The notes below the pieces were generated by a model. The model made no database searches. It had not been told where the DNA came from and saw only the letters and a list, made by a program, of their open reading frames with translations. This document shows, piece after piece, positions 1-64,000 of a DNA stretch of 64,000 nt. The translations under genes and the position numbers were made by a program. The stretch's first letter is position 1. Each line of letters begins with the position of its first letter. The DNA is from Thermanaeromonas sp. C210 (GTDB lineage Bacteria; Bacillota; DSM-521; Neomoorellales; Neomoorellaceae), in the NCBI RefSeq assembly GCF_013167955.1, contig NZ_BLWF01000001.1, positions 434,001 to 498,000 on the forward strand. Reading direction: 5' to 3'.

Positions 1-45
1 TATGGCCTTGGCTTGCTCCAAGAGATCCCTTGACGCTTTATGCAT
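1..45 (-). CDS. Partial CDS, N-terminus of an unidentified protein
   Basis: Fifteen codons of a minus-strand gene that leaves the window at base 1. It starts with ATG at 45-43 and reads MHKASRDLLEQAKAI. A strong ribosome binding site, AAAGGAGG on the minus strand, lies at about 52-59, 7 bases before the ATG. It is divergent from the sigma-factor operon. The product cannot be identified from 15 residues. Confidence 0.55.
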   Translation of the reverse strand, partial: MHKASRDLLEQAKAI

Positions 46-287
46 GACTCGCCTCCTTTACAACTTTAACCCTTCCCTAGCCTGCCCTGTCCCATACTTA
101 ATTTTAGTATGGAATAATTGAGTTTTGAAGGTAACAAGCTAGGATTTTATATCATTCGTTATTATCATAGTGGTGTTCCTTCTTGCGCCTGCAGCTGGGA
201 AAAGGCACTTCTAGTGAAGAAGTGGCCGTTTTCCAGCAACGGATGTCACAAACTCCTGAGTAGCGGTGTTATATTTATGGAATAAGG

Positions 288-821
288 TTGCGGGGGGAAA
301 GGGCCATCGAGCTTTTTGAATTTGAAGGGCTGTTTCAGACTTATTATTCCGGGGTGTATAGGTGGCTGTATTACCTTCTGGGAGAGCGAACGGCCGCCGA
401 GGACCTCGCCCAGGAAGTCTTCCTTAAGCTTTATTGCCAGCCCCCGGGGGATAAAAGCAATCTCCGAGGGTGGCTGAGGCGGGTAGCCGCTAACCTGGCC
501 TATAACTATCTCCGGAGCGAAGAGCGGCGCCGCCGTCGTGAAGAGGGAGAGGTCTTTAAGGAGGCGCGCGGGGTAATTGCCCTGGAGGAAGCCCTGTTGC
601 GGGAGGAAGAAGCCCGGAGGGTGCGGAATTGTCTGGCCCAGCTTTCACCCCGGGAACGCCTCTGCCTTCTTTTAAGGCAGGAGGGTTACAGCTACGCTGA
701 GATCGCCTCTATCATCCAGGTAGACAAAAACTCGGTGGGCACTATATTAGCCCGGGCACGGCGGCACTTTGTCACCCTGTACAACCGTAATGAGGGGAGG
801 GAGGGCCATGTGTCCCGATGA
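288..821 (+). CDS. ECF-type RNA polymerase sigma factor
   Basis: A 177-residue sigma-70 family protein of extracytoplasmic-function type. It directs RNA polymerase to a small regulon, usually in response to envelope stress. Region 2 is at about residues 10-50 (AAEDLAQEVFLKLY is the typical segment) and region 4 at about 118-162 (SPRERLCLL, then the YAEIASII helix-turn-helix). No region 1 or 3 is present, as expected for the ECF group. The start is taken as TTG at 288; there is no strong ribosome binding site, so it is uncertain. The gene overlaps the next by 14 bases, and that neighbour has a zinc-finger anti-sigma domain, so the pair is a sigma/anti-sigma module. It probably autoregulates, but I cannot assign a promoter motif. 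Confidence 0.9.
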   Translation: MRGERAIELFEFEGLFQTYYSGVYRWLYYLLGERTAAEDLAQEVFLKLYCQPPGDKSNLRGWLRRVAANLAYNYLRSEERRRRREEGEVFKEARGVIALEEALLREEEARRVRNCLAQLSPRERLCLLLRQEGYSYAEIASIIQVDKNSVGTILARARRHFVTLYNRNEGREGHVSR

Positions 822-1950
822 AGGGCTCCTCCAGGCCTTTCTAGATGGTGAGCTGGATGCAGCTCAGGCTATAAAGGTCGCAGGGCATTTGAGACGATGC
901 GCCGCTTGCCGGGAGCGGGCGGCCGTGCTGGAGGAGGTGAAGAGGGAAGCAAGTTCCGCTCTAGAGGTATACCGGCGGGCAACGGAGTCTGTAGTCTGTC
1001 CGCGACGGGTGCCCCAGAAGGTTTTACCGCCTTCCGGGAATAGCTCTTCGTCTAATGGGTTAGTGAAGGCCTTGGGGGCAACAAACAATAACAATAAGGT
1101 AAGGAGGGTAAGGGATATGGTGTTTAAGCACAAATGGGCGTCCGGTCTGGCTGTGGCGGCCCTGGCCTTGATATTTCTCCTCGGCTGGACTCCGGGACGC
1201 ACCCTGGCTTCCCAGTTCTTAAGCATCTTTCGTATGGAAAAGGTACAGGTGGTAAAATTTACTCCCCAGGATGTGGCCGAGCTCGAAAGACTTCTGAACG
1301 GTCAGGCCGGAGAAGTAGATATTCAGAATTTTGGCCGGTTAGAGGTTACTCAGCCGGGACAGCGACTACAAGTAACAGATCCCTCCCGTGTAGCAGAGTT
1401 AACCGGCCTTGAGCCCCGGATCCCAGAGGTTCTGGCCGGTATGGAAAGGGAAGAGATCCTGGTAGACCGGGGTATGGTCATCAAGATTACACCTGATGTA
1501 GAAAAAATAAACGCTTACTTAAAAGGACACGGAAACGTGCTCTTGCCGGAAAGCCTTAAAGGCCAGTCCTTTGCCTTAAAGGTGCCGCCGGCTGTAGAGG
1601 TCCGGTATAAAGGCCCCGTAGAACTTCTCATCGCCGGGGACTTGACCATCGAGGCTCCGGCCGGAGTAGACGTTCCGGCCCTGCGACAGGCCTTGCTTGG
1701 CTTGCCTTTACTGCCAGACAATTTGCGCCGCCAGCTCGGAGCCATCGACGATTGGCAGCATACTCTGCCTATACCGGACACCCAGGACTTGGCGGCCCGG
1801 GAAGTTACAGTTAACGGTAACCAGGGTGTTTACGTTAGCCGCGACGATAAATCCCGCGGCGTCCTGGTGTGGCGCCAGGATAACAGTTGGTGGGCTATAG
1901 AGGGACTTCCCTTGGAAGAAGCCTTGAAAGCTGCTGCGGAGGTCAAATAA
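808..1950 (+). CDS. Membrane-anchored anti-sigma factor with zinc-finger (zf-HC2) domain
   Basis: A 380-residue protein starting at ATG 808, behind the ribosome binding site GGGAGGGAGG; an earlier in-frame start would lack one. The N-terminus has the zinc-binding anti-sigma motif His27-x3-Cys31-x2-Cys34. One hydrophobic segment at about residues 108-126 places the N-terminus in the cytoplasm and roughly 250 residues outside. Such proteins hold the partner sigma factor until an envelope signal releases it. The extracytoplasmic part has no motif I recognise. The start overlaps the sigma gene, and the stop TAA shares its last A with the ATG of the ABC ATPase gene (TAATG), so the four genes are translationally coupled. 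The assignment is firm; the signal sensed is unknown. Confidence 0.85.
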   Translation: MCPDEGLLQAFLDGELDAAQAIKVAGHLRRCAACRERAAVLEEVKREASSALEVYRRATESVVCPRRVPQKVLPPSGNSSSSNGLVKALGATNNNNKVRRVRDMVFKHKWASGLAVAALALIFLLGWTPGRTLASQFLSIFRMEKVQVVKFTPQDVAELERLLNGQAGEVDIQNFGRLEVTQPGQRLQVTDPSRVAELTGLEPRIPEVLAGMEREEILVDRGMVIKITPDVEKINAYLKGHGNVLLPESLKGQSFALKVPPAVEVRYKGPVELLIAGDLTIEAPAGVDVPALRQALLGLPLLPDNLRRQLGAIDDWQHTLPIPDTQDLAAREVTVNGNQGVYVSRDDKSRGVLVWRQDNSWWAIEGLPLEEALKAAAEVK

Positions 1951-2870
1951 TGGCTATCGTCGAAACCAGGAATCTGACGAAAATCTACGGTAGACAAATA
2001 GCCTGCCGGGAGATCTGCCTCTCCGTAGAGGAGGGGCAGATTTTCGGCCTTTTGGGGCCCAACGGCGCAGGTAAGAGCACCCTGGTCAAAATGTTAGTGG
2101 GCCTGGTTTACCCTACGCAGGGAGAAGCCCTGGTGGCCGGACGCAGGCCTTGGGATAGCCGGGGACGCCGGGAGATTGGTTTTCTACCGGAAAACTTCCG
2201 CCTTCATGAGTGGCTTAAGGGCGAGGAGCTTTTGGTCTTCCACGGTCGCCTTGCGGGACTTAAAGAGAAGGAAGCCCGGCGCCGGGCCCGGCAGGTTTTG
2301 GAACTCGTGGGGTTAGACAAAGACGGGGGAAAAATGGTAGCCCATTACAGCAAGGGCATGCAGCAGCGTTTGGGTCTGGCGGCTGCCCTGGTAGGTAACC
2401 CCCGGGTAATCTTCCTAGATGAGCCCACCTCGGCCCTGGACCCCCTGGGCCGGCGCCAGGTACGGGAACTCCTTGGGGCCCTAAAACAGGAGGGTAAGAC
2501 CATCTTTCTAAACAGCCATCTCCTAAGCGAAGTCGAACAGGTGTGCGACCGGGTAGCTATTATCCACCAGGGGAGGGTGCTGGCGCAGGGAAGCCTTAAG
2601 GAGCTTATCATGGGGCCCACGGAGGTTAAGGCCAGGGTCGGCGGCTTAAAACCGGAACTGGAGGAAAACTTACGTCGCCGCTACCCCTCCTTAAGGGCAG
2701 AAGGCGGCCATCTTACTGTGGCCCTAAACAGTAAGGAGGAAATACCCCATCTGGTAGCGTACCTGGTGGCGGAGGGCCTGCGCATATATGAGATAACGCC
2801 CCGGCAAAACTCCCTGGAGGAAGTCTTTGTCAAGCTAGTGGGGGAAGGGGAAAAGCTGGAATGTGGTTAA
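1950..2870 (+). CDS. ABC transporter ATP-binding protein
   Basis: A 306-residue ATPase subunit of an ABC-2 type exporter. Walker A is GPNGAGKST at residues 36-44, the signature is YSKGMQQRLGLA, Walker B is VIFLDEPT, and the switch His is in LNSHLLSE. A C-terminal extension of about 80 residues is typical of drug or bacteriocin-resistance ATPases. The start is ATG 1950, overlapping the anti-sigma stop; a longer in-frame version from 1887 would run inside the upstream gene. It overlaps the permease gene by 10 bases. With an ECF sigma pair in the same operon, a role in export of envelope-active compounds or in lipid handling is likely but is inferred. Confidence 0.92.
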   Translation: MAIVETRNLTKIYGRQIACREICLSVEEGQIFGLLGPNGAGKSTLVKMLVGLVYPTQGEALVAGRRPWDSRGRREIGFLPENFRLHEWLKGEELLVFHGRLAGLKEKEARRRARQVLELVGLDKDGGKMVAHYSKGMQQRLGLAAALVGNPRVIFLDEPTSALDPLGRRQVRELLGALKQEGKTIFLNSHLLSEVEQVCDRVAIIHQGRVLAQGSLKELIMGPTEVKARVGGLKPELEENLRRRYPSLRAEGGHLTVALNSKEEIPHLVAYLVAEGLRIYEITPRQNSLEEVFVKLVGEGEKLECG

Positions 2871-3706
2871 TGGCCCTTTTCACCTTTCGCGAGGCCTGGC
2901 GCAAGAAAGTTGTTATAGTAGTCGGCGTGTTAACCCTGGGCTTTCTGGTCTTGTACGGCACCGGCCTCCACTTCATAGGCGAGAACCTGAACTGGCAGGC
3001 AAACTCCCTAGAGTATATGCAAGGGATACTCGTCTTTGTGCTCGGCGTTTACTTCGCGGGTTTCCTGGTGGCGGGTCTGTCCATCATGTCCGCTGTCGGC
3101 AGTATTTCTGGCGAAATTGAAAACGGCACCATTCCTACCCTGGCTACGAGGCCCCTATCCCGCAGCTCCCTCCTGTTGGGCAAATTTGCCGGTCAGGCAG
3201 CGGTGTTAGTCACCTATGCAGCCTTCTTTTTCTTAGCCCTGGCCGGTCTGCTATACTGGCAGGTGGGCATGATGATACCCGGCCTTTTGCCCGCCCTGGG
3301 CCTGTTCGTCCTTGAGCCCGTGGTGCTCCTGGCCATTACCATGTGGGGAACGACGAGGCTTCCCACCATGGGCAATGGCATCCTGGCCTTCTCCCTCTAT
3401 GCTCTAGCCGTGGTAGGAGGTATGATAGAGCAAATCGGAGCATTGTTGAATTCTACTCCTACCGTGTACGCCGGGGTGATAACCAGCCTGCTCCTACCGG
3501 TGGACTCCCTGTATCGGCGCCTGGTGGCTGAAATAGGAGAGAAGGTTCCCTTCAGCTCCCAGATGGGTTTTGTGGACCCCCAAGACTTCTTAGGGCCCTT
3601 CGGTAGCCCATCCACTCCCAGCGACTGGATGATAATATATACTCTGATGTATATATTCCTGTCCTTGGCCGCTGCTGTTTACTTTTTCAATAGACGAGAT
3701 ATTTGA
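2861..3706 (+). CDS. ABC-2 type transporter permease
   Basis: A 281-residue integral membrane protein with six likely transmembrane segments. The first is near residues 16-34, and there is a long hydrophobic series between about 50 and 200. The cytoplasmic segment SGEIENGTIPTLATRPLSRSSLLLGK is typical of ABC-2 permeases that pair with a CcmA/BcrA-like ATPase. It is the last gene of the sigma/anti-sigma/ABC operon and overlaps the ATPase gene by 10 bases. Substrate unknown. Confidence 0.88.
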   Translation: MWLMALFTFREAWRKKVVIVVGVLTLGFLVLYGTGLHFIGENLNWQANSLEYMQGILVFVLGVYFAGFLVAGLSIMSAVGSISGEIENGTIPTLATRPLSRSSLLLGKFAGQAAVLVTYAAFFFLALAGLLYWQVGMMIPGLLPALGLFVLEPVVLLAITMWGTTRLPTMGNGILAFSLYALAVVGGMIEQIGALLNSTPTVYAGVITSLLLPVDSLYRRLVAEIGEKVPFSSQMGFVDPQDFLGPFGSPSTPSDWMIIYTLMYIFLSLAAAVYFFNRRDI

Positions 3707-3775
3707 AAGGGGCGACTTTCGGTACGAAATTCAAGGACAGATCATGGTTTCAAGATTTATGTCCAAAGAAGGTCT

Positions 3776-3824
3776 GACCTAGCCTTCCGGGACGCAAGCT
3801 AAGACACCGCCCGCAGGCCAGGTC
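3776..3824 (+). other. Predicted RNA hairpin in the leader of the DUF218 gene
   Basis: GACCTAGCCT at 3776-3785 can pair with AGGCCAGGTC at 3815-3824, with one internal mismatch, around a 29-base GC-rich loop that includes GGGACGCAAGC. The fragment resembles pieces of cyclic-di-GMP-I riboswitches (GGGACGCAAAGC and GCCAGGT), but the conserved 5' half (GGCAAACC) is absent. I call it only a structured leader. It lies 24 bases before the next start codon. Confidence 0.3.
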
Positions 3825-3847
3825 GACTCAGGGATCAAGGTGCAAGC

Positions 3848-4435
3848 ATGGCTACGCCCAATATAATGAAAAAACTCGTCCTGCGCCTATTAACCTTACT
3901 GGTGGCCGGAGCAGTTCTGACAACGGGTATTCTCTACGCCTACATTGAATGGTTCGGCCGCCGGGTTAAACCTCAAGAAGCAGAGGTAATAATTGTACTG
4001 GGTGCGGCTGTATGGCCCGAGGGCCCCAGCCCTGCCCTGTTGGAACGCCTGGCCTTGGCGGAGAGGCTATACCGGGAAGGTTATGCTCCGGCCGTTATCA
4101 CCACCGGCGGGGTAGGGAATCTCAATCCCACACCGGAGGGAAGGGCGGCAAGGGAGACCCTTATAGCCCGGGGCCTACCGGCAAATTATATTTATGAAGA
4201 AACCACTTCCTGTAATACGCGAGAAAACCTGGAAGGTGCTCTTTCTATCATGCAGAGGCATGGATGGAAACGGGCCCTCATCGTGAGCCACGATTTCCAC
4301 CTGTTGCGCGCCATGCGAGAGGCTAGAAAGCTGGGCATGGAGGTTTCGGGGGCCGGGGTTCACAGAACGGCCCTGGTGAGGCCTCCATTAATCTTAAGGG
4401 AAGTGGTGGCGAACCTGGTGAGCTTGGTGAGGTAG
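3848..4435 (+). CDS. YdcF/SanA-like DUF218 family protein
   Basis: A 195-residue protein with one N-terminal transmembrane anchor (about residues 9-31) followed by a DUF218 domain. Typical segments are VIIVLGAAVWPEGPSPALLERL, ITTGG, the Glu-Thr-Ser-Thr/Asn-like ETTSCNTRENL, and ALIVSHDFHLLRA. Family members (SanA, ElyC, YdcF) act in or near the envelope, with links to peptidoglycan precursor lipid and vancomycin sensitivity. Their exact reaction is not settled. ATG 3848 follows AAGGTG by 6 bases. The gene stands alone after the ABC operon. Confidence 0.85.
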   Translation: MATPNIMKKLVLRLLTLLVAGAVLTTGILYAYIEWFGRRVKPQEAEVIIVLGAAVWPEGPSPALLERLALAERLYREGYAPAVITTGGVGNLNPTPEGRAARETLIARGLPANYIYEETTSCNTRENLEGALSIMQRHGWKRALIVSHDFHLLRAMREARKLGMEVSGAGVHRTALVRPPLILREVVANLVSLVR

Positions 4436-4780
4436 GCTGCCGGGTTCAACCAAACCTTTAAGCCTTGCCTTCGATTTCCTTCCCTTGCTTGAGGAGCACT
4501 CCCCTTTCTCTTCCTCGCTGTTACTATTACCGCCCGGCCAGCTTCTTTCGGCCGGCCACCGCCGGATGGCTTCCAGTTTCTCCACCGAGGCGCAGGTGAA
4601 ACAGGCGTGCCCCCAGTACCGGGCGAAGAAGGGCAGGAGCGCGTTTTAAGGTCTTCTTTCATGCCCTCGACCTGATAGTCCTGCCGGTGGAGACCGGGTA
4701 ATCCCCGTCCCCGGGGCCCGGATGATGGTGAGTAGCTTCTTTACCGCTGAGGTTAATTTATCGGGGTTGTGGTTTATCAT
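4436..4780. other. Non-coding, probably eroded sequence
   Basis: There is no convincing gene in this 345-base stretch. Open frames here lack ribosome binding sites and show no recognisable domains. It runs directly into a remnant of an insertion-sequence end at 4781, so the stretch may be transposon debris. Confidence 0.4.
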
Positions 4781-4833
4781 GCCGGCATTTTCACCGGTGG
4801 ATTTAACGCCGGCAATATCACGAACGGATTACA
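4781..4833 (+). mobile_element. Remnant of an insertion-sequence end (same family as the IS at 48308-49743)
   Basis: These 53 bases align without gaps to the right end of the intact element (49691-49743), with about 40 of 53 positions identical. The shared blocks are CATTTTCAC, GGATTT, CAATATCAC, ACGGAT and the terminal ACA. The rest of the element is missing or too worn to see. The remnant ends 18 bases before the TTGACG box of the promoter at 4852. In the intact element the right end is 16 bases before the TTGACG of the sdpR promoter. Confidence 0.6.
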
Positions 4834-4851
4834 TATTATGAGAGAAAAGTC

Positions 4852-4880
4852 TTGACGGTTTTTCGGGGAAGGCCTATACT
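4852..4880 (+). promoter_or_regulatory. Sigma-A type promoter
   Basis: TTGACG at 4852-4857 and TATACT at 4875-4880 are separated by 17 bases, close to consensus. The copper-operator-like inverted repeat at 4890-4906 covers the expected transcription start. Confidence 0.75.
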
Positions 4881-4889
4881 AGTTACAGG

Positions 4890-4906
4890 ATACCCCCATG
4901 GGGTAT
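4890..4906 (+). promoter_or_regulatory. CsoR-like copper operator
   Basis: ATACCCCCATGGGGTAT is a perfect 7-base inverted repeat (ATACCCC / GGGGTAT) around a 3-base centre. TACCCC-GGGGTA half-sites are the known pattern for CsoR-type copper(I) repressors in Gram-positive bacteria. It lies just downstream of the -10 box and upstream of a decayed heavy-metal-binding domain. No csoR gene is in the window. Confidence 0.65.
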
Positions 4907-4970
4907 GCCCGATAAGGAAGATTGCTTGTGATAACATAAGTTTATGCCGGGCTAATTTACCGAATTAAAT

Positions 4971-5108
4971 GTGGGCATGAGCTGTGAATCCTGCGAAGGC
5001 GAGGTATAAAGGGTGGTGAAGAGCCTCCCGGGGGTTAGAGAGCTCGCGGTCACCCATCCGGGCGGAGCCGGCGCCGGTGCGGTTTTTCCGGCAACCGGCC
5101 ACTATTAA
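4971..5108 (+). pseudogene. Decayed copper chaperone / heavy-metal-associated (HMA) domain
   Basis: Read from about 4971, the frame gives VGMSCESCEGEV, a TAA stop at 5007-5009, then RVVKSLPGVRELAVTHPGG. This matches the HMA fold: MxCxxC metal loop, first helix, then the KSLPGV turn and second strand. The internal stop falls in the first helix, and an in-frame TAA at 4953 removes the expected first strand. It is probably a broken copZ-like gene or the N-terminus of a CopA ATPase. The promoter and copper operator upstream support this reading. Confidence 0.6.
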
Positions 5109-5247
5109 GGGTCTAGGAGGGGTGCCTGGACGGGTATTTGGGAAAAAAGGGAACCTCCTTAGCTAAGAACACACAATTGGTTAATACGTGCGGCAAACTT
5201 TCTTCACAATCAAGTGTTACCGGAATAAACAAAGGAGGTTGTGATTT

Positions 5248-5613
5248 ATGAAAAAGAAATTGGTCGTTGTTATGGCCACTTTGCTCTTGGTAGCGCTGGC
5301 GGTCCCTGCTGCCTTTGCGGCCCTGAACGACCAGCAAAGGGAAGAAGTCAATCAGCTCTTCCAACAGATGTTCGAGCTAAAGAAGCAAATTATCGATAAG
5401 TATGTAGAGGGCGGGGAGATTACCCCGGAACAGGGCCGCATAATGAAAGAACACCTGGATTACATGCAACAGTATCATAGGGACTACGGCTTTGGTATTA
5501 TGGGTGCCGGTCACTGTGGCGCCGGTTTCTTCGGAAATAACGGGGGACGACCTGCCCCTTCCGGTTTTAGGTACGGAGGGCATATGATGGGCGCCTACGG
5601 TATGATGTATTAA
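5248..5613 (+). CDS. Secreted DUF2680-like small protein, His/Met/Gly-rich C-terminus
   Basis: A 121-residue protein. The start ATG 5248 follows a textbook AAAGGAGG. An N-terminal signal peptide (MKKKLVVVMATLLLVALAVPAAFA, about 24 residues) is followed by an alpha-helical region: QREEVNQLFQQMFELKKQIIDKYVEGGEITPEQG, the pattern of the DUF2680/YckD family. The C-terminus is rich in Gly, His and Met (HCGAGFFG, YGGHMMGAYGMMY), which could bind metal. It is downstream of the copper operator and upstream of a YHS protein, so a metal-related envelope role is plausible but inferred. Confidence 0.75.
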   Translation: MKKKLVVVMATLLLVALAVPAAFAALNDQQREEVNQLFQQMFELKKQIIDKYVEGGEITPEQGRIMKEHLDYMQQYHRDYGFGIMGAGHCGAGFFGNNGGRPAPSGFRYGGHMMGAYGMMY

Positions 5614-5636
5614 ATACTGGGTACAAAAACCAGGAC

Positions 5637-5676
5637 AAGCAGGGCCCTGATCTTTATACAGTTCAGGGTCTTGCTT
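5637..5676 (+). terminator. Possible terminator hairpin
   Basis: AAGCAGGGCCCTGA at 5637-5650 pairs, with two mismatches, with TTCAGGGTCTTGCTT at about 5662-5676. The T-run that follows is poor. Confidence 0.45.
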
Positions 5677-5760
5677 CATTAAGAACTATCTTAGCTCCCA
5701 AACCCCTGAAGGCTGTAAAAGGAGGCCGCACTAGTTTCCTTCCCGAAGGAGAAGAGAGCC

Positions 5761-6108
5761 TTGGAATTCCTGACAGCATATTTACCTTATCTCATCTTAG
5801 GTGGCTTAATTTTTTTCATGATGCGTTATGGGGGTGGGTGTTGCGGAGGTCACCGGCACAGCCAGCATAACCCCGGAAAACGTATGGAGCATGGCGAAGA
5901 CGGTGGTGGTCACCCCCAAGCAGACCACCCAATGAGGGAACAAAAAGGCAGAATGTTTACCGGCCAGGTCCGGGACCCTGTCTGTGGAATGATGGTAAAC
6001 AAGGAAGAGGCTGTTTACAGGATTTACGGCGGACAAGAGTATTACTTTTGCAGTGAGGATTGCGCGCGTATCTTTGAGGCCCGGCGTGAGCGCAGGGCCA
6101 ACTTATGA
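5761..6108 (+). CDS. Membrane-anchored YHS-domain protein
   Basis: A 115-residue protein starting at TTG 5761 behind GAAGGAGAAGAG. Residues about 5-21 form one transmembrane segment. Next comes a Cys/His/Gly-rich linker (GGGCCGGHRHSQH) and a C-terminal YHS domain at about 70-110 (RDPVCGMMVNKEEA, then YYFCSEDCARIFE). YHS domains bind metal and occur in copper and heavy-metal ATPases, where DPVCGM is the signature. Together with the DUF2680 protein and the copper operator it suggests a small metal-handling island. Confidence 0.75.
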   Translation: MEFLTAYLPYLILGGLIFFMMRYGGGCCGGHRHSQHNPGKRMEHGEDGGGHPQADHPMREQKGRMFTGQVRDPVCGMMVNKEEAVYRIYGGQEYYFCSEDCARIFEARRERRANL

Positions 6109-6140
6109 GGGCAAGTAGACTCACTTAACTTTCTTAAATA

Positions 6141-6203
6141 GGTCACAGCTCTTCTTTTGGTAATACCGGCTTCTTTAAATCTGAGAAGAGATGTGGCCTT
6201 TTT
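6141..6203 (+). terminator. Intrinsic terminator
   Basis: GGTCACAGCTCTTCT (6141-6155) pairs with AGAAGAGATGTGGCC (6184-6198) with one mismatch and one wobble pair, and is followed by TTTTT. It ends transcription after the YHS gene. Confidence 0.75.
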
Positions 6204-6420
6204 ATTGTGGGTGTGGCCAATAACTCAAAGGCTGTCCCTCAGCCGGGTAGGTCTAAGGCTTAAACCCTTTCCTAGGTCTGGCATTCCTCGATTAAGCCTT
6301 GATTCGCTGTAGATGAGGGAGTTCCTCGCCCACGAGGGCCAGTTTTCTATGACTGCACCTTCATAGAGGAAAGTCTCGCCACTGAACCTACCTTCTGAAA
6401 CTCCCCTTATATCGGCCGCC
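6204..6420. other. Intergenic, nothing recognised
   Basis: No gene, repeat or structure that I can support. It borders a molybdenum-hydroxylase gene fragment and may be eroded DNA. Confidence 0.4.
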
Positions 6421-6534
6421 GATATCCAAGAGGAAGCCGTCCAGTGCGGCTTCTGTACTCCCGTTTATATTCTTACGGCCACGCCGAGTTTGCTCCCCAA
6501 AAGAGCAAAACAGGACGTCGAGCCGTCGTCTTAG
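6421..6534 (+). pseudogene. Fragment of a molybdenum-hydroxylase [2Fe-2S] subunit gene
   Basis: The translation [25 protein letters not shown] matches the CGFCTPG segment of the intact small subunit encoded at 13072-13551. The DNA match is close (6433-6484 against about 13368-13420, with only a few differences). The frame runs into TAG at 6532. The rest of the gene is absent, so this is a stray or decayed copy. Confidence 0.7.
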
Positions 6535-6672
6535 CTGCGGATTTCCAGACAATGAATTCCGCACCAACCCCCTAGAGTTCCTGCATGGGAACCGCCAAGG
6601 CCCCAGATTGGACTCCTTTTCCGGTGGTAGGACAATCCGAGGTCTTCGTACAATGTACCGGGGGGAAGTGAG

Positions 6673-6852
6673 ATGGCGGCGGCAGGAAGAGTGGGCAGCA
6701 AGGATCCGGCGGGAGGCTATATAATTAAGGTAATATATACGGGCTCAAGGGAAGAGGGTGAAAGGGCCCTGAAAGAGGCCAGGCGTCACGCCTTCCAGAG
6801 ACTTTGCGCCGCAGGCGGGAAGGGAAAGGTGGAAGCCGGGTGCTGGCCGTAA
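6673..6852 (+). CDS. Small protein upstream of and overlapping the serine recombinase gene
   Basis: A 59-residue frame starting ATG 6673 behind GGGGGAAGTG. It reads MAAAGRVGSKDPAGGYIIKV and continues with YTGSREEGERALKEARRHAFQRL. It overlaps the recombinase start by 13 bases, which suggests translational coupling. I do not recognise a domain; the mid-part is likely a charged helix. It could be a leader peptide for the recombinase. Confidence 0.45.
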   Translation: MAAAGRVGSKDPAGGYIIKVIYTGSREEGERALKEARRHAFQRLCAAGGKGKVEAGCWP

Positions 6853-8345
6853 TATACCTGCGCGTTTCCACCGACGATCAGGCCCGGCACGGATACAGCC
6901 TTGAAGCCCAAGAGGAGGCCTGCCGAAAGAAGGCACGCGAGCTGGGGGCCGACCAGATGGAAGTATACCGGGATGAAGGCTACACAGGAGAAATTCTGGA
7001 GCGCCCAGGCCTCCAGGCCGCCCTGGCCGCAGCAAAGAGCGCGGCCTTCTTTATTGTTTATGATCCCGACCGGCTGTCCAGGCGCCTGGCCCATCAGCTC
7101 CTCCTGGTGGAGGCCATAGAAAAGGCCGGCTGTCGGTTGGAGTTTGTAACGCTGGACTGGCAGGCCAACCCGGAGGGGAGGCTTTTTTACTCTTTACGCG
7201 GCGCCATCGCCGAATACGAAAAGGAGAAGTTCAAACTGCGCAGCCAGTTCGGCCGCCTGGCCAAAGCTAAACAGGGTTATCTACCTTTCGACCCCAGGAC
7301 CTACGGGTACCGGTACGTTGAGGGAAAATACGAGGTCGACGAGGCTAAGGCGGCCGTGTATCGCCGTATGGCCGATATGGCCCTGTCGGGGAAATCCTGC
7401 AGCGAGATAGCCGCAGCCCTGAACGCCGAGGGGATACCCGGGCCCAGAGGGTCGAGATGGTACCGGCAGACGGTAAGAAGGATACTGAAAAACCCGGCCT
7501 ACAAGGGCACCTTGTACGTCCACCGGTACGACACCGAAGGGCACAAGGCCGCAAGGCAGCGGGGAAGCAGCGTAAGCCCTAGAATCCGCCCCCGGGAAGA
7601 TTGGATAGCCGTACCCGTACCACCGTTAATCGATCCCGCAGAATGGGAAATCCTCCAGCAGGCCATCGCTTCCCGGAAGCGCGGCCGCCAGGGGGAGAAA
7701 ATCCATTACTACCCTTTAAGCGGCCTCGTCTACTGCGGTCTTTGCGGCGGGAGCATGTGCGGCGGCTACGGCAGGAGCCGGGAGGGGAACACCTTTAGAT
7801 ATTACATTTGCACCCGGGCATGGGCGTCCGTCCGGGCAGATAGGCAAAGGCCGGTGTCCTGCCCGGGCAACAGGCACCGGGCCGACAAGGTGGAAGAGGC
7901 GGTTTGGGGCAAAGTGAGGGAATGGCTTTATGACCCCGAAGGCCTGGTGCGCGACGTCCTGGATATCTCCGCAGCCGAACGGATTTCCGAGGAAGCCGGA
8001 AGGGTGAAAAAGCGCCTGGAACAGGCCGAACGGGAAAGGGAGCGGGTTTTGGAGGTATATAAGCGCGGCCTTATAAGCCTGGAATTATTCGAGCGGGAAG
8101 TGAAGGAGTTGGAAGTAGAAAAGAAGGTTTTGGAAGCCAGGCTGAGGGAACTGGAAGAAACGGTTAATTCCACCTTAGAAGTGCCTTATGGCGCGGGCAC
8201 CTTGCCTGAGGTGGCCCGGGAAGTCGTGGAAAGGTTGGACGACCTACCCTGGGAGGACAGGGAAAAGCTTATAAGGCTTTTGATACGGAAGGTCATCCTC
8301 TTAAGCGGCGAAATGGTGCTGGAGGCCAGGGCACCTCAACCCTAA
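6840..8345 (+). CDS. Large serine recombinase (site-specific integrase family)
   Basis: About 501 residues from GTG 6840, chosen because GAAAGGTGG lies 7-8 bases upstream; TTG 6804 is an alternative. The N-terminal resolvase domain carries the catalytic Ser10 in YLRVSTDDQ, with the arginine-rich DRLSRR segment near residue 75. A recombinase domain follows (residues about 160-260), then a zinc-ribbon domain (CGLCGGSMCGGYG and two later Cys). A coiled coil at about 385-450 is typical of integrases that recombine attP and attB. Enzymes of this class integrate phages or ICEs, but no phage or conjugation genes surround it, so it is an orphan or relic. It was probably acquired horizontally. Confidence 0.9.
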   Translation: MLAVIYLRVSTDDQARHGYSLEAQEEACRKKARELGADQMEVYRDEGYTGEILERPGLQAALAAAKSAAFFIVYDPDRLSRRLAHQLLLVEAIEKAGCRLEFVTLDWQANPEGRLFYSLRGAIAEYEKEKFKLRSQFGRLAKAKQGYLPFDPRTYGYRYVEGKYEVDEAKAAVYRRMADMALSGKSCSEIAAALNAEGIPGPRGSRWYRQTVRRILKNPAYKGTLYVHRYDTEGHKAARQRGSSVSPRIRPREDWIAVPVPPLIDPAEWEILQQAIASRKRGRQGEKIHYYPLSGLVYCGLCGGSMCGGYGRSREGNTFRYYICTRAWASVRADRQRPVSCPGNRHRADKVEEAVWGKVREWLYDPEGLVRDVLDISAAERISEEAGRVKKRLEQAERERERVLEVYKRGLISLELFEREVKELEVEKKVLEARLRELEETVNSTLEVPYGAGTLPEVAREVVERLDDLPWEDREKLIRLLIRKVILLSGEMVLEARAPQP

Positions 8346-8524
8346 AACAAAAAAGATGGAATGCTTATCGCTAAACGATTTAAGCCATATTGAACATTTT
8401 CTTGGGAATATGCAATCACCTAGGAAGTAAAATCGCCAGAAGGAGTATTGTTGTCGTACGACGAATTACATCTCAAGCATATGGGAGGCTCCTCCAATAA
8501 GAAAACGTGGACAGGTGATGGAGA

Positions 8525-8905
8525 ATGCAACCGCAAAAGCTGGCCATAATGAGCGACACACTTGCTATTTGCAGGCTAGACAAGGATGCTCCCCTACCGG
8601 AATGGGTACAGAGGAGCAGTTTTTTCTCTTGCACTCGAACGCCTTCTGAGCTTTCCATTGTCTGCCCCCAGAAGGATGTGCCCCCAAATATCCTTTGCGA
8701 AAAGGGGTGGCGATGCTTTAAAGTAGAAGGCCCCTTAGATTTTTCTTTGACGGGAGTTTTGGCTTCATTGGTTACCCCCTTGGCTGAGGAGCGAATAAGT
8801 ATCTTTGCGATATCTACATACGATACGGATTATTTACTAGTAAAAGAGGAACAACTTGATTTAGCAATCCGTGTCCTTAAGCAGAGTGGCCACCATATTG
8901 AGTGA
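8525..8905 (+). CDS. ACT-domain protein (CASTOR/DUF-type tandem ACT)
   Basis: A 126-residue protein with the features of the ACT_7 family: an N-terminal ACT-like half (LAICRLDKDAPLPEWV), then GPLDFSLTGVLASLVTPLAEERISIFAISTYDTDYLLVKEEQLDLAIRVL. Family members bind small ligands such as amino acids. There is no catalytic domain. ATG 8525 has a weak GTGATGGAG upstream. It sits alone between the recombinase and a FeoB remnant, so its target cannot be deduced. Confidence 0.75.
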   Translation: MQPQKLAIMSDTLAICRLDKDAPLPEWVQRSSFFSCTRTPSELSIVCPQKDVPPNILCEKGWRCFKVEGPLDFSLTGVLASLVTPLAEERISIFAISTYDTDYLLVKEEQLDLAIRVLKQSGHHIE

Positions 8906-9001
8906 TTGACCGTATAAACATGACTTGGAGTTCTTAATGGGGTTGTTGCCTCCCGACGAATACATGAGGATTTAGAAGGTTTTAACGGTTGCGGCTTCGA
9001 A

Positions 9002-9781
9002 ATGCTCACGAACGTCTTCGTCCCGTGCAACGGGCGGTTTCCCCTGTTAATAGCCCTGGCCGGCATCTTCATGGGCGGCGCGGAGGGGCGCAATAGCCTG
9101 CTTGCTGCAGGGGTGGTAACGGGGGTAGTGTTGTCCGGCATAGGAATGACCTTCCTGGTTTCTAGGCTTCTTTCGCGGACCCTTTTAAAAGGGGTACCTT
9201 CCGCCTTTGCCCTGGAGCTCCCCCCCTACCGCTGGCCCAGGATAGGAAGCCTGCTGGTACGCTCCTTTCTGGACCGTACCGTTTTTGTTCTGGTTCGGGC
9301 GGTAACCGTGGCCGCCCCGGCAGGGGCCGTCACCTGGGTGCTGGCCAATACCGAGATATATCACGAGAGCCTGTTAAGTCTAGCAGCCCGCTGCCTGCAA
9401 CCTTTGGCTGGCTTTATCGGGCTGGACGGGTACATCTTGCTGGCTTTTATCCTGGCCTTGCCGGCCAACGAGCTGGTGTTGCCCCTTCTGCTCATGGCCT
9501 ATCTTAATCTGGGATCCCTCGTAGAACTGGATACTCTGGAAGCCCTGGGGGGCGTCCTCCGTTCCCAAGGGTGGACCTGGGCTACGGCCCTGGGGGTTAT
9601 GCTTTTTAGCCTCTTCCATTACCCCTGCGGTACGACACTCCTTTCCGTCTACAAGGAAACCAGGAGCCTGAAATGGACTCTGCTGGCCTTCGGCCTTCCT
9701 TTGGGGGTGGGATTTGGGGCTTTGCTCTTGCTGAAAGTAATTTTAGTTTTCGGGCAAGCCTGTGCGCTCCTGCAGGTGTAA
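9002..9781 (+). pseudogene. C-terminal remnant of ferrous iron transporter FeoB
   Basis: The 259 residues from ATG 9002 correspond to the second membrane (Gate) half of FeoB: FVPCNGRFPLLIALAGIF, then LSRTLLKGVPSAFALELPPYRWP, then the LGVMLFSLFHYPCGTT segment. The N-terminal GTP-binding domain and first membrane half are absent. The frame stays open upstream to about 8924 and reads EDLEGFNGCGFEMLTN, as if a piece between a GFxGCG segment and the LTNxFVPCNGRFP segment had been deleted. There is no feoA and no good ribosome binding site. It is most likely non-functional, although a shortened membrane protein cannot be excluded. Confidence 0.7.
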
Positions 9782-9894
9782 GAGGGTGGGTTTATAAGAG
9801 GTTAGTTTAATGTTGTTGTATATTACCGGTACAATTACACTCGGGGTTGACAGCAAAGGTGTTCTGTGCGAAATTAGAAGCGGGGGGGTATAAC

Positions 9895-12186
9895 ATGGGT
9901 TACTCAATTGTGGGCGAAAGTGTTAAGAGGGTCGATGCCGTGGCGAAGGTTACCGGGAAAGCCAAGTACACCGGTGACTTTCTGGAAAGGGATATGCTGG
10001 TCGGGAAAATCCTGAGAAGCCCGCACGCTCACGCTATTGTTAAGAATATTGATGTGAGCAAAGCCAAGGCCCTACCAGGCGTAGAAGCGGTTTTAACTTA
10101 CCGGGATGTCCCGGCGAACAAGTTTGCTACCGCCGGCCACCCATATGCGCTGGACCCAGCCCACAGGGATAAAGAGGACCGCACCATTTTGACCAACAAA
10201 GCCCGCTTCGTAGGGGATGCCGTTGCCGCCGTGGTGGCCACCGATGAATTGGTGGCGCAGGAAGCCCTAAAATTGATCGAAGTAGAGTACGAAGTATTGG
10301 AACCCCTGCTCACCCCGGAGGCGGCCATGAGGGAAGGCGCCCCTCTGATCCACGAGGATTGCCCCAGAAATATCGTGAGTTCCGCCGGCTATGAAATCGG
10401 CAATATCGAAGAGGCTTTTAAAGAATCCGACTACATTTTTGAAGAAGAATTTGAAACGAGCATCGTACAACACTGCCAGTTAGAAAACCATATATCCATA
10501 GCTTACGTGGATAGCGACGGCCGCATTGTGATAATCACCTCTACGCAGATTCCCCATATTGTCAGGAGGATTGTAGGACAAGCATTGGGCATTCCCTGGG
10601 GAAGGGTGCGCGTTATAAAGCCCGCCGTCGGGGGTGGGTTTGGCAGCAAGCAGGACGTGTGTCTAGAACCCCTGGCCGCAGCCATGACCCTGGCCGTAGG
10701 GGGAAGACCGGTAAAGCTCGAGCTTTCCCGGGAAGAATGCATGATCGATACCCGTACCCGCCATGCCATTAAGTATAAGATTAAGACCGGTGTTGCCAAG
10801 GACGGCAAGTTGGTGGGTATGCACATAACCGCCATCTCCAACACCGGGGCGTATGCCTCCCACGGCCATTCTATCCTTATGGCCGGAGGCTCCAAGTTCA
10901 GAATTCTTTATCCCATGAAGGCCTTAAAATATGACGCCTACACGGTATATACCAACCTGCCTGTGGCTGGTGCCATGCGGGGCTACGGGTCCCCCCAGAT
11001 AACCTATGCGGTGGAGTGCCACTTGGAGAATATAGCGAGAAAATTAAATATGGACCCAATAGAACTACGCCGCAAAAACCTGGTTCAGGTGGGATACGTG
11101 GATCCTCTGAACGGGAATGTGGTCAGGAGCTGCGGTATTCGCGAATGTATTGATAAGGGCAAGGAATTGATCAAGTGGGACGAGAAAAAAGCGCGGTATC
11201 AGAATCAAACGGGCACCAAGCGCCGGGGGGTAGGCATGGCCTGCTTCAGCTATGCCTCCGGCACTTATCCCGCAGGTCAGGAAATTGCGGGAGCCAGGAT
11301 CGTCTTGAATCAGGACGGTTCCGTCCAGTTGCAGCTCGGTGCTACTGAAATAGGGCAGGGAAGCGACACAGTTTTCGCCCAGATGACGGCCGAAATACTG
11401 GGCATTCCCGTAGACATGGTCCATGTTATTTCCACCCAGGATACCGACGTCAGCCCCTTTGACACCGGCGCCTATGCCTCCCGCCAGAGTTACATTACGG
11501 GCATGGCTGTGAAAAAGGCTGCCTTAGAAGTCAAGGGAAAAATCCTGGACTTTGTTTTTAAGATGACGGGTATCCCTGCCCAGGCCCTGGATATTAAAGA
11601 TTGTAATATAGTCTACAAGCATTCGGGAGAAGCGGTCATGCCCCTTGCGGAGGTAGCTTTGCGGACTTACTACGACCTTTCCTCCGCCCACCCCATAACG
11701 AGCGATACTTCCAATAATGCGCGGGTAAACGCCTTTACCTTTGGGGTGACCTTTGCGGAGGTGGAAGTAGACGTCCGTACGGGGCAGATCGAGGTAGTCG
11801 AGATATACAACGTCCACGACTCGGGCAAGATCATTAATCCCCAACTGGCCGAGGGGCAGGTGCACGGCGGTGTCAGCATGGGCATCGGCTATGCCCTTAT
11901 GGAACAGATGTTGTTCGACGAGAAGACGGGGAAACCCCTTAACAACAACCTGCTGGATTATAAGCTGCCCACCATCATGGATATCCCGGAAATAGGGGTG
12001 GCCTTTGTCGAAACCTTTGAACCCACCGGACCTTTCGGCAACAAGTCTTTAGGAGAGCCGCCGGTGATTCCGGTTGCGCCCGCCATTCGTAATGCGGTTT
12101 TGGATGCTACGGGGGTGGCCTTTAACCGGATACCCATGAATCCCCAGCGGGTCTTTGAAAAGTTCAAGGAAGCCGGGTTAATATAG
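9895..12186 (+). CDS. Molybdenum hydroxylase large subunit (xanthine dehydrogenase / aldehyde oxidase family)
   Basis: A 763-residue molybdopterin-cytosine-dinucleotide subunit that hydroxylates a substrate C-H with water. ATG 9895 follows GGGGGGG 5-6 bases upstream; the frame is open to 9847, but a TTGACA there looks more like a promoter box. Family segments are GxxxxRVDAVAKVTGKAKYTGDF at the N-terminus, VGGGFGSKQD at about residue 245, GAMRGYGSPQ at about 360, QLGATEIGQGSD at about 480, and the base-catalyst Glu in SLGEPP near the C-terminus. It is first of three genes encoding the L, M and S subunits. The substrate (purine, aldehyde or N-heterocycle) cannot be read from the sequence; CO is unlikely because the VAYRCSFR active-site loop is absent. 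Confidence 0.9.
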   Translation: MGYSIVGESVKRVDAVAKVTGKAKYTGDFLERDMLVGKILRSPHAHAIVKNIDVSKAKALPGVEAVLTYRDVPANKFATAGHPYALDPAHRDKEDRTILTNKARFVGDAVAAVVATDELVAQEALKLIEVEYEVLEPLLTPEAAMREGAPLIHEDCPRNIVSSAGYEIGNIEEAFKESDYIFEEEFETSIVQHCQLENHISIAYVDSDGRIVIITSTQIPHIVRRIVGQALGIPWGRVRVIKPAVGGGFGSKQDVCLEPLAAAMTLAVGGRPVKLELSREECMIDTRTRHAIKYKIKTGVAKDGKLVGMHITAISNTGAYASHGHSILMAGGSKFRILYPMKALKYDAYTVYTNLPVAGAMRGYGSPQITYAVECHLENIARKLNMDPIELRRKNLVQVGYVDPLNGNVVRSCGIRECIDKGKELIKWDEKKARYQNQTGTKRRGVGMACFSYASGTYPAGQEIAGARIVLNQDGSVQLQLGATEIGQGSDTVFAQMTAEILGIPVDMVHVISTQDTDVSPFDTGAYASRQSYITGMAVKKAALEVKGKILDFVFKMTGIPAQALDIKDCNIVYKHSGEAVMPLAEVALRTYYDLSSAHPITSDTSNNARVNAFTFGVTFAEVEVDVRTGQIEVVEIYNVHDSGKIINPQLAEGQVHGGVSMGIGYALMEQMLFDEKTGKPLNNNLLDYKLPTIMDIPEIGVAFVETFEPTGPFGNKSLGEPPVIPVAPAIRNAVLDATGVAFNRIPMNPQRVFEKFKEAGLI

Positions 12187-12203
12187 GAAGGCGGTGAGGA
12201 TTT

Positions 12204-13088
12204 ATGTATAACATCCAGGGGTATTTCGAGGCGGAGACAGTAAAGGAAGCCGTAGAGCTGCTGGCGGCCAATCCTAACCTAGTGGTTATTGCCGGTGGAA
12301 CGGATGTATTGATAAAGATGCACCACGGTCAGATAGAGAAGGCAGAGTTGCTCAGTATTCGCAAAATAAAGTCCCTGGAGGGGATTGAGAAACTCGAGGA
12401 CGGAACCATTACCATCGGCCCCCTGACCACCTTCACCCAGGTGGCCAACAGCCCCGTAATTAAAGAGAACATCCCCGTCCTGGTGGAGGCGGCCTTATCC
12501 ATGGGCGGACCCCAGATCCGAAACGTGGCCACCATAGGCGGCAATATCTGCAACGGGGCAACCTCGGCCGACAGTGCCTCCACCTTGTTTGCCCTGGACG
12601 CGCGTTTAAGGCTTGAGGGTCCTCAGGGCGAGCGGGTGGTTCCCATCCAGGATTTTTACCTGGGCCCGGGGAAGGTGGATTTGAAGCCGGCGGAACTTCT
12701 TACGGGTATTCTCATTTTCCCTGAGAATTACCAGGGGTATGCCGGGCACTATATTAAGTTCTCCATGCGCAAGGCCATGGACATTGCCACCCTGGGCGTG
12801 GCTGTCCTCTGCAAACTAAAGGAAGGCCGCCTTTTTGAGGACGTGAGGATCGGGCTGGGGGTGGCCGCACCCACGCCCATCAGGTGCCCGGAAGCCGAAG
12901 CCTTTGCGAGGGGTAAGGACGTCTCCCGGGAAACCATAGCGGAGATCGGGAAGTTAGCCGTAAAGGCTACCAGGGCCCGGACCTCCTGGAGGGCCTCTAA
13001 GGAATACAGGGAGCACCTGGTGGAGGAGCTTACCCAGCGGGCCTTGAAGGCGGCGGTTCTTAAGGCGGGGGGTGGGGAAGTTGCTTAG
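12204..13088 (+). CDS. Molybdenum hydroxylase FAD-binding medium subunit
   Basis: A 294-residue CoxM/XdhB-type subunit. The FAD pyrophosphate loop is [16 protein letters not shown] at about residue 28, and the second flavin loop is [20 protein letters not shown] at about 100. It passes electrons from the [2Fe-2S] centres to NAD or another acceptor. ATG 12204 follows GGAAGGCGGTGAGG, and its stop overlaps the small-subunit start. No extra Cys-rich [4Fe-4S] loop, as in 4-hydroxybenzoyl-CoA reductase, is visible. Confidence 0.9.
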
Positions 13089-13551
13089 AAAAATTTCCTT
13101 CACGGTTAACGGGAAACAACAGACTTTAGAAATCGACGTGCGGGAATCGCTGCTGGAGGTTTTGCGCAACCGTTTAGGCTATACCGGAGTAAAAAAGGGC
13201 TGTGAGGTAGGGGAATGCGGGGCTTGCACAGTGCTCGTGGACGGTACCCCCATCGACTCTTGTATATACCTGGGCGTCTGGGCCGACGGGAAGGATATCG
13301 TCACTATTGAAGGCATAGCCAAGGACGGGGAGCTTTCCAAGGTACAGAAGGCCTTTATCGAAGAGGGAGCCGTCCAGTGTGGGTTCTGTACTCCCGGTTA
13401 TATTCTTACGGCCACGGCTCTGGTAGAGAGTGGCAAAAAATATACCAGGGAAGAGCTTAAGCGGGAACTGTCCGGGCACCTGTGCCGGTGCACCGGCTAC
13501 CAAAACATCCTGCGGGCGGTCGAAAAAGCCCTGGCGGATGAGAACAATTAA
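13072..13551 (+). CDS. Molybdenum hydroxylase [2Fe-2S] small subunit
   Basis: A 159-residue subunit with two [2Fe-2S] clusters. The N-terminal plant-type ferredoxin motif is [16 protein letters not shown]...C and the C-terminal motif is QCGFCTPG...[10 protein letters not shown]. Start GTG 13072 (TTG 13081 is possible) overlaps the FAD subunit gene by 17 bases. A strong terminator follows. A stray fragment of a closely related gene lies at 6421-6534, so the cluster, or a relative of it, was once duplicated. Confidence 0.92.
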
Positions 13552-13558
13552 GTGAAGA

Positions 13559-13591
13559 GGAGCAGGGGAGGTTTTCCCCTGCTCCTTTTTT
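13559..13591 (+). terminator. Strong intrinsic terminator
   Basis: A perfect hairpin, GGAGCAGGGG...CCCCTGCTCC, with a short loop and a run of six T. It closes the molybdenum hydroxylase operon. Confidence 0.92.
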
Positions 13592-13740
13592 ACGGGAGCC
13601 TCTTCCCTCGAAATGAAGAGAAGCCCTTCCGGTCTAAAGAGCTGAGCACAAGTGTTGGTCTGTTGATCTGCGAGGCTCCTCGAGCGAGAGGGAGCTGAAT
13701 TGCGCCTAGCTAAGAAGCGGGGATTCCTGGGGTCTAAGGA
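13592..13740. other. Intergenic, nothing recognised
   Basis: No supported gene. The last nine bases (13732-13740, GTCTAAGGA) are the left copy of the target duplication made by the adjacent MITE. Confidence 0.5.
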
Positions 13741-14003
13741 CTGAGTTATCCCCACTTTTTGCAGGGCAGGCCTGCTTGGGCTTGGAAGCGAGCGACTAAA
13801 CCTGAGCGGTAGCCAAACTTAGCGAGGTGAAAGGCGGAGGCAGGCCCGAGGCCATGGATGGCCGAGGCCGGCAACTGAGACAGGAGGTCGAATTTGCCGG
13901 GAAGCCTGCCGGAGCCTTGAGCCAAGCGCTAGTTTGGCCCGCGAGGGAGGCCTTTGCGAGCGAAAGCCAAGCAGGCCTGGGATCAAAACTGGGGATACGC
14001 CAG
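13741..14003 (+). mobile_element. MITE-like element, copy 1 (263 bp)
   Basis: A non-coding element with inverted termini: left CTGAGTTATCCCCACTTTTT, right (reverse complement) CTGGCGTATCCCCAGTTTT. It is flanked by a perfect 9-base direct repeat, GTCTAAGGA (13732-13740 and 14004-14012). The interior is GC-rich and highly self-complementary, for example AGGCCTGCTTGG near the left end against CCAAGCAGGCCT near the right end. Near-identical copies lie at 34471-34732 (inverted) and 63657-63929, plus a half copy at 36659-36723. A 9-bp duplication and CTG ends fit IS4-family transposition in trans (inference). A 60-codon open frame inside is only a by-product of the GC-rich repeat. Confidence 0.85.
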
Positions 14004-14091
14004 GTCTAAGGAGGGTTGATCCCGCCGGGGTTTATTTTCCAAAAAAATTGTATAGACTATCCCCACAGGAAGGATAAAGGAGGTAGTCTTG

Positions 14092-14412
14092 GTGCCCAGG
14101 ATCATCGGTATCGTACCCAACCAGGACCAGGTAGGCGGGTTAATCGACAGCCTTGAGGCAGCCGGCTTCGACCGCCGGGATATGATCGTTTCCAACCTCA
14201 GCAAGTCTCTGGAGGAGAGAAGAAACCCGAGCGAGATAACCTTTTTGAAAACCGAGCGCGAAGGCCTGTGGGAAACGGGGGCCTATATCGACTTTTTGGC
14301 GGATGAGGCGGGGACAGGGATAGTGGTCGCCGTGGAAGTGCCCCGCCATGAGGCGGCCAGGGTGCGGGAAATAATGGAACAAAACGGTGCGGCCAAAATT
14401 TTGCAGGATTAA
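14092..14412 (+). CDS. Conserved hypothetical protein, 106 residues
   Basis: Starts at GTG 14092 (or TTG 14089) behind AAAGGAGG. It begins with a hydrophobic strand plus a G-x-P motif (IIGIVPNQDQVGGLIDSLEAAGFDRRDMIVS) and ends with a helix (RHEAARVREIMEQNGAAKI). This resembles the small alpha/beta fold of general-stress 17M-like or ACT-like proteins, in which two such halves flank a variable loop. No catalytic residues are apparent and there is no operon partner. The function is unknown. A hairpin terminator overlaps its stop codon. Confidence 0.7.
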   Translation: MPRIIGIVPNQDQVGGLIDSLEAAGFDRRDMIVSNLSKSLEERRNPSEITFLKTEREGLWETGAYIDFLADEAGTGIVVAVEVPRHEAARVREIMEQNGAAKILQD

Positions 14413-14438
14413 AGGGCGCCGCCAGTCTGGCGCCCTTT
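14411..14438. terminator. Intrinsic terminator overlapping the stop codon
   Basis: AAAGGGCGCC pairs perfectly with GGCGCCCTTT around an 8-base loop. A and T runs on both sides could make it bidirectional between the convergent hypothetical and kinase genes. Confidence 0.75.
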
Positions 14439-14513
14439 AATACGGGCCACCTGGGAAAGGAGATGGATACTGCGGGTTTCTTTATAAAGTTTGGACCGCG
14501 TAAAAGCCAGGCC

Positions 14514-15977
14514 TCATGCTTCCTTTTCGCTTTCATAGAGCTCATGGGCAGCTTCATTTAGCCTCAGATAAGAGGCAAAGGCCCTTTGATAGTATCGGCT
14601 GGCCTCCGCGTCAGGTGTGTGGCGGCCGGCTACAGGATTCCAGCCCTTGCGCAGTTCGCTAAAATCACCAAAAATACCTATAGCATACCCGGCCAAATAG
14701 GCCGTTCCCAAAGCGGTATTATGGTGCCGGGGATAGTCGATCTCCCGGCCCAAAACATCACTGAGAATTTGCCGCCAGAGGCGGTTACGGGCTCCCCCGC
14801 CGGTAATCACTACTCGTGTTACTTCCGACGCCGCGCGCAGGTATCCCTGTTTAAACTCATAAGCTATGCCCTCCAACAGGCCGCGGAAAATATGTGGGCG
14901 GCGGTGGAGGGGTGTTAGACCGAAAAGAGTTCCCCGGACCATGGGGGCCGGCCGGGGCAAACGGCGGCCCATGAGATGGGGCAGGAAGTAGAGGCCCTGG
15001 GCGCCGGGGGGAACTAACCCGGCTTCCCGTTCCACCAGGCTATAAAACCGGCTTTCCGGAAGATCAGGGAAGAAGGAGTGCCGGTACCAATTAATGGCCT
15101 GGCCGCACGCCAGGATGTTGGCGCAGAACTCAACAGTGGAAGGCTGATCGCTTATATGAATGGTGCGGGCCGCTTCAACGAGGGGCCGGTGGACGAGGAT
15201 GGCTGTTCCGGTAGTTCCCAGGTAGAGCATCAGTTCTCCTGGCTCCGTTACTCCTGCCGCCAAAAGAGTGGCAAAGGAGTCGCCGGTACCCGTAATAACC
15301 GGAGTACCGGGGGCCAGACCGGTGACGGAAGCCGCCGTCCGCGTTACGGTCCCTGCTACGGCGGTGGCCGGGAGGGGTTCGGGTAACAGTTGGGGGTTTA
15401 ATTGAAGCTCACGGCATAAATCCTTCCGCCACTCCATTCTAGCGGGGTCGAACAGGCCGCCAAATATGTTGGCCGTATCCACATCGGTAGTTTTACATCC
15501 GGTCAGGCGGTAAACGATGTAGCTATGGGGGTTTAAAACGACATCCCCCCTTTCGTAAACCTCGGGTTCGTGTTTTTTCAGCCACAAGAGTTTGGGCAAA
15601 ACCTGTTCCAGGGTGATCTGCATTCCATACTTCTCTTTAAGCTCTCGCAACTCGGTTCCTGCACGGTTGTCGCAATAAAGGAGGGCGGGCCGGAGGGGGA
15701 CACCCTCCGGGTCTAGAAGGCAGAGGGCAGGCACTAACCCGCTTATGCCTATGGCGGCAATTTCACTAGGGTTGACCTCCGCTCGCGCTAACAAGTCCTT
15801 AACCAGAAGGACGAACTCCCCCCACCAGTCTTCCTCCGGGTCCTGTTCCGCCCACCCGGGCTGGGGGTACTTTATACCATGAGAGGTATAACCTGAAGCC
15901 AGGATGTGACCGCTGCTGTTTACCAGCACGGCCTTAAGGCCTAAAGTTCCTATATCCACCCCTAAAAGTACCGGCAA
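14514..15977 (-). CDS. FGGY-family carbohydrate kinase
   Basis: About 487 residues from TTG 15977 on the minus strand, chosen because AAAGGTGG lies 8 bases before it; GTG 15989 has no ribosome binding site. The actin-like ATPase fold shows GVDIGTLGLKAVL at the N-terminus, PGWAEQDPEEDWW (typical of xylulokinases), GTGDSFATLLAAG, and the second domain ADENOSINE-type loop VVITGGGARNRLWRQILSDVLG. It phosphorylates a sugar or related hydroxy compound, and xylulokinase or LsrK-like are both possible. It is last in the ten-gene operon, 18 bases after the dehydrogenase, and would act with the aldolase on the imported substrate. Confidence 0.88.
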   Translation of the reverse strand: MPVLLGVDIGTLGLKAVLVNSSGHILASGYTSHGIKYPQPGWAEQDPEEDWWGEFVLLVKDLLARAEVNPSEIAAIGISGLVPALCLLDPEGVPLRPALLYCDNRAGTELRELKEKYGMQITLEQVLPKLLWLKKHEPEVYERGDVVLNPHSYIVYRLTGCKTTDVDTANIFGGLFDPARMEWRKDLCRELQLNPQLLPEPLPATAVAGTVTRTAASVTGLAPGTPVITGTGDSFATLLAAGVTEPGELMLYLGTTGTAILVHRPLVEAARTIHISDQPSTVEFCANILACGQAINWYRHSFFPDLPESRFYSLVEREAGLVPPGAQGLYFLPHLMGRRLPRPAPMVRGTLFGLTPLHRRPHIFRGLLEGIAYEFKQGYLRAASEVTRVVITGGGARNRLWRQILSDVLGREIDYPRHHNTALGTAYLAGYAIGIFGDFSELRKGWNPVAGRHTPDAEASRYYQRAFASYLRLNEAAHELYESEKEA

Positions 15978-15995
15978 CTCAACCGCCACCTTTGT

Positions 15996-17030
15996 TCAAT
16001 CCGGGAAGGTTAAAACTACCCGGTAGGTATCCGGTGCCATGGCCAGCTTAAAGGCCGTCTCCATATCGGGGAAAGGAACACGGGCACTCACCAGGTCTCC
16101 CACCTCTATCAATCCTCCCGACAGGAGGGCCGTGGCCTGGCGGAAGCTTTCCTTGTCGTGCCGTATGGAGCCCGTAAGGGTAAACTCACTGTAATGGAAA
16201 TCGTTGGGATCGATTTCCAGGGGAACGGCAGGGTGCAGGGACCCATATACTACAAGGGTACCTCCCTTCACCAAAAGCCTTAAGCCCTCTTTCAGGGCCG
16301 GCGCGCCACCTGCCGTGAAAAATACCGCCTCTGCTCCCCTTCCGCAGGTCAGCTCTTTCACAACGGAAGCAAGGTCTTCTTTAAAGGGGTTAACGGCGGC
16401 AATAGCCCCCAGCTGGAGGGCCTTCTCCCTGCGTGAAGGGTCGGGTTCACTCACGATAACCCGTGCCCCCCGGATTTGGGCGAGCTTGAGGTGCAGGAGC
16501 CCCATTACCCCGGCGCCCAGAACTACTACTGTATCTCCCGGGCGCAGGTTTCCCCGGCCGATACTACGAACCACACAGGCGAGGGGCTCGGAGAGAGTGG
16601 CGTGGACCAGGTCCACATTTTGGGCGAGGGGATAGACCTCGTAACCTTTGGCGATGAGGTATTCGGCAAAACCGGCCGGGCCCCAGTAATTGCCGGGGTT
16701 GGACTTTTCTCCCGCGTTAGCGCACATGTGGTCCTGGCCTCGACGGCAAAAATAGCACTCACCGCAACGTATGAGGCTGGCTACGGCGACTTTCTGTCCG
16801 GGTGCCAGCCTTTGGGCGACCCGCGGACCAACCTCAACTACCTCCCCGGCAATTTCGTGACCTCCCAGGAAGGGATAAGCTCCTTCCACACCCTGGTAAA
16901 ACCGTTGTTCCCAGGTGCAGATGCCGCAGGCCCTAACTTTAACAAGCACTTCATCTGGTTCTAACTTCCTTAGCGGAACGTCTTCCAGTTGAATTTTCTG
17001 GGGACCGATCATTACTGCCCTAAGCAACAT
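15996..17030 (-). CDS. Zinc-dependent alcohol dehydrogenase (MDR family)
   Basis: A 344-residue medium-chain dehydrogenase. Catalytic zinc ligands are in CGICTWE and GGHEIAGE, and the structural zinc loop is CGECYFCRRGQDHMC. The Rossmann motif is VVVLGAGVMGLLHLKLAQ. It most resembles sorbitol/threonine-type dehydrogenases that oxidise a secondary alcohol of a polyol or sugar with NAD(P). ATG 17030 follows AAAAGGAGCTGATGG. Position between aldolase and kinase suggests the order oxidation or reduction, phosphorylation, cleavage. The substrate is unknown. Confidence 0.88.
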   Translation of the reverse strand: MLLRAVMIGPQKIQLEDVPLRKLEPDEVLVKVRACGICTWEQRFYQGVEGAYPFLGGHEIAGEVVEVGPRVAQRLAPGQKVAVASLIRCGECYFCRRGQDHMCANAGEKSNPGNYWGPAGFAEYLIAKGYEVYPLAQNVDLVHATLSEPLACVVRSIGRGNLRPGDTVVVLGAGVMGLLHLKLAQIRGARVIVSEPDPSRREKALQLGAIAAVNPFKEDLASVVKELTCGRGAEAVFFTAGGAPALKEGLRLLVKGGTLVVYGSLHPAVPLEIDPNDFHYSEFTLTGSIRHDKESFRQATALLSGGLIEVGDLVSARVPFPDMETAFKLAMAPDTYRVVLTFPD

Positions 17031-17043
17031 CCATCAGCTCCTT

Positions 17044-17823
17044 TTAACTCTCTAGTATGGCCTGGGCTTCCTCCAAGGTAGCCCCCTTGTGGATCAAAGC
17101 GGCCAGGGCTGCTGCCATTTTTTCCGGACGCGGATGGCCCCACACGTTGCGCCCTATAGCCACCCCTGCCGCCCCCTCATCGAGAGCATCTTTGATGGAG
17201 GCCAGGAATGCTTTTACATCATTGGTTTTGGCACCCCCCAAGACCACAACAGGGACAAAGCAGGTTTCGGTTACTGCCCGGAAACCTGGCCGGTAAATGG
17301 TCTTGATGACATCTGCTCCCAGCTCGCACGCGATGCGGGCACCCAGAGCAATGTTATCTAAAGTGCGCAGGGATGGGTCACTATCAAAGCCTCCCGGCGA
17401 TATCTCGCCTATCAGGGGAAGTCCCCAGTTATCGCACCGGCGCGCGATATCGGCCAGTTGCGGTAGGGTTATTTCCTCTACACCCACCCCGGGGCCGGCG
17501 TTAACGATAACGGCATCGGCTCCCAACCGCAGAGCTTCCTCCACACCATAGGCCAGCCGGCTGGCATGGCCCTGTCCCATGGCCGTGGGAGATATGTCCA
17601 GGCGTAGGATTACCCCTAGGCCGGACAGCTCCCGGGCAAACTTTCGGGCCACGCCGTAATTGACAATTACGGCATCCACGCCACTGGCCGCCATTTTTAA
17701 TATGGTCTCTTCGGGTCGTTCCAGACCCGGGAGGGCCCCGGCGTTGGTGCCGTGGTCCAGGGCGACGATGAAGGTCCGTCCATCTCGTTGAAATAAGCGG
17801 TGCCAACGTCGTATCTTATTCAT
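17044..17823 (-). CDS. DhnA/LsrF-type class I aldolase
   Basis: A 259-residue TIM-barrel aldolase. Typical segments are FIVALDHGTNAGALPGLERPEETI at the N-terminus, GADAVIVNAGPGVGVEE, ELGADVIKTIYRPG with the probable Schiff-base Lys, and VVVLGGAKTNDVKAFL, then GAAGVAIGRNVWGHPRPEKMAAAL. The family includes archaeal fructose-bisphosphate aldolase, ADH synthase and LsrF, which acts on phospho-AI-2. The present operon has a kinase and an importer as the lsr operon does, but with a different transporter class. The substrate is unassigned. Confidence 0.88.
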   Translation of the reverse strand: MNKIRRWHRLFQRDGRTFIVALDHGTNAGALPGLERPEETILKMAASGVDAVIVNYGVARKFARELSGLGVILRLDISPTAMGQGHASRLAYGVEEALRLGADAVIVNAGPGVGVEEITLPQLADIARRCDNWGLPLIGEISPGGFDSDPSLRTLDNIALGARIACELGADVIKTIYRPGFRAVTETCFVPVVVLGGAKTNDVKAFLASIKDALDEGAAGVAIGRNVWGHPRPEKMAAALAALIHKGATLEEAQAILES

Positions 17824-17872
17824 TACATATACCCCCTATGAAATTATTCGCCTGGTAAATAGCCCGCTCAGC

Positions 17873-18814
17873 TCAACGTTCTTCTCGTACATAAGGTATT
17901 CCCTGGGAGCGGGGTACAACTGAACGGCCTATCATGAACACCAGAACAACAAGGGTGACCACGTAGGGCAACATTAAGAACAAATGATACGGTAGATCAA
18001 GTCCCATGGCCTGCATCCTTAGCTGAAACGCATCGGTGAAGCCGAAAAGCAAGGTAGCGATAAGGGCGCCCCAGGGGTTGTAGCGGCCGAAAATCACCGC
18101 TGCAAAGGCGATAAAGCCCCTTCCCGCCGTCATGTTATCCATGAAGTACCGCAGTCCTCCCACCGTCAGGGATGCTCCTCCTAGGGATGCCAATACGCAG
18201 CTTAGTATAATGCAGGCGTAACGTACCAGGTAAACATTTATCCCTAGAGTGTCGGCGGCCTGGGGGTGTTCGCCTACGGCCCGGATTTTGAGGCCCCATG
18301 TGGTGTGGAAAAGTACTGCGTAGGTAAGGGGTACCATGAGGAGCCCCAGATAGACTAGGATGTTGTGCTTAAAGAGGACCGTACCGAGGACCGGAATTTG
18401 GTCCAAGACGGGAATGGCCAACTGAGGCAGTCCGGGGGATTCCGGCTGCAAGGGGGTGGCACCCAATAGAATCCGGTAGAGGGTGCTCGTCACTCCTAGG
18501 GCGAAAATGTTCTCTCCTACTGCCGTGACCACCTGGTCGCACCGCAAGGTTACGGTGAAGAAGGCGTGGACAAGGCCCATGACGCCCCCCAGAAGGATGG
18601 CTGCTAACACTCCTACGTAAGCATTGCCGGAATAATAGGCAAAGATGAAGGAGCCGAAAGCACCTATGAGCATCATGGCTTCCAGGGCAATATTAAGTAC
18701 ACCCGTGCGTTCGGAAAAGATGTCTCCGATGGCGGCCAGCAGAAGGGGCGTAGTCATGCGGATACCGGCCACCAGAAAATCCAGGGAACTAATTATTGCT
18801 AATATGGCTGCCAA
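17873..18814 (-). CDS. BMP-type ABC transporter permease (second)
   Basis: A 313-residue permease with about eight to nine transmembrane segments, of the branched-chain/ribose (LivH/RbsC-like) superfamily as in YufQ/NupQ. Marker segments are GVLNIALEAMMLIGAFGSFI near the N-terminus and GLKIRAVGEHPQAADTLGINVY. It overlaps the other permease gene by 26 bases. With the lipoprotein and double ATPase next to it, it forms an importer that in characterised cases carries nucleosides or purine-like compounds. Confidence 0.88.
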   Translation of the reverse strand: MAAILAIISSLDFLVAGIRMTTPLLLAAIGDIFSERTGVLNIALEAMMLIGAFGSFIFAYYSGNAYVGVLAAILLGGVMGLVHAFFTVTLRCDQVVTAVGENIFALGVTSTLYRILLGATPLQPESPGLPQLAIPVLDQIPVLGTVLFKHNILVYLGLLMVPLTYAVLFHTTWGLKIRAVGEHPQAADTLGINVYLVRYACIILSCVLASLGGASLTVGGLRYFMDNMTAGRGFIAFAAVIFGRYNPWGALIATLLFGFTDAFQLRMQAMGLDLPYHLFLMLPYVVTLVVLVFMIGRSVVPRSQGIPYVREER

Positions 18815-19892
18815 TCACTTTCCCTCCCTTAAACCACCGCCGGAAGTATATTTGGCGGACTGCCACAATGCCGATGATGCTTAAAACAGCCAGAGCCTGA
18901 ATAATGTAGACTATGGCCACCGGTACGCCTACGGAAATTTGCATGGAGTTGGCTCCATTGCGGAGGGCTCCAAAGAAGAGGGCGGTCAGGAGGGTACCGA
19001 AAGGGTGCAATCCTCCCAATAGAGCAACAGCAATGGCATCGTAACCGTAGCCTACCATAAAATTCTCCAGCAACCGGTGTTGTACCCCGAGGATTTCCGA
19101 ACTGCCCGCAAAAGAAGCCAGGGCGCCGCTGGCAGCCATGGTAAGGAGCATGACCCGCTTCACTTCTACACCGCCGTAGCGGGCCGCATCCCGGTTGGCT
19201 CCCACGCTCCGGATTTCGAAACCCCAGGTGGTATGCCACAGGACCCAGTAGACCAACCAGGCAAAAACAAAAACCATTAGAAATCCCGCATGGAGAAAAG
19301 TACCCGGGAGGATGATGGGCAGCCGGGCGCTTTGGACTATCGGCGGGCTCTGCGGTGCAGTCTGCCCGGGCTCCATAAGGAAAGTATTGACCGCCAATCC
19401 GACGAGGTATATTGCCACATAGTTCATAAGGATGGTAGTAAGAATTTCGTTAATGCCGCGAGTGGCCTTAAGATATCCGGGAATGAAAGCCCACAGGGCC
19501 CCGGCAACCGTACCGGCCAGCAGAGCCAGGAGCAAGTGGATAACGGCGGGGATATCTAGCGGATAAACTCCGATCCAGGTGGAGGTCAGGGCCGCTACAT
19601 ACAGCTGACCTTCTGCTCCGATGTTGAAAACTCCACCGCGGTAGGCGAGGGTTACAGCTAGGCCGGTAAAGGCCAGGGGAACAAAACGCAAGAGGGTGAA
19701 AGAAAGGCTATCCAGGCTCCCAAAGGAGCCCAGGAACAGTTCCCGGTAAGCTTCTAAAGGGTTTACTCCCTGCTGGGCGATGATAACGGCGGCCACGGCC
19801 AGGCCGAAAAGTATACCCAGTAAGGGCGTCAAGATGGCACTCCAACCTTCACGACAAAAAACTTTAATCCAGGCCGAGAGTTTCTCTGCCAC
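18789..19892 (-). CDS. BMP-type ABC transporter permease (first)
   Basis: A 367-residue permease of the YufP/NupP type. It has an N-terminal extension with one transmembrane helix, then the core with YRGGVFNIGAEGQLYVAAL and GFEIRSVGANRDAARYGGVEVKRV, the family's cytoplasmic coupling region. It ends by overlapping the second permease gene and starts 15 bases after the ATPase gene. It pairs with the second permease as a heterodimer. Confidence 0.88.
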   Translation of the reverse strand: MAEKLSAWIKVFCREGWSAILTPLLGILFGLAVAAVIIAQQGVNPLEAYRELFLGSFGSLDSLSFTLLRFVPLAFTGLAVTLAYRGGVFNIGAEGQLYVAALTSTWIGVYPLDIPAVIHLLLALLAGTVAGALWAFIPGYLKATRGINEILTTILMNYVAIYLVGLAVNTFLMEPGQTAPQSPPIVQSARLPIILPGTFLHAGFLMVFVFAWLVYWVLWHTTWGFEIRSVGANRDAARYGGVEVKRVMLLTMAASGALASFAGSSEILGVQHRLLENFMVGYGYDAIAVALLGGLHPFGTLLTALFFGALRNGANSMQISVGVPVAIVYIIQALAVLSIIGIVAVRQIYFRRWFKGGKVIGSHISNN

Positions 19893-19907
19893 TTTTGTTC
19901 CCTCCCG

Positions 19908-21422
19908 TTAGGCTTGGCGCCGGGAACCGGCCATTAGTAGCCCGATAGTTTCCAGGTCGGCCTGGGCGGCATCCAGGAGACCTACGATTCTTCCCTCATA
20001 AAACACGGCAATGCGGTCGCTGAGCTTCATAATCTCTTCCAGTTCGGTAGAAATATATAAGATGGCCGCACCTCGCTCCCGCTGGGCCAGAATTTGTTGC
20101 TGAACGAATTCAGTAGCCCCGATGTCCAGGCCTCTAGTGGGCTGGACGGCAATAAGGAAATCGGGTTCTCTGCACAGCTCTCGCGCCAGGATAAGTTTTT
20201 GCTGGTTTCCCCCGGAAAGAAGGCGGACTTTGGTTTCGGGACTCGGGGTACGGACACCATACCTGCGGATCAACTCTCTTGCATGGTCGCTGATGACTTT
20301 GTGATCCATCTTGATACCACGGGCAAAAGGATGGCGGTAATATACCCCCAAAAGGGTGTTCTCCTTTATACTGAAATCGAGGATGAGTCCGGTATGCTGC
20401 CGATCTTCAGGAATATGGGCCAGCCCAAGGTCGTATAGGGCTTTGGGCGGAGCATTGGTAACGTCCTTCCCCTTCAGTCGTATTCTACCGCCGGAAGCAC
20501 GCCGTAGGCCGGTGAGCACCTCTGCCAATTCGGTTTGGCCGTTACCGGCTACCCCCGCAATACCCAATATTTCACCCCGACGGAGGCTAAAAGTAACGCC
20601 TTGGAGGGCGGGAAGTCCGCGGTTGTTAAGGGTCTGCAGATTCTCTACCTCCAGGATTACTTCCCCCGGGCTGGACGGGTTCTTGGTCTTTTCCAGCGAT
20701 ATGTCTCGGCCGACCATAAGGCGGGCCAGCATTTGTTTGTCGGCCTTCTTAGTTTCCAGGTTCGCTACAACCCTTCCATCTCTCAGCACCGTTACGCGGT
20801 CGGCAACGGCCATAACTTCGTCCAACTTATGGGTTATAAGGACTACCGAGTGTCCTACGGCTACCAGCTGGCGCAGGACGCGAAAAAGGTCGGATACTTC
20901 GCCCGGAGTAAGTACTGCGGTAGGTTCGTCCAAAATGAGTAAGCGGGCTCTGCGGTATAGCGCCTTAAGAATTTCCACCCGCTGTTGAACTCCTACCGGT
21001 AACTGCCATATCTGCGCGTCCAAATCCACGTGAAGGCCGTACGCGTCCATCAATTCACGTATTTCGGCTGCTATCCTCTTCTTTTCCAGCAACGGTTCCC
21101 GCCGGGAAGGTAGGCCCAGCATGATATTTTCCAGGACGGTAAAGTTATGCACCAGCATAAAGTGTTGGTGCACCATTCCTATACCCAGATTTATAGCGTC
21201 ACGAATGGAGCGGATTTTGACGTCTCGCCCCTGCCAGATAATGCGTCCGGCATCGGGAGTATAGAGGCCGTACACACAGTTCATGAGGGTGGTCTTGCCG
21301 GCCCCGTTTTCCCCTAACAAAGCATGAATTTCCCCCTGGGCGATGTCCAGATCTACGTGATCGTTGGCCTTTACTCCCGGGAATGATTTACAGATACCCC
21401 GTAGCTCCAGCAATGCCGCCAT
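19908..21422 (-). CDS. BMP-type ABC transporter, double ATP-binding subunit
   Basis: A 504-residue fusion of two nucleotide-binding domains. The first has Walker A GENGAGKTT at about residues 37-45 and Walker B LLILDEPTAVL. The second has the usual degenerate GVAGNGQTE loop at about 295, signature LLSGGNQQK and FLIAVQPTRGLDIGA. This layout is typical of sugar and nucleoside importers (YufO, RbsA, MglA). It lies between the lipoprotein and permease genes in the operon. Confidence 0.92.
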   Translation of the reverse strand: MAALLELRGICKSFPGVKANDHVDLDIAQGEIHALLGENGAGKTTLMNCVYGLYTPDAGRIIWQGRDVKIRSIRDAINLGIGMVHQHFMLVHNFTVLENIMLGLPSRREPLLEKKRIAAEIRELMDAYGLHVDLDAQIWQLPVGVQQRVEILKALYRRARLLILDEPTAVLTPGEVSDLFRVLRQLVAVGHSVVLITHKLDEVMAVADRVTVLRDGRVVANLETKKADKQMLARLMVGRDISLEKTKNPSSPGEVILEVENLQTLNNRGLPALQGVTFSLRRGEILGIAGVAGNGQTELAEVLTGLRRASGGRIRLKGKDVTNAPPKALYDLGLAHIPEDRQHTGLILDFSIKENTLLGVYYRHPFARGIKMDHKVISDHARELIRRYGVRTPSPETKVRLLSGGNQQKLILARELCREPDFLIAVQPTRGLDIGATEFVQQQILAQRERGAAILYISTELEEIMKLSDRIAVFYEGRIVGLLDAAQADLETIGLLMAGSRRQA

Positions 21423-21490
21423 AATATACGAATTCCCTCCCGGGCTTAATTGGCGCGGGAGGGGGATTTCCCCCTCCCGAGATGGGTCTT

Positions 21491-22516
21491 CTAAAGACTT
21501 CCTTTCAGCTGGATCTTCCCGGCCAGTATATCTTCGGCTGCTTTAGCCACCTCGTCCTGAACTTCCTTAGGCACCTTATTGCCGTACTTGCCGATGTACT
21601 GGACCTGGTCTTTGAGCCCGAACTGGTATACCTTACCTTCGAATCGCCCTTCTTTAAATTCTTTAACACCCGTAGCAATGAGGAGGGATACCTTCTGCAC
21701 CGCGCTGGTCAAAACGTGATCCGGCGCCTGATCGCGGTAATCACCGGTCCACCCAATAACCATCACGTTCTTCTCTTTGGCCGCTTGGATTACACCTAGG
21801 TTGCCGGCATCGCAGTTGGCTACTATTACGTCAACACCGTTAGCGATTTGGGCCAAGGCGGCCTCTTTAGCTTTGTTAATGTCTTCCCAACTACCGGTAT
21901 AACCGTAAGTTACTGATATATTGGGGTTTACTTTCCTGGCCGCTTCCTCCAGGTTGTCGTATTCCATTTGGCCTGTAGGATCCTTAGTGGCCGTCACGAT
22001 CCCAATCTTATTGGTCTTCGTGGAGCGGGCGGCCACAATCCCCACCAGATATCCTAGTTCACCATATTTAAACTGGAGGGAGGCCAGATTCGGTCCTGTT
22101 ACATTGGTACCGATGCCCGCAAACATTACATCGGGGTATTCGCTGGCCACCTGTTTTAAAGCATCTGAGAATTCAAAGCCATGGCCCAGGATTACGTCGT
22201 AGCCTTTCCGGGCATACTCCCGCATGATCTGAACCTGGTCGTTCTTTTTAACGTTTTCGGTGTAGGCTACTTCAGCTCCCAGGTTTTGCTTAACTTCCAT
22301 TAAACCTTCGTAAGCGCTCTGACTCCAACCGCCGTCATTAATGGAACCCGGGAGCAGAAGGGCTACTTTAAACTGGTCGGATTCCCCTTTTTGTTCTTGG
22401 CCGCCCCCTGTCGGACTCTGCTGTTCGGCAGTCTTACTGCCACCGCAGGCCACCAGCCCGAGGGCCAAAATCGCAACCAGGCCGATGACTAAGGCCTTCT
22501 TGAGCCTTCCTATCAT
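21491..22516 (-). CDS. BMP/PnrA-type substrate-binding lipoprotein
   Basis: 341 residues from ATG 22516, preceded on the minus strand by GGGGAGGT at a slightly long spacing; upstream in-frame ATGs would add a charged segment before the signal peptide. The lipoprotein signal has lipobox LVAC with Cys24, then a Ser/Gly/Gln-rich linker. The binding domain begins FKVALLLPGSINDGGWSQSAYEGL, the BMP signature of PnrA/BmpA and YufN, which bind purine nucleosides in the known cases. Other family members bind AI-2-like or sugar ligands. It is the specificity component of the importer. Confidence 0.9.
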   Translation of the reverse strand: MIGRLKKALVIGLVAILALGLVACGGSKTAEQQSPTGGGQEQKGESDQFKVALLLPGSINDGGWSQSAYEGLMEVKQNLGAEVAYTENVKKNDQVQIMREYARKGYDVILGHGFEFSDALKQVASEYPDVMFAGIGTNVTGPNLASLQFKYGELGYLVGIVAARSTKTNKIGIVTATKDPTGQMEYDNLEEAARKVNPNISVTYGYTGSWEDINKAKEAALAQIANGVDVIVANCDAGNLGVIQAAKEKNVMVIGWTGDYRDQAPDHVLTSAVQKVSLLIATGVKEFKEGRFEGKVYQFGLKDQVQYIGKYGNKVPKEVQDEVAKAAEDILAGKIQLKGSL

Positions 22517-22623
22517 AGTTGTTGGCTTACCTCCCCTATGAAACATTTTTTTGGGCATCGCCTTGTCCACTAACCACGCGCCGCCGGAGACAATGGATTC
22601 CGTTTCTGCCAGGACCTCACCTC

Positions 22624-23262
22624 CTAACAGCCTTTAGTCTCCTCCAGGGTTTTCCTGGATGCCGTTATCAGGGACGCAATACGGGCCACGCGCCGTCCAA
22701 CGGCGCGGACCGCCGAGAGACCTAGTTCATCCTTTTGGGCTCCGGCCTGCTTGAGATCTTGCGACCACACCGCAGCCCCATGATTTTGGAACTTTTCTCC
22801 CCCCACGACAATCATGCCCTCGGCTAAGCAGAAATTTAGAATGGCTCCCAGAACGAATTCCTGCCCTCCGTTACGGCTGCCGCCGACGGCTATGGCACCG
22901 GCCACCTTATATTCCAACGCGCGGGGCACGGCATCGCAGACTTCGGCAAACCGCATGCGGAAGCGATTGAACAGGGCTGCCAGCTGGGAAGGGATGTTCA
23001 TATCGTAAACTGGTGCACCGATGATAACTCCATCGGCGCGGAAGAAGGCCTCTATGATGCTCGCGGCGTCATCTTGATGGATACAACTCCCCGACTTCAA
23101 GCACCGGTCGCAATGAATGCAGGGCTTTATTTCCTTACCTTTAAGGGAAATATACTCGGTCTCCACTCCCGGTACTTGGGCGGCGGCCTTGAGGGCTTCC
23201 TGTACGCAAAAAGCAGTAGCTGCCTGGCGGGGGCTGGCACTTAAACCTAATATTTCCACCAT
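22624..23262 (-). CDS. Iron-sulfur flavoprotein (Isf-like), first paralogue in genome order
   Basis: A 212-residue NADPH-dependent FMN-reductase-fold protein. The flavin phosphate loop is GLSASPRQAAT at residues 6-16. The compact cluster motif is Cys48-x2-Cys51-x2-Cys54-x5-Cys60, the [4Fe-4S] motif of Methanosarcina Isf. A second flavin segment is GVIIGAPVYDMNIPSQL. Isf proteins move electrons between ferredoxin and oxygen species or other acceptors. A gap of about 107 bases separates it from the lipoprotein gene, and only 3 bases separate it from its paralogue. Confidence 0.85.
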   Translation of the reverse strand: MVEILGLSASPRQAATAFCVQEALKAAAQVPGVETEYISLKGKEIKPCIHCDRCLKSGSCIHQDDAASIIEAFFRADGVIIGAPVYDMNIPSQLAALFNRFRMRFAEVCDAVPRALEYKVAGAIAVGGSRNGGQEFVLGAILNFCLAEGMIVVGGEKFQNHGAAVWSQDLKQAGAQKDELGLSAVRAVGRRVARIASLITASRKTLEETKGC

Positions 23263-23265
23263 TGC

Positions 23266-23877
23266 TTATCTCTCCCGGCTGAACTCTTGGATAATGCGTT
23301 GCCCGAGGGTAACACCTTTGTTCCAGGCCAAAGTAAGAATTTCTGGATTATCCTTCACAGGCAGAAAGTCTGTACCGGTGTACAACAGTTGGTCAACCAG
23401 TTCGGCATTTAAGTCGTTAAACAGCAGTTTGATTACTTCTATTTGTTTGGTAAAAGTTTCGGGGCCAAAGCTGCCCGTTACACCTACCATCATGCCCAAC
23501 CGCCGGGAAGTCAGGCGGCTCGGGAAGGTAACTCGTCCGTCGGGGTGGAGGACTACCTCTACGTACCTGTAGCAGCGGTCAATAAACAATTTGGTTTGAG
23601 CCGTAATATCTCCGTAGAAAGTGGGCGTTCCCACCACCAGCCCGCGGCATCCTTCCACCGCGGCATATAGGATTTCCATATCATCTTGTATACAGCAGCT
23701 CGGATGATTGCGGCAATAACCACAATACCGACAAGGAAGAATTTGCAGATCATGAAGATAAAACTTTTGGACCCTTAGTCCCGTTGTCTCTACGCCTTCG
23801 AGGATCTTTTGCACCAGCAAGTCGGTGTTGGCCTTTTTGCGCGGGCTCCCTACCAAGCCTATAACGTCGGCCGTCAT
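23266..23877 (-). CDS. Iron-sulfur flavoprotein (Isf-like), second paralogue
   Basis: A 203-residue flavodoxin-fold protein with GLVGSPRKKANTD at residues 7-19, the same compact motif Cys49-x2-Cys52-x2-Cys55-x5-Cys61, and GLVVGTPTFYGDITAQTKLFIDRCYRY. Its ATGA start overlaps the GntR stop, so it is the first enzyme gene after the regulator. It is clearly related to the next gene but diverged. Two different Isf proteins side by side suggest a heterodimer or two electron-transfer steps in the same pathway. Confidence 0.85.
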   Translation of the reverse strand: MTADVIGLVGSPRKKANTDLLVQKILEGVETTGLRVQKFYLHDLQILPCRYCGYCRNHPSCCIQDDMEILYAAVEGCRGLVVGTPTFYGDITAQTKLFIDRCYRYVEVVLHPDGRVTFPSRLTSRRLGMMVGVTGSFGPETFTKQIEVIKLLFNDLNAELVDQLLYTGTDFLPVKDNPEILTLAWNKGVTLGQRIIQEFSRER

Positions 23878-24629
23878 TTCTGATTCTGACCTCCCCAGTC
23901 CTTATACAAGGTGACTTCAAAGGCATAGCGGTCACTACGGTACCAGGATTCTACGAATTCGACGGGCGTATCGTCGTCCATAAAACTAAGGCGGTTGACG
24001 TAGAGCAGGGGACTGCGACGCGGTACTTGCAGAAGGCGTGCCTGCTCCGTGCTGGCCAGAGCGGCCTCCAGACGCTGCTGGGCACGAAAAAGACGAATAC
24101 CGTAGCGATTTTTCAGTACAAAGTAAAGAGAGTTGTTCTCCAGGTCTTCGGTTTCCAGACCGGGACAGAGATGCTGGGGTAGGCGGGAGATTTGAATAAC
24201 AATAGGTTCTGCATTGGCGTACCGCAGCCGAACAATCCGGTAAACCTTGGCGTTGGGAGGGAGCCTAAGTTTGTTGCGCAGTTCTGGATCAGGTGTCACC
24301 TGCTCAAAACTTAATAATTTAGAAGACGGTATGAACCCTCGTTCCCGCATGTCATCCATAAAACCGGTTAGGGGTGCATAGCTTCGTTCGATCTTGGGCC
24401 GGGAAACAAAAGTACCTTTTCCGTGGACGCGGTAGAGATACCCTTGATTCACCAGTTCGGTTAGGGCATGTCGGGCCGTCATACGGCTCACGCCATAGGC
24501 CTTAGCCAAGGCGGCTTCGGAAGGTACCCGGTCGTCTGGTTTTAAAGCACCGCTCAGGATTTTTTGCTGTAGATCCTGCATTATTTGAAAATAGGCCGGC
24601 GCAGGCCCTTCTACCTTGACAATATTCAC
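23874..24629 (-). CDS. GntR-family regulator with UTRA ligand-binding domain (HutC subfamily)
   Basis: A 251-residue repressor. The N-terminal winged helix (residues about 12-75) has the typical YFQIMQDLQQKILSGALKPDDRVPSEAALAKAYGVSRMTARHAL. The C-terminal UTRA domain runs from about 95 and senses a small phosphorylated or free metabolite. GTG 24629 follows AGGAGGTAAGCA. It is the first gene of the ten-gene minus-strand operon and overlaps the next gene by 4 bases. The CTAG-rich palindrome just upstream is a probable operator, so autoregulation by a pathway intermediate is likely. Confidence 0.9.
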   Translation of the reverse strand: MNIVKVEGPAPAYFQIMQDLQQKILSGALKPDDRVPSEAALAKAYGVSRMTARHALTELVNQGYLYRVHGKGTFVSRPKIERSYAPLTGFMDDMRERGFIPSSKLLSFEQVTPDPELRNKLRLPPNAKVYRIVRLRYANAEPIVIQISRLPQHLCPGLETEDLENNSLYFVLKNRYGIRLFRAQQRLEAALASTEQARLLQVPRRSPLLYVNRLSFMDDDTPVEFVESWYRSDRYAFEVTLYKDWGGQNQK

Positions 24630-24646
24630 TGCTTACCTCCTAGTCA

Positions 24647-24662
24647 TCTAGACGTGCCTAGA
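24647..24662 (-). promoter_or_regulatory. Probable GntR operator
   Basis: TCTAGACGTGCCTAGA has inverted arms TCTAG/CTAGA and also contains a direct repeat of CTAGAC that continues to 24663. It lies 17 bases upstream of the regulator's start codon. Confidence 0.5.
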
Positions 24663-24939
24663 CAGGTATATACAACAGTTAGTCTTATTTTAAGTTCTAC
24701 GGAAGAAGGCTGGCAAGTGGATTGTCGGATTGTAATTCTTAAAATAATGGTATTACATGTGGTGCAAGTGCATATTCTTATTTAACTTCAGCCGCAACTA
24801 TGTTGTCTTCATTATATCGGAATTCGGACCTTATAGATAAGTGCTAGAGCACCCATTCACTAACTCGCCGCACGTAGTTAGAAAAGCCCCCAGGTGAAAC
24901 CTGCCTGAAGAGTTGCCGCCTGCAACCCTGCGAATAAAA
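24663..24939. other. Intergenic between GntR and citrate synthase genes
   Basis: About 275 bases, AT-richer than the surroundings. It should hold the promoter of the minus-strand ten-gene operon, but I cannot fix its boxes. No gene is supported. Confidence 0.45.
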
Positions 24940-24962
24940 AGGGGTGGCAGAAAACCACCCCT
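24940..24962 (-). terminator. Intrinsic terminator of the citrate synthase gene
   Basis: On the minus strand AGGGGTGG pairs with CCACCCCT around a 7-base loop and is followed by TTTTTATT. Confidence 0.85.
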
Positions 24963-24993
24963 ATAAATGGGAGAAAAAGAGGGTTTGGCCGAA

Positions 24994-26340
24994 TTACCTC
25001 TGGTCTAGGAGAAGATAGCTTTTCTTGGGCGATACATTTTTGTAGGCTGGTCGGATAATTTTCCCGCCGCTCACCAGCTCTTCGATGAGGTGGGCGCACC
25101 AGCCGGAGATCCTGGCCATGGCAAAGATGGGAGTGTAAAGCTCAACGGGAATGTTGAGCATCTTGTAGACGAAGCCGGAATAAAAGTCTACATTAGGCGC
25201 GATGATTTTATTGGCCTGTTTTTCAGCGGCGAAGACCTCCGGAGCCACCCTTTCGATGGTCAGGTACAGGCCGAACTCGTCCTCCATCTGTTTCTCCCTG
25301 GCCAGTTCCGCTGCCTTTTGTTTGAGTAAAACGGCCCTCGGATCGGACAAGGTATAGACGGCATGTCCTAAGCCGTAAATCAATCCTTTCCCATCGAAGG
25401 CCTCTTTGCGAAGGATCTTGCTCAAATAATGCTTAACCTCTTCTTCGTCCTTCCAGTCCTTAACGTTCTCTTTAATATTGTCCATCATTTCCATGACTTT
25501 AATATTGGCACCGCCGTGTTTAGGCCCCTTCAAGGAACCCACCGCGGCACCAATTACGGAATAGATATCGGTGCCGGTGGAGGCAACGACATGGACGGTA
25601 AAGGTGGAGTTATTGCCTCCCCCGTGTTCGGCATGAAGCACCAGTGCGAGGTCCAGTAATTCGGCCTCCAGCCTGGTGTATTGGTTATCAGGCCTGATCA
25701 TATGCAGGAAATTTTCCGCCGTTGCAAGGGCCTTTTGAGGTAAGTGAATGTACAGGCTTTTATTATCGTAATAATGACACTTGGCCTGGTAAGCATAAGC
25801 TATCATGAGGGGAAAACGCGCGATCAATTCGATACTCTGCCGGACTATGTTGCGTATGCTCGTGTTGTCCGGATCGGGATCATAAGAGTACGAGGCCAGG
25901 ACGCTCCGGGCCAATTTGTTCATGATATTGCTGCTGGGAGCCTTCAATATCATATCTTCCACAAACCCGTCCGGGAGGTTCCTGTTTTCGGCCAGCAAGC
26001 AGTTAAACTCCCGGAGTTTTTCCCGCGTCGGCAGCTCCCCGAAGAGCAGCAAATAAGAGACTTCCTCGAACCCGTAGCGGCCTTCCTTTTGGAAGCCTTG
26101 GACAATATCCCATACATCAATGCCCCGGTAGAGGAGGCGGCCCTTATCAGGTATCCTTTCCCCTTCATCCATAATATAGCCGTGGACCTCACCGATCTCC
26201 GTGAGGCCCACCAGCACACCGGTGCCGTCCTTATTCCTCAAGCCGCGCTTTACATTGTACTTCTCATAGAGGTACGGCTCGATGTAATTGTTTTTTTCCG
26301 CCAACACGGAAAGGTAATCTATAACGTCTTGCCTCACCAT
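24994..26340 (-). CDS. Citrate synthase (Si-type)
   Basis: 448 residues from ATG 26340, chosen because GAAGGAAAGGGTG lies before it; the frame remains open for 23 more codons without a ribosome binding site. It condenses acetyl-CoA and oxaloacetate. Key segments are LHAEHGGGNNSTFTVHVVASTGTDIYSVIGAAVGSLKGPKHGGA (first catalytic His), GLGHAVYT (second His) and NVDFYSG (Asp). The N-terminal portion with RLLYRGIDVWDIVQ is typical of the family. This is ordinary Si-type, not the Re-type of some clostridia. It stands as a single gene with its own terminator. In an anaerobe it would serve glutamate synthesis. Confidence 0.93.
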   Translation of the reverse strand: MVRQDVIDYLSVLAEKNNYIEPYLYEKYNVKRGLRNKDGTGVLVGLTEIGEVHGYIMDEGERIPDKGRLLYRGIDVWDIVQGFQKEGRYGFEEVSYLLLFGELPTREKLREFNCLLAENRNLPDGFVEDMILKAPSSNIMNKLARSVLASYSYDPDPDNTSIRNIVRQSIELIARFPLMIAYAYQAKCHYYDNKSLYIHLPQKALATAENFLHMIRPDNQYTRLEAELLDLALVLHAEHGGGNNSTFTVHVVASTGTDIYSVIGAAVGSLKGPKHGGANIKVMEMMDNIKENVKDWKDEEEVKHYLSKILRKEAFDGKGLIYGLGHAVYTLSDPRAVLLKQKAAELAREKQMEDEFGLYLTIERVAPEVFAAEKQANKIIAPNVDFYSGFVYKMLNIPVELYTPIFAMARISGWCAHLIEELVSGGKIIRPAYKNVSPKKSYLLLDQR

Positions 26341-26768
26341 GGATAGCACACCCTTTCCTTCAAAGGTTGAACCTATAGATTTTCGAACCGGGGACGAGGC
26401 CATTGGCAAAGGAAATGCTTTTGGCGACCAGGAGGAAATGGCCGGGGTTAAGGTAAAGAGCAGTACGGGAGGGCACCCTCACCCGGCGTCGTGCTCTCCC
26501 TGGTGTCGGATTGAGGTCCCTGTCCCAGGAGAGATTATAATTATATTCGTCAATAAACCCCCTTTTCCCTCTTGGGCTCGTATGAGGTTAATGAAATTTT
26601 AACAGGCGGGGGAGGAAGGATGTTGCTGCCAGGCTATAAGGCGGGAAATATTTGAGGTAAACAGGATACTTTAAGGGGGCAGAGGTTCAATCCCAATCCC
26701 CTTGGGGCAGTGGTGGTGCGAATTACGAGTCCTTCGCCGTAGGTGAGTATGTTCTACCGCCGGCCGAT
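26341..26768. other. Long intergenic region without a supported gene
   Basis: About 430 bases upstream of the citrate synthase gene. A T-arm-like string, GGTTCAATCC at about 26684-26693, is not part of a complete tRNA cloverleaf. A promoter for the minus-strand gene must lie here but I cannot place it. Confidence 0.4.
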
Positions 26769-26805
26769 AAAAAAGCAGGAGAGATGTTGATGTTCCATCT
26801 CTCCT
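26769..26805 (-). terminator. Intrinsic terminator after the spore protein gene
   Basis: On the minus strand AGGAGAGATG pairs perfectly with CATCTCTCCT and is followed, after GC, by TTTTTT. Confidence 0.88.
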
Positions 26806-27056
26806 TACGGATTATCCTGCTCGTCCTGCAGATTTAACCGGGTTTTGCGCTTTCCTTCTTCGGCCAGGGCCTTTTCTCCGGCCTTTACTAGTTTGCGCAC
26901 CATGTTGCCGCCGATTTTGCCCGCTTCCCGGACCGTCAGCTCCTCGCCGGCATTGGCTAGGTCGTCATCCAGCCCCAATTCCTTGGCGGTTTCCCATTTT
27001 AGCTTATCCAGGTGTCCCTCCGTTCGCAGCCTATCGTTATCTTTCTTGTGGCTCAC
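26805..27056 (-). CDS. Alpha/beta-type small acid-soluble spore protein
   Basis: An 83-residue protein with the SASP signature: LKWETAKELGLDDDL (includes the GPR protease-like site region) and GGNMVRKLVKAGEKAL, the DNA-binding helix. GTG 27056 follows GAGGTGA. SASPs coat spore DNA and protect it during dormancy. The gene would be expressed by the forespore sigma factor, although I cannot identify the promoter. It is direct evidence that the organism forms spores. Confidence 0.9.
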   Translation of the reverse strand: MSHKKDNDRLRTEGHLDKLKWETAKELGLDDDLANAGEELTVREAGKIGGNMVRKLVKAGEKALAEEGKRKTRLNLQDEQDNP

Positions 27057-27170
27057 GGTAATTCACCTCTTTTTCTAGCCTACCCGGTTTTATCTCTTTG
27101 TATGTACAAACCTTCACCCCTTGGGGAACGAGGGAGGATTTTTCTATTTTATGCCGAAAAAATAGTTTGA

Positions 27171-27309
27171 GTACGGGTTAAGGGAAGCCGGTGGGATTCC
27201 GGCGCGGTGCCGCCACTGTGAAGGGGAGCCCTTGCTTAAGGGCCACTGGGATTTTGTCCCGGGAAGGTAGCAAGGAGCCATGAACCTGAGCCAGGAGACC
27301 TGCCCGTAC
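27171..27309 (+). ncRNA. Cobalamin (AdoCbl) riboswitch aptamer
   Basis: The conserved core is present: GGGAAGCCGGTG, GCCGCCACTGTGA, GGCCACTGGG and the B12 box GAGCCAGGAGACCTGCC at about 27288-27304. The closing stem P1 is GTACGGG (27171-27177) with CCCGTAC (27303-27309). A strong terminator follows at 27379, so the expression platform works by transcription termination when cobalamin is bound. It controls nrdD-nrdG, a cobalamin-independent ribonucleotide reductase. Confidence 0.95.
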
Positions 27310-27378
27310 CCATTCGTGCCTTTAACCCACGAGCATGGGCAGGGGGGCTGCTGGAAGGTAAAGAAGGGCAGGAGTTTC

Positions 27379-27419
27379 CCCAACTACGCGGGAAGAAGGC
27401 GCCTGTAGTTGGGTTTTTT
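27379..27419 (+). terminator. Riboswitch expression-platform terminator
   Basis: CCCAACTAC pairs with GTAGTTGGG, enclosing an inner loop, and is followed by TTTTTT. It is the OFF-state terminator of the cobalamin riboswitch. Confidence 0.88.
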
Positions 27420-27536
27420 AGTTTGGTAGGGGACAGGAAGCGGCATCCCTTCAGTAAGAAAGTAAGGAATAAAGCGAGGGGAGTCCGGCCTTGGAGGACC
27501 GGCCGGCACCAGGGCGCAAAGAGGAGGGGCCAGGTT

Positions 27537-29621
27537 ATGTTGCCTAAGAAGATCATAAAACGCGACGGTAGGGTGGTGGATTTCGACCAGGAGCGGATTA
27601 TTAACGCCATCTTCAAAGCCGCCCAAGCCGTGGGCGGCCAGGACCGCCGTCTGGCCTGTGAGCTGGCCAACCAGGTGACGGCTTTGGTTGCTCAGAAATT
27701 TGAGGACCGGCTGCCGACGGTAGAGGATGTGCAGGACCTGGTGGAAAAGGTTCTAATAGAAAACGGGCATGCCCGCACGGCCAAAGCGTACATCCTCTAT
27801 CGGCAGCAGCATGCGGAGTGGAGGAATTTTCGCAACCTGTTAGTCAATGTGGAGAAAATGGTCCAGGATTACCTGGAAGGACAAGACTGGCGCATTAACG
27901 AAAACAGCAACATGAATTACTCCCTGCAGGGCCTTAACAACCACATTATCGGGGCAGTTACCTCCAAATATTGGCTGGAAAAGATATATCCCCCGGAAAT
28001 ACGGCGGGCCCACGAGGAGGGAGCCATACATATCCATGACCTGAGCCTCCTGGCTCCCTATTGCTGCGGCTGGGACCTGGCGGACCTTTTGGAGGTGGGC
28101 TTTGCCGGGGTGGGGCAGAAGGTGGAAAGTGCGCCGCCTAAGCATTTTCGCACGGCCCTGGGGCAGATTGCTAATTTCTTTTATACTTTACAGGGTGAAG
28201 CGGCAGGTGCCCAGGCCTTTTCCAACTTTGATACCTACCTGGCGCCCTTTATCCGCTATGATGGCCTGGATTACGCGGAAGTGAAGCAGGCCCTGCAGGA
28301 ATTCATCTTCAACCTGAATGTGCCTACCAGGGTGGGCTTCCAGACCCCCTTTGTCAACCTCACTATGGATGTGGTGCCCCCCAAGATACTGGCCGAAGAG
28401 CCGGTGATCATCGGAGGTAAGCGGCAGGACGCCTGTTATGGCGAATTCCAGGAGGAGATGGACTGGCTTAATCAGGCGTTTTGCGAGGTTATGATGGAGG
28501 GGGATGCCAAGGGCCGTATCTTTACTTTCCCCATCCCAACCTATAATATTACCCCGGATTTTGCCTGGGAGAGCCCCGTAGTCGATAAAATCTTGGCCAT
28601 GACGGCCAAATACGGTATTCCTTATTTTGCCAACTTCGTCAACTCGGATTTAAAGCCGGAAGACGTGCGCAGTATGTGCTGCCGCCTGAGGCTGGACAAC
28701 CGCGAGCTTAAAAAAAGGGGAGGGGGGCTTTTCGGGGCTAATCCCCTCACCGGTTCCATCGGCGTGGTTACCATTAACCTGCCGCGCCTGGGTTACTTGA
28801 GCTGTTCCAAAGAGGAGTTCTTATGCAGGCTTAAGGGCTGCATGGACCTGGCCAAGGAGAGCCTTATCTTGAAGCGCAATGTTCTGGAGAAGCTCACCGA
28901 ACAAGGCCTTTATCCCTATTCGCGGTTTTACCTGCGGCGGGTGAAGGAGCGTTTCGGCAGGTACTGGGAGAACCACTTCAACACCATAGGCATCGTAGGC
29001 ATGCATGAAGCCCTCCTCAACTTTTCGGGCCGGGGCATAGAGGATCCGGAGGGAAGGGAACTGGCCCTGGAAATCCTGGACTTCATGCGCCAGACTCTGT
29101 CCGTATATCAGGAGGAAACGGGCCAGCTTTTCAACCTGGAGGCTACCCCGGCCGAGGGCACTTCCTACCGCCTGGCCAGGCTGGACAAGTCCTTGTATCC
29201 CGCTATCATTACTTCGGGAGACGAGGACCCCTATTACACCAATTCAACCCATTTGCCGGTAGATTTCACCGGCGATGTTTTTGAAGCGCTGGAACACCAG
29301 GATGAACTACAGATCAAATATACAGGGGGCACGGTGTTCCATGCTTACCTGGGGGAAAGGATAACGGATCTAAGCGCCTGTGGTCGTTTCCTGCAGACGG
29401 TTATGAGCCGGTTCCGCCTGCCCTATCTTACCCTCACGCCGACGTTCAGCATCTGTACCGAGCACGGCTACCTGGCCGGGGAACAATGGAAGTGCCCCAC
29501 GTGCGGCCGGGAAACGGAGGTGTGGAGCAGGATTGTGGGTTACTACCGGCCGGTAAAGAATTGGAATAAGGGCAAGAAGGCTGAGTTCCGCAGGCGTCGG
29601 GTTTTCAGCCTGGCGGGCTAA
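27537..29621 (+). CDS. nrdD: Anaerobic (class III) ribonucleoside-triphosphate reductase
   Basis: 694 residues from ATG 27537, behind GAGGAGGGG; a longer frame from 27423 would run through the riboswitch leader. It reduces ribonucleoside triphosphates under anaerobic conditions using a glycyl radical. The N-terminal ATP-cone domain is residues about 1-90 (KIIKRDGRVVDFDQERIINAIFKA). The zinc-binding CPTCGRE lies near the C-terminus, and the glycyl radical site is in RIVGYYRP with Gly at about residue 668. NrdG follows 16 bases downstream. Expression is under a cobalamin riboswitch, so it is shut off when B12 is plentiful. Confidence 0.95.
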   Translation: MLPKKIIKRDGRVVDFDQERIINAIFKAAQAVGGQDRRLACELANQVTALVAQKFEDRLPTVEDVQDLVEKVLIENGHARTAKAYILYRQQHAEWRNFRNLLVNVEKMVQDYLEGQDWRINENSNMNYSLQGLNNHIIGAVTSKYWLEKIYPPEIRRAHEEGAIHIHDLSLLAPYCCGWDLADLLEVGFAGVGQKVESAPPKHFRTALGQIANFFYTLQGEAAGAQAFSNFDTYLAPFIRYDGLDYAEVKQALQEFIFNLNVPTRVGFQTPFVNLTMDVVPPKILAEEPVIIGGKRQDACYGEFQEEMDWLNQAFCEVMMEGDAKGRIFTFPIPTYNITPDFAWESPVVDKILAMTAKYGIPYFANFVNSDLKPEDVRSMCCRLRLDNRELKKRGGGLFGANPLTGSIGVVTINLPRLGYLSCSKEEFLCRLKGCMDLAKESLILKRNVLEKLTEQGLYPYSRFYLRRVKERFGRYWENHFNTIGIVGMHEALLNFSGRGIEDPEGRELALEILDFMRQTLSVYQEETGQLFNLEATPAEGTSYRLARLDKSLYPAIITSGDEDPYYTNSTHLPVDFTGDVFEALEHQDELQIKYTGGTVFHAYLGERITDLSACGRFLQTVMSRFRLPYLTLTPTFSICTEHGYLAGEQWKCPTCGRETEVWSRIVGYYRPVKNWNKGKKAEFRRRRVFSLAG

Positions 29622-29637
29622 GACGCGGTGAGGACCT

Positions 29638-30333
29638 GTGGCCATTAGAGGTATCCACAAGACTAGCCTGGTGGATTTTCCCGGCGAGGTTTGTACCACC
29701 GTTTTCTTCGGGGGATGTAATTTCCGCTGCCCCTGGTGCCATAATGCCGACCTGGTACTGCGCCCCTCGGCTTTGCCTGAGATTCCCCCAGAAGAGGTTT
29801 TGGCTTTCTTGGACCGGCGGAAGTCTTTCATCCGAGCCGTCTGTCTCACAGGGGGAGAGCCGACCTTGGCCCGAGGCCTGGAAGATTTTATTTGTCAATT
29901 GAAAGGGAGGGGCTTCAAAGTCAAAATAGATACTAACGGCACGCGGCCCGAGGTTATAGCCGGGCTTTTAGAAAAAGGTCTTCTGGATTATGTGGCTATG
30001 GATGTCAAAGGACCGCTGGAAAAGTATAACCTCCTTACGGGTGTGAAAGCGGATCTCGGAGCTGTAAAGGAAAGCGTCAACCTGCTTAAAAACAGCCGCA
30101 CGGCTTACGAATTCAGGACTACAATGGTTCCGGGCCTATTGTCGGAAGAAGAACTCCTGGCCCTCGGGCCTTTGCTGGCTGGGGCCCGCCGGTATGTTTT
30201 GCAGGCCTTTAGGCCCGCGGATTCTGTTATTAACGGATACTACCGGGATATCCCTCCCTGTTCGGAAGCGACCTTGAAGAATACGGCCTTAAAATTGGCG
30301 CCCTTCTTCGGTAGAGTAGAAATAAGAGCCTAA
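29638..30333 (+). CDS. nrdG: Anaerobic ribonucleotide reductase-activating radical-SAM protein
   Basis: A 231-residue radical-SAM enzyme that puts the glycyl radical on NrdD. The [4Fe-4S]/SAM motif is CNFRCPWC at about residues 30-37, preceded by the expected TSLVDFPGEVCTTVFF. The GGEPT motif follows at about residue 70, and the DTNGTRPE region is at about 100. GTG 29638 follows GCGGTGAGGACC. It is the second gene of the riboswitch-controlled operon. Confidence 0.92.
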   Translation: MAIRGIHKTSLVDFPGEVCTTVFFGGCNFRCPWCHNADLVLRPSALPEIPPEEVLAFLDRRKSFIRAVCLTGGEPTLARGLEDFICQLKGRGFKVKIDTNGTRPEVIAGLLEKGLLDYVAMDVKGPLEKYNLLTGVKADLGAVKESVNLLKNSRTAYEFRTTMVPGLLSEEELLALGPLLAGARRYVLQAFRPADSVINGYYRDIPPCSEATLKNTALKLAPFFGRVEIRA

Positions 30334-30334
30334 C

Positions 30335-30369
30335 AGGGGCCCGCGGGTTTTCCCGCCGGACGGGCCCCT
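30335..30369 (+). terminator. GC-rich hairpin between convergent genes
   Basis: AGGGGCCCG (30335-30343) pairs perfectly with CGGGCCCCT (30361-30369), with an inner CGGG/CCCG. There is no T-run, so it may be a weak terminator or a barrier between nrdG and the pucR-like gene. Confidence 0.5.
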
Positions 30370-30544
30370 CCAGGTCGCGTTCCTGACCATTCCGGCGAAG
30401 GCCTGGAAAACGAAGCGCGACATTAATACGAAGTGTTCGAATACTGCCAGCGTAAGTCCATGTCTCCTCTTGCCAGCAGCATGCACGATGCATTTCCCTA
30501 CCAGGTATTGTACCTATCTTCATCCGTACCTAACTAAGCCAACC

Positions 30545-31738
30545 TTAGGCCTTGCTCCAACGTTTAACAAAGGCCCTAGCCTTTAAAGCTACCAGTAAAT
30601 TTGACAGGCTCTCTAAAGAGTGGATGTCCAAACCTAAAATTTCCCCGATCTTTTGCAGCCGATAACGCAGAGTGTTCGGATGCAAGTAGAAGTGCTGGGC
30701 CAGGGCTTGGAAGTCACCATTAAACTGGAAGAAGCTTTCTAGCACCTCTACATAATTAGTGCCATGGGTTTTATCATACTCCTCCAGCTTGCCAATAGTT
30801 TGCTGGCAATATTCCTCCAGCAGGGGCGAGGGGAGGTGATAAAGGAGCTTTTCTACACCGAGGTCGGCAAAAAAGACCAGCCCCTGCTCCCGGCGCAAGT
30901 GCTTTCCTATTTCCAGGGCAATTTTGGCTTCCTGAAAGCTCAAATAAAGCTCACTGGCGGAAGGATAAAACAATCCCACTCCTCCTAGGAGGGAACCGGG
31001 AGGAAAATATCTGGCCACCGCACGAACGAGGTAGTCAAATAATTCCGTTAGCTTCTGCCGGGCTACTTTTTCTTCTTCAGGCGTCGGCAATATTATGACC
31101 AGTTGCTGGCCACGCGGAAGGAGCATAGCGTGGGGATATTTTTCTAAAACAGCAGTGGAAGCCAGACCCTGAAATTGCTCTACCGTAGCAGAATCGCTCG
31201 AAGCTTCATCCCTAAAGAGCCGAAGCTCTATCACCATTAACATATGGGGACGATTTAAATCCCAACCCCAGAGTTGTCCTCGGGCTACCATAGCTTCCTT
31301 GGATTCAAAATTATTGTACAGAAGATCGTAAAGAAAATCCGTACGATAACGCCTTTCGGTAGCCACTACAGCCTGTTCTTTAGCCAGAGCGAGGAGTATA
31401 ATTTGGGCTGCTTGAGTTATATGGGGAATTATCTCAGAGGGCAGTCCTTGCTCCTTTACAATTAGCAGGTAGCCGTACACGGTCCCCCCAGTGTTTAAGG
31501 CCTGGGCAAAATAGGACCACTGTTCAAAAGTGCCTTGTGTTTGCGGGGTTCGCAGACTAAAGGGCAAGTATCTTCCTGGAGGGAAAGCCAGGGGATCGCT
31601 GGTGGCCAAAATTTTTCCCCAAGGATTAGTAACAATAATGCCGGCATTAAATATCCCGGCCAGGCGCTGGACCAGATGAGCTAAACTGCCGCCCTTAACA
31701 ATCAGGTCTATAACCTCCATTAAATTTTCCATGACCAT
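30545..31738 (-). CDS. PucR/CdaR-family transcriptional regulator
   Basis: A 397-residue regulator. The C-terminal PucR helix-turn-helix (about residues 335-390) reads FFQFNGDFQALAQHFYLHPNTLRYRLQKIGEILGLD. The centre has a GGDEF-like fold of the CdaR type, and the N-terminal 130 residues resemble a ligand-sensing domain (IIVTNPWGKILATSD, a PAS/GAF-like pattern). Proteins of this group activate genes for purine, sugar-acid or amino-acid use. It is directly downstream of the molybdopterin/ferredoxin pair in the same direction, with its own promoter at 31834-31863. Confidence 0.85.
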   Translation of the reverse strand: MVMENLMEVIDLIVKGGSLAHLVQRLAGIFNAGIIVTNPWGKILATSDPLAFPPGRYLPFSLRTPQTQGTFEQWSYFAQALNTGGTVYGYLLIVKEQGLPSEIIPHITQAAQIILLALAKEQAVVATERRYRTDFLYDLLYNNFESKEAMVARGQLWGWDLNRPHMLMVIELRLFRDEASSDSATVEQFQGLASTAVLEKYPHAMLLPRGQQLVIILPTPEEEKVARQKLTELFDYLVRAVARYFPPGSLLGGVGLFYPSASELYLSFQEAKIALEIGKHLRREQGLVFFADLGVEKLLYHLPSPLLEEYCQQTIGKLEEYDKTHGTNYVEVLESFFQFNGDFQALAQHFYLHPNTLRYRLQKIGEILGLDIHSLESLSNLLVALKARAFVKRWSKA

Positions 31739-31833
31739 GCTTATCCCTCAATCATACTTGCTTGGTATTTATGGTGAAAGTTCTCCGGCTCAAGGGTACT
31801 GTGCTAGGGTTTACGGATTCCTGTTTTGTAATG

Positions 31834-31873
31834 TCTATAAAATAGGCGCTTTCTTTTTGTAAAAATTACAAAA
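31834..31873 (-). promoter_or_regulatory. Promoter with overlapping palindrome upstream of the PucR-type gene
   Basis: On the minus strand TTTACA (31863-31858) and TATAGA (31839-31834) are spaced by 18 bases. The -35 box is inside a perfect inverted repeat, TTTTGTAA-3-TTACAAAA, at 31855-31873, which also covers the ferredoxin stop codon. A further half-site TTTTGTAA occurs at 31824-31831, beyond the -10 box. This looks like an autoregulatory operator (inference). Confidence 0.55.
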
Positions 31874-32423
31874 CCCTACGCCAGAACGCACGGGTGCTCC
31901 TTTCCCAGCTCAAATGCAGGGAAGGCCTGGTCAGAGCAGGATCGGGCAGGGAAGGCAACCGGCGGGAGTAACTAGTCCCTCCAGGGCTTTCTTCCCAAAC
32001 TATTACATTTAGCGCTTCGGTATGGCAGGCCTCCACGCAAGCCGGCAGGAGCCCTTGTTCCAGACGGGAGCGGCAGAAATCGCATTTTTCGGCCTTACGC
32101 GTCTCTACGTTGTATTGGGGAGCCTGATAGGGACAGGCCTGCACGCATGCCCGGCAGCCCTGGCAGCGGCGAGGCAGGTGCAGAACTATCCCGTCCCGAC
32201 GTTTCCAGTAGGCTTTTTCCGGGCAGACCCTAATGCATTCAGGATTGCTGCAGTGATTGCAGGCCAGGGACAAAAAGTAAAGCTCGCCTCCCGGTCCTCT
32301 TTCCTCCCTTACCCGGCGCAAGTTTATTCTGCTACTGGTGCCTTTTTCTTTCTTGCAAGCCAGCTGGCAGGTGCGACAGCCGACACAGTGATCCAAGCGT
32401 AACCAGAAACCCCACTGCTTCAC
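31866..32423 (-). CDS. 4Fe-4S ferredoxin-type electron transfer subunit
   Basis: 185 residues from GTG 32423, which overlaps the TGA of the catalytic gene (GTGA); a GGAGG lies about 11 bases upstream. It is related to DmsB/PhsB subunits. Four Cys groups are visible: CVGCRTCQLAC, CNHCSNPECIRVC, CQGCRACVQAC, and CDFCRSRLEQG...CVEAC. It should carry electrons to or from the molybdopterin subunit encoded just upstream. No membrane anchor follows it, unlike the paralogous complex at 36827-40416, so it may work with a soluble partner. Confidence 0.88.
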   Translation of the reverse strand: MKQWGFWLRLDHCVGCRTCQLACKKEKGTSSRINLRRVREERGPGGELYFLSLACNHCSNPECIRVCPEKAYWKRRDGIVLHLPRRCQGCRACVQACPYQAPQYNVETRKAEKCDFCRSRLEQGLLPACVEACHTEALNVIVWEESPGGTSYSRRLPSLPDPALTRPSLHLSWERSTRAFWRRVL

Positions 32424-34402
32424 AGGCGAGCAACCTCCACAAAACAATCATAAAAAGCGCACCCGGGGAAACCGGTAGTGAGACTACCCAGGTCGGTAGG
32501 CAGGGGAGAAGTTAGCTTGTTCACATTATAATTACTCTTACCGTACCAGGCCTCGTAAGCCACCACCACATCCTGGGGCACTCCCGGGTCTATTTTCACC
32601 CGGGCGACAATTTCCCCCTGGTCGTTGAATATTCGCGCCAGTTCGCCTTCTTGTAGGTGGCGCTTCTCGGCAGTGACCGGATGGATAAGCAAAAAGGGTT
32701 CAGGATTAATGGCCAGCAACCAGTCCAGATTTTGAAACTGGGAATGGAGGCTATACTGTTGGTGGGGGCTCAGGAGCCGCAAGGGATAGCGGAGCGGAGG
32801 CGATAAGGGGGGTACGTAAACGGGAGAACACAAAAAATTGATCTTGCTGGGAAAAGCAGCCTCCACCTGGGCTTTGCGCGGGCCCTTCAAAAGCTCCTGC
32901 CAGGATTCCATTCCCAGGAGATTTTGCATTTTTTCATCGAAAAGACTATCCAACCAGTCAGTAGGCCCTTTATCGGTGGGGAAAGTGCTGCTCCCCGGAG
33001 CCAGCTCGTTAAGTTTAGCTGCCAGGGCAGAAACAATCTCCAGGTCGCTTTTGGCTTCAAGCCACGGCGGGATGGCCGGCTCGTTGACGGCCACCCAGTA
33101 ATGCCAGTAGCTGGAAACAATATCCCACTCCTCAAAGAGGGTACAGGCAGGTAGCACTACATCTGAGAGCTGGGCTGTAGGGGTGAGGAAATGATCTACC
33201 GTTACAATCATGTCCACGGTATTCAAAGCCTCACTTACTCGCCCGGCGCCTGCTTCCTGGCTCACCGGGTTGCGACAGGACACCCATAAAAACTTTACTG
33301 GAGGATCAGAAGCAGCTAAGATCTCCGCCGCAAAATTATTGATGTTCAGGTAACGATTGGGACTCCGATAGTCCTTAGGAGGCTCCACCTGGAAGCCTCG
33401 CGGCCAGGTATGCTGGTGGGCATAATAAACTCCCCCGTTTTCTTCACCCAGGTGGCCGGTTATAGCAGCCAGGGCGTTGATAGCCCGCACGTTTTGGCCC
33501 CCATTGGTATGGCGCTGGAGGCCAAAGCCGATCCAAATAGCAGCCGGCCTGGTGGTAGCATAAATTTCGGCCAGGGTAGCTATGGCTTCCGGTGGAAGGC
33601 CGGTTTCTCCCGCCGCCCAATCTAGGGTTAAAGCTGCTAGTTGACGGCTAAAGTCCTCCCACCCTACGGTATAATGCTTTACATAATGGTGGTCATAAAG
33701 GGAATGCTGGTATATATAGGCTGCAGCGCCTAAGGCCAGCGCACCATCGCTGCCGGGTTTAACCTGCAGATATAAGTCAGCCCACCTGGCTGTCGGCGTG
33801 AAAACTGGATCGATGGCTATAATTTTAGCTCCTTGCCGCCGGGCCTCCTGCAAAAAGGAAAGGGAATGAACCGAGGTCCAGGCCGGGTTGGTGCCCCAGA
33901 GGATAAGGCACTTACTCTGGCCCATCTTCTCCGGATCGGGACTGTGCACGGTCCCGAAATCGAGGAGAAAGGCATCCAACCCGGCCGACCAACAGGGAGA
34001 GCCCCCGGCCCGGGTGGTGCCGCCGAGGCTGTCGAAAAAGGCTTCCACTGCATTGTGCAGCCAGCCAAAATTGCCCGAGTATTTATTAAGGCATAAGGGC
34101 AGGGTGCTACCATATTTCTCTTTAATGGTCAGCATCTGCTCCGCTATAATTTCCAAAGCTTCACCCCAGGAAAGGCGCTGCCAGTTTCCCGAACCCCGGG
34201 GATATTGCCGCAAGGGGTAGCGCAGACGCTCCGGGCTATAAACCCGGCGCAGGTAAGCATAACCCTTGGCGCAGAGGCGACCGCGGGTAAAACCGTGGTG
34301 TGGGTCGCCTTCGATTTTGACTATCTTGCCGCCTTCCACGTAAGTCAACATGGCGCAAGCGTCATAGCAGTTGCAGGGGCAGACAGAGCGATAAACCGGC
34401 AT
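32420..34402 (-). CDS. Molybdopterin oxidoreductase catalytic subunit without Tat signal
   Basis: A 660-residue DMSO-reductase-family protein. It begins directly with the [4Fe-4S] motif (VCPCNCYDACAMLTYV...CAKGYAY), with no twin-arginine signal, so it is expected in the cytoplasm. It aligns throughout with the Tat-exported subunit at 38218-40416: both share GYGLQ/GFGLQRHTNGGQNVR, the NPAWTSVHS segment and the C-terminal VVAYEAWYG. A Cys in GSPCWSAGLDAF is a candidate metal ligand (inference). The substrate is unknown. A MITE sits 69 bases upstream of its start. Confidence 0.88.
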   Translation of the reverse strand: MPVYRSVCPCNCYDACAMLTYVEGGKIVKIEGDPHHGFTRGRLCAKGYAYLRRVYSPERLRYPLRQYPRGSGNWQRLSWGEALEIIAEQMLTIKEKYGSTLPLCLNKYSGNFGWLHNAVEAFFDSLGGTTRAGGSPCWSAGLDAFLLDFGTVHSPDPEKMGQSKCLILWGTNPAWTSVHSLSFLQEARRQGAKIIAIDPVFTPTARWADLYLQVKPGSDGALALGAAAYIYQHSLYDHHYVKHYTVGWEDFSRQLAALTLDWAAGETGLPPEAIATLAEIYATTRPAAIWIGFGLQRHTNGGQNVRAINALAAITGHLGEENGGVYYAHQHTWPRGFQVEPPKDYRSPNRYLNINNFAAEILAASDPPVKFLWVSCRNPVSQEAGAGRVSEALNTVDMIVTVDHFLTPTAQLSDVVLPACTLFEEWDIVSSYWHYWVAVNEPAIPPWLEAKSDLEIVSALAAKLNELAPGSSTFPTDKGPTDWLDSLFDEKMQNLLGMESWQELLKGPRKAQVEAAFPSKINFLCSPVYVPPLSPPLRYPLRLLSPHQQYSLHSQFQNLDWLLAINPEPFLLIHPVTAEKRHLQEGELARIFNDQGEIVARVKIDPGVPQDVVVAYEAWYGKSNYNVNKLTSPLPTDLGSLTTGFPGCAFYDCFVEVARL

Positions 34403-34470
34403 ATGCTTTTTCTTACTCCTTTTGCGTATATTCTAACATAGGCCTTTCTGAGCTACAATACATGAATAAT

Positions 34471-34732
34471 CTGGCGTATCCCCAGTTTGGCTTCTAGGCC
34501 TGCTTGGCTTCAGCTCGCTCCGGAAACCCTCGCAGGCCAAACTATCACTCAGCCTCAAGCTCCGGCGGACTTCCCGGCAAATTCGGCATCCTGCCTCAGT
34601 TGCCGGCCTCGGGCATCCATGCCCTCGGGTCCGCCTCCGCTTTCGGCTTCGCTAAGTTTGGCTGCCGCTCGGGTTTAGTCGCTCGCTTGAAGCCTAAGCA
34701 GGCCTTCCCAGCAAAAACTGGGGATAACTCAG
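34471..34732 (-). mobile_element. MITE-like element, copy 2, inverted (262 bp)
   Basis: The same family as 13741-14003, but in reverse orientation: it begins CTGGCGTATCCCCAGTTT and ends AAAACTGGGGATAACTCAG. The flanking target duplication ATGAATAAT is perfect (34462-34470 and 34733-34741). It lies just upstream of the molybdopterin oxidoreductase gene at 34402 and could affect its promoter. Confidence 0.85.
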
Positions 34733-34873
34733 ATGAATAATGGCTTCGCCGGTAACACCCATTTCTTCCTTTCCCACTGACTTGGTCGGGTTGGGGGCTG
34801 CCCCCCTTCCCCTCTACGATGGTAGAGAGGCGTCACCCTTAGCGGTACTACCCCAAATAGCAGTTTCCTTCCC

Positions 34874-35623
34874 TCATTCCTTGTAGTCAACTTGAATTTC
34901 CTTTTTAGGCAAAAACCTCCCTTTCTTGCCGAACAAGCTCATGACAAGGTCGTACAAAAAATGGCTCCACACCGCTGTCCAGATACTCCTGGTATACCAA
35001 TAGAGCCAGCCTAATGCTAACCCGTACCCAAGAACCGACACCCCAAGAACGGGTTTCTTGAGGTATCGAAAATGGAACACAGCGAAGAACGCTGCGGATG
35101 CGCCGATACCCAGCGGAACCGAAGACAACCACTGCATCAGGAGCGATTGGAGGGCAGCCCGGAAAAAGATCTCTTCTGCGACGGCGGTCAGGGCCATGAG
35201 GAAAAAGATGTGGAGATAACTCAATTGACTAAAGTAGAGATTAGTTCTGTCATACCATAACCTGTCGGGCAGGAATCTGGGCATGAATGTGGCCACCGCC
35301 ATTGCAAACAACATGAAAATGATCGCCATGATCGTTCCTAGACCTAAAACCTGCCACAGGTTCCCCACATCCAGCAAAACACTCCACGAAACTCCGTAAT
35401 TGAAATGACCCCACAACAGCAGGGCGAGTCCCCATATACCAAGGGTTGACGTATTGACGTAAATCACCCAAAGAGGAAGGCTCTGACTCTTTTGCTGCCT
35501 GTCTCCTCCCACTATCATGTCTCCTCCTCGTTTCCAGGGCGGTAGACCCAACTCTCGGTGCACGACCATCTCCGCTTCATTTCCGCTTCCACTCTGCTTT
35601 TCGAACATATGTTTTGTGGCCAA
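34874..35623 (-). CDS. CPBP-family intramembrane metalloprotease
   Basis: A 249-residue membrane protein with about six to seven hydrophobic segments. The CPBP (Abi) motif is present: EEIFFRAAL with the paired Glu and the Arg, then FHF in the next helix and SHFLYD with a further His in the last conserved helix. Family members cleave prenylated or other membrane substrates, and in bacteria often act in bacteriocin self-immunity. It stands alone between a MITE and the IMPase gene. The ATG start is conservative; AAGGAGG is not clearly seen. Confidence 0.8.
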   Translation of the reverse strand: MATKHMFEKQSGSGNEAEMVVHRELGLPPWKRGGDMIVGGDRQQKSQSLPLWVIYVNTSTLGIWGLALLLWGHFNYGVSWSVLLDVGNLWQVLGLGTIMAIIFMLFAMAVATFMPRFLPDRLWYDRTNLYFSQLSYLHIFFLMALTAVAEEIFFRAALQSLLMQWLSSVPLGIGASAAFFAVFHFRYLKKPVLGVSVLGYGLALGWLYWYTRSIWTAVWSHFLYDLVMSLFGKKGRFLPKKEIQVDYKE

Positions 35624-35674
35624 CCTACAAAAAACCTGGTAGCAAGTACTCCTACCCGGCTTTTTCTTTTTTAT

Positions 35675-36496
35675 CTACCGCCTGGAGAGCAGGCGGACGA
35701 GCTCGCTATGGATTCTTCCGTTGGTTGCCAGTATAGAAGGGCTAGACAAAGAAAAAGGCTCCCCCTGGCAAGTAGTAACACATCCTCCAGCTTCTTCTAC
35801 CAAAAGCTTACCTGCTGCTACGTCCCACGGGGAAAGCCTCCATTCCCAGTATCCTGTAAGCCGACCACATGCTACATAGGCCAGCTCTAGGGCAGCCGAA
35901 CCCAAAGACCTCAAATCGCGCACCCGGGGAGCAACAACCCGGATGTTGATTAAAGTTTCTTCCTCGGCAGATAAGTTATAAGGAAAGCCGGTACACACTA
36001 AGCTCTCCAGCAAAGTATTCTCTTGGGAAACCCTTATGGGTTTATCGTTAAGCCAGGAGCCCAAGTTTCTATGGGCGTAAAATATCTCCTCGCGATTGGG
36101 GTCGTAGACCACTCCGAGGACAATATCTCCCCCTCGCTGTAGGGCAATAGAAATGCTAAAAAAGGGTAAGCCTTGGACAAAGTTGGTAGTTCCATCCAAA
36201 GGATCGATGATCCATAGATCGGGTGGTGGGCCATCTTCCCCACCTGTACCAGGCGCTTCTATCCCTCCTTCTTCACCTAAAATCCTATCCCCCGGAAAAT
36301 TCTCCCGTAAAAGTTTTTTAATCAAGGCTTCTGACTGCCGATCTACCTCGGTCACAAGATCCGTGACCGAGGTTTTAGTAGAGAAGTGATCAACCTTTCC
36401 CAAGGCCTCCCGGACGTATCTCCCAGCTTGAAAGGCGGCCTGCTTGGCTATCTCAAGCTTACTTTTTAAATCCTCGTACCTATCTTGCATATTCAC
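35675..36496 (-). CDS. Inositol monophosphatase family protein (SuhB-like)
   Basis: A 273-residue phosphatase with the complete metal-binding motifs: LGEEGG (Glu), WIIDPLDGTTNFVQG (Asp-x-Leu-Asp-Gly) and WRLSPWDVAAGKLLVEEAGG (third metal site). It hydrolyses inositol-1-phosphate or a related sugar phosphate, and family members also act on PAP or fructose-1,6-bisphosphate. ATG 36496 follows AAGGAGAAGG. It is a single gene, and its closest neighbours are unrelated. Confidence 0.9.
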   Translation of the reverse strand: MNMQDRYEDLKSKLEIAKQAAFQAGRYVREALGKVDHFSTKTSVTDLVTEVDRQSEALIKKLLRENFPGDRILGEEGGIEAPGTGGEDGPPPDLWIIDPLDGTTNFVQGLPFFSISIALQRGGDIVLGVVYDPNREEIFYAHRNLGSWLNDKPIRVSQENTLLESLVCTGFPYNLSAEEETLINIRVVAPRVRDLRSLGSAALELAYVACGRLTGYWEWRLSPWDVAAGKLLVEEAGGCVTTCQGEPFSLSSPSILATNGRIHSELVRLLSRR

Positions 36497-36658
36497 CTTC
36501 TCCTTCCCTAGGCTTACTTTCCAGACCTACTGTGGCGTTAGCTTGATATAGTGTAACCTAAGTTTTTTAACCGGGGAAGGATATTAGCCTGCAGACTACC
36601 CAACACCACCAGCATCATGGCTGGTGAAGTCTCAAACCTATTGACCCGGGTCTTGACG

Positions 36659-36723
36659 CCGCGAAGGAGACCTTTGCAAGCGCAAGCCAAGCAGGCCTGG
36701 AATCAAAACTAGGGATAACTCAG
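36659..36723 (+). mobile_element. Half copy of the MITE family
   Basis: Matches the last 65 bases of copy 1 (13741-14003): CGCGAAGGAGACCTTTGC, GCCAAGCAGGCCTGG and ATCAAAACTAGGGATAACTCAG at the end. The left half is missing and no target duplication is found. It is a decayed or partial copy. Confidence 0.7.
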
Positions 36724-36759
36724 CAGCGGGCCTTGTCTTAAACTAATACTAAAGCAAAA

Positions 36760-36800
36760 GGATAATCGAGCATAGGTTATTATGCTCGATTATCCTTTTT
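36760..36800. terminator. Perfect-stem bidirectional terminator
   Basis: GGATAATCGAGCATA pairs perfectly with TATGCTCGATTATCC around a 6-base loop and is followed by TTTTT. On the minus strand it ends with TTTTGC after the stem, so it closes the minus-strand dms-like operon and may also act on the plus strand. Confidence 0.88.
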
Positions 36801-36826
36801 GGCTTAATTGCCCCACGAAAGGTCCT

Positions 36827-37648
36827 CTACCCTATACCCAGGGCAACGGCGGTGCCATAAAAAAGGGCCCGGCCCAAAAACTCACCTACCAGCAGGAAAA
36901 TAAAAAGGCTTAAGGTTATAGAGGGCGAACCCTCTTCTTGCCGGAGCAACCGGTAGCTTAAAGAAAGGGGTACCAGCCACCCAGTTACTACTCTAAGCCA
37001 CCACCAAGGGCTGGCCAAGAGGGTATTAAGGGTTATACGGGCTTCCGGACCCGCTGCAGCCAGGAAGGTGAGATAAGAAGCACTACTTATAAGGCTTAAA
37101 AGGAGAAGAAGGGAAACAACAAAGCCGCAGGTGCTGGGGCTAAAGCCCACCGGTACTTCGGGTCGATACTGTTTGACGAGGGCAGCCAGGGCCATACCTA
37201 GCAGGAAGGAAGTTAAGAAAAAGGACAGGATAGTCTGGAAGTTATTCCAGGCCGGACGGGCGGGCAAAAGGTAGATAAGGGAACTGGACAGTACCCCCAG
37301 AAGGCCAGTGCCCAAGGCAAAAGTAGCCGCTGTGCGGGCTGCCGCCGCATTTTGCCTCCTTTCGCTTAAAACAGCTATTACTAGGGCCAGGAAAGAGAGG
37401 GCAAAGAACAGGACCTCGCGGCTTAGCCAGGAAGAAGAAAGATTAGACAGGGCCCGATATGCCCCCTCCGGGTGCCCCAGGTGCCCTAAGGAGACCAACA
37501 AAGCGAGGCCTAAAAGCCCTGCTGGCAGCAACCAGGTAAGGACGGGGTTTTGCCGGCCGGCTACCGGTCGCACTACAAAAATTAGGTACCCTACGGCCAT
37601 TTGGGAAAGCACCGTAAATAGTACCAGGAACCACTCCCCGGTTGCCAT
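36827..37648 (-). CDS. DmsC-like membrane anchor subunit
   Basis: A 273-residue integral membrane protein with eight predicted transmembrane segments. It is of the DmsC/YnfH family: N-terminus EWFLVLFTVLSQMAVGYLIF, the segment LGHPEGAYRALSNLSSSWLSREVLFF, and the conserved LASPWWWLRVVTGW. It takes electrons from the quinone pool to the ferredoxin subunit. It follows the DmsB-like gene directly with no gap. Confidence 0.88.
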   Translation of the reverse strand: MATGEWFLVLFTVLSQMAVGYLIFVVRPVAGRQNPVLTWLLPAGLLGLALLVSLGHLGHPEGAYRALSNLSSSWLSREVLFFALSFLALVIAVLSERRQNAAAARTAATFALGTGLLGVLSSSLIYLLPARPAWNNFQTILSFFLTSFLLGMALAALVKQYRPEVPVGFSPSTCGFVVSLLLLLSLISSASYLTFLAAAGPEARITLNTLLASPWWWLRVVTGWLVPLSLSYRLLRQEEGSPSITLSLFIFLLVGEFLGRALFYGTAVALGIG

Positions 37649-38221
37649 TTAGCCATCCCTCCTTATCTGCATCCCTACCCGCGGAGGTACAAAGCGGATG
37701 GAAGGTCGGGTAATACCGATGTTAGGGAAACCCGGCAGCGACTTTACAGTGCCCATAGAGGGGAAGGCGTTAAGCTCGATTATTTTCAAAGCTTCTACCG
37801 GGCAGGCCGCTACACAGGCCGGTTCCTCACCGCGGTCAATCTTCTGATAACAAAGTTGACATTTTTCCACCTTACGCTCCTTTTCGTTATATTGGGGCGC
37901 TCCATAAGGGCAGGCCATGGTGCACAGACGGCAGCCGATGCAGCGATCATGATTGTGCAGTACGATACCATCCTCCCGCTTGCTATAAGCTTTAACCGGA
38001 CACACTTTGAGGCAGGCGGGATCAGCGCAATGGTTGCAGGCCAGGGACATGAAGTTTCTTTCCGGGTAGGGAAGATTTTCTTCCTTCTGCGGGTAAACGC
38101 GGCGCCAGCGCGGCTTAACTTCCGTCTGGTATTCATTTTTACAGGCCATTTCACAGCTAAAACAGCCTAAACACTTTTCCGTGTCCACCAAGAAACCCAG
38201 CTGCTTGCTCAAGGATATCAC
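37649..38221 (-). CDS. DmsB-like 4Fe-4S electron transfer subunit
   Basis: A 190-residue subunit with four [4Fe-4S] Cys groups: CLGCFSCEMAC, CNHCADPACLKVC, CIGCRLCTMAC, and CQLCYQKIDRG...CVAAC. The GTG start at 38221 overlaps the catalytic-subunit stop (GTGA). It relays electrons between the membrane anchor and the exported catalytic subunit. It is a close paralogue of the ferredoxin at 31866-32423. Confidence 0.9.
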   Translation of the reverse strand: MISLSKQLGFLVDTEKCLGCFSCEMACKNEYQTEVKPRWRRVYPQKEENLPYPERNFMSLACNHCADPACLKVCPVKAYSKREDGIVLHNHDRCIGCRLCTMACPYGAPQYNEKERKVEKCQLCYQKIDRGEEPACVAACPVEALKIIELNAFPSMGTVKSLPGFPNIGITRPSIRFVPPRVGMQIRRDG

Positions 38222-40416
38222 CTCACCTTATCTATGTTGACGAAATTGTCGTGGAAGGCCAGGCCCCGGTTCCCCGTAGCTTTTTTGCCCATGTCACTGG
38301 GCACCGCTTTCACGGTATAATTGACATTATAATCGAGATCCTTGTACCATGCTTCGTAAGCCACGAGCACGTCAGGTGCTGTAGTGGCTGTAATCTTGGC
38401 TTTCAAAATAACATAGCCGATGTCGTTATACACCTTTACCCAGTCGCCGTCGTTAATCCCTCTTTCTTTAGCGGTAGCAGGATGAATCTCCACGTAGGGC
38501 TCAAGGCTTACATTCATCATCCAGTCGATGTTCTGGAACTGGGAATGCAAGCCGTGGCGCCAGTGGGGCGTGAATAAGCGATAGGGGTACTGGGACGGCG
38601 CCTGTTTTTCCGGCACATAGACGGGCAGGGCCGGAAGCCCGTATTTAGTGGCTTCCAGGGATTTAATTTCGATCTTACCGGACGGTGTGCGGAATTTCCC
38701 GTCGGACCAGGCCGCTGCCGGCAACTTAGCTTTTCGCGGACCTTCTTTCAGTTCACGGTAATCTTTGATGCCTAGGAGGTCTAGCATCTTTTGATTAAAC
38801 TCTTTGCCCACCCATTCCTCCAGATTGCCGCTGGTAGGATAAGTGCAAGAGCCGGGCTCCAGGGCGTTTAATTTCGCCGAAAGCATCATGGCGATCTCCA
38901 CATCGTTTTTGGCTTCAAAATAGGGTTCGATGGCCTTTTCGTTGAGGCCTACCCAGTAGTGCCAATAACTGGCATTAACTCCGCATTCTTCAAAATGTGT
39001 CGTAGCCGGGAGAACAATATCCGACCAGGCGGCTGTGCGGGTGAGGAAATGGTCGACAGTTACCACCAAGTCTATATTCTCTAAGGCCTTCTGGATTACC
39101 TGGGGTTCAGGATCTTGAGATAAAGGATTGCGGCAGGCGATCCAGAGCATCTTGATGGGCGGGTTATCGGTGTTGAGCAGCTCGGCGCCGAAGTTGTTTA
39201 TGTTGATGAAGCGGTCCGACATGGTACCGTCCGGTGTTTTCACTCCCACCGAACCCTGCGGCTTAGGCATATTCATGGCCGCATAATTGAAGCCCCAGGT
39301 CTCCAGGTGGCCGTAAAGGGCTCCACCGCCGCTCTTACCCACGTTACCGGTGATCACGGCCAAGGCATCGATGGTCCTTACGTTCTGGCCGCCGTTGGTA
39401 TGGCGCTGCAGGCCGTAGCCGATCCAGATGGCTGCCGGTTTGGTGGTGGCATACTCCCGGGCCAGGTTGGCAATAACTTCGGCAGGAATGCCGGTTATGC
39501 GGCTGGCCCAATCCAGGGTTACTTCCCGGCGCAGGTAGTCAAAGAACTCTTCCCAGCCGATGGCATTGGCCTTAAGGTATTCTAAATCCCCCCACCCGTT
39601 ATCCAGGATATGGCGGGCCATACCTAGGGCCAGGGCGCCGTCGGTGCTGGGCTTGATCTGGAGATAGAGGTCAGCCTTGGAAGCTGTCTGGGTAACGATG
39701 GGATCGATGACTACTATTTTGGCGCCCCTCTCCCGGGCTTGATACAAAAAGCGGAAGGAATGCACCGAAGTCCAGGCCGGGTTGACCCCCCAAAGGATAA
39801 TATAACGGGAATTAACCAGGTCCTCCGGGTCGTTGTTCCAGAGGGTGCCGAAATCGAAAGTTTGGGCATCTATACCTGCCGGCCAGCAAGGCGTCCCCAA
39901 AGCCCGGGTAGTGTAGCCTATGCTGCTAAAAAAGCCGTCAATGCCATAATGGAGAATATCAAAATTGCCGGAGTATTTATTAAGGCAAATGGGCAGGGTG
40001 CTGCCGTACTCTTTCTTGAGGGCCAAAATCTTGCGGGCAATGATATCTAAGGCTTCATCCCAGGAAATCCGTTTCCAGTTGCCAGAGCCGCGGGGCTCCT
40101 GTTTAAGAGGATATTTCAACCGATCTGGGCTATAAACCCGGCGGGTATACGTGTACCCTTTAACGCAGAGGCGACCGTTGGTGAAGGTGTTTTGGGGATC
40201 ACCGGTTACCTCACGCAAGACACCATCTTTTACATAGCTAAGCATACTGCAGGTATCGTAGCAGTTACGGGGGCAGACATTGCGGAAAACTTTAAATCCT
40301 TCACCTGCTTCTACGCCTTTAGCCTGGGGAGCATAATGTAGGCCGCCCACAGCAGCTAAAGCGCCTCCCGCGGCTAGACCCTTTAAAAAGGAGCGACGGG
40401 AAATTTTATAATCCAT
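38218..40416 (-). CDS. Tat-exported molybdopterin oxidoreductase catalytic subunit (DmsA/PhsA-like)
   Basis: A 732-residue catalytic subunit. The twin-arginine signal is SRRSFLKG at residues 6-13 followed by a short hydrophobic core. It carries a [4Fe-4S] motif, CPRNCYDTCSMLSYV...CVKGYTY, then the molybdopterin domains (GYGLQRHTNGGQNVRTIDALA). It is expected outside the membrane, attached to the DmsB and DmsC-like subunits. The acceptor may be DMSO, a sulfur compound or another oxyanion; the sequence does not decide. A Cys in GTPCWPAGIDAQ may be the metal ligand rather than Ser (inference). ATG 40416 follows GGGAGGTGAGC. Confidence 0.9.
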   Translation of the reverse strand: MDYKISRRSFLKGLAAGGALAAVGGLHYAPQAKGVEAGEGFKVFRNVCPRNCYDTCSMLSYVKDGVLREVTGDPQNTFTNGRLCVKGYTYTRRVYSPDRLKYPLKQEPRGSGNWKRISWDEALDIIARKILALKKEYGSTLPICLNKYSGNFDILHYGIDGFFSSIGYTTRALGTPCWPAGIDAQTFDFGTLWNNDPEDLVNSRYIILWGVNPAWTSVHSFRFLYQARERGAKIVVIDPIVTQTASKADLYLQIKPSTDGALALGMARHILDNGWGDLEYLKANAIGWEEFFDYLRREVTLDWASRITGIPAEVIANLAREYATTKPAAIWIGYGLQRHTNGGQNVRTIDALAVITGNVGKSGGGALYGHLETWGFNYAAMNMPKPQGSVGVKTPDGTMSDRFININNFGAELLNTDNPPIKMLWIACRNPLSQDPEPQVIQKALENIDLVVTVDHFLTRTAAWSDIVLPATTHFEECGVNASYWHYWVGLNEKAIEPYFEAKNDVEIAMMLSAKLNALEPGSCTYPTSGNLEEWVGKEFNQKMLDLLGIKDYRELKEGPRKAKLPAAAWSDGKFRTPSGKIEIKSLEATKYGLPALPVYVPEKQAPSQYPYRLFTPHWRHGLHSQFQNIDWMMNVSLEPYVEIHPATAKERGINDGDWVKVYNDIGYVILKAKITATTAPDVLVAYEAWYKDLDYNVNYTVKAVPSDMGKKATGNRGLAFHDNFVNIDKVR

Positions 40417-40449
40417 AAGCTCACCTCCCGGAAAAGTGCTTTAGATGCT

Positions 40450-40626
40450 CTAAATATTGGGCTTGCCGCTATCCGATCCCCCCAGCTTATCTTCGTAGAT
40501 TACGCCCCGATAATTGGGATCCGTCGGGCCGCTTTGCACGGATATGTTTTTTAAATTGCTGCCACAGCTTAGGAGAAAAAGGCTAAGCGCCGTAAGCAGC
40601 AGCCAACAGATTATGTTCTTTTTCAT
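40450..40626 (-). CDS. Small lipoprotein upstream of the dms-like operon
   Basis: A 58-residue frame from ATG 40626, behind GGGGGTTGGG. It starts MKKNIICWLLLTALSLFLLS followed by Cys21, a good lipobox (LLSC). The mature part is 38 residues, mostly polar (SVQSGPTDPNYRGVIYEDKLGGS). It lies 33 bases upstream of the Tat-exported catalytic subunit in the same direction and is probably the first gene of that operon. I do not recognise a family; an assembly or anchoring role is possible. Confidence 0.65.
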   Translation of the reverse strand: MKKNIICWLLLTALSLFLLSCGSNLKNISVQSGPTDPNYRGVIYEDKLGGSDSGKPNI

Positions 40627-40639
40627 CCCAACCCCCGCC

Positions 40640-41248
40640 TTTTCCTTGTGCTTGATAGCCTTATTACAATTTCGTTAAATTCTGGCCCGCTACCTTTGGA
40701 ATAAATTAAAACTTGGCCCAATCGCTTTTGCGCCAAATACAAAGACTAGGCCTCGTAAACATCGCTAATAACTCGCCCTTTGAGTGGCCTTAGAGTGTTT
40801 GAGTTAAATTTTTATTCAGTAGCTTCTGGTGTACAGCATATTTTGTGAAATGTGATAGATAGTATTCATTAAGAACCTTTTCGCTATGACTAGAGCAGAT
40901 GGGGAGTGGAAGCGGAGCAGAAACGGAGAGGGTCTTCGCTATCCGCGAAATGGATTTAGTGGAATTTTGCAGGGCAAGGGAATATTCGGGAGTGCTGGAC
41001 GGGGGCGTTCGGCACAAAGGTCATTCAGGACTTCCTAAACAAGCTAGATGGCCGGGGGTGCCTCTAAGTACTTTAACGGCTTAGAGCGCTTTTTAGGTGA
41101 CTGTTTGGGCCTTCCCTTATAACAGTAGGAAAATTCTGTCTAATGTCCCTTCGTGAATATAGTCTTCGGCGTTTTCCTCGAGTGAGGCTCATCACCGCCC
41201 TGTTTGCCTGCCGCTACCTACTTAAATTTTACATAGCCCTAGGGTTGG
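40640..41248. other. Long intergenic region, nothing recognised
   Basis: About 600 bases between the dms-like operon and the prenyl synthase gene. A 61-codon frame (40899-41084, plus strand) has no family resemblance and no clear ribosome binding site. The operon promoter is expected near 40630-40740, which is AT-rich, but I cannot place the boxes. Confidence 0.4.
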
Positions 41249-41311
41249 GTGTATCGTTGTCGGTCCAGAGGCCATAATAAGAACGAAAATAACAAAGGAG
41301 GCACTACATTC

Positions 41312-42301
41312 TTGCTCTGGCCTGGTCTCGAAGGGCTCCTCTCTGAGGCCGTTGCCACAGAAAGCCTTCCCCTGCGGCAACTTTTGGACCACGTTCTCTC
41401 CGGTGGCAAGGGACTGCGCCCCACCCTGGTGCGAATATGCGCCCAGTTTGGGCCCCATGATCCGGCGGAAGTAAACAGGGTGGCTGCCGCCATTGAGCTG
41501 GTCCACCTTGCTTCCCTCATTCACGATGACATACTGGATGGTGCGCCGGTACGCCGCCACCGGCCGGCCTTGCATTCCCTGTACGGCCCCATCCCCGCAG
41601 TGCTCACCGGGGATTATCTCTTCGCCACCGCCTTCGCCCTACTGGCCCAGAGCCCCCGGGCCGTCCTTAACATTGTCACGGCCACCATCCGGATAATGTG
41701 TGAAGGTGAAATCGAGCAGCGCATTGCTCCCGGGCTTAACGAGCAGGCCTATCTCGGCCATATCGGCAAAAAGACGGCCTCTTTAATAGGCGCCGCCTGC
41801 CGCTGCGGCGGTGTCCTCTGCCACCTTAAACGTTCCGGGCAGGAGAGCTTGGCCCGCTTTGGCTGGCATTTGGGCCTGGCCTATCAAATGGCGGACGATT
41901 TGCTGGACCTTTTAGGCCGGTCAGAGGAGCTGGGCAAACCCTGCCTTCAGGATTTATCCCAGGGCATTATTACTTTACCTGTTTTGCGCTTCCTCGAACT
42001 GGTCCCTCAGGCCGGCTACTGGCGGGAGAAGATAAGCCAAGGTTTAACACCGGAAGAAAGGGAGGAAATAGCCGCTGCCGTCCGCTCCTCGGGCTGTTGT
42101 GAATACGCCGAGCAGCGGGCCCGGGAGCAAGTCGATTTAGCCTTTTCAGCCTTGGAAAGTTTACCTCCCTGTCCCGCCCGAGATGAATTGGCCCGGCTGG
42201 CCGGCCAGGTGCTGGCCAAAATTGAAGGGCTAGATTACTCCCGCCCGTCGCAGGAAGGAGCAGAGGAAGAAGAGGTGGCGGGAAGCCAAGCCACCGTTTA
42301 A
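41312..42301 (+). CDS. Polyprenyl diphosphate synthase
   Basis: 329 residues from TTG 41312, behind AAAGGAGG at a 10-base spacing. This trans-prenyltransferase joins isopentenyl units to allylic diphosphates. The first Asp-rich motif is DDILDGAPVRRHRP (about residue 68) and the second is DDLLDLLG (about 195). GGKGLRPTLV lies upstream of the first motif, as usual. It converges on, and overlaps by 72 bases, the DUF2600 gene on the other strand. Product length (C15, C20 or C35) cannot be read reliably. Confidence 0.88.
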   Translation: MLWPGLEGLLSEAVATESLPLRQLLDHVLSGGKGLRPTLVRICAQFGPHDPAEVNRVAAAIELVHLASLIHDDILDGAPVRRHRPALHSLYGPIPAVLTGDYLFATAFALLAQSPRAVLNIVTATIRIMCEGEIEQRIAPGLNEQAYLGHIGKKTASLIGAACRCGGVLCHLKRSGQESLARFGWHLGLAYQMADDLLDLLGRSEELGKPCLQDLSQGIITLPVLRFLELVPQAGYWREKISQGLTPEEREEIAAAVRSSGCCEYAEQRAREQVDLAFSALESLPPCPARDELARLAGQVLAKIEGLDYSRPSQEGAEEEEVAGSQATV

Positions 42302-43291
42302 GAGGAGAAGCCGCCGCGTGCCTGTTGCCTCCTGGGCTGCTACCTTGGCGTCGGAAAGGTACAGGGCCAGTAGTCCCCATATCACCGTGCGGTGGAAGAC
42401 AGGGTCCGGTAAGGAAGCGGCTTCCTCCAGGGAACGCTGCAAGAAATACTGCAGGCGAAGCAGCGCCTCCCTTTCGCCGTTATAATAATTAACAAAGTTC
42501 AAGTCCTCCCCTTCCCGGTCTTCCTGGCGATCGATATAATAATCCAGCAATATATGCAAGCCCCCGATCCAGGGGAAATAGGCAGCGGTCAGCTGCTCCA
42601 CTTCTCCCACCGTAACCCGGGGCCTCAGGGCCGTGGCCATAAGGGCGAAAATACCCAGGGTGGATCCGGTGGCCGCCGCCAACTCCCACCAATTCAAGGG
42701 CTCCGGGAGATCCTGCAGCAGGGGATCCAGCCACTGGATGAGCCGCCTTTCCCGCCGGTCCGGCAGGAGGTGCTTGGTAACCTGCAAGTGGCAATAAAGT
42801 TCTGCCAACCACTGTACCTTGTCTTGTACGTGAGGGTAAGAGGGTAAAGTCCTAAGGGATTGCTGGCAGGCTTTTACCAAAGCAGCCAGATACCCGCCGT
42901 CCTGGCGGTAAGGGTAGTCCTTATAGTAATCCTTGGGGTTAGCTCCGGGAGTAAGGGCATCGCGGAAAGCATGATGCAGCTGCTGGAAAGCTTTTTCCTC
43001 GTGGACCCCGGCCCGATCACAGAGATTGTCCAGGTAATCACTTATGGTCTGCAGGGCCACAATGGCCCGCAGCAACTCCCCATGGCAGTTTCCATGCCAC
43101 ACGGCAAAAACGCTGGCCCCCTGGCAGTGGAACCGTTTTAAGGCCAGGCTGGCCAGCGCCTGTCGCCTTAGCTCGGGATCTGGACACCGGGAGGCTAGGC
43201 GGCGCCAGCCCTCCAGCTCCCGGGCTACTCCCGGGAAGGATTGGAAGAGATAGCGGGCCATTAATTGCAGGTGAGCAATGCTTCCCGGCAT
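42230..43291 (-). CDS. DUF2600 terpene synthase (tetraprenyl-beta-curcumene synthase YtpB-like)
   Basis: A 353-residue protein with the DUF2600 pattern: an aspartate/histidine region in LQTISDYLDNLCDR (Asp-rich, about residue 83) and the long helical tail with DYYIDRQEDREGEDLNFVNYY near residue 235. In Bacillus, YtpB converts a long-chain prenyl diphosphate to a C35 terpene associated with spores and membranes. The neighbouring prenyl diphosphate synthase would supply substrate. Sequence family is clear; the product is inferred. Confidence 0.85.
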   Translation of the reverse strand: MPGSIAHLQLMARYLFQSFPGVARELEGWRRLASRCPDPELRRQALASLALKRFHCQGASVFAVWHGNCHGELLRAIVALQTISDYLDNLCDRAGVHEEKAFQQLHHAFRDALTPGANPKDYYKDYPYRQDGGYLAALVKACQQSLRTLPSYPHVQDKVQWLAELYCHLQVTKHLLPDRRERRLIQWLDPLLQDLPEPLNWWELAAATGSTLGIFALMATALRPRVTVGEVEQLTAAYFPWIGGLHILLDYYIDRQEDREGEDLNFVNYYNGEREALLRLQYFLQRSLEEAASLPDPVFHRTVIWGLLALYLSDAKVAAQEATGTRRLLLLNGGLASRHLFFLCSFLRRAGVI

Positions 43292-43349
43292 CTAATCCTC
43301 TATTCCTTTCTACCTAGCCGCTGTTCTCCCCACTTTTCCCAGGGCCAGT

Positions 43350-45560
43350 TTAGCGGACCTTGAACTCCTGCGCTAAGGTGGCGGCCAAGTATCCCTGCTT
43401 CTGGACCGTAAAAACATACCGGCCGGCTGCAGTTGCGGTGAATACGATTTTCCCCTGAGCATCGGTCTGCCCCAGGAGGCGGCTTCCTTCCTGGACGGCA
43501 ACGTATTGGCCTGCAACATAGCCGACTCGCCCGTCCGGGAGGCGCACCTTTAGCCAACCGTTCTCCAGCTTGGCCAAGATCTCCAGGCTATACCCCCGGG
43601 GCAGCAGGGCCCTGGCCGGGTTTCCGGTACCCGGTCCGGTACGGAAGTACAGGGCGCTGGCCGTCACCCGGCCGGTGGGTACCGAGGGCTCAACCTGATA
43701 GACGGAGGCCCCCGCGACGGGCATGCCCCTGTGGGTTACCACCAGGGTGACCTTTTGGCCCACCTGGGCCGGGCCTTCCAGCCGCACGGATAGGGTGGGG
43801 TTGATCTCGGCTACGGCCTCACGGTCTCCTAAGCGTACCTTTACCACGCCGTTTTGTACCGCTCCGGTTACCAACAACTCACCCGTCTCGGGGTCTATTT
43901 CGCCCAGCTCGGGAGGGATGGACCAGCTATACAGGGATGGATTAACGAGAATTTCCTCGCCCTCGGCATCAAAGGCGCGGACTTTAAACTGCTGCCTGCT
44001 TCCCGGCTTCAAGAAGGCTACGGCCGGGTTGATTACCAACCGCGCGATCTCGTCGACTACCTCAACCTCGGCAACGGCCTCGATCCCCCTTACCCGGGCC
44101 TTCACCTCGGATTTCCCAGGCTGTTCGGCCTGGAATAGGCCGGGGGATATGAAACGGCCTATCCCTTCCTCTACTTGCCAGGTTACGTCGTCCGGTATAG
44201 GAGCTGGGTTGTAGTAGTTGTCCTGGGCCTTAAGGCTGAACTCCACCTGGCTCCCCTTATACACTTTGACCCTAGACGGGAATAAGTACAAATAGCTGAG
44301 CTCTCCCCTGGGAGCTGTGGAGAAAAGGACCAGGCCATTAGTTACAGGCCTTTCTCCGCCACCGGCGGGCCGGTTCAATACGGTGAGCTCTTCCTCGCCC
44401 ACCTTGCGGGCCGCCAAGACCGAGGAACCTCCTCCGTCGAGGTTTAAGGCGGCCACGATGCCGCGGTCCAGCATGAACTCGGCCAGTTCGTAGAGGGTCA
44501 TACCGTCGCTGTATCCAGGCTGGCGACCGTCAACCACCAATATCTCCAGCCGCCCATCCCTGGTGACGCCGACCGCCGTCCGGGGATGGCGGGCCGTAAT
44601 GAGCGGGTCTCGGCTGTTTTCCGGTAACGCGATCTGCCCGTCGCGTAGGATAATCTCCCGGCCTCCTATGGCTTCGGTAACCTCATGCCACTGGGGATCG
44701 GTAAATCTAATGGTAAAATTGATCCGGTCGCCGGGATTGAGCATGTTCAGGAATTCCCGGGCCTTGCCGTGGCCGGAAAGGACTACCCCATCGAGGGGGA
44801 TAGGGTTACTACCCTTATTTTCTATTTTGGCCACCACTGTTCCGCTGTATGTAGATCCTGCTTTGATGGGCAGGTCGACATCTTTTAGGATTACCTCGGT
44901 ACCGTAATCGTTGGTTCGGGTGGTAGGAGCAAAGGCAGGAGTATAAAGGATGAGCATATCCTTTCCCCGGGGTCGGTTGATGTGGTCGATGGGGTGGCTG
45001 TAAACAAATTTGGCCACTCCCTGGCTCTCTAAGGTTACTTGGCGGGAAAAGGTCACCAGGGCTTCTAAGTGTGGGGTGCCCAGCAAAATCTCTTTCTTTC
45101 CCGTTACCCCCAGGGCCGGAAATCCTTGGGGGCTGATAAGCAACTCGCCACCCATTATCTGGAGGCCGATGGGCAAGTGGGGGGCCTGAGTGCTGTAAAA
45201 GTCGCCGTTGGTGGCCGCCACCGCTCCTTTGCCTTCTTGGGCCAACCGGGCCGCCATGGCCGAAGGCCTCTCCTGGTCAAAGGCCAGGTTGTCGTGGGAC
45301 AGGGCTGTTTCTAGCACGGTAAACTTGTCCGCCAGATCAACGGTCAGTACCTGCACCCTCTGGTCATAGTCGGGGGCGTTGAGCCGATAGGATGAATATC
45401 GTACCCCGGTAGAAAGGGGTACTTCTTCCTCTTCAGGGATTACCTGCCAGGCTAAAGGCCCGGCCAGGGAAACCAGGGGGAAGGCCAGGAGCAGGGCCGC
45501 CAAGAAGGCGACCAGGGGGATGAAGAATACCCTTCTTTGCCGCATCCGGTTCACGAACAT
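43350..45560 (-). CDS. Secreted phosphodiester-glycosidase-like (NAGPA) protein with Ig-like and SH3 domains
   Basis: A 736-residue secreted protein. The signal/anchor segment is at about residues 9-33. The central NAGPA (DUF2233) domain runs about 80-415 and includes ATNGDFYS, RTAVGVTRDGRLEILVVDGRQPGYSDGMTLYELAEFM and the ALNLDGGGSSVL loop. A Big2/Ig-like region follows at about 440-610. An SH3-type domain at about 635-690 (ALYFRTGPG...GWLKVRLPDGRVGYVAGQYV) is followed by a carboxypeptidase-regulatory-like tail. It likely acts on a cell-envelope glycan. It has a sigma-A-like promoter upstream and is a single gene. Confidence 0.85.
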   Translation of the reverse strand: MFVNRMRQRRVFFIPLVAFLAALLLAFPLVSLAGPLAWQVIPEEEEVPLSTGVRYSSYRLNAPDYDQRVQVLTVDLADKFTVLETALSHDNLAFDQERPSAMAARLAQEGKGAVAATNGDFYSTQAPHLPIGLQIMGGELLISPQGFPALGVTGKKEILLGTPHLEALVTFSRQVTLESQGVAKFVYSHPIDHINRPRGKDMLILYTPAFAPTTRTNDYGTEVILKDVDLPIKAGSTYSGTVVAKIENKGSNPIPLDGVVLSGHGKAREFLNMLNPGDRINFTIRFTDPQWHEVTEAIGGREIILRDGQIALPENSRDPLITARHPRTAVGVTRDGRLEILVVDGRQPGYSDGMTLYELAEFMLDRGIVAALNLDGGGSSVLAARKVGEEELTVLNRPAGGGERPVTNGLVLFSTAPRGELSYLYLFPSRVKVYKGSQVEFSLKAQDNYYNPAPIPDDVTWQVEEGIGRFISPGLFQAEQPGKSEVKARVRGIEAVAEVEVVDEIARLVINPAVAFLKPGSRQQFKVRAFDAEGEEILVNPSLYSWSIPPELGEIDPETGELLVTGAVQNGVVKVRLGDREAVAEINPTLSVRLEGPAQVGQKVTLVVTHRGMPVAGASVYQVEPSVPTGRVTASALYFRTGPGTGNPARALLPRGYSLEILAKLENGWLKVRLPDGRVGYVAGQYVAVQEGSRLLGQTDAQGKIVFTATAAGRYVFTVQKQGYLAATLAQEFKVR

Positions 45561-45613
45561 TATGCCTCCTTAAGGGCAGGGCGGTAGATGAAAGCCCCAG
45601 GTAAGTTATTCCT

Positions 45614-45643
45614 ATTATAATAGACGCTGATGAACCCCGGCAA
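45614..45643 (-). promoter_or_regulatory. Sigma-A type promoter for the NAGPA-domain gene
   Basis: On the minus strand TTGCCG (45643-45638) and TATAAT (45619-45614) are spaced by 18 bases, about 55 bases upstream of the start codon. Confidence 0.65.
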
Positions 45644-45770
45644 GTTCCCGTAAAGAAGCCTTTAGTACGGTCAAGTTTTTTACCCGACCATCCAGCCTTT
45701 AGTTCCCTTTTGCAGTCTAGTAGCAACATCTTCAAGGGAAGCCAGGGGATTTCGTTGGAAGATAAAATGT

Positions 45771-45788
45771 CCCTCCCCGAGGGGAGGG
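45771..45788 (-). terminator. Terminator of the YedE-TusA operon
   Basis: CCCTCCCC and GGGGAGGG form an 8-base stem with a 2-base loop, which is tight, and are followed on the minus strand by ACATTTTATC. It lies just after the TusA-like gene. Confidence 0.6.
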
Positions 45789-45797
45789 AGAGGGAAA

Positions 45798-46052
45798 TTA
45801 TTTGCTTATTCTGATCAACCATTCACCGTCGCTTATTGGAGATACTTCCAGAACGTCGCTTCCCTTACTTCGGACAACAGCCGGGACGTCTTTAGTAGCT
45901 GCGGGGCAGTCCACCAACAGGTCCATAAGGCTGGCCTGCGGCAGTTTTTCTAAGAGCATCTCAATGGCATATTTAGGATAAGGGCACATCCAACCCCGCA
46001 TATCCACTTGGTAGTGGTTATCGCCAATTTTTACAGGTTTAAGCTCTTTCAT
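45798..46052 (-). CDS. TusA/YedF-like sulfurtransferase-family protein
   Basis: 84 residues from ATG 46052, preceded by GGAGGCGGGG; it overlaps the end of the YedE-like gene by 14 bases. The TusA core is VDMRGWMCPYPKYAIEMLLEKL, with the conserved Cys-Pro-x-Pro motif at about residue 23. Such proteins carry persulfide or selenium on the active Cys. Pairing with a YedE-type transporter is the arrangement proposed for selenium or thiosulfate uptake. It may connect to the selenocysteine enzyme at 57.8 kb (inference). Confidence 0.85.
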   Translation of the reverse strand: MKELKPVKIGDNHYQVDMRGWMCPYPKYAIEMLLEKLPQASLMDLLVDCPAATKDVPAVVRSKGSDVLEVSPISDGEWLIRISK

Positions 46053-47259
46053 GCTTCCCCGCCTCCACCCAAAGGATGAACAGATAGAACAGGAGTAGAA
46101 AGCCGTATACAAAGGCGAGGGCGCCACCCCAGCCGAGGACTTCGGGCAAGTAGACGGGCCTGCCGTATAGCCAGCCTTCGCCTACCCGGTGGCCGTAGAG
46201 GTGCACCCAGGCACCCGAAGTCAGCATACCGGTGATAATGGCCAACCACGAGCGGGTATAGCCTTCTCCGCTGCGGACCAGGATGCCCAGGCCGCAGCCC
46301 CCGGCCAGTACCATCCCAATTCCGAAGACAAAGCCGCCTGCGATGTTGTGCCAGCCGGCCGGGAAGACCATATGCTGGGGCTGGTACCCCTGTGCCTTTA
46401 GGAGGGCAAAACCGAGGGTACCGACCGCCATACTTAACAGGACCCATTTCATGACGGTGCCGTCTCTAGTAGTCAAGATTTCGCGGAAGGCGGCAGCAAA
46501 GCAAAGGCGTGACCGCTGGACTATAAGGCCGAAAACGAGGCCGAACAACAATAACCCGCCGTGCTTGGGCATACCGTTAAAGTGATAGGCCAGGGCCAGG
46601 GCGAAAATGATAATAAATATCAAAATTCCTTTTATGAGCTGGGAGGAGGCGGATTGCCGGCGGACCGGCGGTCCCACGGCAGCCTGGTGGAAGTCGATTT
46701 TAAGAACGGCCTTCCGTATGTGGCCCTGTAAAATGCGGCCGCCCACGTAGGCGCCCAACAACAGCCCGACGGCAGACAGGGGGCCGCTTAATGATAAAGC
46801 CATGGTGGCTACCCAGAAACCTCCCACATTGCAGGGCGGCATGACAACGGTGCCTATACCCATTAAGATTCCTCCGGCGGCGCCCAATAAATATCCCGCC
46901 CTGTCCTCCTTCCGGATTTTGAATTCCCGGGCCAGCAAGGCAGAGCCCAGGGCGCCCAGGATAATCCCGACATCCAGGAGGCTGTGCATGTCCCGGTACA
47001 AAGGTTGCACCGGGTAGGGGGCAAAGGGACTTTCAGTCTTAAGGCCCAGCAAATTGTAAAACCAGCTTCCCCACATGGCCATCTGGGGAAAGACCCCCAG
47101 GGCACGGGCATACATAAACATAAACAGGTTGGTAATGGCCATGGCCATGACTCCTACTCCTAAAGGCCAGGGTTCGCGGAACAGCCGCGACCACACCCCC
47201 TTTAGGGATTGTCCGGCGTAGGCCAGCCGGCCGGCGGCGGTAGCAGTTTTGTCAACCAA
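46039..47259 (-). CDS. YeeE/YedE-family transporter (sulfur or selenium)
   Basis: A 406-residue membrane protein with about nine to ten transmembrane segments. Two YeeE/YedE repeats are seen, with PPCNVGGFW in the first half and QRSRLCFAAAFRE plus GGCGLGILVRSGEG in the second. The Cys residues in these motifs relay thiosulfate in the characterised TsuA protein; YedE has been proposed to transport selenium. TTG 47259 follows AAGGAGGGAAAG. It overlaps the TusA-like gene, so the two are coupled. Confidence 0.85.
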   Translation of the reverse strand: MVDKTATAAGRLAYAGQSLKGVWSRLFREPWPLGVGVMAMAITNLFMFMYARALGVFPQMAMWGSWFYNLLGLKTESPFAPYPVQPLYRDMHSLLDVGIILGALGSALLAREFKIRKEDRAGYLLGAAGGILMGIGTVVMPPCNVGGFWVATMALSLSGPLSAVGLLLGAYVGGRILQGHIRKAVLKIDFHQAAVGPPVRRQSASSQLIKGILIFIIIFALALAYHFNGMPKHGGLLLFGLVFGLIVQRSRLCFAAAFREILTTRDGTVMKWVLLSMAVGTLGFALLKAQGYQPQHMVFPAGWHNIAGGFVFGIGMVLAGGCGLGILVRSGEGYTRSWLAIITGMLTSGAWVHLYGHRVGEGWLYGRPVYLPEVLGWGGALAFVYGFLLLFYLFILWVEAGKHERA

Positions 47260-47404
47260 GTCATCTTTCCCTCCTTACTGTAAAATCTGGGAGAAAGCAA
47301 AAAGCGAATTAAAATATACGACAAGAAATTATAAAATCCTGCTATAAATTACATTCCGATTTGGAATATAAAAATACCTTGGAAAGTAACCAAGTAAAAT
47401 AATG

Positions 47405-47429
47405 AGGAGGGAGCCTGGTGCCCCCTCCT
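47405..47429 (-). terminator. Intrinsic terminator after the ferritin-like gene
   Basis: On the minus strand AGGAGGGGGC pairs with GGCTCCCTCCT with one bulge and is followed by CATTATTTT. Confidence 0.65.
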
Positions 47430-47455
47430 TGAGAACCCGGAAAAGACCTATTATT

Positions 47456-48157
47456 CTAACCCTTGGACGGCTTTTCTCCTTTCTTTTTCTTCTCCTTATC
47501 CTCATCCTTCGTCGAATATACACCGGGTCCGCTACCGTAGGGGTCGGGGTACCCGGGATGATAGCCGGGTCCAGGGTAGCCGGGATCTGAACAATCGGGC
47601 CCGGGGTAACCGTCCGGACACCCGGGACGCGGATACTTGTCGGGATACCCGGGATGCGGCTGCCACGGATCAGGGTAAGGGGACATTCTAGTGCAGGCAC
47701 AATAGATATTGTTCCAGAACATGGCCTGCTGTATTTCTTCTTTGGCCAAGTCTAAGATCATCATGTGGACATGGGGATCGGGAGCATACATGGCCAGGTG
47801 ACAGAGCCAGTAACACTGGCGTACTTCTATATCCCGCGCTTTTTTGACTCCCTCCGACCAATCTCCGTAGGTTGAGATGGCTTCCGTAGCTTCTTGGATG
47901 TTTTCCGCCGTTCCATGGTAAGAGGGGAAATGGTGGTAGAGCATTCTTAGTTGTTCTACGCCTTCCTTCTCCCGGCGTGCCAGATGTTCTATAGTCTTGC
48001 GCAAGCACTCACTAGGAGCTCCTTTAGCCAGCTCATGGTATAGGGGTATCTCTGCCTCCTCCGTCCGCACCAGCTTATCCAAAATCCTGCGCGGGTTATA
48101 GTACATTTTATCATCCATCATGCCGTCTATAATCCACTTCAGAGTGGCCTCTTCCAT
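47456..48157 (-). CDS. Ferritin-like protein with Pro/Gly/Tyr-rich tail
   Basis: A 233-residue protein. Residues about 1-155 form a helical bundle with EEAEIPLYHELAKGAP and ARREKEGVEQLRMLYHHFP, then DLAKEEIQQAMFWNNIYCACTRM, a pattern like rubrerythrin or spore-coat ferritin-like proteins with Glu/His metal ligands. The tail from about 160 has near-repeats of GYPDKYPRPGCPDGYPGPDC and YPGPGYHPGYPDPYG, then a Lys-rich end (KKKKGEKPSKG). The tail should be disordered and may bind cell surface or coat layers. ATG 48157 follows AAGGAGGTATC. Function is not established. Confidence 0.7.
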   Translation of the reverse strand: MEEATLKWIIDGMMDDKMYYNPRRILDKLVRTEEAEIPLYHELAKGAPSECLRKTIEHLARREKEGVEQLRMLYHHFPSYHGTAENIQEATEAISTYGDWSEGVKKARDIEVRQCYWLCHLAMYAPDPHVHMMILDLAKEEIQQAMFWNNIYCACTRMSPYPDPWQPHPGYPDKYPRPGCPDGYPGPDCSDPGYPGPGYHPGYPDPYGSGPGVYSTKDEDKEKKKKGEKPSKG

Positions 48158-48291
48158 AATGATACCTCCTTGGGAGAAAGTGCTAATACTATATATGAAG
48201 AAGGAGGTGCCCTAGTTACAAATTTCGTAGACAAACCCGGCCCTAGGAGCGGCGAGAAACTTCCCGAAACCGGCCGCCCCTGGTGAATGAC
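48158..48291. other. Intergenic, nothing recognised
   Basis: No gene supported. The left copy of the IS target duplication (TCCACACTGTCGGGGC) starts at 48292. Confidence 0.4.
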
Positions 48292-48307
48292 TCCACACTG
48301 TCGGGGC

Positions 48308-49743
48308 TGTCAAGCGTCAATGAAAATGTCAGGTAAAATTCGTCTGTGATTCTGTCAGAGTAGAAGTGGTATAATTAGGCCTGCGGGGTTTCCATGGCTT
48401 ACGCCATGGATGGTCTTTAGCGGGCCTACGGACCAAAGTAGAGCCTGCCTTTTCACCGATTTGGGGAGTAAGGGCAGGCTCAGTATTACTCCGTGTTTTA
48501 GAGGAAGTTGTGAACTCCAAGGGCTCTAACGAGTATATATTTCCCTTCCATCCCACATACAAGCGACCATCAGGCAGTTTATGGACCTCTACCAGAGAAC
48601 GTACAGGGATAATAGGCGCACCTTTAGGAGTTAACACCTTATAAGTCTTGCACTCGAAGCGGATGGTATAGCCGGGGTTCAATATCCGGTATTCCTTCCA
48701 GCAGAAGATATGTTCCAGGCGCAAGTGGGGAGGGATGGGGCGGAAAGCTGAAACCGGGTTAGCAGGTGGTACAGCAAACTTTTTGTTATAGCGCTCGATA
48801 AAGTTTTTAAGGACGGCATTAGCCTCTTCCAGGGTAGAAGCGCCAGCCAGGCGGAGTTCAATGACGAGCCTTTCCTGGAGGGTTTGGAAGGAGCGTTCGA
48901 TGCGGCCTTTAGCCTGAGGGGAATGGGCGGGGATGTGCTGGAACCCCAGTTCGTTTAAGATACGGCCGATTTGGGTTAAAGAGCGTTGTTGGCCGAGGAG
49001 CTGTTGCTCGATACTAGCGGTACTCTCTTCGGTCTTAGGTGAGAAGAAGAGGGTATGGCGGTCGGAGTAGATGGCCAGTGGGATACCCTAGTTAATTACC
49101 AGGTCATAGAGGAGACGGCGGTAGCCCTCGAAATCTTCAGAAGGCCGGAAGAGGGCAGAAAGGATCTGGCCGGTAGCATCATCTATAGCTAAAAGCAATA
49201 CGAGCTTTGGGCCGCGTCCTTCCAGCCAGTCGTGGTGGCTACCGTCTATTTGGACCAGGAGGCCCATTTGAGGTTTACGTTGACGGCTGCGGTGGAGTTT
49301 AGGAGGCCGGTGCTTTTTAGGGCTTAAGATACCGGCGGCTTTAAGGATACGAGCGACAGAAGAAGGGCTTAAAGAGATACCTTCATGCTCATAAAGCAAC
49401 TCACTAAGGAAAGTGTAATTGCACCCCCTATACTTAGTTTGAGCGAGATGGACCACCTGCTGGCGGGTACCTTCTGGGATAGTGTGGGCTGGCTTACGTC
49501 CGCGGTTTCCGTGGGCCAAGGAAGCGGGCCCGTGCTCTCGCAACCTGGCCTTGAGCCTATAGACGTGCCGTTCACTTAGGCCTAGAAGTAAGGCCGCATA
49601 ACTAGTGGTAATTAACCCTCTCAGAGTTTGTTCTAAGACTTGGATGCGATTTAGTTCCGTCTGTGACAAAGTAATCCTCTCCCTGCTCATACTGACATTT
49701 TCACTGATGGATTTCACCCTGACAATATCACAGACGGATCACA
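48308..49743 (-). mobile_element. Insertion sequence, about 1436 bp, transposase disrupted
   Basis: The ends are an imperfect 26-base inverted repeat: the left end starts TGTCAAGCGTC and the right end (reverse complement) starts TGTGATCCGTC; both contain TGTCAGG at positions 20-26. A perfect 16-base direct repeat, TCCACACTGTCGGGGC, flanks the element (48292-48307 and 49744-49759), an unusually long target duplication. IS1202-like ISNCY elements are known for long duplications, so I suggest that group, with caution. The single transposase is broken by a nonsense codon. A 53-base remnant of a related end is at 4781-4833. Confidence 0.8.
48329..49717 (-). pseudogene. DDE-type transposase, interrupted by an in-frame TAG
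   Basis: The frame from 49717 to 48329 is continuous except for TAG at 49090-49088. The first part (209 codons) holds a helix-turn-helix (residues about 23-70, ALLLGLSERHVYRLKARLRE) and the first catalytic Asp in VQIDGSHHDW. The second part continues GIPLAIYSDRHTLFF with the second Asp and SPQAKGRIERSFQTLQERL with the Glu. Both halves are otherwise intact, so the mutation is likely recent. Tyr or Gln is the probable original codon. It is an integrase-core (rve) transposase. Confidence 0.85.
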
Positions 49744-49759
49744 TCCACACTGTCGGGGC

Positions 49760-49788
49760 TTGACGGGGAAGGGGGGATAGGTTAGACT
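49760..49788 (+). promoter_or_regulatory. Promoter of the sdpRI-like operon
   Basis: TTGACG at 49760-49765 and TAGACT at 49783-49788 are separated by 17 bases. The IS right-hand target duplication ends at 49759, directly beside the -35 box. Confidence 0.65.
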
Positions 49789-49793
49789 AATAA

Positions 49794-49809
49794 TTAGATA
49801 GCTATCTAA
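49794..49809 (+). promoter_or_regulatory. Operator palindrome upstream of the ArsR-type gene
   Basis: TTAGATAGCTATCTAA is a perfect 16-base palindrome at the expected transcription start. ArsR-family proteins bind such AT-rich dyads, so autoregulation by the SdpR-like product is likely. Confidence 0.65.
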
Positions 49810-49823
49810 ATAAGGTGAATTCC

Positions 49824-50147
49824 ATGGGCTTAAACGATATTTTCCGCGCTTTGGGGGATCCTACACGGAGGGAAATAATGCGCCTCTTGGGGCAAAAGGA
49901 CATGACGGCGGGGGAAATTGCGGATCATTTTAGGCTTACCAAGGCCACCATATCCCACCACCTCGGCGTGCTCAAGGACGCGGGGCTGGTCTTAAGCGAA
50001 CGCCGGGGCCAATACATGGTGTATTCCTTGAACGCCACCGTTTTTCAGCATCTTCTGGCCTGGCTGCTGGAGCTGACCGGCAGGGACCAGGAAGGCGGCA
50101 ACAGAGCCCCAAAACAGAGTGGAAGGGAGGTTCCCTTTGATGGATAA
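49824..50147 (+). CDS. ArsR-family regulator, SdpR-like
   Basis: 107 residues from ATG 49824, behind AAGGTGA. The winged helix is residues about 5-75 (FRALGDPTRREIMRLLGQKDMTAGEIADHF, then TKATISHHLGVLKDAGLVLSERRGQYMVYSL). No metal-binding Cys pair is visible, unlike metal sensors, which fits SdpR-type repressors. It overlaps the SdpI-like gene by 8 bases. In Bacillus the SdpRI pair is an autoregulated immunity operon for the SDP toxin; no toxin gene is in the window. Confidence 0.85.
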   Translation: MGLNDIFRALGDPTRREIMRLLGQKDMTAGEIADHFRLTKATISHHLGVLKDAGLVLSERRGQYMVYSLNATVFQHLLAWLLELTGRDQEGGNRAPKQSGREVPFDG

Positions 50148-50805
50148 TTACCGGTTGGACAGAAGGCTCCTGGCCCAGGAATGGCCGGCCATCCTCGTTT
50201 TATTAATGATGCTGGTAGGCGCCCTGGTGATTTACCCCTATCTCCCCGAAAGGGTGCCCGTTCACTGGAACGCGGTCGGCGAAGTGGATAACTACGGCTC
50301 GCGGGCCTTCGGCGCCTTCATGTTTCCCCTTATGACGGTAGGGCTGTACGTTTTGATGCTGGTCTTGCCTCTGGTGGATCCCCGTCGGGAAAATTACTCC
50401 AAATTTATGGGAGCGTACCGGGTTATCCGTTTGGGCTTCGTAATTTTTATGGCCGTCCTTTACGGTCTGATCCTCACGGCTTCCATGGGTTATTACGTGC
50501 CCATGGACCGGGTTATGCCCGCCCTCATGGGCTTCCTCTTCATTCTAATCGGCAATTATTTGCCCCGGATAAGGCATAATTACTTTGTCGGCATACGCAC
50601 CCCCTGGACCCTGGCCGATGAAGAAGTATGGCGCAGGAGCCATCGTTTTGGAGGTATCGCCTTTGTCCTGGCGGGGGTGATCTCCCTCGGAGTCGCCTTC
50701 GTCGCCCGGGGCACGGTGGCCTTTATCGTAGTTATATCAGCCGTTATGCTGGCCGCAGTTTTAAGCGCCGGATATTCCCTGCTTATTTACCGGCAAAAGG
50801 GCTGA
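50140..50805 (+). CDS. SdpI/DUF1648 family membrane protein
   Basis: 221 residues from ATG 50140, preceded by GGGAGG; a GTG start seven codons earlier is less likely. The N-terminal DUF1648 region has YPYLPERVPVHWNAVGEVDNYGSRAFG. The C-terminal SdpI part has GNYLPRIRHNYFVGIRTPWTLADEEVWRRSHRFGG. About six transmembrane helices. In Bacillus, SdpI protects against the SDP peptide and sequesters SdpR. The immunity role here is inferred from the pairing. Confidence 0.85.
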   Translation: MDNYRLDRRLLAQEWPAILVLLMMLVGALVIYPYLPERVPVHWNAVGEVDNYGSRAFGAFMFPLMTVGLYVLMLVLPLVDPRRENYSKFMGAYRVIRLGFVIFMAVLYGLILTASMGYYVPMDRVMPALMGFLFILIGNYLPRIRHNYFVGIRTPWTLADEEVWRRSHRFGGIAFVLAGVISLGVAFVARGTVAFIVVISAVMLAAVLSAGYSLLIYRQKG

Positions 50806-50931
50806 GGGTGGAGCTGCCGCTCTTGGCAGGGGTCGCCATAACCATGGGCCGGAAGGAATAATGGGTGGCGGAGGATACGCGCTATTCGGCGGCCGATTAT
50901 CGCGGTCTTCGGACGCACGCCAAGATAAAAT

Positions 50932-50953
50932 GGGATGGCTAAAAAGCCATCCC
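50932..50953. terminator. Bidirectional terminator between sdpI and the FAD oxidoreductase gene
   Basis: GGGATGGCT pairs perfectly with AGCCATCCC around AAAA. On the minus strand it is followed by ATTTTATC, on the plus strand by CACTTCTTTT. Confidence 0.75.
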
Positions 50954-50965
50954 CACTTCTTTTCC

Positions 50966-52228
50966 TTATCCAGCTTGGCGTAAAAGGTGGCCGTAGCTGA
51001 AATCGTCCCTCATGAGCAGGTGGCGGAAGGGCCGGACATCGGCCTTTTTCTTCATGAGTGCGCCGTAGACCCCTGCCTGGCGGATGTCCCCCACCAGGAT
51101 TAGGCCCACCAGCACGTCACCCTTCAGCACCAGCTTCTTATAGAGGTTCCGCTCCGGCCGGTAATCCGTCAGTACCTCGTATTCTTCCCCTTCGGGCTGG
51201 GTCAACCCCATAGCGATGGCCGGGACCTCCCGGAACTCGACGGCGTTTTGCATACCTATCATGCCGCCATAAACCCTTTTCTGCCCGGCCATGTTATAGG
51301 CCGCAATGCGGCCCTGGGCGCAGGCATTGGGCCAGATAGGCGTCAGCCCCCTTCGGCCGGTGATGGAATCTTGGGTTTCGACCACGTCCCCTGCAGCGTA
51401 GACGTCGGGAATATTGGTTTCCATATACTCGTTCACCGGAATACCCCGGTTCACCGCTATCCCGCTGCCGCGAAGGAGGTCCACGTTGGGTCGGGTACCG
51501 GTGGCGACGATTACCACATCAGCTTTAAGCCGCTCTCCGTCTTCCAGGATGACCCCCTTGCCCGGCCGGCCGAAGAGGCGGCTCCACAATCCGGGATTGA
51601 CGATTTCGGCAATGCCCCGGCCCAGGATGAACCGGATGCCTTCGGCCTGCATGTCCCGCATAATAATCCCGGCGGCCCGGGCATCCATTTGCTGGGGTAG
51701 GATATGGGGCATTTTTTCGACCACGGTAACCTCTAATCCTTGCCCGTAGAGGGCGTAGGCTGCCTCGAGGCCGACGAACCCCCCGCCTATTACCACCACC
51801 CTGCGGGCGCCGGCGCACGCCTTTAGAATTCCCTCGGCGTCCGCCAGGTGGCGCAGGCCGAAGACGTTCTGTCCCCCGATGCCCGGCACCGGAGGCATGG
51901 AGCTGGAGGCGCCGGTGGCGATTAGGAGTTTGTCGTAAGGGACGACGGTTCCGTCCCCCAGCTTTACTTCCCTGGCCTTCGTGTCCACCGCCAGGGCCCT
52001 TCGACCGAAGAGGGTTCGGATGTTATTCTCCTCGTAGAAATTGCGGGGCCGGATGCGCAGGCTTTCCCTATCACGGTATCCGGCCAGGAAGTTCGGCAGG
52101 AGACAGCGGGAGTAAGCCGGCAGGTTTTCTTCGGCGATCATTGTAATTTCCCCTGCCGGGTCTAGGGCCCGCAGAGTCTCCGCCGCCCGCACTCCGGCCG
52201 CGCTGTTACCGATAATAACGTAGCGCAA
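50966..52228 (-). CDS. FAD-dependent pyridine-nucleotide oxidoreductase of the CODH cluster
   Basis: A 420-residue two-dinucleotide-binding flavoprotein. The FAD motif is IIGNSAAGVRAAE at residues 5-17, the NAD(P) motif is VVIGGGFVGLEAAYAL at about 147-162, and the second FAD segment is IPDVYAAGDVVE at about 272-283. A Cys in AYSRCLLPNFLAG resembles the active residue of NADH oxidase/CoA-disulfide reductase types. It is third of three genes after cooS and cooF, the arrangement thought to couple CO oxidation to NAD(P) reduction or to oxygen detoxification. Confidence 0.88.
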   Translation of the reverse strand: MRYVIIGNSAAGVRAAETLRALDPAGEITMIAEENLPAYSRCLLPNFLAGYRDRESLRIRPRNFYEENNIRTLFGRRALAVDTKAREVKLGDGTVVPYDKLLIATGASSSMPPVPGIGGQNVFGLRHLADAEGILKACAGARRVVVIGGGFVGLEAAYALYGQGLEVTVVEKMPHILPQQMDARAAGIIMRDMQAEGIRFILGRGIAEIVNPGLWSRLFGRPGKGVILEDGERLKADVVIVATGTRPNVDLLRGSGIAVNRGIPVNEYMETNIPDVYAAGDVVETQDSITGRRGLTPIWPNACAQGRIAAYNMAGQKRVYGGMIGMQNAVEFREVPAIAMGLTQPEGEEYEVLTDYRPERNLYKKLVLKGDVLVGLILVGDIRQAGVYGALMKKKADVRPFRHLLMRDDFSYGHLLRQAG

Positions 52229-52246
52229 TCCTTTTCGCCCCTCTCT

Positions 52247-52738
52247 CTAGGTTTCCGCAGAAAGGGCGGCTGCCGCCTTCTTGGCCCGCTCTCCGGCGAA
52301 GGTATCTACCTCAACGAACTGGATGGCATTGTTGGGGCACGCCTCTACACAGGCCGGTATTTCGCGGCCCTGGCAGCGGTCGCACTTGAGGGCCACCTTC
52401 TTCGTCGGGTGCTGGGTGATGGCGCCGTAGGGGCAGGCCATGATGCACATCCAGCAACCGACGCAGGTTTGTTCGTTGCCTTCATTGGTTACAATGCCCG
52501 TTGCCGGATCCTTCCTCATGGCGCCGGTCATACAGGCGTCCACACAGGCCGGTTCTTCACAATGGCGGCACATGAGGGGTACGGCCTTACCCTTCACCGG
52601 CAGCACTTGGATCCGGGAGGGAACCTTTTCGGCCATAGCTCCCACGATGGTCTTGCTTAGAGAATGGGCCGCAGCACAGGCCAGGGTACAGGTGAGGCAG
52701 CCGTTGCAGCGTCGGACGTCGATCATGAGTTGCTTCAT
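52247..52738 (-). CDS. cooF: CooF-like 4Fe-4S electron transfer protein
   Basis: A 163-residue polyferredoxin. Four Cys groups are seen: CNGCLTCTLAC, CRHCEEPACVDAC, CVGCWMCIMAC, and CDRCQGREIPACVEAC. CooF carries electrons from the CODH to a partner enzyme. It lies 14 bases after cooS and 18 before the FAD oxidoreductase gene, so both are probable partners. Confidence 0.9.
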   Translation of the reverse strand: MKQLMIDVRRCNGCLTCTLACAAAHSLSKTIVGAMAEKVPSRIQVLPVKGKAVPLMCRHCEEPACVDACMTGAMRKDPATGIVTNEGNEQTCVGCWMCIMACPYGAITQHPTKKVALKCDRCQGREIPACVEACPNNAIQFVEVDTFAGERAKKAAAALSAET

Positions 52739-52752
52739 AATATAGCCGCCTC

Positions 52753-54651
52753 CTATATACCAAGGGCTTTTCTCTTGGTATTGATGTGCTCCACCATGGC
52801 CTTCACGGCTTTGTCGGGATCTTCCTCCACGAGTACCCGGCCGCCCAGGAGTTGCTCGATATCCTGAGTCAAAATCTTGGTCACCAGCTCACTCCCGGTT
52901 ACCGGCGGTACGGGTCCGATATGGGTGAGGAGCCCAAAGGACACCGCAAAAATGCCGTCGGCCACCGCCTTTTGTTCGAGGTATTCCGGAGCCGAAGCGA
53001 CTACCGGCAGGCTGCTGGGATCGACCCCCAGGGCATTGGCTATGGCCGTTACCGCTACGCCGATGCGGCCGATGTCCACGCAGGATCCGAAGTTCAACAC
53101 CGGAGGTATTCCTAAGGTGCGGCAGACGGTCTTTAAGGAGTCCCCGCACAGGTCCACAGCCGCCGGATCCATCAGGCCCTCAATCTCCGCGGCGCTACTC
53201 GTGCATCCGGCCGAAATGACCAGTACGTTGTTCCGGAGGAATTCCCGCATGATGGTTAGAGCCTTGAAATCGTGGCCGTTGCGGTTGTTAGTGCACCCCA
53301 CGACGGCCGCAATACCCCGGACGGCGCCCTGCTTCACCGCGTCGAGGAGAGGATCCAGTTTGCCGCCCAGGGCCTTCAAGATGGTCTCTACGCCGAAACC
53401 GGCCACCACCTTGGCCTTGTAGGGCGGAATATAGACATCGCGGCCCCGCTGTTTATATGCCTCGATGGCCATTTTAACCAGCTGGCGCGCCTGCTGGGCG
53501 ACCTTTTCCGGGTCGTAGTCCACATGGTCTTCCACGCCCTCCATGCGCACGATCCGGTCTACGCTTACCAGCTTGGTGTGGAAGTGGTCGGCGGTAGTTT
53601 TGAGGCCCGGCGTGGAGCAGTTCATATCCATCATGACCAGATCTACTGCTCCGGTGGCCACATAGTACTCCTGGGCCAGCCAGTTGCTCAGCTGTCCCGC
53701 AAATCCCTGGGCACTGGCGGCCGAGCGCTGCATGAGCTCCTGACCGGTGCACATGGAACCATAAACCTTAATGCCCTTGGCGCCTGCCTCGCGGGCCAGC
53801 TTTTGCAGTTCCGGATCCCTGATGGCCTGGAGCACGGCGGTGGCCATCAAGGGGACGTGGCCATGGGCTACGATGTTTACCGTGTCCGGGTCGATAACCC
53901 CCAGATCCGCCTCGCTCTGGGTGAGGGCCGGGGTGCCCAAGAGAATATCCTGGACGGTAATGGTTCCCACCAGCCCCATATACCCGGTGGCCAGGGCCAA
54001 CCGCACGGCGGTCAACAAGAGGTCCACCGGATCGGTATCTATGCTGGTCATGGACTTGGTAAGGGCATCCCGTATTTCCGACAGGACTCCGCCGGGTATT
54101 ACCCCCAGCTTGCTCCACGCCTCCTTGCGGGAAGCGGGCGCGAAAGCCTCGAGGAGGGCCAGGGGCTCCTCGCTGCCCTTGCGCAACTCTGCCAGTACGG
54201 CGTTGGCCAGGGCTATGGCCAGCTCCTTGGCCGGTTTCTTGGCATCCAGACCCAGGGCCGAAGCCACCTCCCGCAACTTCTGCTCGTCGCCGATGGTGAA
54301 AGGAGTCTTCCCCTGGGCCGTAGCCTTCAGGGTTTTGGCGAGCTCCTCCAGGTGATGGCTGTAAGCGGCGGCCCCGTGTACGGCCAGACGCAGCAGGTTG
54401 CGGGCCACGATAGTATCGGCCGTGGCGCCGCAAATGGCCCGCTCGGCCCGCGAAGTGATCCGGCAGGGCCCGTGGCTGCATAGCTGGCAGCAAATCCCCT
54501 GCATACCGAAACCGCACTGGGGCTGTTGAGTTTCCCAGCGGTCGAAAATGGTGGGTATGCCCATGCGCTTAGTCCGCTCGTACATCTCATTAGTGCTTTT
54601 ATGGGCGGAATAACAGACGGATGACGAAAGGCAGGTGGTGCAAGCGTCCAT
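52753..54651 (-). CDS. cooS: Ni-Fe carbon monoxide dehydrogenase catalytic subunit
   Basis: 632 residues from ATG 54651, behind GAGGAGGTTAGATTA; an open extension upstream has no ribosome binding site. The D/B-cluster cysteines are in CTTCLSSSVC and QCGFG...CCQLC...GPC. Metal-cluster ligands for the C-cluster occur in order: AHGHVPL (His), GSMCTGQE, MDMNCSTPG, VVGCTNNRNGHD, SAGCTSSAAE and NFGSCVDIGR. All are present, so it should be active. The enzyme oxidises CO to CO2. A CRP-family palindrome lies 87 bases before the start codon. Confidence 0.95.
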   Translation of the reverse strand: MDACTTCLSSSVCYSAHKSTNEMYERTKRMGIPTIFDRWETQQPQCGFGMQGICCQLCSHGPCRITSRAERAICGATADTIVARNLLRLAVHGAAAYSHHLEELAKTLKATAQGKTPFTIGDEQKLREVASALGLDAKKPAKELAIALANAVLAELRKGSEEPLALLEAFAPASRKEAWSKLGVIPGGVLSEIRDALTKSMTSIDTDPVDLLLTAVRLALATGYMGLVGTITVQDILLGTPALTQSEADLGVIDPDTVNIVAHGHVPLMATAVLQAIRDPELQKLAREAGAKGIKVYGSMCTGQELMQRSAASAQGFAGQLSNWLAQEYYVATGAVDLVMMDMNCSTPGLKTTADHFHTKLVSVDRIVRMEGVEDHVDYDPEKVAQQARQLVKMAIEAYKQRGRDVYIPPYKAKVVAGFGVETILKALGGKLDPLLDAVKQGAVRGIAAVVGCTNNRNGHDFKALTIMREFLRNNVLVISAGCTSSAAEIEGLMDPAAVDLCGDSLKTVCRTLGIPPVLNFGSCVDIGRIGVAVTAIANALGVDPSSLPVVASAPEYLEQKAVADGIFAVSFGLLTHIGPVPPVTGSELVTKILTQDIEQLLGGRVLVEEDPDKAVKAMVEHINTKRKALGI

Positions 54652-54737
54652 TAATCTAACCTCCTCGGAATACTTGGATTTAATTCCTTTATAACAATTG
54701 CAAGGGAGCATGGCTGTGATCCGTTTCTCCTCTGGCC

Positions 54738-54753
54738 TGTGATGCTCATCACA
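54738..54753. promoter_or_regulatory. CRP/FNR-family binding site between cooS and the DAK2 gene
   Basis: TGTGATGCTCATCACA is a perfect TGTGA-N6-TCACA site. If the minus-strand TATAAA at 54693-54688 is the -10 box of cooS, the centre of the site is about 64 bases upstream of the start of transcription. A degraded second half-site, TGTGA at 54715, falls near -41. The CO sensor CooA or a CRP-like protein would fit. Confidence 0.55.
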
Positions 54754-54856
54754 GATGGCGAGACCCGCCAGAAAAGGCCCCGGAGGCAGGAAAAATCCTG
54801 TGGATGTCGAAGTTACTCCTTTGCCTTGGTATTTGCAGGAGAACGGAGGATTATCT

Positions 54857-56476
54857 TTGCCTTATTACATCTTTAACGGCCATGACCTAAAGGCCATGCT
54901 CATGGGGGCTGCCAACCGGTTGGCCAGCGCCCGGGTCGAAATAGACGCTTTGAACGTATTTCCCGTCCCCGATGGCGATACGGGTACCAACATGTACTTG
55001 ACTCTTTGGAGCGGAGTAAAAGAAATACAGAGTTTAGATAGCTCTGCCTTAGGAGATATTGCGGATGCTGTGGCCCGCGGATGCCTTTTAGGGGCCAGGG
55101 GCAATTCGGGTGTAATTCTGTCCCAGATAATGCGGGGCTTCGCCGACGCCTTGGCGGGTAAGGAGCGGGCGGGCGCCCGCGAGTTGGCCCAGGCCTTTGC
55201 TGCCGGTACTCGTTACGCCTATTCCGCGGTGTCGGAACCCGTAGAGGGAACCATCCTCACCGTTTGTCGGGCCATCAGCGAGGCCGTGTCGGAGGCGGCG
55301 GCCAAGACGGGGGATCTACCGCGGATAGTAGTTTATTCCTGCCGCCAGGCCCAGCAGGCCCTGGCACGCACGCCTGAACTGCTGCCGGTTCTGCAGGAGG
55401 CAGGGGTGGTGGATGCCGGGGGCAAGGGGCTGGTGGTCATCTTGGAGGGAGTTATCCAGGCCTTAAAGGATCTGGCGGTTAAGAAGGATATCCAGCTCTT
55501 TGATCTGGCCGTATCCCAGCAGAAGCGGTTTGCGCCCTTAAAGGGCGTTCTGACCCCGGAGATAGAATTTACCTACTGCACCGAATTTGTGCTGGCGGGT
55601 TCCAGCATCCCTTTGGAAACCTTAAAGGCCGAACTTGCCCCTTATGGTGACTGCCTGCTGGTGGTGGGAAACCAGAAAACGGCCAAAGTTCACATCCATT
55701 CCAACCATCCCGGCTTGGTGCTGGAGTGCGGTCTCAGGTACGGGGCTCTGCATTCGGTGCAGATAAACAATATGGAAGAGCAGTACGCCGAGTGGAGGCT
55801 TGCGCCGTCGGAGGAAATACGGCCCATTGGGATTGTAGCCGTAGGCCCGGGAGAGGGGCTCAATGCCATACTAGAAAGTCTGGGAGCCGGCCGGGTAGTG
55901 GACGGCGGGCCTACCATGAACCCCAGCGCCCAGGATTTGGCTGCGGCCGTAAACGAGTTGCGGGCGGAGAAGGTTATCATTCTGCCCAATAACAGCAATA
56001 TCCTTCTGGCTGCCGAGCAGGCCGTACGGCTGGCCAATCGACCCGCACGAGTGGTACCCACGGTAACGGTGCCCCAAGGAGTGGCGGCCCTTATGGCCTT
56101 TAACCCTTATGGTGGCCTGGAGGAAAACGCGGTCAAGATGGCTGAGGCTATGCAAAAAGTCCGGACGGGAGAGATAGCCCGGGCGGCCAGGAATTCCCGG
56201 GTGAACGGCCAGGCGGTACGCGAGGGAGATTATATGGGGCTGGCCGAGGGCCGGGTAGTTATCTCAGGCCCTGATTTGGCCCCCGTGTTGGAAGGGCTGC
56301 TCGAGCATATGGTGAAAGAAGACACGAGCCTGGTGACCCTGTACTTCGGCGGCGGCCTGTCCACCCAGGAGGCCGAGGCCCTACTTGAGCCTTTAAAGGA
56401 GCGCTTCCCCGCGGTGGATTTCGAGCTTTATTACGGCGGCCAGCCGCTGTACCAGTTTATCCTTTCGGTAGAGTAA
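54857..56476 (+). CDS. DAK2-domain kinase, fatty acid kinase FakA/YloV-like
   Basis: 539 residues from TTG 54857, behind ACGGAGG with a 7-base gap; longer frames upstream have no ribosome binding site. The N-terminal DAK2 domain shows DALNVFPVPDGDTGTNM (metal-binding Asp residues) and GARGNSGVILSQIMRGFA. The middle (DUF1949-like/FakA) and the C-terminal DegV-like half follow (VALYFGGGLSTQEAEALLEPL region). FakA phosphorylates fatty acids held by FakB/DegV proteins, and a DegV gene follows 18 bases later. The start is uncertain by some codons. Confidence 0.85.
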   Translation: MPYYIFNGHDLKAMLMGAANRLASARVEIDALNVFPVPDGDTGTNMYLTLWSGVKEIQSLDSSALGDIADAVARGCLLGARGNSGVILSQIMRGFADALAGKERAGARELAQAFAAGTRYAYSAVSEPVEGTILTVCRAISEAVSEAAAKTGDLPRIVVYSCRQAQQALARTPELLPVLQEAGVVDAGGKGLVVILEGVIQALKDLAVKKDIQLFDLAVSQQKRFAPLKGVLTPEIEFTYCTEFVLAGSSIPLETLKAELAPYGDCLLVVGNQKTAKVHIHSNHPGLVLECGLRYGALHSVQINNMEEQYAEWRLAPSEEIRPIGIVAVGPGEGLNAILESLGAGRVVDGGPTMNPSAQDLAAAVNELRAEKVIILPNNSNILLAAEQAVRLANRPARVVPTVTVPQGVAALMAFNPYGGLEENAVKMAEAMQKVRTGEIARAARNSRVNGQAVREGDYMGLAEGRVVISGPDLAPVLEGLLEHMVKEDTSLVTLYFGGGLSTQEAEALLEPLKERFPAVDFELYYGGQPLYQFILSVE

Positions 56477-56494
56477 AGGGGTTGGGTTTTCGGC

Positions 56495-57352
56495 ATGGCT
56501 AAAATTAGAATTGTTACGGACAGCACTTGCGATCTTCCCCCGGAACTGCTGGAACAGTACGGCATCTTGATGGTGCCCCTGAAGGTTATGTTCGGGGATA
56601 AAGTCTACCGGGATGGGGTGGACCTTAGCTCTAAAGAATTCTACGCCAAGCTGCGGAATGCCTCCGACTTGCCCACCACTTCCCAGCCGTCGCCCCAGGA
56701 ATTTATGGAGGCTTACCGGCCCCTGGTGGAGGAGGGGGCCAGCATTGTTTCCCTTCATATTTCAGGCAGCCTCAGCGGCACCCTCCAATCCGCGCGCCTG
56801 GCCAAGACCATGCTAAATTACGACGACCTGGAAATAGTCGACACCCGGTTGGTGAGTACGGCCTTGGGCCTAGCGGTGCTGGCGGCAGCCAGGGCGGCGG
56901 CAGCCAACCGCTCTAAGGAAGAGGTCCTGGCGGCCGCCGGGTGGGTCACCGAGCACCTGCAGGCCTACTTCTTGGTGGATACCCTGGAGTACCTCCAGCG
57001 CGGAGGTCGCATCGGCAAGGCCCAGGCTTTTTTGGGCAGCCTCCTCAACATCAAGCCTGTCCTCATGCTCAAGGAAGGCATTATCTATCCGTACGAGAAA
57101 GTCCGGGGAAAGGCCAGGGCCATGGACCGGTTGGTAGAGATCGTGGCCGAAAAATTTAATTCCATCGACAACCTGTGGTGCGCCATCGTCCACGGCGACG
57201 ACCCCGAAGGGTTGGAGCAACTTCGGGAAAAAATGCAAAATAATAAGGTTACTTGTAGCTGTATGCTCACCGGAGAAATCGGCTCGGTGGTGGGCACCCA
57301 TGCCGGCCCGGGATTATTGGGAATTATAGGCTGTCCCGCACCGCGGCTCTAA
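56495..57352 (+). CDS. DegV-family (FakB-like) fatty-acid-binding protein
   Basis: A 285-residue protein with the DegV fold: IVTDSTCDLPPELLEQYGI at the N-terminus, the Thr/Ser-rich lipid-contact region TTSQPSPQEF at about 62-71, HISGSLSGTLQSARLA, and the C-terminal GPGLLGI. It binds a fatty acid and presents it to the FakA kinase encoded just upstream. ATG 56495; the spacing to the previous stop is 18 bases. Confidence 0.9.
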   Translation: MAKIRIVTDSTCDLPPELLEQYGILMVPLKVMFGDKVYRDGVDLSSKEFYAKLRNASDLPTTSQPSPQEFMEAYRPLVEEGASIVSLHISGSLSGTLQSARLAKTMLNYDDLEIVDTRLVSTALGLAVLAAARAAAANRSKEEVLAAAGWVTEHLQAYFLVDTLEYLQRGGRIGKAQAFLGSLLNIKPVLMLKEGIIYPYEKVRGKARAMDRLVEIVAEKFNSIDNLWCAIVHGDDPEGLEQLREKMQNNKVTCSCMLTGEIGSVVGTHAGPGLLGIIGCPAPRL

Positions 57353-57399
57353 CCCGGCCCTCCTCACCTTTTCTCCTCCGCGACGTTTATTTCCCTTGC

Positions 57400-57433
57400 C
57401 CCCATCAATTCCGGTTAGCAGGTGGGGTTTTTT
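57400..57433 (+). terminator. Intrinsic terminator after the DegV gene
   Basis: CCCCATC pairs with GGTGGGG (one wobble pair) and is followed by TTTTTT. Confidence 0.7.
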
Positions 57434-57764
57434 CCTTCCTTCCGCCGAAGCTTAAAGCTATCCGGCCGCCGACCCCCGGCCTGACCTCCATCCTGTACTT
57501 GCCGTTATTTTCCCGAAGGATCAATACCGGCCTTGCAACATCGCATCCCATACCCCTGAGGTCCATCCGAAAACTTGAACTCACTAGTACTACAGCCGGA
57601 ACAGATCATGGGATAGGCGCTCCGCGCGGCGCAAATCTCCGGGATTTCCCATGATGCAAAATAAGTTTTTTACAAAGCAGGATTTTAGGCGGTGAAATCC
57701 AATATCATGGATAGGGTTACAATATGTGGGACACGTAACGACCGAAGGGGGTAGAGATGAAGGA
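57434..57764 (+). other. Upstream region of the formate dehydrogenase operon
   Basis: About 330 bases with no gene. It must hold the fdhA promoter, but I see no clear TTGACA/TATAAT pair, and no recognised molybdenum-cofactor or other riboswitch. Confidence 0.4.
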
Positions 57765-60700
57765 ATGAGGCTCACCAGAAGGGGGTTTTTGAAGGGCCTG
57801 GGTCTTGGCACTGCAGGCCTCGCTTTGTGGGAAGGAGGGGCGGGAAGGGAGGCCCTGGCGGCCGAGGATGTTTCCTTTAAGAAGGGCCGTGAAGTCCCCA
57901 CCATCTGCCCGTACTGCGGCGTGGGCTGCGGTATAATCGTCACGGAAAGGGACGGGAAGATCGTACACGTAGAAGGCGATCCCGACCACCCCATAAATCA
58001 AGGTGCCCTCTGCCCCAAGGGAATGTCCGTCTCCGACATCAGTTTCGTAGTGGCCGGGAAAAACAACCGGGTACCTAATCCCAGACGCCTTACCAAGGTT
58101 TTGTACCGGGCGCCGGGTAGCGATCACTGGGAGGAAAAGGATTGGAATTGGGCGCTGCGGGAGATCGCCCTGCGCATTAAGGCCACTCGCGACGAAACCT
58201 TTGAGCTAAAGGACGCCAACGGAGCAACTGTTAACCGTACCCAGGCCATCGCCCATGTGGGTAGCGCTTCTTTGGATAACGAAGAGAATTACCTGATTCA
58301 CAAGTTCTTGCGGTCCATCGGCGTTATTAATTTGGACCACCATGCGCGGCTTTGACACTCCTCTACCGTGGCCGGTCTGGCCAACACGTTCGGTAGGGGT
58401 GTAATGACCAACCACTGGATCGATTACCGCCACTCCGACGTATTCCTGGTAATCGGCGCCAACCCGGCGGAAAACCACCCCATGGCCATGAAGTGGATTG
58501 CCCATGCCAAAGAAAACCGGGGCGCTAAACTCATCGTAGTGGATCCCAGATACACCAAAACGGCCGCGGCTGCCGATATTTACTGCCCTATTCGGCCGGG
58601 AACCAATATCGCCTTTATAAACGGCATCATAAATTATGTGTTGCAAAATGATTTGTATCATCATGAATATGTAGTAAATTATACCAATGCATCCTACTTG
58701 GTGGATCCGGCCTTTAATCTGGAAGAGGGTATTTTTTCGCCCAACAGCACCTGGCAGTACCAGCGGGAGGGGGATCAGATTAAGAAAGATCCGACCCTCC
58801 GGGATCCCAATTGCGTCTTCCAGATTTTGAAACGCCACATGGCGCGGTATGACATAGCGACGGTCTGCCGCATAACCGGAGCTCCCGAGGACGTCTACCG
58901 CGAGGTATGCCGCACCTTTGCCTCCACCGGCCAACCCGGTAAAGCAGGAAATGTTATTTACGCCATGGGAATCACCCAGTTCACCTGTGGGTCGCAAAAT
59001 GTGAGGGCGCTGGCCATACTCCAGCTGCTATTGGGGAACATCGGGATTGCCGGCGGGGGGATAAATGCACAGCGTGGCGAGTCCAATGTTCAGGGTTCCA
59101 CGGATATGGCGATGCTCTTTAACCAGCTTCCCGGTTACCTTAATGCTCCAAGCGCCGATAAACACCCCACCCTTAAAGATTATCTAGAAAAGGAAACTCC
59201 CAAATCCGGTTACTGGACCAACAGGCCCAAGTTCTTTATCAGTTTACTTAAGGCATGGTACGGAGATAAAGCACTCCCGGAAAACGATTTCGCCTATGAT
59301 TATCTGCCTAAACTCGACGGGCAGAACCACTCGCACATGGTGTTCTTCGAGCAGATGCTCCAGGGCAAAATTAAGGGTTTCTTTGCCTGGGGACAAAACC
59401 CCGTGGTGGGCGGTCCCAATGCCGCGTTAGAGCGGAAGGCGCTGGAACAACTGGACTGGTTGGTGGTGGTGGACCTTTTTGAAACTGAGACTGCGGCCTT
59501 CTGGAAGGCTCCGGGAGTAAATCCAAAGGACATTAAAACAGAAGTATTCCTCCTGCCCGCGGCGGCCTCCTATGAAAAGGAGGGAAGCGTCACCAACAGC
59601 GGGCGCTGGATCCAGTGGCGTTACCAGGCCATCCATCCCCCCGGTGACGCTAAGAGCGACCTCTGGATTGTCGACCGGCTCTTTAAGGCTTTACGTCAGG
59701 CATATGAGGCAGGGGGCGTTTTCCCCGAACCCATTCTCCACATGAAGTGGAGTTACGATAAGCCCGGTCAGGATGAGCCGGACGTAGAGAAAGTCGCCCT
59801 CGAAATCAACGGGTATTCCACCTCCGACGGGAGCCCCGTGGCCAACTTTACCCAGCTGGCCCAGGACGGCTCTACGGCATGTGGATGCTGGATTTACTCG
59901 GGCTATTGGTTTGTGGATACCGGGGAATCCGATCCGGCCCTGCGGGTTCCCGCAACCAAGAGGCGGGGTCAGGTGGATAAGGGCGGCATGGGCCTGTATA
60001 CCAAGTGGAGCTTTGCCTGGCCTTTAAACCGCCGTATCGTCTACAACCGATGCTCTTGCGGTCCCAACGGCCGCCCGTGGGATCCCCAAAGGGTGGTGGT
60101 AGCCTGGGACGGCCAAAAATGGGTTAGAAACGACGTTCCAGACTTTGTATGGTCCAGGCCGGATACCAAGGAGGAAGTGCCTCCCCAGGAGTCGGCCCAT
60201 AACCCCTTCATCATGCTTCCGGAGGGTCAGGCACTGCTCTTTTCCCAGGCCATGAAAGACGGCCCCCTGCCGGAGCATTATGAACCCATAGAGAGCCCGG
60301 TGCCCAATTTCGTTTCCCGGCAGCAATCCAATCCACTGGCCTTGAAGCTTCAATCGGAGTTGGGGAGGGTGGCCGCGGTCTCCAGTTCTGAATTCCCGTA
60401 TATCGCTACCACCCACCGCCTGGTAGAGCATTATCAAAGCGGTGCCATTACCCGTAACAGTCCTTACCTGTGCGAAATAATGCCCGAAATGTTTGTAGAG
60501 ATTTCACCCAGCCTGGCCCAAAAACTACAAGTACGGAGCGGCGATCGCGTGGTGGTGACGACCGCCAGGGGCGAGATTACCGCCAAAGCGTGTGTAACCC
60601 CCATTATCCAGCCCCTGACCATAGGAGGCAAGGTCTACGAAATTATAGGTCTACCGTGGCACTGGGGATACAGCGGTTTGGCCCCAGGGAGTTCGGCTAA

Positions 60701-60782
60701 CGACCTCACGCCCTGTGTGGGAGACCCCAATTCGTCCATCCCCGAATACAAGGCTTTCTTATGCAACGTGCGTAAAGCTTAA
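57765..60782 (+). CDS. fdhA: Selenocysteine-containing formate dehydrogenase catalytic subunit
   Basis: About 1005 residues from ATG 57765 when UGA at 58353-58355 is read as Sec197. Both sides are in one frame, and the junction reads HHARLU-HSSTVAGLA, the standard FDH active-site motif. The Tat signal is TRRGFLKGLGLGTAGLAL at residues 4-21, so the enzyme is exported. The [4Fe-4S] motif is CPYCGVGCG...CPKG near residues 47-85. Further molybdopterin-domain segments are ALGNP-like VIGANPAENHP and VDPRYTKTAAAADIYCPIRPG. It is the large subunit of a membrane-linked complex, with B, C and E genes behind it. A conventional gene call would split it in two at the UGA. Confidence 0.93.
58356..58390 (+). 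promoter_or_regulatory. Bacterial SECIS element of fdhA
   Basis: TGGCC (58369-58373) pairs with GGCCA (58379-58383) around the loop GGTCT (58374-58378). The loop starts 18 bases after the UGA. I recall that E. coli fdhF has the same GGUCU loop at the same distance. It would recruit SelB to decode UGA as selenocysteine. Confidence 0.85.
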
Positions 60783-60840
60783 GGGGTTCTGGAGGCCCGA
60801 GGGCCGGCATGCCCTGCAGGGAGCAACTTAAAACCGGGGG

Positions 60841-61677
60841 GTGTATGAGGATTTGAGCTATGGAATGTTAATCGATTTAACCCTGTGCATCGGCTGTAAA
60901 GGATGCCAGATAGCCTGTAAACAGTGGAATGATCTTCCGGCGGAAAAAACCACATTTAACGCGGATTGGAGTAATCCTCCCGAGCTGACTGCCCGGACGT
61001 GGAAGCGCGTCGGCCACCATTTAGTGCAGAAGGGGGACAAATTAGTTTGGCGCTTTGTCCCCCAGGCCTGCATGCATTGTAACGAAGCGGCTTGCGAAGC
61101 GGCCTGTTTTGTGCACGCCTTTTATAAAACGCCGGAAGGTCCGGTGCTGTATAAGGAAAATCTCTGCGTGGGCTGCCGTTACTGCATGGTGGCCTGTCCC
61201 TTCGGGATACCGAAGTTCGAATGGGATGAGACCTTTCCCCTGGTACGAAAATGCCGCATGTGCTATGAGAGGATAGCCGATGGACAGCAGCCGGCCTGCG
61301 CTTCTGCCTGCCCTACAGGGGCAACTCTATTCGGCCGCCGGGACGAACTTCTGGCGGAAGCTCGTAACCGAATTAATACCAACCCCGGCAAGTATGTGCC
61401 CCACATATACGGGGAGAAGGAGGCCGGCGGTACTTCGGTGTTGTACCTTTCCGATGTCCCCTTCCATGAATTGGGCTTTAAAACGGTGGAGAAGGGAGAG
61501 ATACCGGCCGAACCCATACCTTCTTTCTCCGACCGCATAGTTCGCTGGACCCTGCCTGTCGCGGCCACCTGGACGGCCGTCCTGGGTGGGCTTTACTGGT
61601 ATACTAAACGCCGGTCGGAGGTAGAAGAAAGCTTCAAGCGGCAGAATAGCCCGCAGGACAACGGGGAGGGTAGCTAA
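60841..61677 (+). CDS. fdhB: Formate dehydrogenase iron-sulfur (beta) subunit
   Basis: 278 residues from GTG 60841, behind CCGGGG. Four [4Fe-4S] Cys groups are present: CIGCKGCQIAC, CMHCNEAACEAAC, CVGCRYCMVAC, and CRMCYERIADGQQPACASAC. A single C-terminal transmembrane helix (about residues 237-259, RWTLPVAATWTAVLGGLYWY) anchors it, as in FdnH. It passes electrons from FdhA to the membrane subunit encoded one base after its stop. Confidence 0.92.
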   Translation: MYEDLSYGMLIDLTLCIGCKGCQIACKQWNDLPAEKTTFNADWSNPPELTARTWKRVGHHLVQKGDKLVWRFVPQACMHCNEAACEAACFVHAFYKTPEGPVLYKENLCVGCRYCMVACPFGIPKFEWDETFPLVRKCRMCYERIADGQQPACASACPTGATLFGRRDELLAEARNRINTNPGKYVPHIYGEKEAGGTSVLYLSDVPFHELGFKTVEKGEIPAEPIPSFSDRIVRWTLPVAATWTAVLGGLYWYTKRRSEVEESFKRQNSPQDNGEGS

Positions 61678-61678
61678 A

Positions 61679-62869
61679 ATGACCAAGGGATGGAGCTTCA
61701 GGATAACCCCTTACCGGGTAGCCCTGATGGCGTTGGCGGCCGGGGCTTTAGCCATTATTCTCCTTCGCCTGGCCAAGGGATTGGGGGCTACCACCAATCT
61801 AAACGATCACTGGCCCTGGGGCCTATGGATAACCATAGACGTGTTCGTCGGAGTGGCCCTGGCCGGTGGTGGCTTCACGACCGCCTTTCTGGTGCACATT
61901 CTGCACCGTAGTGAATATAAACCTATAGCCCGGGCGGCTTTATTGACTTCCCTGATCGGTTACTTGCTTGTACTGGCCGGCCTATTCCTGGATGTGGGCC
62001 GGTGGTACAATGCCTGGCGGCCCTTTTTCTTCTGGGGATATCACTCCGTACTATTTGAAGTCTTCTGGTGTGTATCCCTTTACACCTTGGTGCAACTTTT
62101 GGAGTTCGGCGAAGTGGCCTTTGAGCGGATTCGCGTTCCATCGTTAAAAACGCGTTTGGAAAAACTGTTACCCTTCTTGTATATCCTGGGTATAGTGTTA
62201 CCGACCCTGCATCAATCTTCCCTGGGAGGCCTGTGGGTGGTGACCGCCGGTCGACTGCACCCCCTGTGGTGGTCCATGGCCCTTCCTATTTTCTTCCTGC
62301 TCTCGGCAGCTTTTGTAGGCCCGGCTATGGTGACTATAGAGTCCTACTTGAGCGCCAGGGCCTACAATCGGGAGCCTGAATTTGACGTGTTGGAAAGTTT
62401 AAGCCGGATAGGCCGGTGGCTGCTGTTAGGATATCTCCTCCTTAAGAGTATTGACCTCAGCTACCGGGGACAATGGGGAGCTCTCCTGGAAGGGTCCCTG
62501 GAAAGTCATCTTTTCATGGTAGAAATGGTGGGCGGTGTGCTGGTACCCCTCATCATGTATTTTACACCTTCCATCAGGAAAACCTCCTTCGGGTTGGTCG
62601 CGGCTTCCGCCCTGGTGGTGGCCGGTGTAGTATTGAATAGGATAAATGTTTCTATCACCGGCATGCTGAGGGCTAATGGAGGAAGTTATTTCCCCTCCTG
62701 GATGGAACTGCTGGTCACCTTGGGCCTAATTTCTTTAGGCGTATTGGTATACTGTTTTGTCGTAGAAAATTTTGCCATCCTTACGGCCCGGGAGAAGGGT
62801 ACAGAAGAAACGGCTGTTCCTACTCCGGAAGCAAGGCTTGAAAGCCTGGTGTCTACCCAAGGGAGTTGA
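61679..62869 (+). CDS. NrfD/PsrC-like membrane subunit of formate dehydrogenase
   Basis: A 396-residue integral membrane protein with about nine to ten transmembrane helices. It has the Hyb/NrfD features NDHWPWGLWITIDVFVGVALAGGGFTTAF, WYNAWRPFFFWGYHSVLFEV and the LPTLHQSSLGGLWVV segment. It exchanges electrons with menaquinone and has no haem-ligand pattern of the FdnI cytochrome type. The start is one base after the fdhB stop (TAAAATG). It forms the membrane anchor of the FdhABC complex. Confidence 0.88.
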   Translation: MTKGWSFRITPYRVALMALAAGALAIILLRLAKGLGATTNLNDHWPWGLWITIDVFVGVALAGGGFTTAFLVHILHRSEYKPIARAALLTSLIGYLLVLAGLFLDVGRWYNAWRPFFFWGYHSVLFEVFWCVSLYTLVQLLEFGEVAFERIRVPSLKTRLEKLLPFLYILGIVLPTLHQSSLGGLWVVTAGRLHPLWWSMALPIFFLLSAAFVGPAMVTIESYLSARAYNREPEFDVLESLSRIGRWLLLGYLLLKSIDLSYRGQWGALLEGSLESHLFMVEMVGGVLVPLIMYFTPSIRKTSFGLVAASALVVAGVVLNRINVSITGMLRANGGSYFPSWMELLVTLGLISLGVLVYCFVVENFAILTAREKGTEETAVPTPEARLESLVSTQGS

Positions 62870-62872
62870 AAT

Positions 62873-63628
62873 ATGATCGGGGAGAAGCTCTATAATCTAC
62901 TAGCATGCAATCCGCTGCCGCCGCAGGCCTTAAGACATACAGCCCTTACTCCGGCGCACCTAGAACAGTGGCAAAAGGGTGTCCCTATTATACATCTCAA
63001 CACGCCGGAAATAGACCTCCATATATTGGTAAACGTAGCCTATAAAGTTGGCGAGGCCTTGAAGGAAAATACTGCTGACCAAGGGCACCTCGACCGGGTG
63101 CTAGAGGTTATATCTAGCGAAAGGGAGACGGTGGTATCCGCTCTGTTACAGCAGAATTACGATGAGCTGTACAGCCTGGCTCAAAAACATCAATTGCCCG
63201 GGGAGGAGCTCTTCACTATCTTAGCCGAAACCTTGAGGCCCTTTGCCCGTCTTTACGCGCAGGCAATAGGTTCTTCATTAGATTTGAACCATTGGATGTA
63301 CGGTTACTGTCCGGTCTGCGGCGGTGAGCCCTACCTGGCATGTCTGACAGATACAGGGAAACGCCATCTCTTTTGCAGCCTTTGTGGTTTTGAGTGGCCC
63401 TATAAACGCCTGGGTTGCCCTTACTGTGGGAATACCGATCCCCATAAGATAAGCTTCCTGGAGGTCCGGGGCGGTGCTTACCGCCTCTATATGTGCGAGG
63501 CCTGTAAGGGCTACCTTAAAGCGGTAGATGAGCGCAAGGCCGGGGACAAAGTGGAGGATCCTCACCGGGTGTATGTATCCACCCGATTTCTTGACGCCTT
63601 GGCCCTGAACCAGGGATATGGAACCTGA
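62873..63628 (+). CDS. fdhE: Formate dehydrogenase accessory protein
   Basis: A 251-residue protein with several CxxC pairs in the second half: CPVCGGEP, CSLCGFEW, CPYCGNTD and CEACKGYL, which bind metal as in FdhE. It is needed for maturation or activity of formate dehydrogenase in other bacteria. ATG 62873 follows AAGGGAGTTGAA. It is the last gene of the operon. Confidence 0.9.
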   Translation: MIGEKLYNLLACNPLPPQALRHTALTPAHLEQWQKGVPIIHLNTPEIDLHILVNVAYKVGEALKENTADQGHLDRVLEVISSERETVVSALLQQNYDELYSLAQKHQLPGEELFTILAETLRPFARLYAQAIGSSLDLNHWMYGYCPVCGGEPYLACLTDTGKRHLFCSLCGFEWPYKRLGCPYCGNTDPHKISFLEVRGGAYRLYMCEACKGYLKAVDERKAGDKVEDPHRVYVSTRFLDALALNQGYGT

Positions 63629-63656
63629 ACCATGCCATAGCTAATATAGTCTGTGT

Positions 63657-63929
63657 CTGAGTTATCCCCACTTTTTACGGGAGAGGCCTGTCTTGGCTTG
63701 AAAGCGAGCGACTAAACCCGAGCGGCTGCCAAAGTTCACGAATATGATAAGCGGAGGCGGACCCGAGGCCAGGACGGCCGAGGCCGGCAACTGAGACAGG
63801 ATGTCGAATTTGCCGGGAAATCCGCCTTAAGCTCTGAGACTGAGTGAAGGGGTAGTTTGGCCCGCGAGGGTTTCCGGAAGCGAGCGAAAGCCAAGGCAGG
63901 GCCTAGCCTCGAGAGTGGGGATACGCCAG
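63657..63929 (+). mobile_element. MITE-like element, copy 3 (273 bp)
   Basis: The same family and orientation as copy 1, starting CTGAGTTATCCCCACTTTTT and ending TGGGGATACGCCAG. A 9-base target duplication, AGTCTGTGT, is present at 63648-63656 and 63930-63938. It lies after fdhE and is about 10 bases longer than copy 1. Confidence 0.85.
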
Positions 63930-63970
63930 AGTCTGTGTGGGGCTGCTAACTTGGGAGTGAGAAATCCCCT

Positions 63971-64000
63971 ATGCTGCAAGAACAAACGTACAAGGAATGG
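63971..64000 (+). CDS. Possible start of a CDS running out of the window
   Basis: ATG 63971 begins an open frame reading MLQEQTYKEW. GGGAGTGAG lies about 11 bases before it. Only ten codons are present, so the product is unknown. Confidence 0.3.
   Translation, partial: MLQEQTYKEW

Follow-up and report, generated by a model that had tools for sequence, protein, structure and literature searches.

A co-inherited ten-gene operon of Thermanaeromonas sp. C210 with two Isf-type flavoproteins, a candidate catabolic unit for a pteridine-like heterocycle

Which compound would be taken apart by an operon that combines a nucleoside-type importer with two flavoproteins, an aldolase, a dehydrogenase and a kinase? 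The question arises from the window, a stretch of 64,000 nucleotides of contig NZ_BLWF01000001.1 of Thermanaeromonas sp. C210 that was analysed as a whole. Ten minus-strand ORFs run head-to-tail from 24629 down to 14514, with no additional gene among them. A previous, sequence-only reading had described the genes as closely packed, and the gaps agree with this: from gntR to the kinase they measure -4, 3, 53, 68, 15, -26, 49, 13 and 6 nt, thus spanning -26 to 68 nt. The identities that it had assigned (GntR/UTRA regulator, two Isf proteins, BMP importer, aldolase, zinc dehydrogenase and FGGY kinase) were also supported by the Pfam domains and by the sequence motifs.

The first gene (23874..24629; this and all other operon features are on the minus strand) encodes the GntR/UTRA regulator (UTRA 2e-45, GntR 3e-20), and its orthologues occupy the same first position in the operons L011, L012, L013 and L211. 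This protein is probably the autorepressor of the operon. A putative GntR operator, GTATATACCTGTCTAGGCACGTCTA, lies at 24649..24673. Five operons of the same type share GTATATAC at approximately 28-46 nt ahead of the gntR start, and the extended pattern occurs nowhere else in the genome. Immediately upstream of this site is a putative promoter (TTGCCA-18-TAAAAT, 24687..24716), the best match (10/12) of a scan that overall gave no more matches than chance. A putative intrinsic terminator (24940..24962), with a 9-pair stem and a T run, from a scan whose count was near chance, would separate the operon from the upstream citrate synthase gene. On the other side, and convergent with the operon, is the XdhABC xanthine dehydrogenase operon (9847..13551, plus strand), identified by its domains and by the scores of XdhA (1284 bits, cut-off 916) and XdhB (445 bits, cut-off 287). 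The two operons are possibly related, and XDH-like genes are present near the operon in genome G130 as well. Since this adjacency is absent in the neighbourhoods of the three relatives L011-L013, we do not claim XdhABC as a member of the operon.

Do the ten genes belong together? A conserved block across genera had been set beforehand as the test of a pathway, and such a block was found. Orthologous runs in the same order are present in three relatives (L011, L012 and L013), with approximately 67-84% identity where the genes are present, and two further genomes have all ten genes in this order, one of them from another family (L211, in G130). The kinase is missing from the operon in G014, and the kinase and both Isf genes are missing in G011; both genomes carry kinase and IsfA paralogues in a sister cluster. 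We then placed the aldolase in a sample of 87 aligned aldolases, 23 of which form its clade (support 100/98) while 64 fall outside. In the neighbourhoods of the clade, the dehydrogenase was found in 22 of the 23, the kinase in 19, an IsfA-like protein in 18 (15 at 35% identity or more), a RibD_C protein in 6, and either an IsfA-like or a RibD_C protein in 21. In the reverse search from IsfA over 398 genomes, all 12 orthologues, a set bounded by a drop in score from 252 to 154 bits, were beside the aldolase and dehydrogenase. These 12 orthologues and the neighbour counts of the clade establish that the block travels together. Thus, the ten genes of this anaerobic-type bacterium are inherited together. 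Their aldolase-dehydrogenase-kinase core also recurs in unrelated anaerobes, accompanied by IsfA or, in some clusters, by RibD-type reductases. The proposal that the operon is one conserved catabolic-type unit is therefore borne out by the co-occurring neighbourhoods. The genomes with IsfA span only three families.

The importer gives the first indication of the substrate. It consists of a BMP-type substrate-binding lipoprotein (21491..22570; Bmp 1e-60), whose lipobox Cys42 was read from the sequence, a two-domain ABC ATPase (19908..21422; ABC_tran 4e-50, two stretches; its nearest NCBIfam model, ABC_ATP_B6, scores under its cut-off) and two permeases, the first at 18789..19892 (BPD_transp_2 8e-44) and the second, with a TTG start, at 17873..18814 (BPD_transp_2 6e-36). 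In the fold search, ranks 1-22 of the binding protein were all members of the BMP family. The protein shares its fold, aromatic sandwich and transporter make-up with the BMP/PnrA importers (PnrA of T. pallidum, BmpA and BmpD of B. burgdorferi and Lbp of C. thermocellum), and the pocket alignment shows that the base-sandwiching aromatics are kept, with Trp/Trp in place of Phe/Phe at BmpA positions 27 and 176. However, the ribose-binding residues Asp98, Asp225 and Lys242 of the nucleoside pocket of BmpA (PMC13325309) are replaced by Gly, Thr and Gln in the window protein and in three orthologues, and in the window protein Phe151 has become Glu and Val224 has become Trp. The nucleoside-type label thus holds for the family, while an ordinary nucleoside is unlikely as the substrate because the ribose-binding residues are gone. 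This bears directly on the possibility that the operon deals with the ribose of a purine nucleoside, whether ordinary or modified, as its importer family and the XdhABC and purine clusters nearby would suggest. Apart from the altered pocket, there is no nucleoside phosphorylase or hydrolase inside the ten-gene operon, and the combination of a zinc dehydrogenase with a DhnA aldolase is not required in known ribose use, so that we regard purine nucleoside catabolism as improbable.

The three enzymes of the core would act on a hydroxylated chain. The DhnA-type class I aldolase (17044..17823; DeoC 2e-27) retains the Schiff-base Lys174 and Asp23, and the corresponding residues (K184 and D33 in MJ0400 numbering) are invariant across 87/87 aligned aldolases. 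It had been called LsrF-like; the DhnA family stands, but the protein is nearer to MJ0400/ADH synthase (6e-59) than to LsrF (3e-35). At the position of MJ0400 Tyr153 and FBP aldolase Tyr146 the window type has Ser, most relatives have Val or Leu and a few have Tyr. Since the catalytic Tyr is replaced, the enzyme is not an FBP aldolase or an ADH synthase in the strict sense. We also considered the loss of this Tyr as a mark of special chemistry and dropped the idea, because Val or Leu at this position is general in the aldolase group. The medium-chain dehydrogenase (15996..17030; ADH_zinc_N 5e-25, ADH_N 5e-24) is zinc-dependent and Tdh/IolM-like, with the zinc motif CX2CX2CX7C at C89-C103; the IolM and tdh models score below their cut-offs. 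The FGGY kinase (14514..15989; FGGY_N 9e-47, FGGY_C 3e-25) carries a catalytic Asp237 that is invariant in 7 aligned kinases, and its best NCBIfam model is XylB, at 328.5 bits and under the xylulokinase cut-off of 380.25.

The presence of an ABC importer, an FGGY kinase and a DhnA-family aldolase in a single operon recalls the lsr operon (LsrACDB, LsrK, LsrF, LsrG and LsrR) for the uptake and breakdown of AI-2, a parallel which had been drawn previously. It does not hold. The window operon has a BMP-type binding protein in place of LsrB, which appeared only at rank 44 of the fold search, it has a GntR/UTRA regulator, LsrG is not among its ten genes, and it adds the zinc dehydrogenase and the two Isf flavoproteins. 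Moreover, the kinase, nearer to xylulokinase, scores 157.6 bits with the AI-2 kinase model LsrK, whose cut-off is 528, and the aldolase, nearer to MJ0400, reaches 134.6 bits against 297 for LsrF. On the scores of importer, kinase and aldolase, the AI-2/lsr parallel was rejected. More generally, a dehydrogenase, a kinase and an aldolase make up a classical polyol route, and aldolase-dehydrogenase pairs also exist outside the clade, where transporters of different kinds accompany them. The operon could then serve a sugar, a deoxy-sugar or an AI-2-like polyol, with the Isf proteins merely protecting the cell or transferring electrons. This appears quite unlikely: besides the remote match to the AI-2 receptor, IsfA is almost restricted to the aldolase clade (18/23 versus 1/64 neighbourhoods outside it), and 0/12 of its orthologues are away from that clade.

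What could the flavoproteins contribute? IsfA (23266..23877; FMN_red 8e-19) and IsfB (22624..23262; FMN_red 5e-25) are flavodoxin-fold FMN reductases with a CX2CX2CX5C motif, formed by C49, C52, C55 and C61 in IsfA and by C48, C51, C54 and C60 in IsfB. The four motif Cys of IsfA are invariant across the 12 orthologues, and its AF2 model (pLDDT 92.8) matched a flavodoxin/azoreductase fold in the fold search. Both proteins thus have the flavodoxin fold and the compact CX2CX2CX4-7C motif of the methanogen Isf family, and from this motif each would be expected to hold a [4Fe-4S] cluster. They differ from that family in being conserved in a carbon catabolic operon. The closest solved chain to IsfB by sequence is a remote one (4e-8), the flavone reductase FLR (PDB 7d38), which keeps the four aligned Cys and belongs to the same flavodoxin-fold family. 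According to the excerpts of PMC7862272, FLR is an ene-reductase of gut clostridia that starts the catabolism of flavones, a reductive entry into the anaerobic breakdown of a heterocycle, and it has an extra C-terminal substrate lobe; these excerpts do not contain the term "iron-sulfur" and mention no importer/kinase/aldolase operon alongside the enzyme. The sequence-only reading had suggested a reductive step before phosphorylation and aldol cleavage, and the flavone-reductase relative, together with the RibD_C reductases in the same cluster clade, makes a ring-reduction step more plausible.

The nature of the ring is suggested by sister clusters, which contain FolB, two MCH-like proteins, a guanine-deaminase-like amidohydrolase and FeADH, as well as RibD-type reductases and xanthine dehydrogenases. 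This link to pteridine and purine chemistry is new with respect to the previous reading. It comes from the sister clusters, the phylogenetic profile and the neighbours and not from the window operon's own genes: enzymes of the pteridine ring are present in the sister clusters and absent from the operon, inside which there are no FolB, MCH, deaminase or XDH genes. The FolB copies keep the catalytic Glu22 and Lys100 of dihydroneopterin aldolase and differ from it in their catabolic-type neighbourhood and in the pterin-anchoring Glu74, which is Gln in 6/6 domains. MCH was found in 8/9 genomes with IsfA versus 17/389 others (Fisher 6e-10, uncorrected for kinship). A role for MCH in a methanopterin C1 pathway was rejected for the window's genome, where MCH is present and FTR was not found. 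A second type of MCH, whose neighbours resembled Fwd/Ftr subunits when inspected by eye, exists in genomes elsewhere in the phylum (L162).

Two other heterocycles have to be weighed here. The shared theme may be purine instead of pterin, as purine catabolic clusters also hold BMP importers and IsfB-like proteins; in the same genome, IsfB paralogues are encoded together with BMP importers in clusters of the purine type (L036 and L037), and the anchor Gln of FolB would fit a 2-oxo purine or lumazine. IsfB-type proteins could then carry electrons in the breakdown of xanthine, urate or guanine, with the aldolase module serving a sugar-like conjugate of the base. Free bases, however, lack a carbon chain on which a kinase and an aldolase could work, and we give purine base catabolism very little probability. 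Somewhat better placed, while still unlikely, is a heterocycle that carries a ribityl or ribosyl group, for which riboflavin, a deazaflavin, ribityl-lumazine and a ring-opened nucleoside are candidates. Isf or RibD_C would either produce the ribityl compound or reduce it, and the dehydrogenase, kinase and aldolase would cut its ribityl chain directly into DHAP and a two-carbon aldehyde on the ring nitrogen. Such chemistry needs no unusual cleavage, RibD_C, of the ribosylaminopyrimidine reductase family, is present in the six clade clusters, and the riboflavin-binding BMP-family protein RfuA (4iil) is among the nearest folds to the binding protein. Yet RfuA is just 19% identical over the aligned stretch, and the FolB and MCH of the sister clusters are members of families whose substrates are C6-substituted or reduced pterins, not ribityl rings.

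Taking these results together, we tentatively favour, at a little under an even chance, a catabolic unit that is induced by its substrate, a flat N-heterocycle. The likeliest ring is a pteridine, either pterin or lumazine, with a short hydroxylated chain of the neopterin or monapterin kind. Both the substrate and the order of the steps are what we infer from the gene content. The BMP lipoprotein would stack the ring between its two Trp, and the ABC transporter would bring the substrate in. IsfA and IsfB would reduce the ring, the zinc dehydrogenase would form a ketone from one of the secondary hydroxyls on the side chain, the FGGY kinase would phosphorylate the terminal hydroxyl and the Schiff-base aldolase would cut off a triose phosphate. 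With a neopterin-type chain this product would be dihydroxyacetone phosphate, and the reduced ring would be needed as the leaving group. The remaining ring might be exported, or be processed by enzymes of the xanthine-dehydrogenase, deaminase and MCH types from other loci. The GntR/UTRA protein would repress its own operon until released by binding of the substrate or of an intermediate.

Carried further, this scheme would amount to an undescribed anaerobic pathway for feeding on pterins, which are shed by animals and microbes: Isf proteins would reduce the ring, the aldolase would release the oxidised, phosphorylated chain as DHAP by a retro-Mannich reaction with the reduced ring leaving, and ring opening, in the sister clusters, would fall to MCH-type cyclohydrolases that were drawn from one-carbon metabolism. 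We consider this complete version possible but doubtful. Full-text literature searches (pterin catabolism, MCH in purine contexts, Isf with pterin) returned no description of the route and no anaerobic breakdown pathway for pterin side chains. A known bacterial pterin deaminase works in folate breakdown (PMC9513972); this aerobic folate/pterin breakdown (Arad3529; Variovorax F1) resembles the sister clusters in using an amidohydrolase-type deamination of the pterin ring, and differs in that no import/kinase/aldolase route for the side chain is described. If true, the pathway would give a role to two Isf-type flavoproteins of unknown function, account for the MCH and FolB homologues in bacterial catabolic clusters and yield a concrete, testable set of enzymes. 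Even with the wrong ring, the route would be new, as a conserved module of reductive catabolism whose BMP importer has lost the recognition of ribose. Clusters of a similar kind are also present in gut-type Oscillospiraceae and Lachnospiraceae.

The operon under study comprises ten head-to-tail ORFs on the minus strand (24629 to 14514), separated by gaps of -26 to 68 nt. Pfam and NCBIfam assignments give, in order, a GntR/UTRA regulator, two FMN_red flavoproteins (IsfA and IsfB), both carrying a CX2CX2CX5C motif, a BMP binding lipoprotein, a double ABC ATPase, two permeases, a DhnA-type aldolase, a zinc dehydrogenase and an FGGY kinase. Pattern scans placed a promoter-like site at the operon start (24716-24687, minus strand) and, at 24962-24940 on the minus strand, a stem resembling a terminator for the citrate synthase gene upstream; note that both calls rest on position, because both whole scans performed no better than chance. 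A putative operator (24649-24673, minus strand) was recognised at the operon start by conservation before gntR. Its core, GTATATAC, precedes gntR in all five operons of the window type, including one from another family, where the core sits within a perfect palindrome, and the extended pattern occurs once genome-wide in the window's genome.

A search of 61 related genomes found the nearest aldolases, at 76-79% identity, in three relatives, G007, G014 and G011, each inside an orthologous operon. The G007 operon has all ten genes, that of G014 lacks the kinase, and that of G011 lacks the kinase and both Isf genes. Besides this operon, G014 and G011 each have a paralogous cluster that again encodes an aldolase, a dehydrogenase, a kinase and an IsfA. 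This pairing suggests related substrates for the two clusters and possibly shared enzymes. In G007, an additional BMP binding-protein gene (L011:1367-2413) lies divergent from the operon.

Scanning the aldolase alignment against 84,980 species genomes yielded 80 loci. In a tree of 87 aldolases the window protein fell within a clade of 23 (support 100/98), and neighbours were counted up to 9 kb from each aldolase. These genes were called by simple ORF rules and named by similarity to window or sister-cluster proteins, with Pfam/NCBIfam on selected members; many of the loci come from metagenome-assembled genomes. The dehydrogenase accompanied 22/23 clade aldolases, the FGGY kinase 19/23 and an IsfA-like protein 18/23 (15 at 35% identity or more). 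RibD_C was found near six, and one or other of IsfA-like and RibD_C near 21; outside the clade, each occurred near 1/64. As a guard against finding only what was sought, we ran the reverse test with an IsfA profile on 398 genomes of the phylum. Twelve matches scored at least 252 bits (next best, 154); aldolase and dehydrogenase adjoined IsfA in all twelve, and the kinase was near eleven, the exception being the kinase-less G014 operon. One of the twelve loci (L211, in G130 of another family) has the window's full order GntR-IsfA-IsfB-BMP-ATPase-P1-P2-aldolase-dehydrogenase-kinase, its kinase being detected by tblastn at the stretch edge. The neighbourhood search, the reverse test and the G130 order show a conserved block across genera, which the sequence-only reading had named as support for a pathway, and the operon is well supported as a conserved, co-inherited catabolic-type unit.

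In nucleoside-binding BMP proteins, Phe27 and Phe176 stack the base, and Asp98, Asp225 and Lys242 hold the ribose (PMC13325309; compare PMC7093131). We transferred these residues (BmpA numbering) to the window protein by alignment. Both stacking positions are Trp, whereas Gly, Thr and Gln replace the ribose-holding Asp98, Asp225 and Lys242 in this protein and its three orthologues; elsewhere in the pocket, Glu stands in for Phe151 and Trp for Val224. The fold is also that of the nucleoside binders: with the predicted structure (mean pLDDT 85), ranks 1-22 of a fold search were only BMP-family proteins, including guanosine-, adenosine- and uridine-bound proteins, AtzT and riboflavin-bound RfuA, with LsrB at rank 44. 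The simplest reading of alignment and model is that the ligand would be a flat ring without ribose. A heterocyclic substrate, rather than a plain sugar, AI-2 or an ordinary nucleoside, is likely.

The IsfA model (pLDDT 92.8) has a flavodoxin/azoreductase fold. For IsfB, sequence comparison with solved structures gives flavone reductase as the best match (7d38, 4e-8), an FMN ene-reductase that starts flavone catabolism in gut clostridia (PMC7862272). Since flavone reductase has four aligned Cys as well, the motif by itself is not proof of an iron-sulfur cluster.

RibD_C-type reductases lie beside the aldolase core in six clade loci (L049, L050, L051, L052, L053 and L058), of which three lack an IsfA-like protein. 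In L049-L051 two RibD_C copies flank the aldolase-dehydrogenase-kinase genes, and L050 also has a xanthine/uracil permease.

We propose that the substrate would be imported, reduced in its ring, oxidised at a secondary hydroxyl, phosphorylated at the terminal hydroxyl and cleaved through a Schiff base to give a triose phosphate. Each step corresponds to what its family of enzymes does elsewhere; the step order and the substrate we infer. Our best single guess, a tentative one, is a pteridine with a hydroxylated chain. With a neopterin-type chain, the keto-phosphate would be DHAP attached to ring C6 and the reduced ring would be needed as leaving group, which would explain the Isf or RibD_C reductases in nearly every clade cluster. 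The main rival is a ribityl chain, which the same enzymes would cut without that reduced-ring requirement.

Bearing on the pteridine reading, the paralogous cluster of G014 and G011 also holds a methenyl-H4MPT cyclohydrolase homologue (MCH; E 5e-78) that passes the methanopterin-cyclohydrolase cut-off, and with it a further MCH-like protein. The cluster's other additions are FolB, an iron alcohol dehydrogenase, two extra zinc dehydrogenases and an amidohydrolase of the guanine/8-oxoguanine/5'-deoxyadenosine deaminase group. FolB was found in five loci of catabolic-type clusters (L014:3389-3796, L021, L056, L057 and L118), L056 having two domains in tandem. All six domains keep the catalytic Glu22 and Lys100, and in all six the pterin-anchoring Glu74 (S. 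aureus FolB) is Gln. In the T-fold family, Glu matches the 2-amino group of a pterin ring, and Gln, the residue in urate oxidase, matches a 2-oxo ring. Because the anchoring Gln would suit a 2-oxo ring, the FolB substrate in these sister clusters may be a deaminated pterin.

The window's genome has a single MCH (G000:C1:647252-648196; L038, L129), in an operon ordered GntR-IsfB-ABC/BMP-deacetylase-like-MCH-cytosine-deaminase-like; a search of this genome for FTR found none. MCH occurs in 25/398 genomes of the phylum and in 8/9 IsfA genomes (Fisher 6e-10, which overstates independence because the nine belong to three families). In L046, L057, L167, L169-L172 and L174 it belongs to a recurring gene block made up of a short-chain dehydrogenase, MCH and the TPP-dependent E1/E2 enzymes E1alpha, E1beta and E2, often with a second MCH; IsfB and a BMP importer join it in some loci. 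The block appears suited to cleaving an acetoin-like side chain, possibly that of biopterin, in a TPP-dependent reaction. MCH also occurs with xanthine-dehydrogenase-like proteins (L118, L174).

Finally, a complete XdhABC xanthine dehydrogenase operon (9847-13551, plus strand; XdhA and XdhB above NCBIfam cut-offs) is convergent with the studied operon. A purine-type cluster elsewhere in the genome (L036, L037; G000:C1:110001-150000) holds two IsfB paralogues, BMP importers, amidohydrolases and molybdenum hydroxylases. A second aldolase-FGGY kinase-dehydrogenase triad (L019; G000:C2:186989-187762), outside the window's aldolase clade, adjoins PdxA and a DUF1537-type kinase gene; in two relatives (L017, L018) such a triad adjoins TRAP transporter genes and a URO-D-family gene. 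A large serine recombinase (Resolvase, Recombinase, zinc ribbon; 6804-8345, plus strand) lies a few kb from the operon. PucR-type regulators are frequent controllers of purine catabolism, and one (GGDEF-like plus PucR HTH) is encoded at 30545-31738 on the minus strand.
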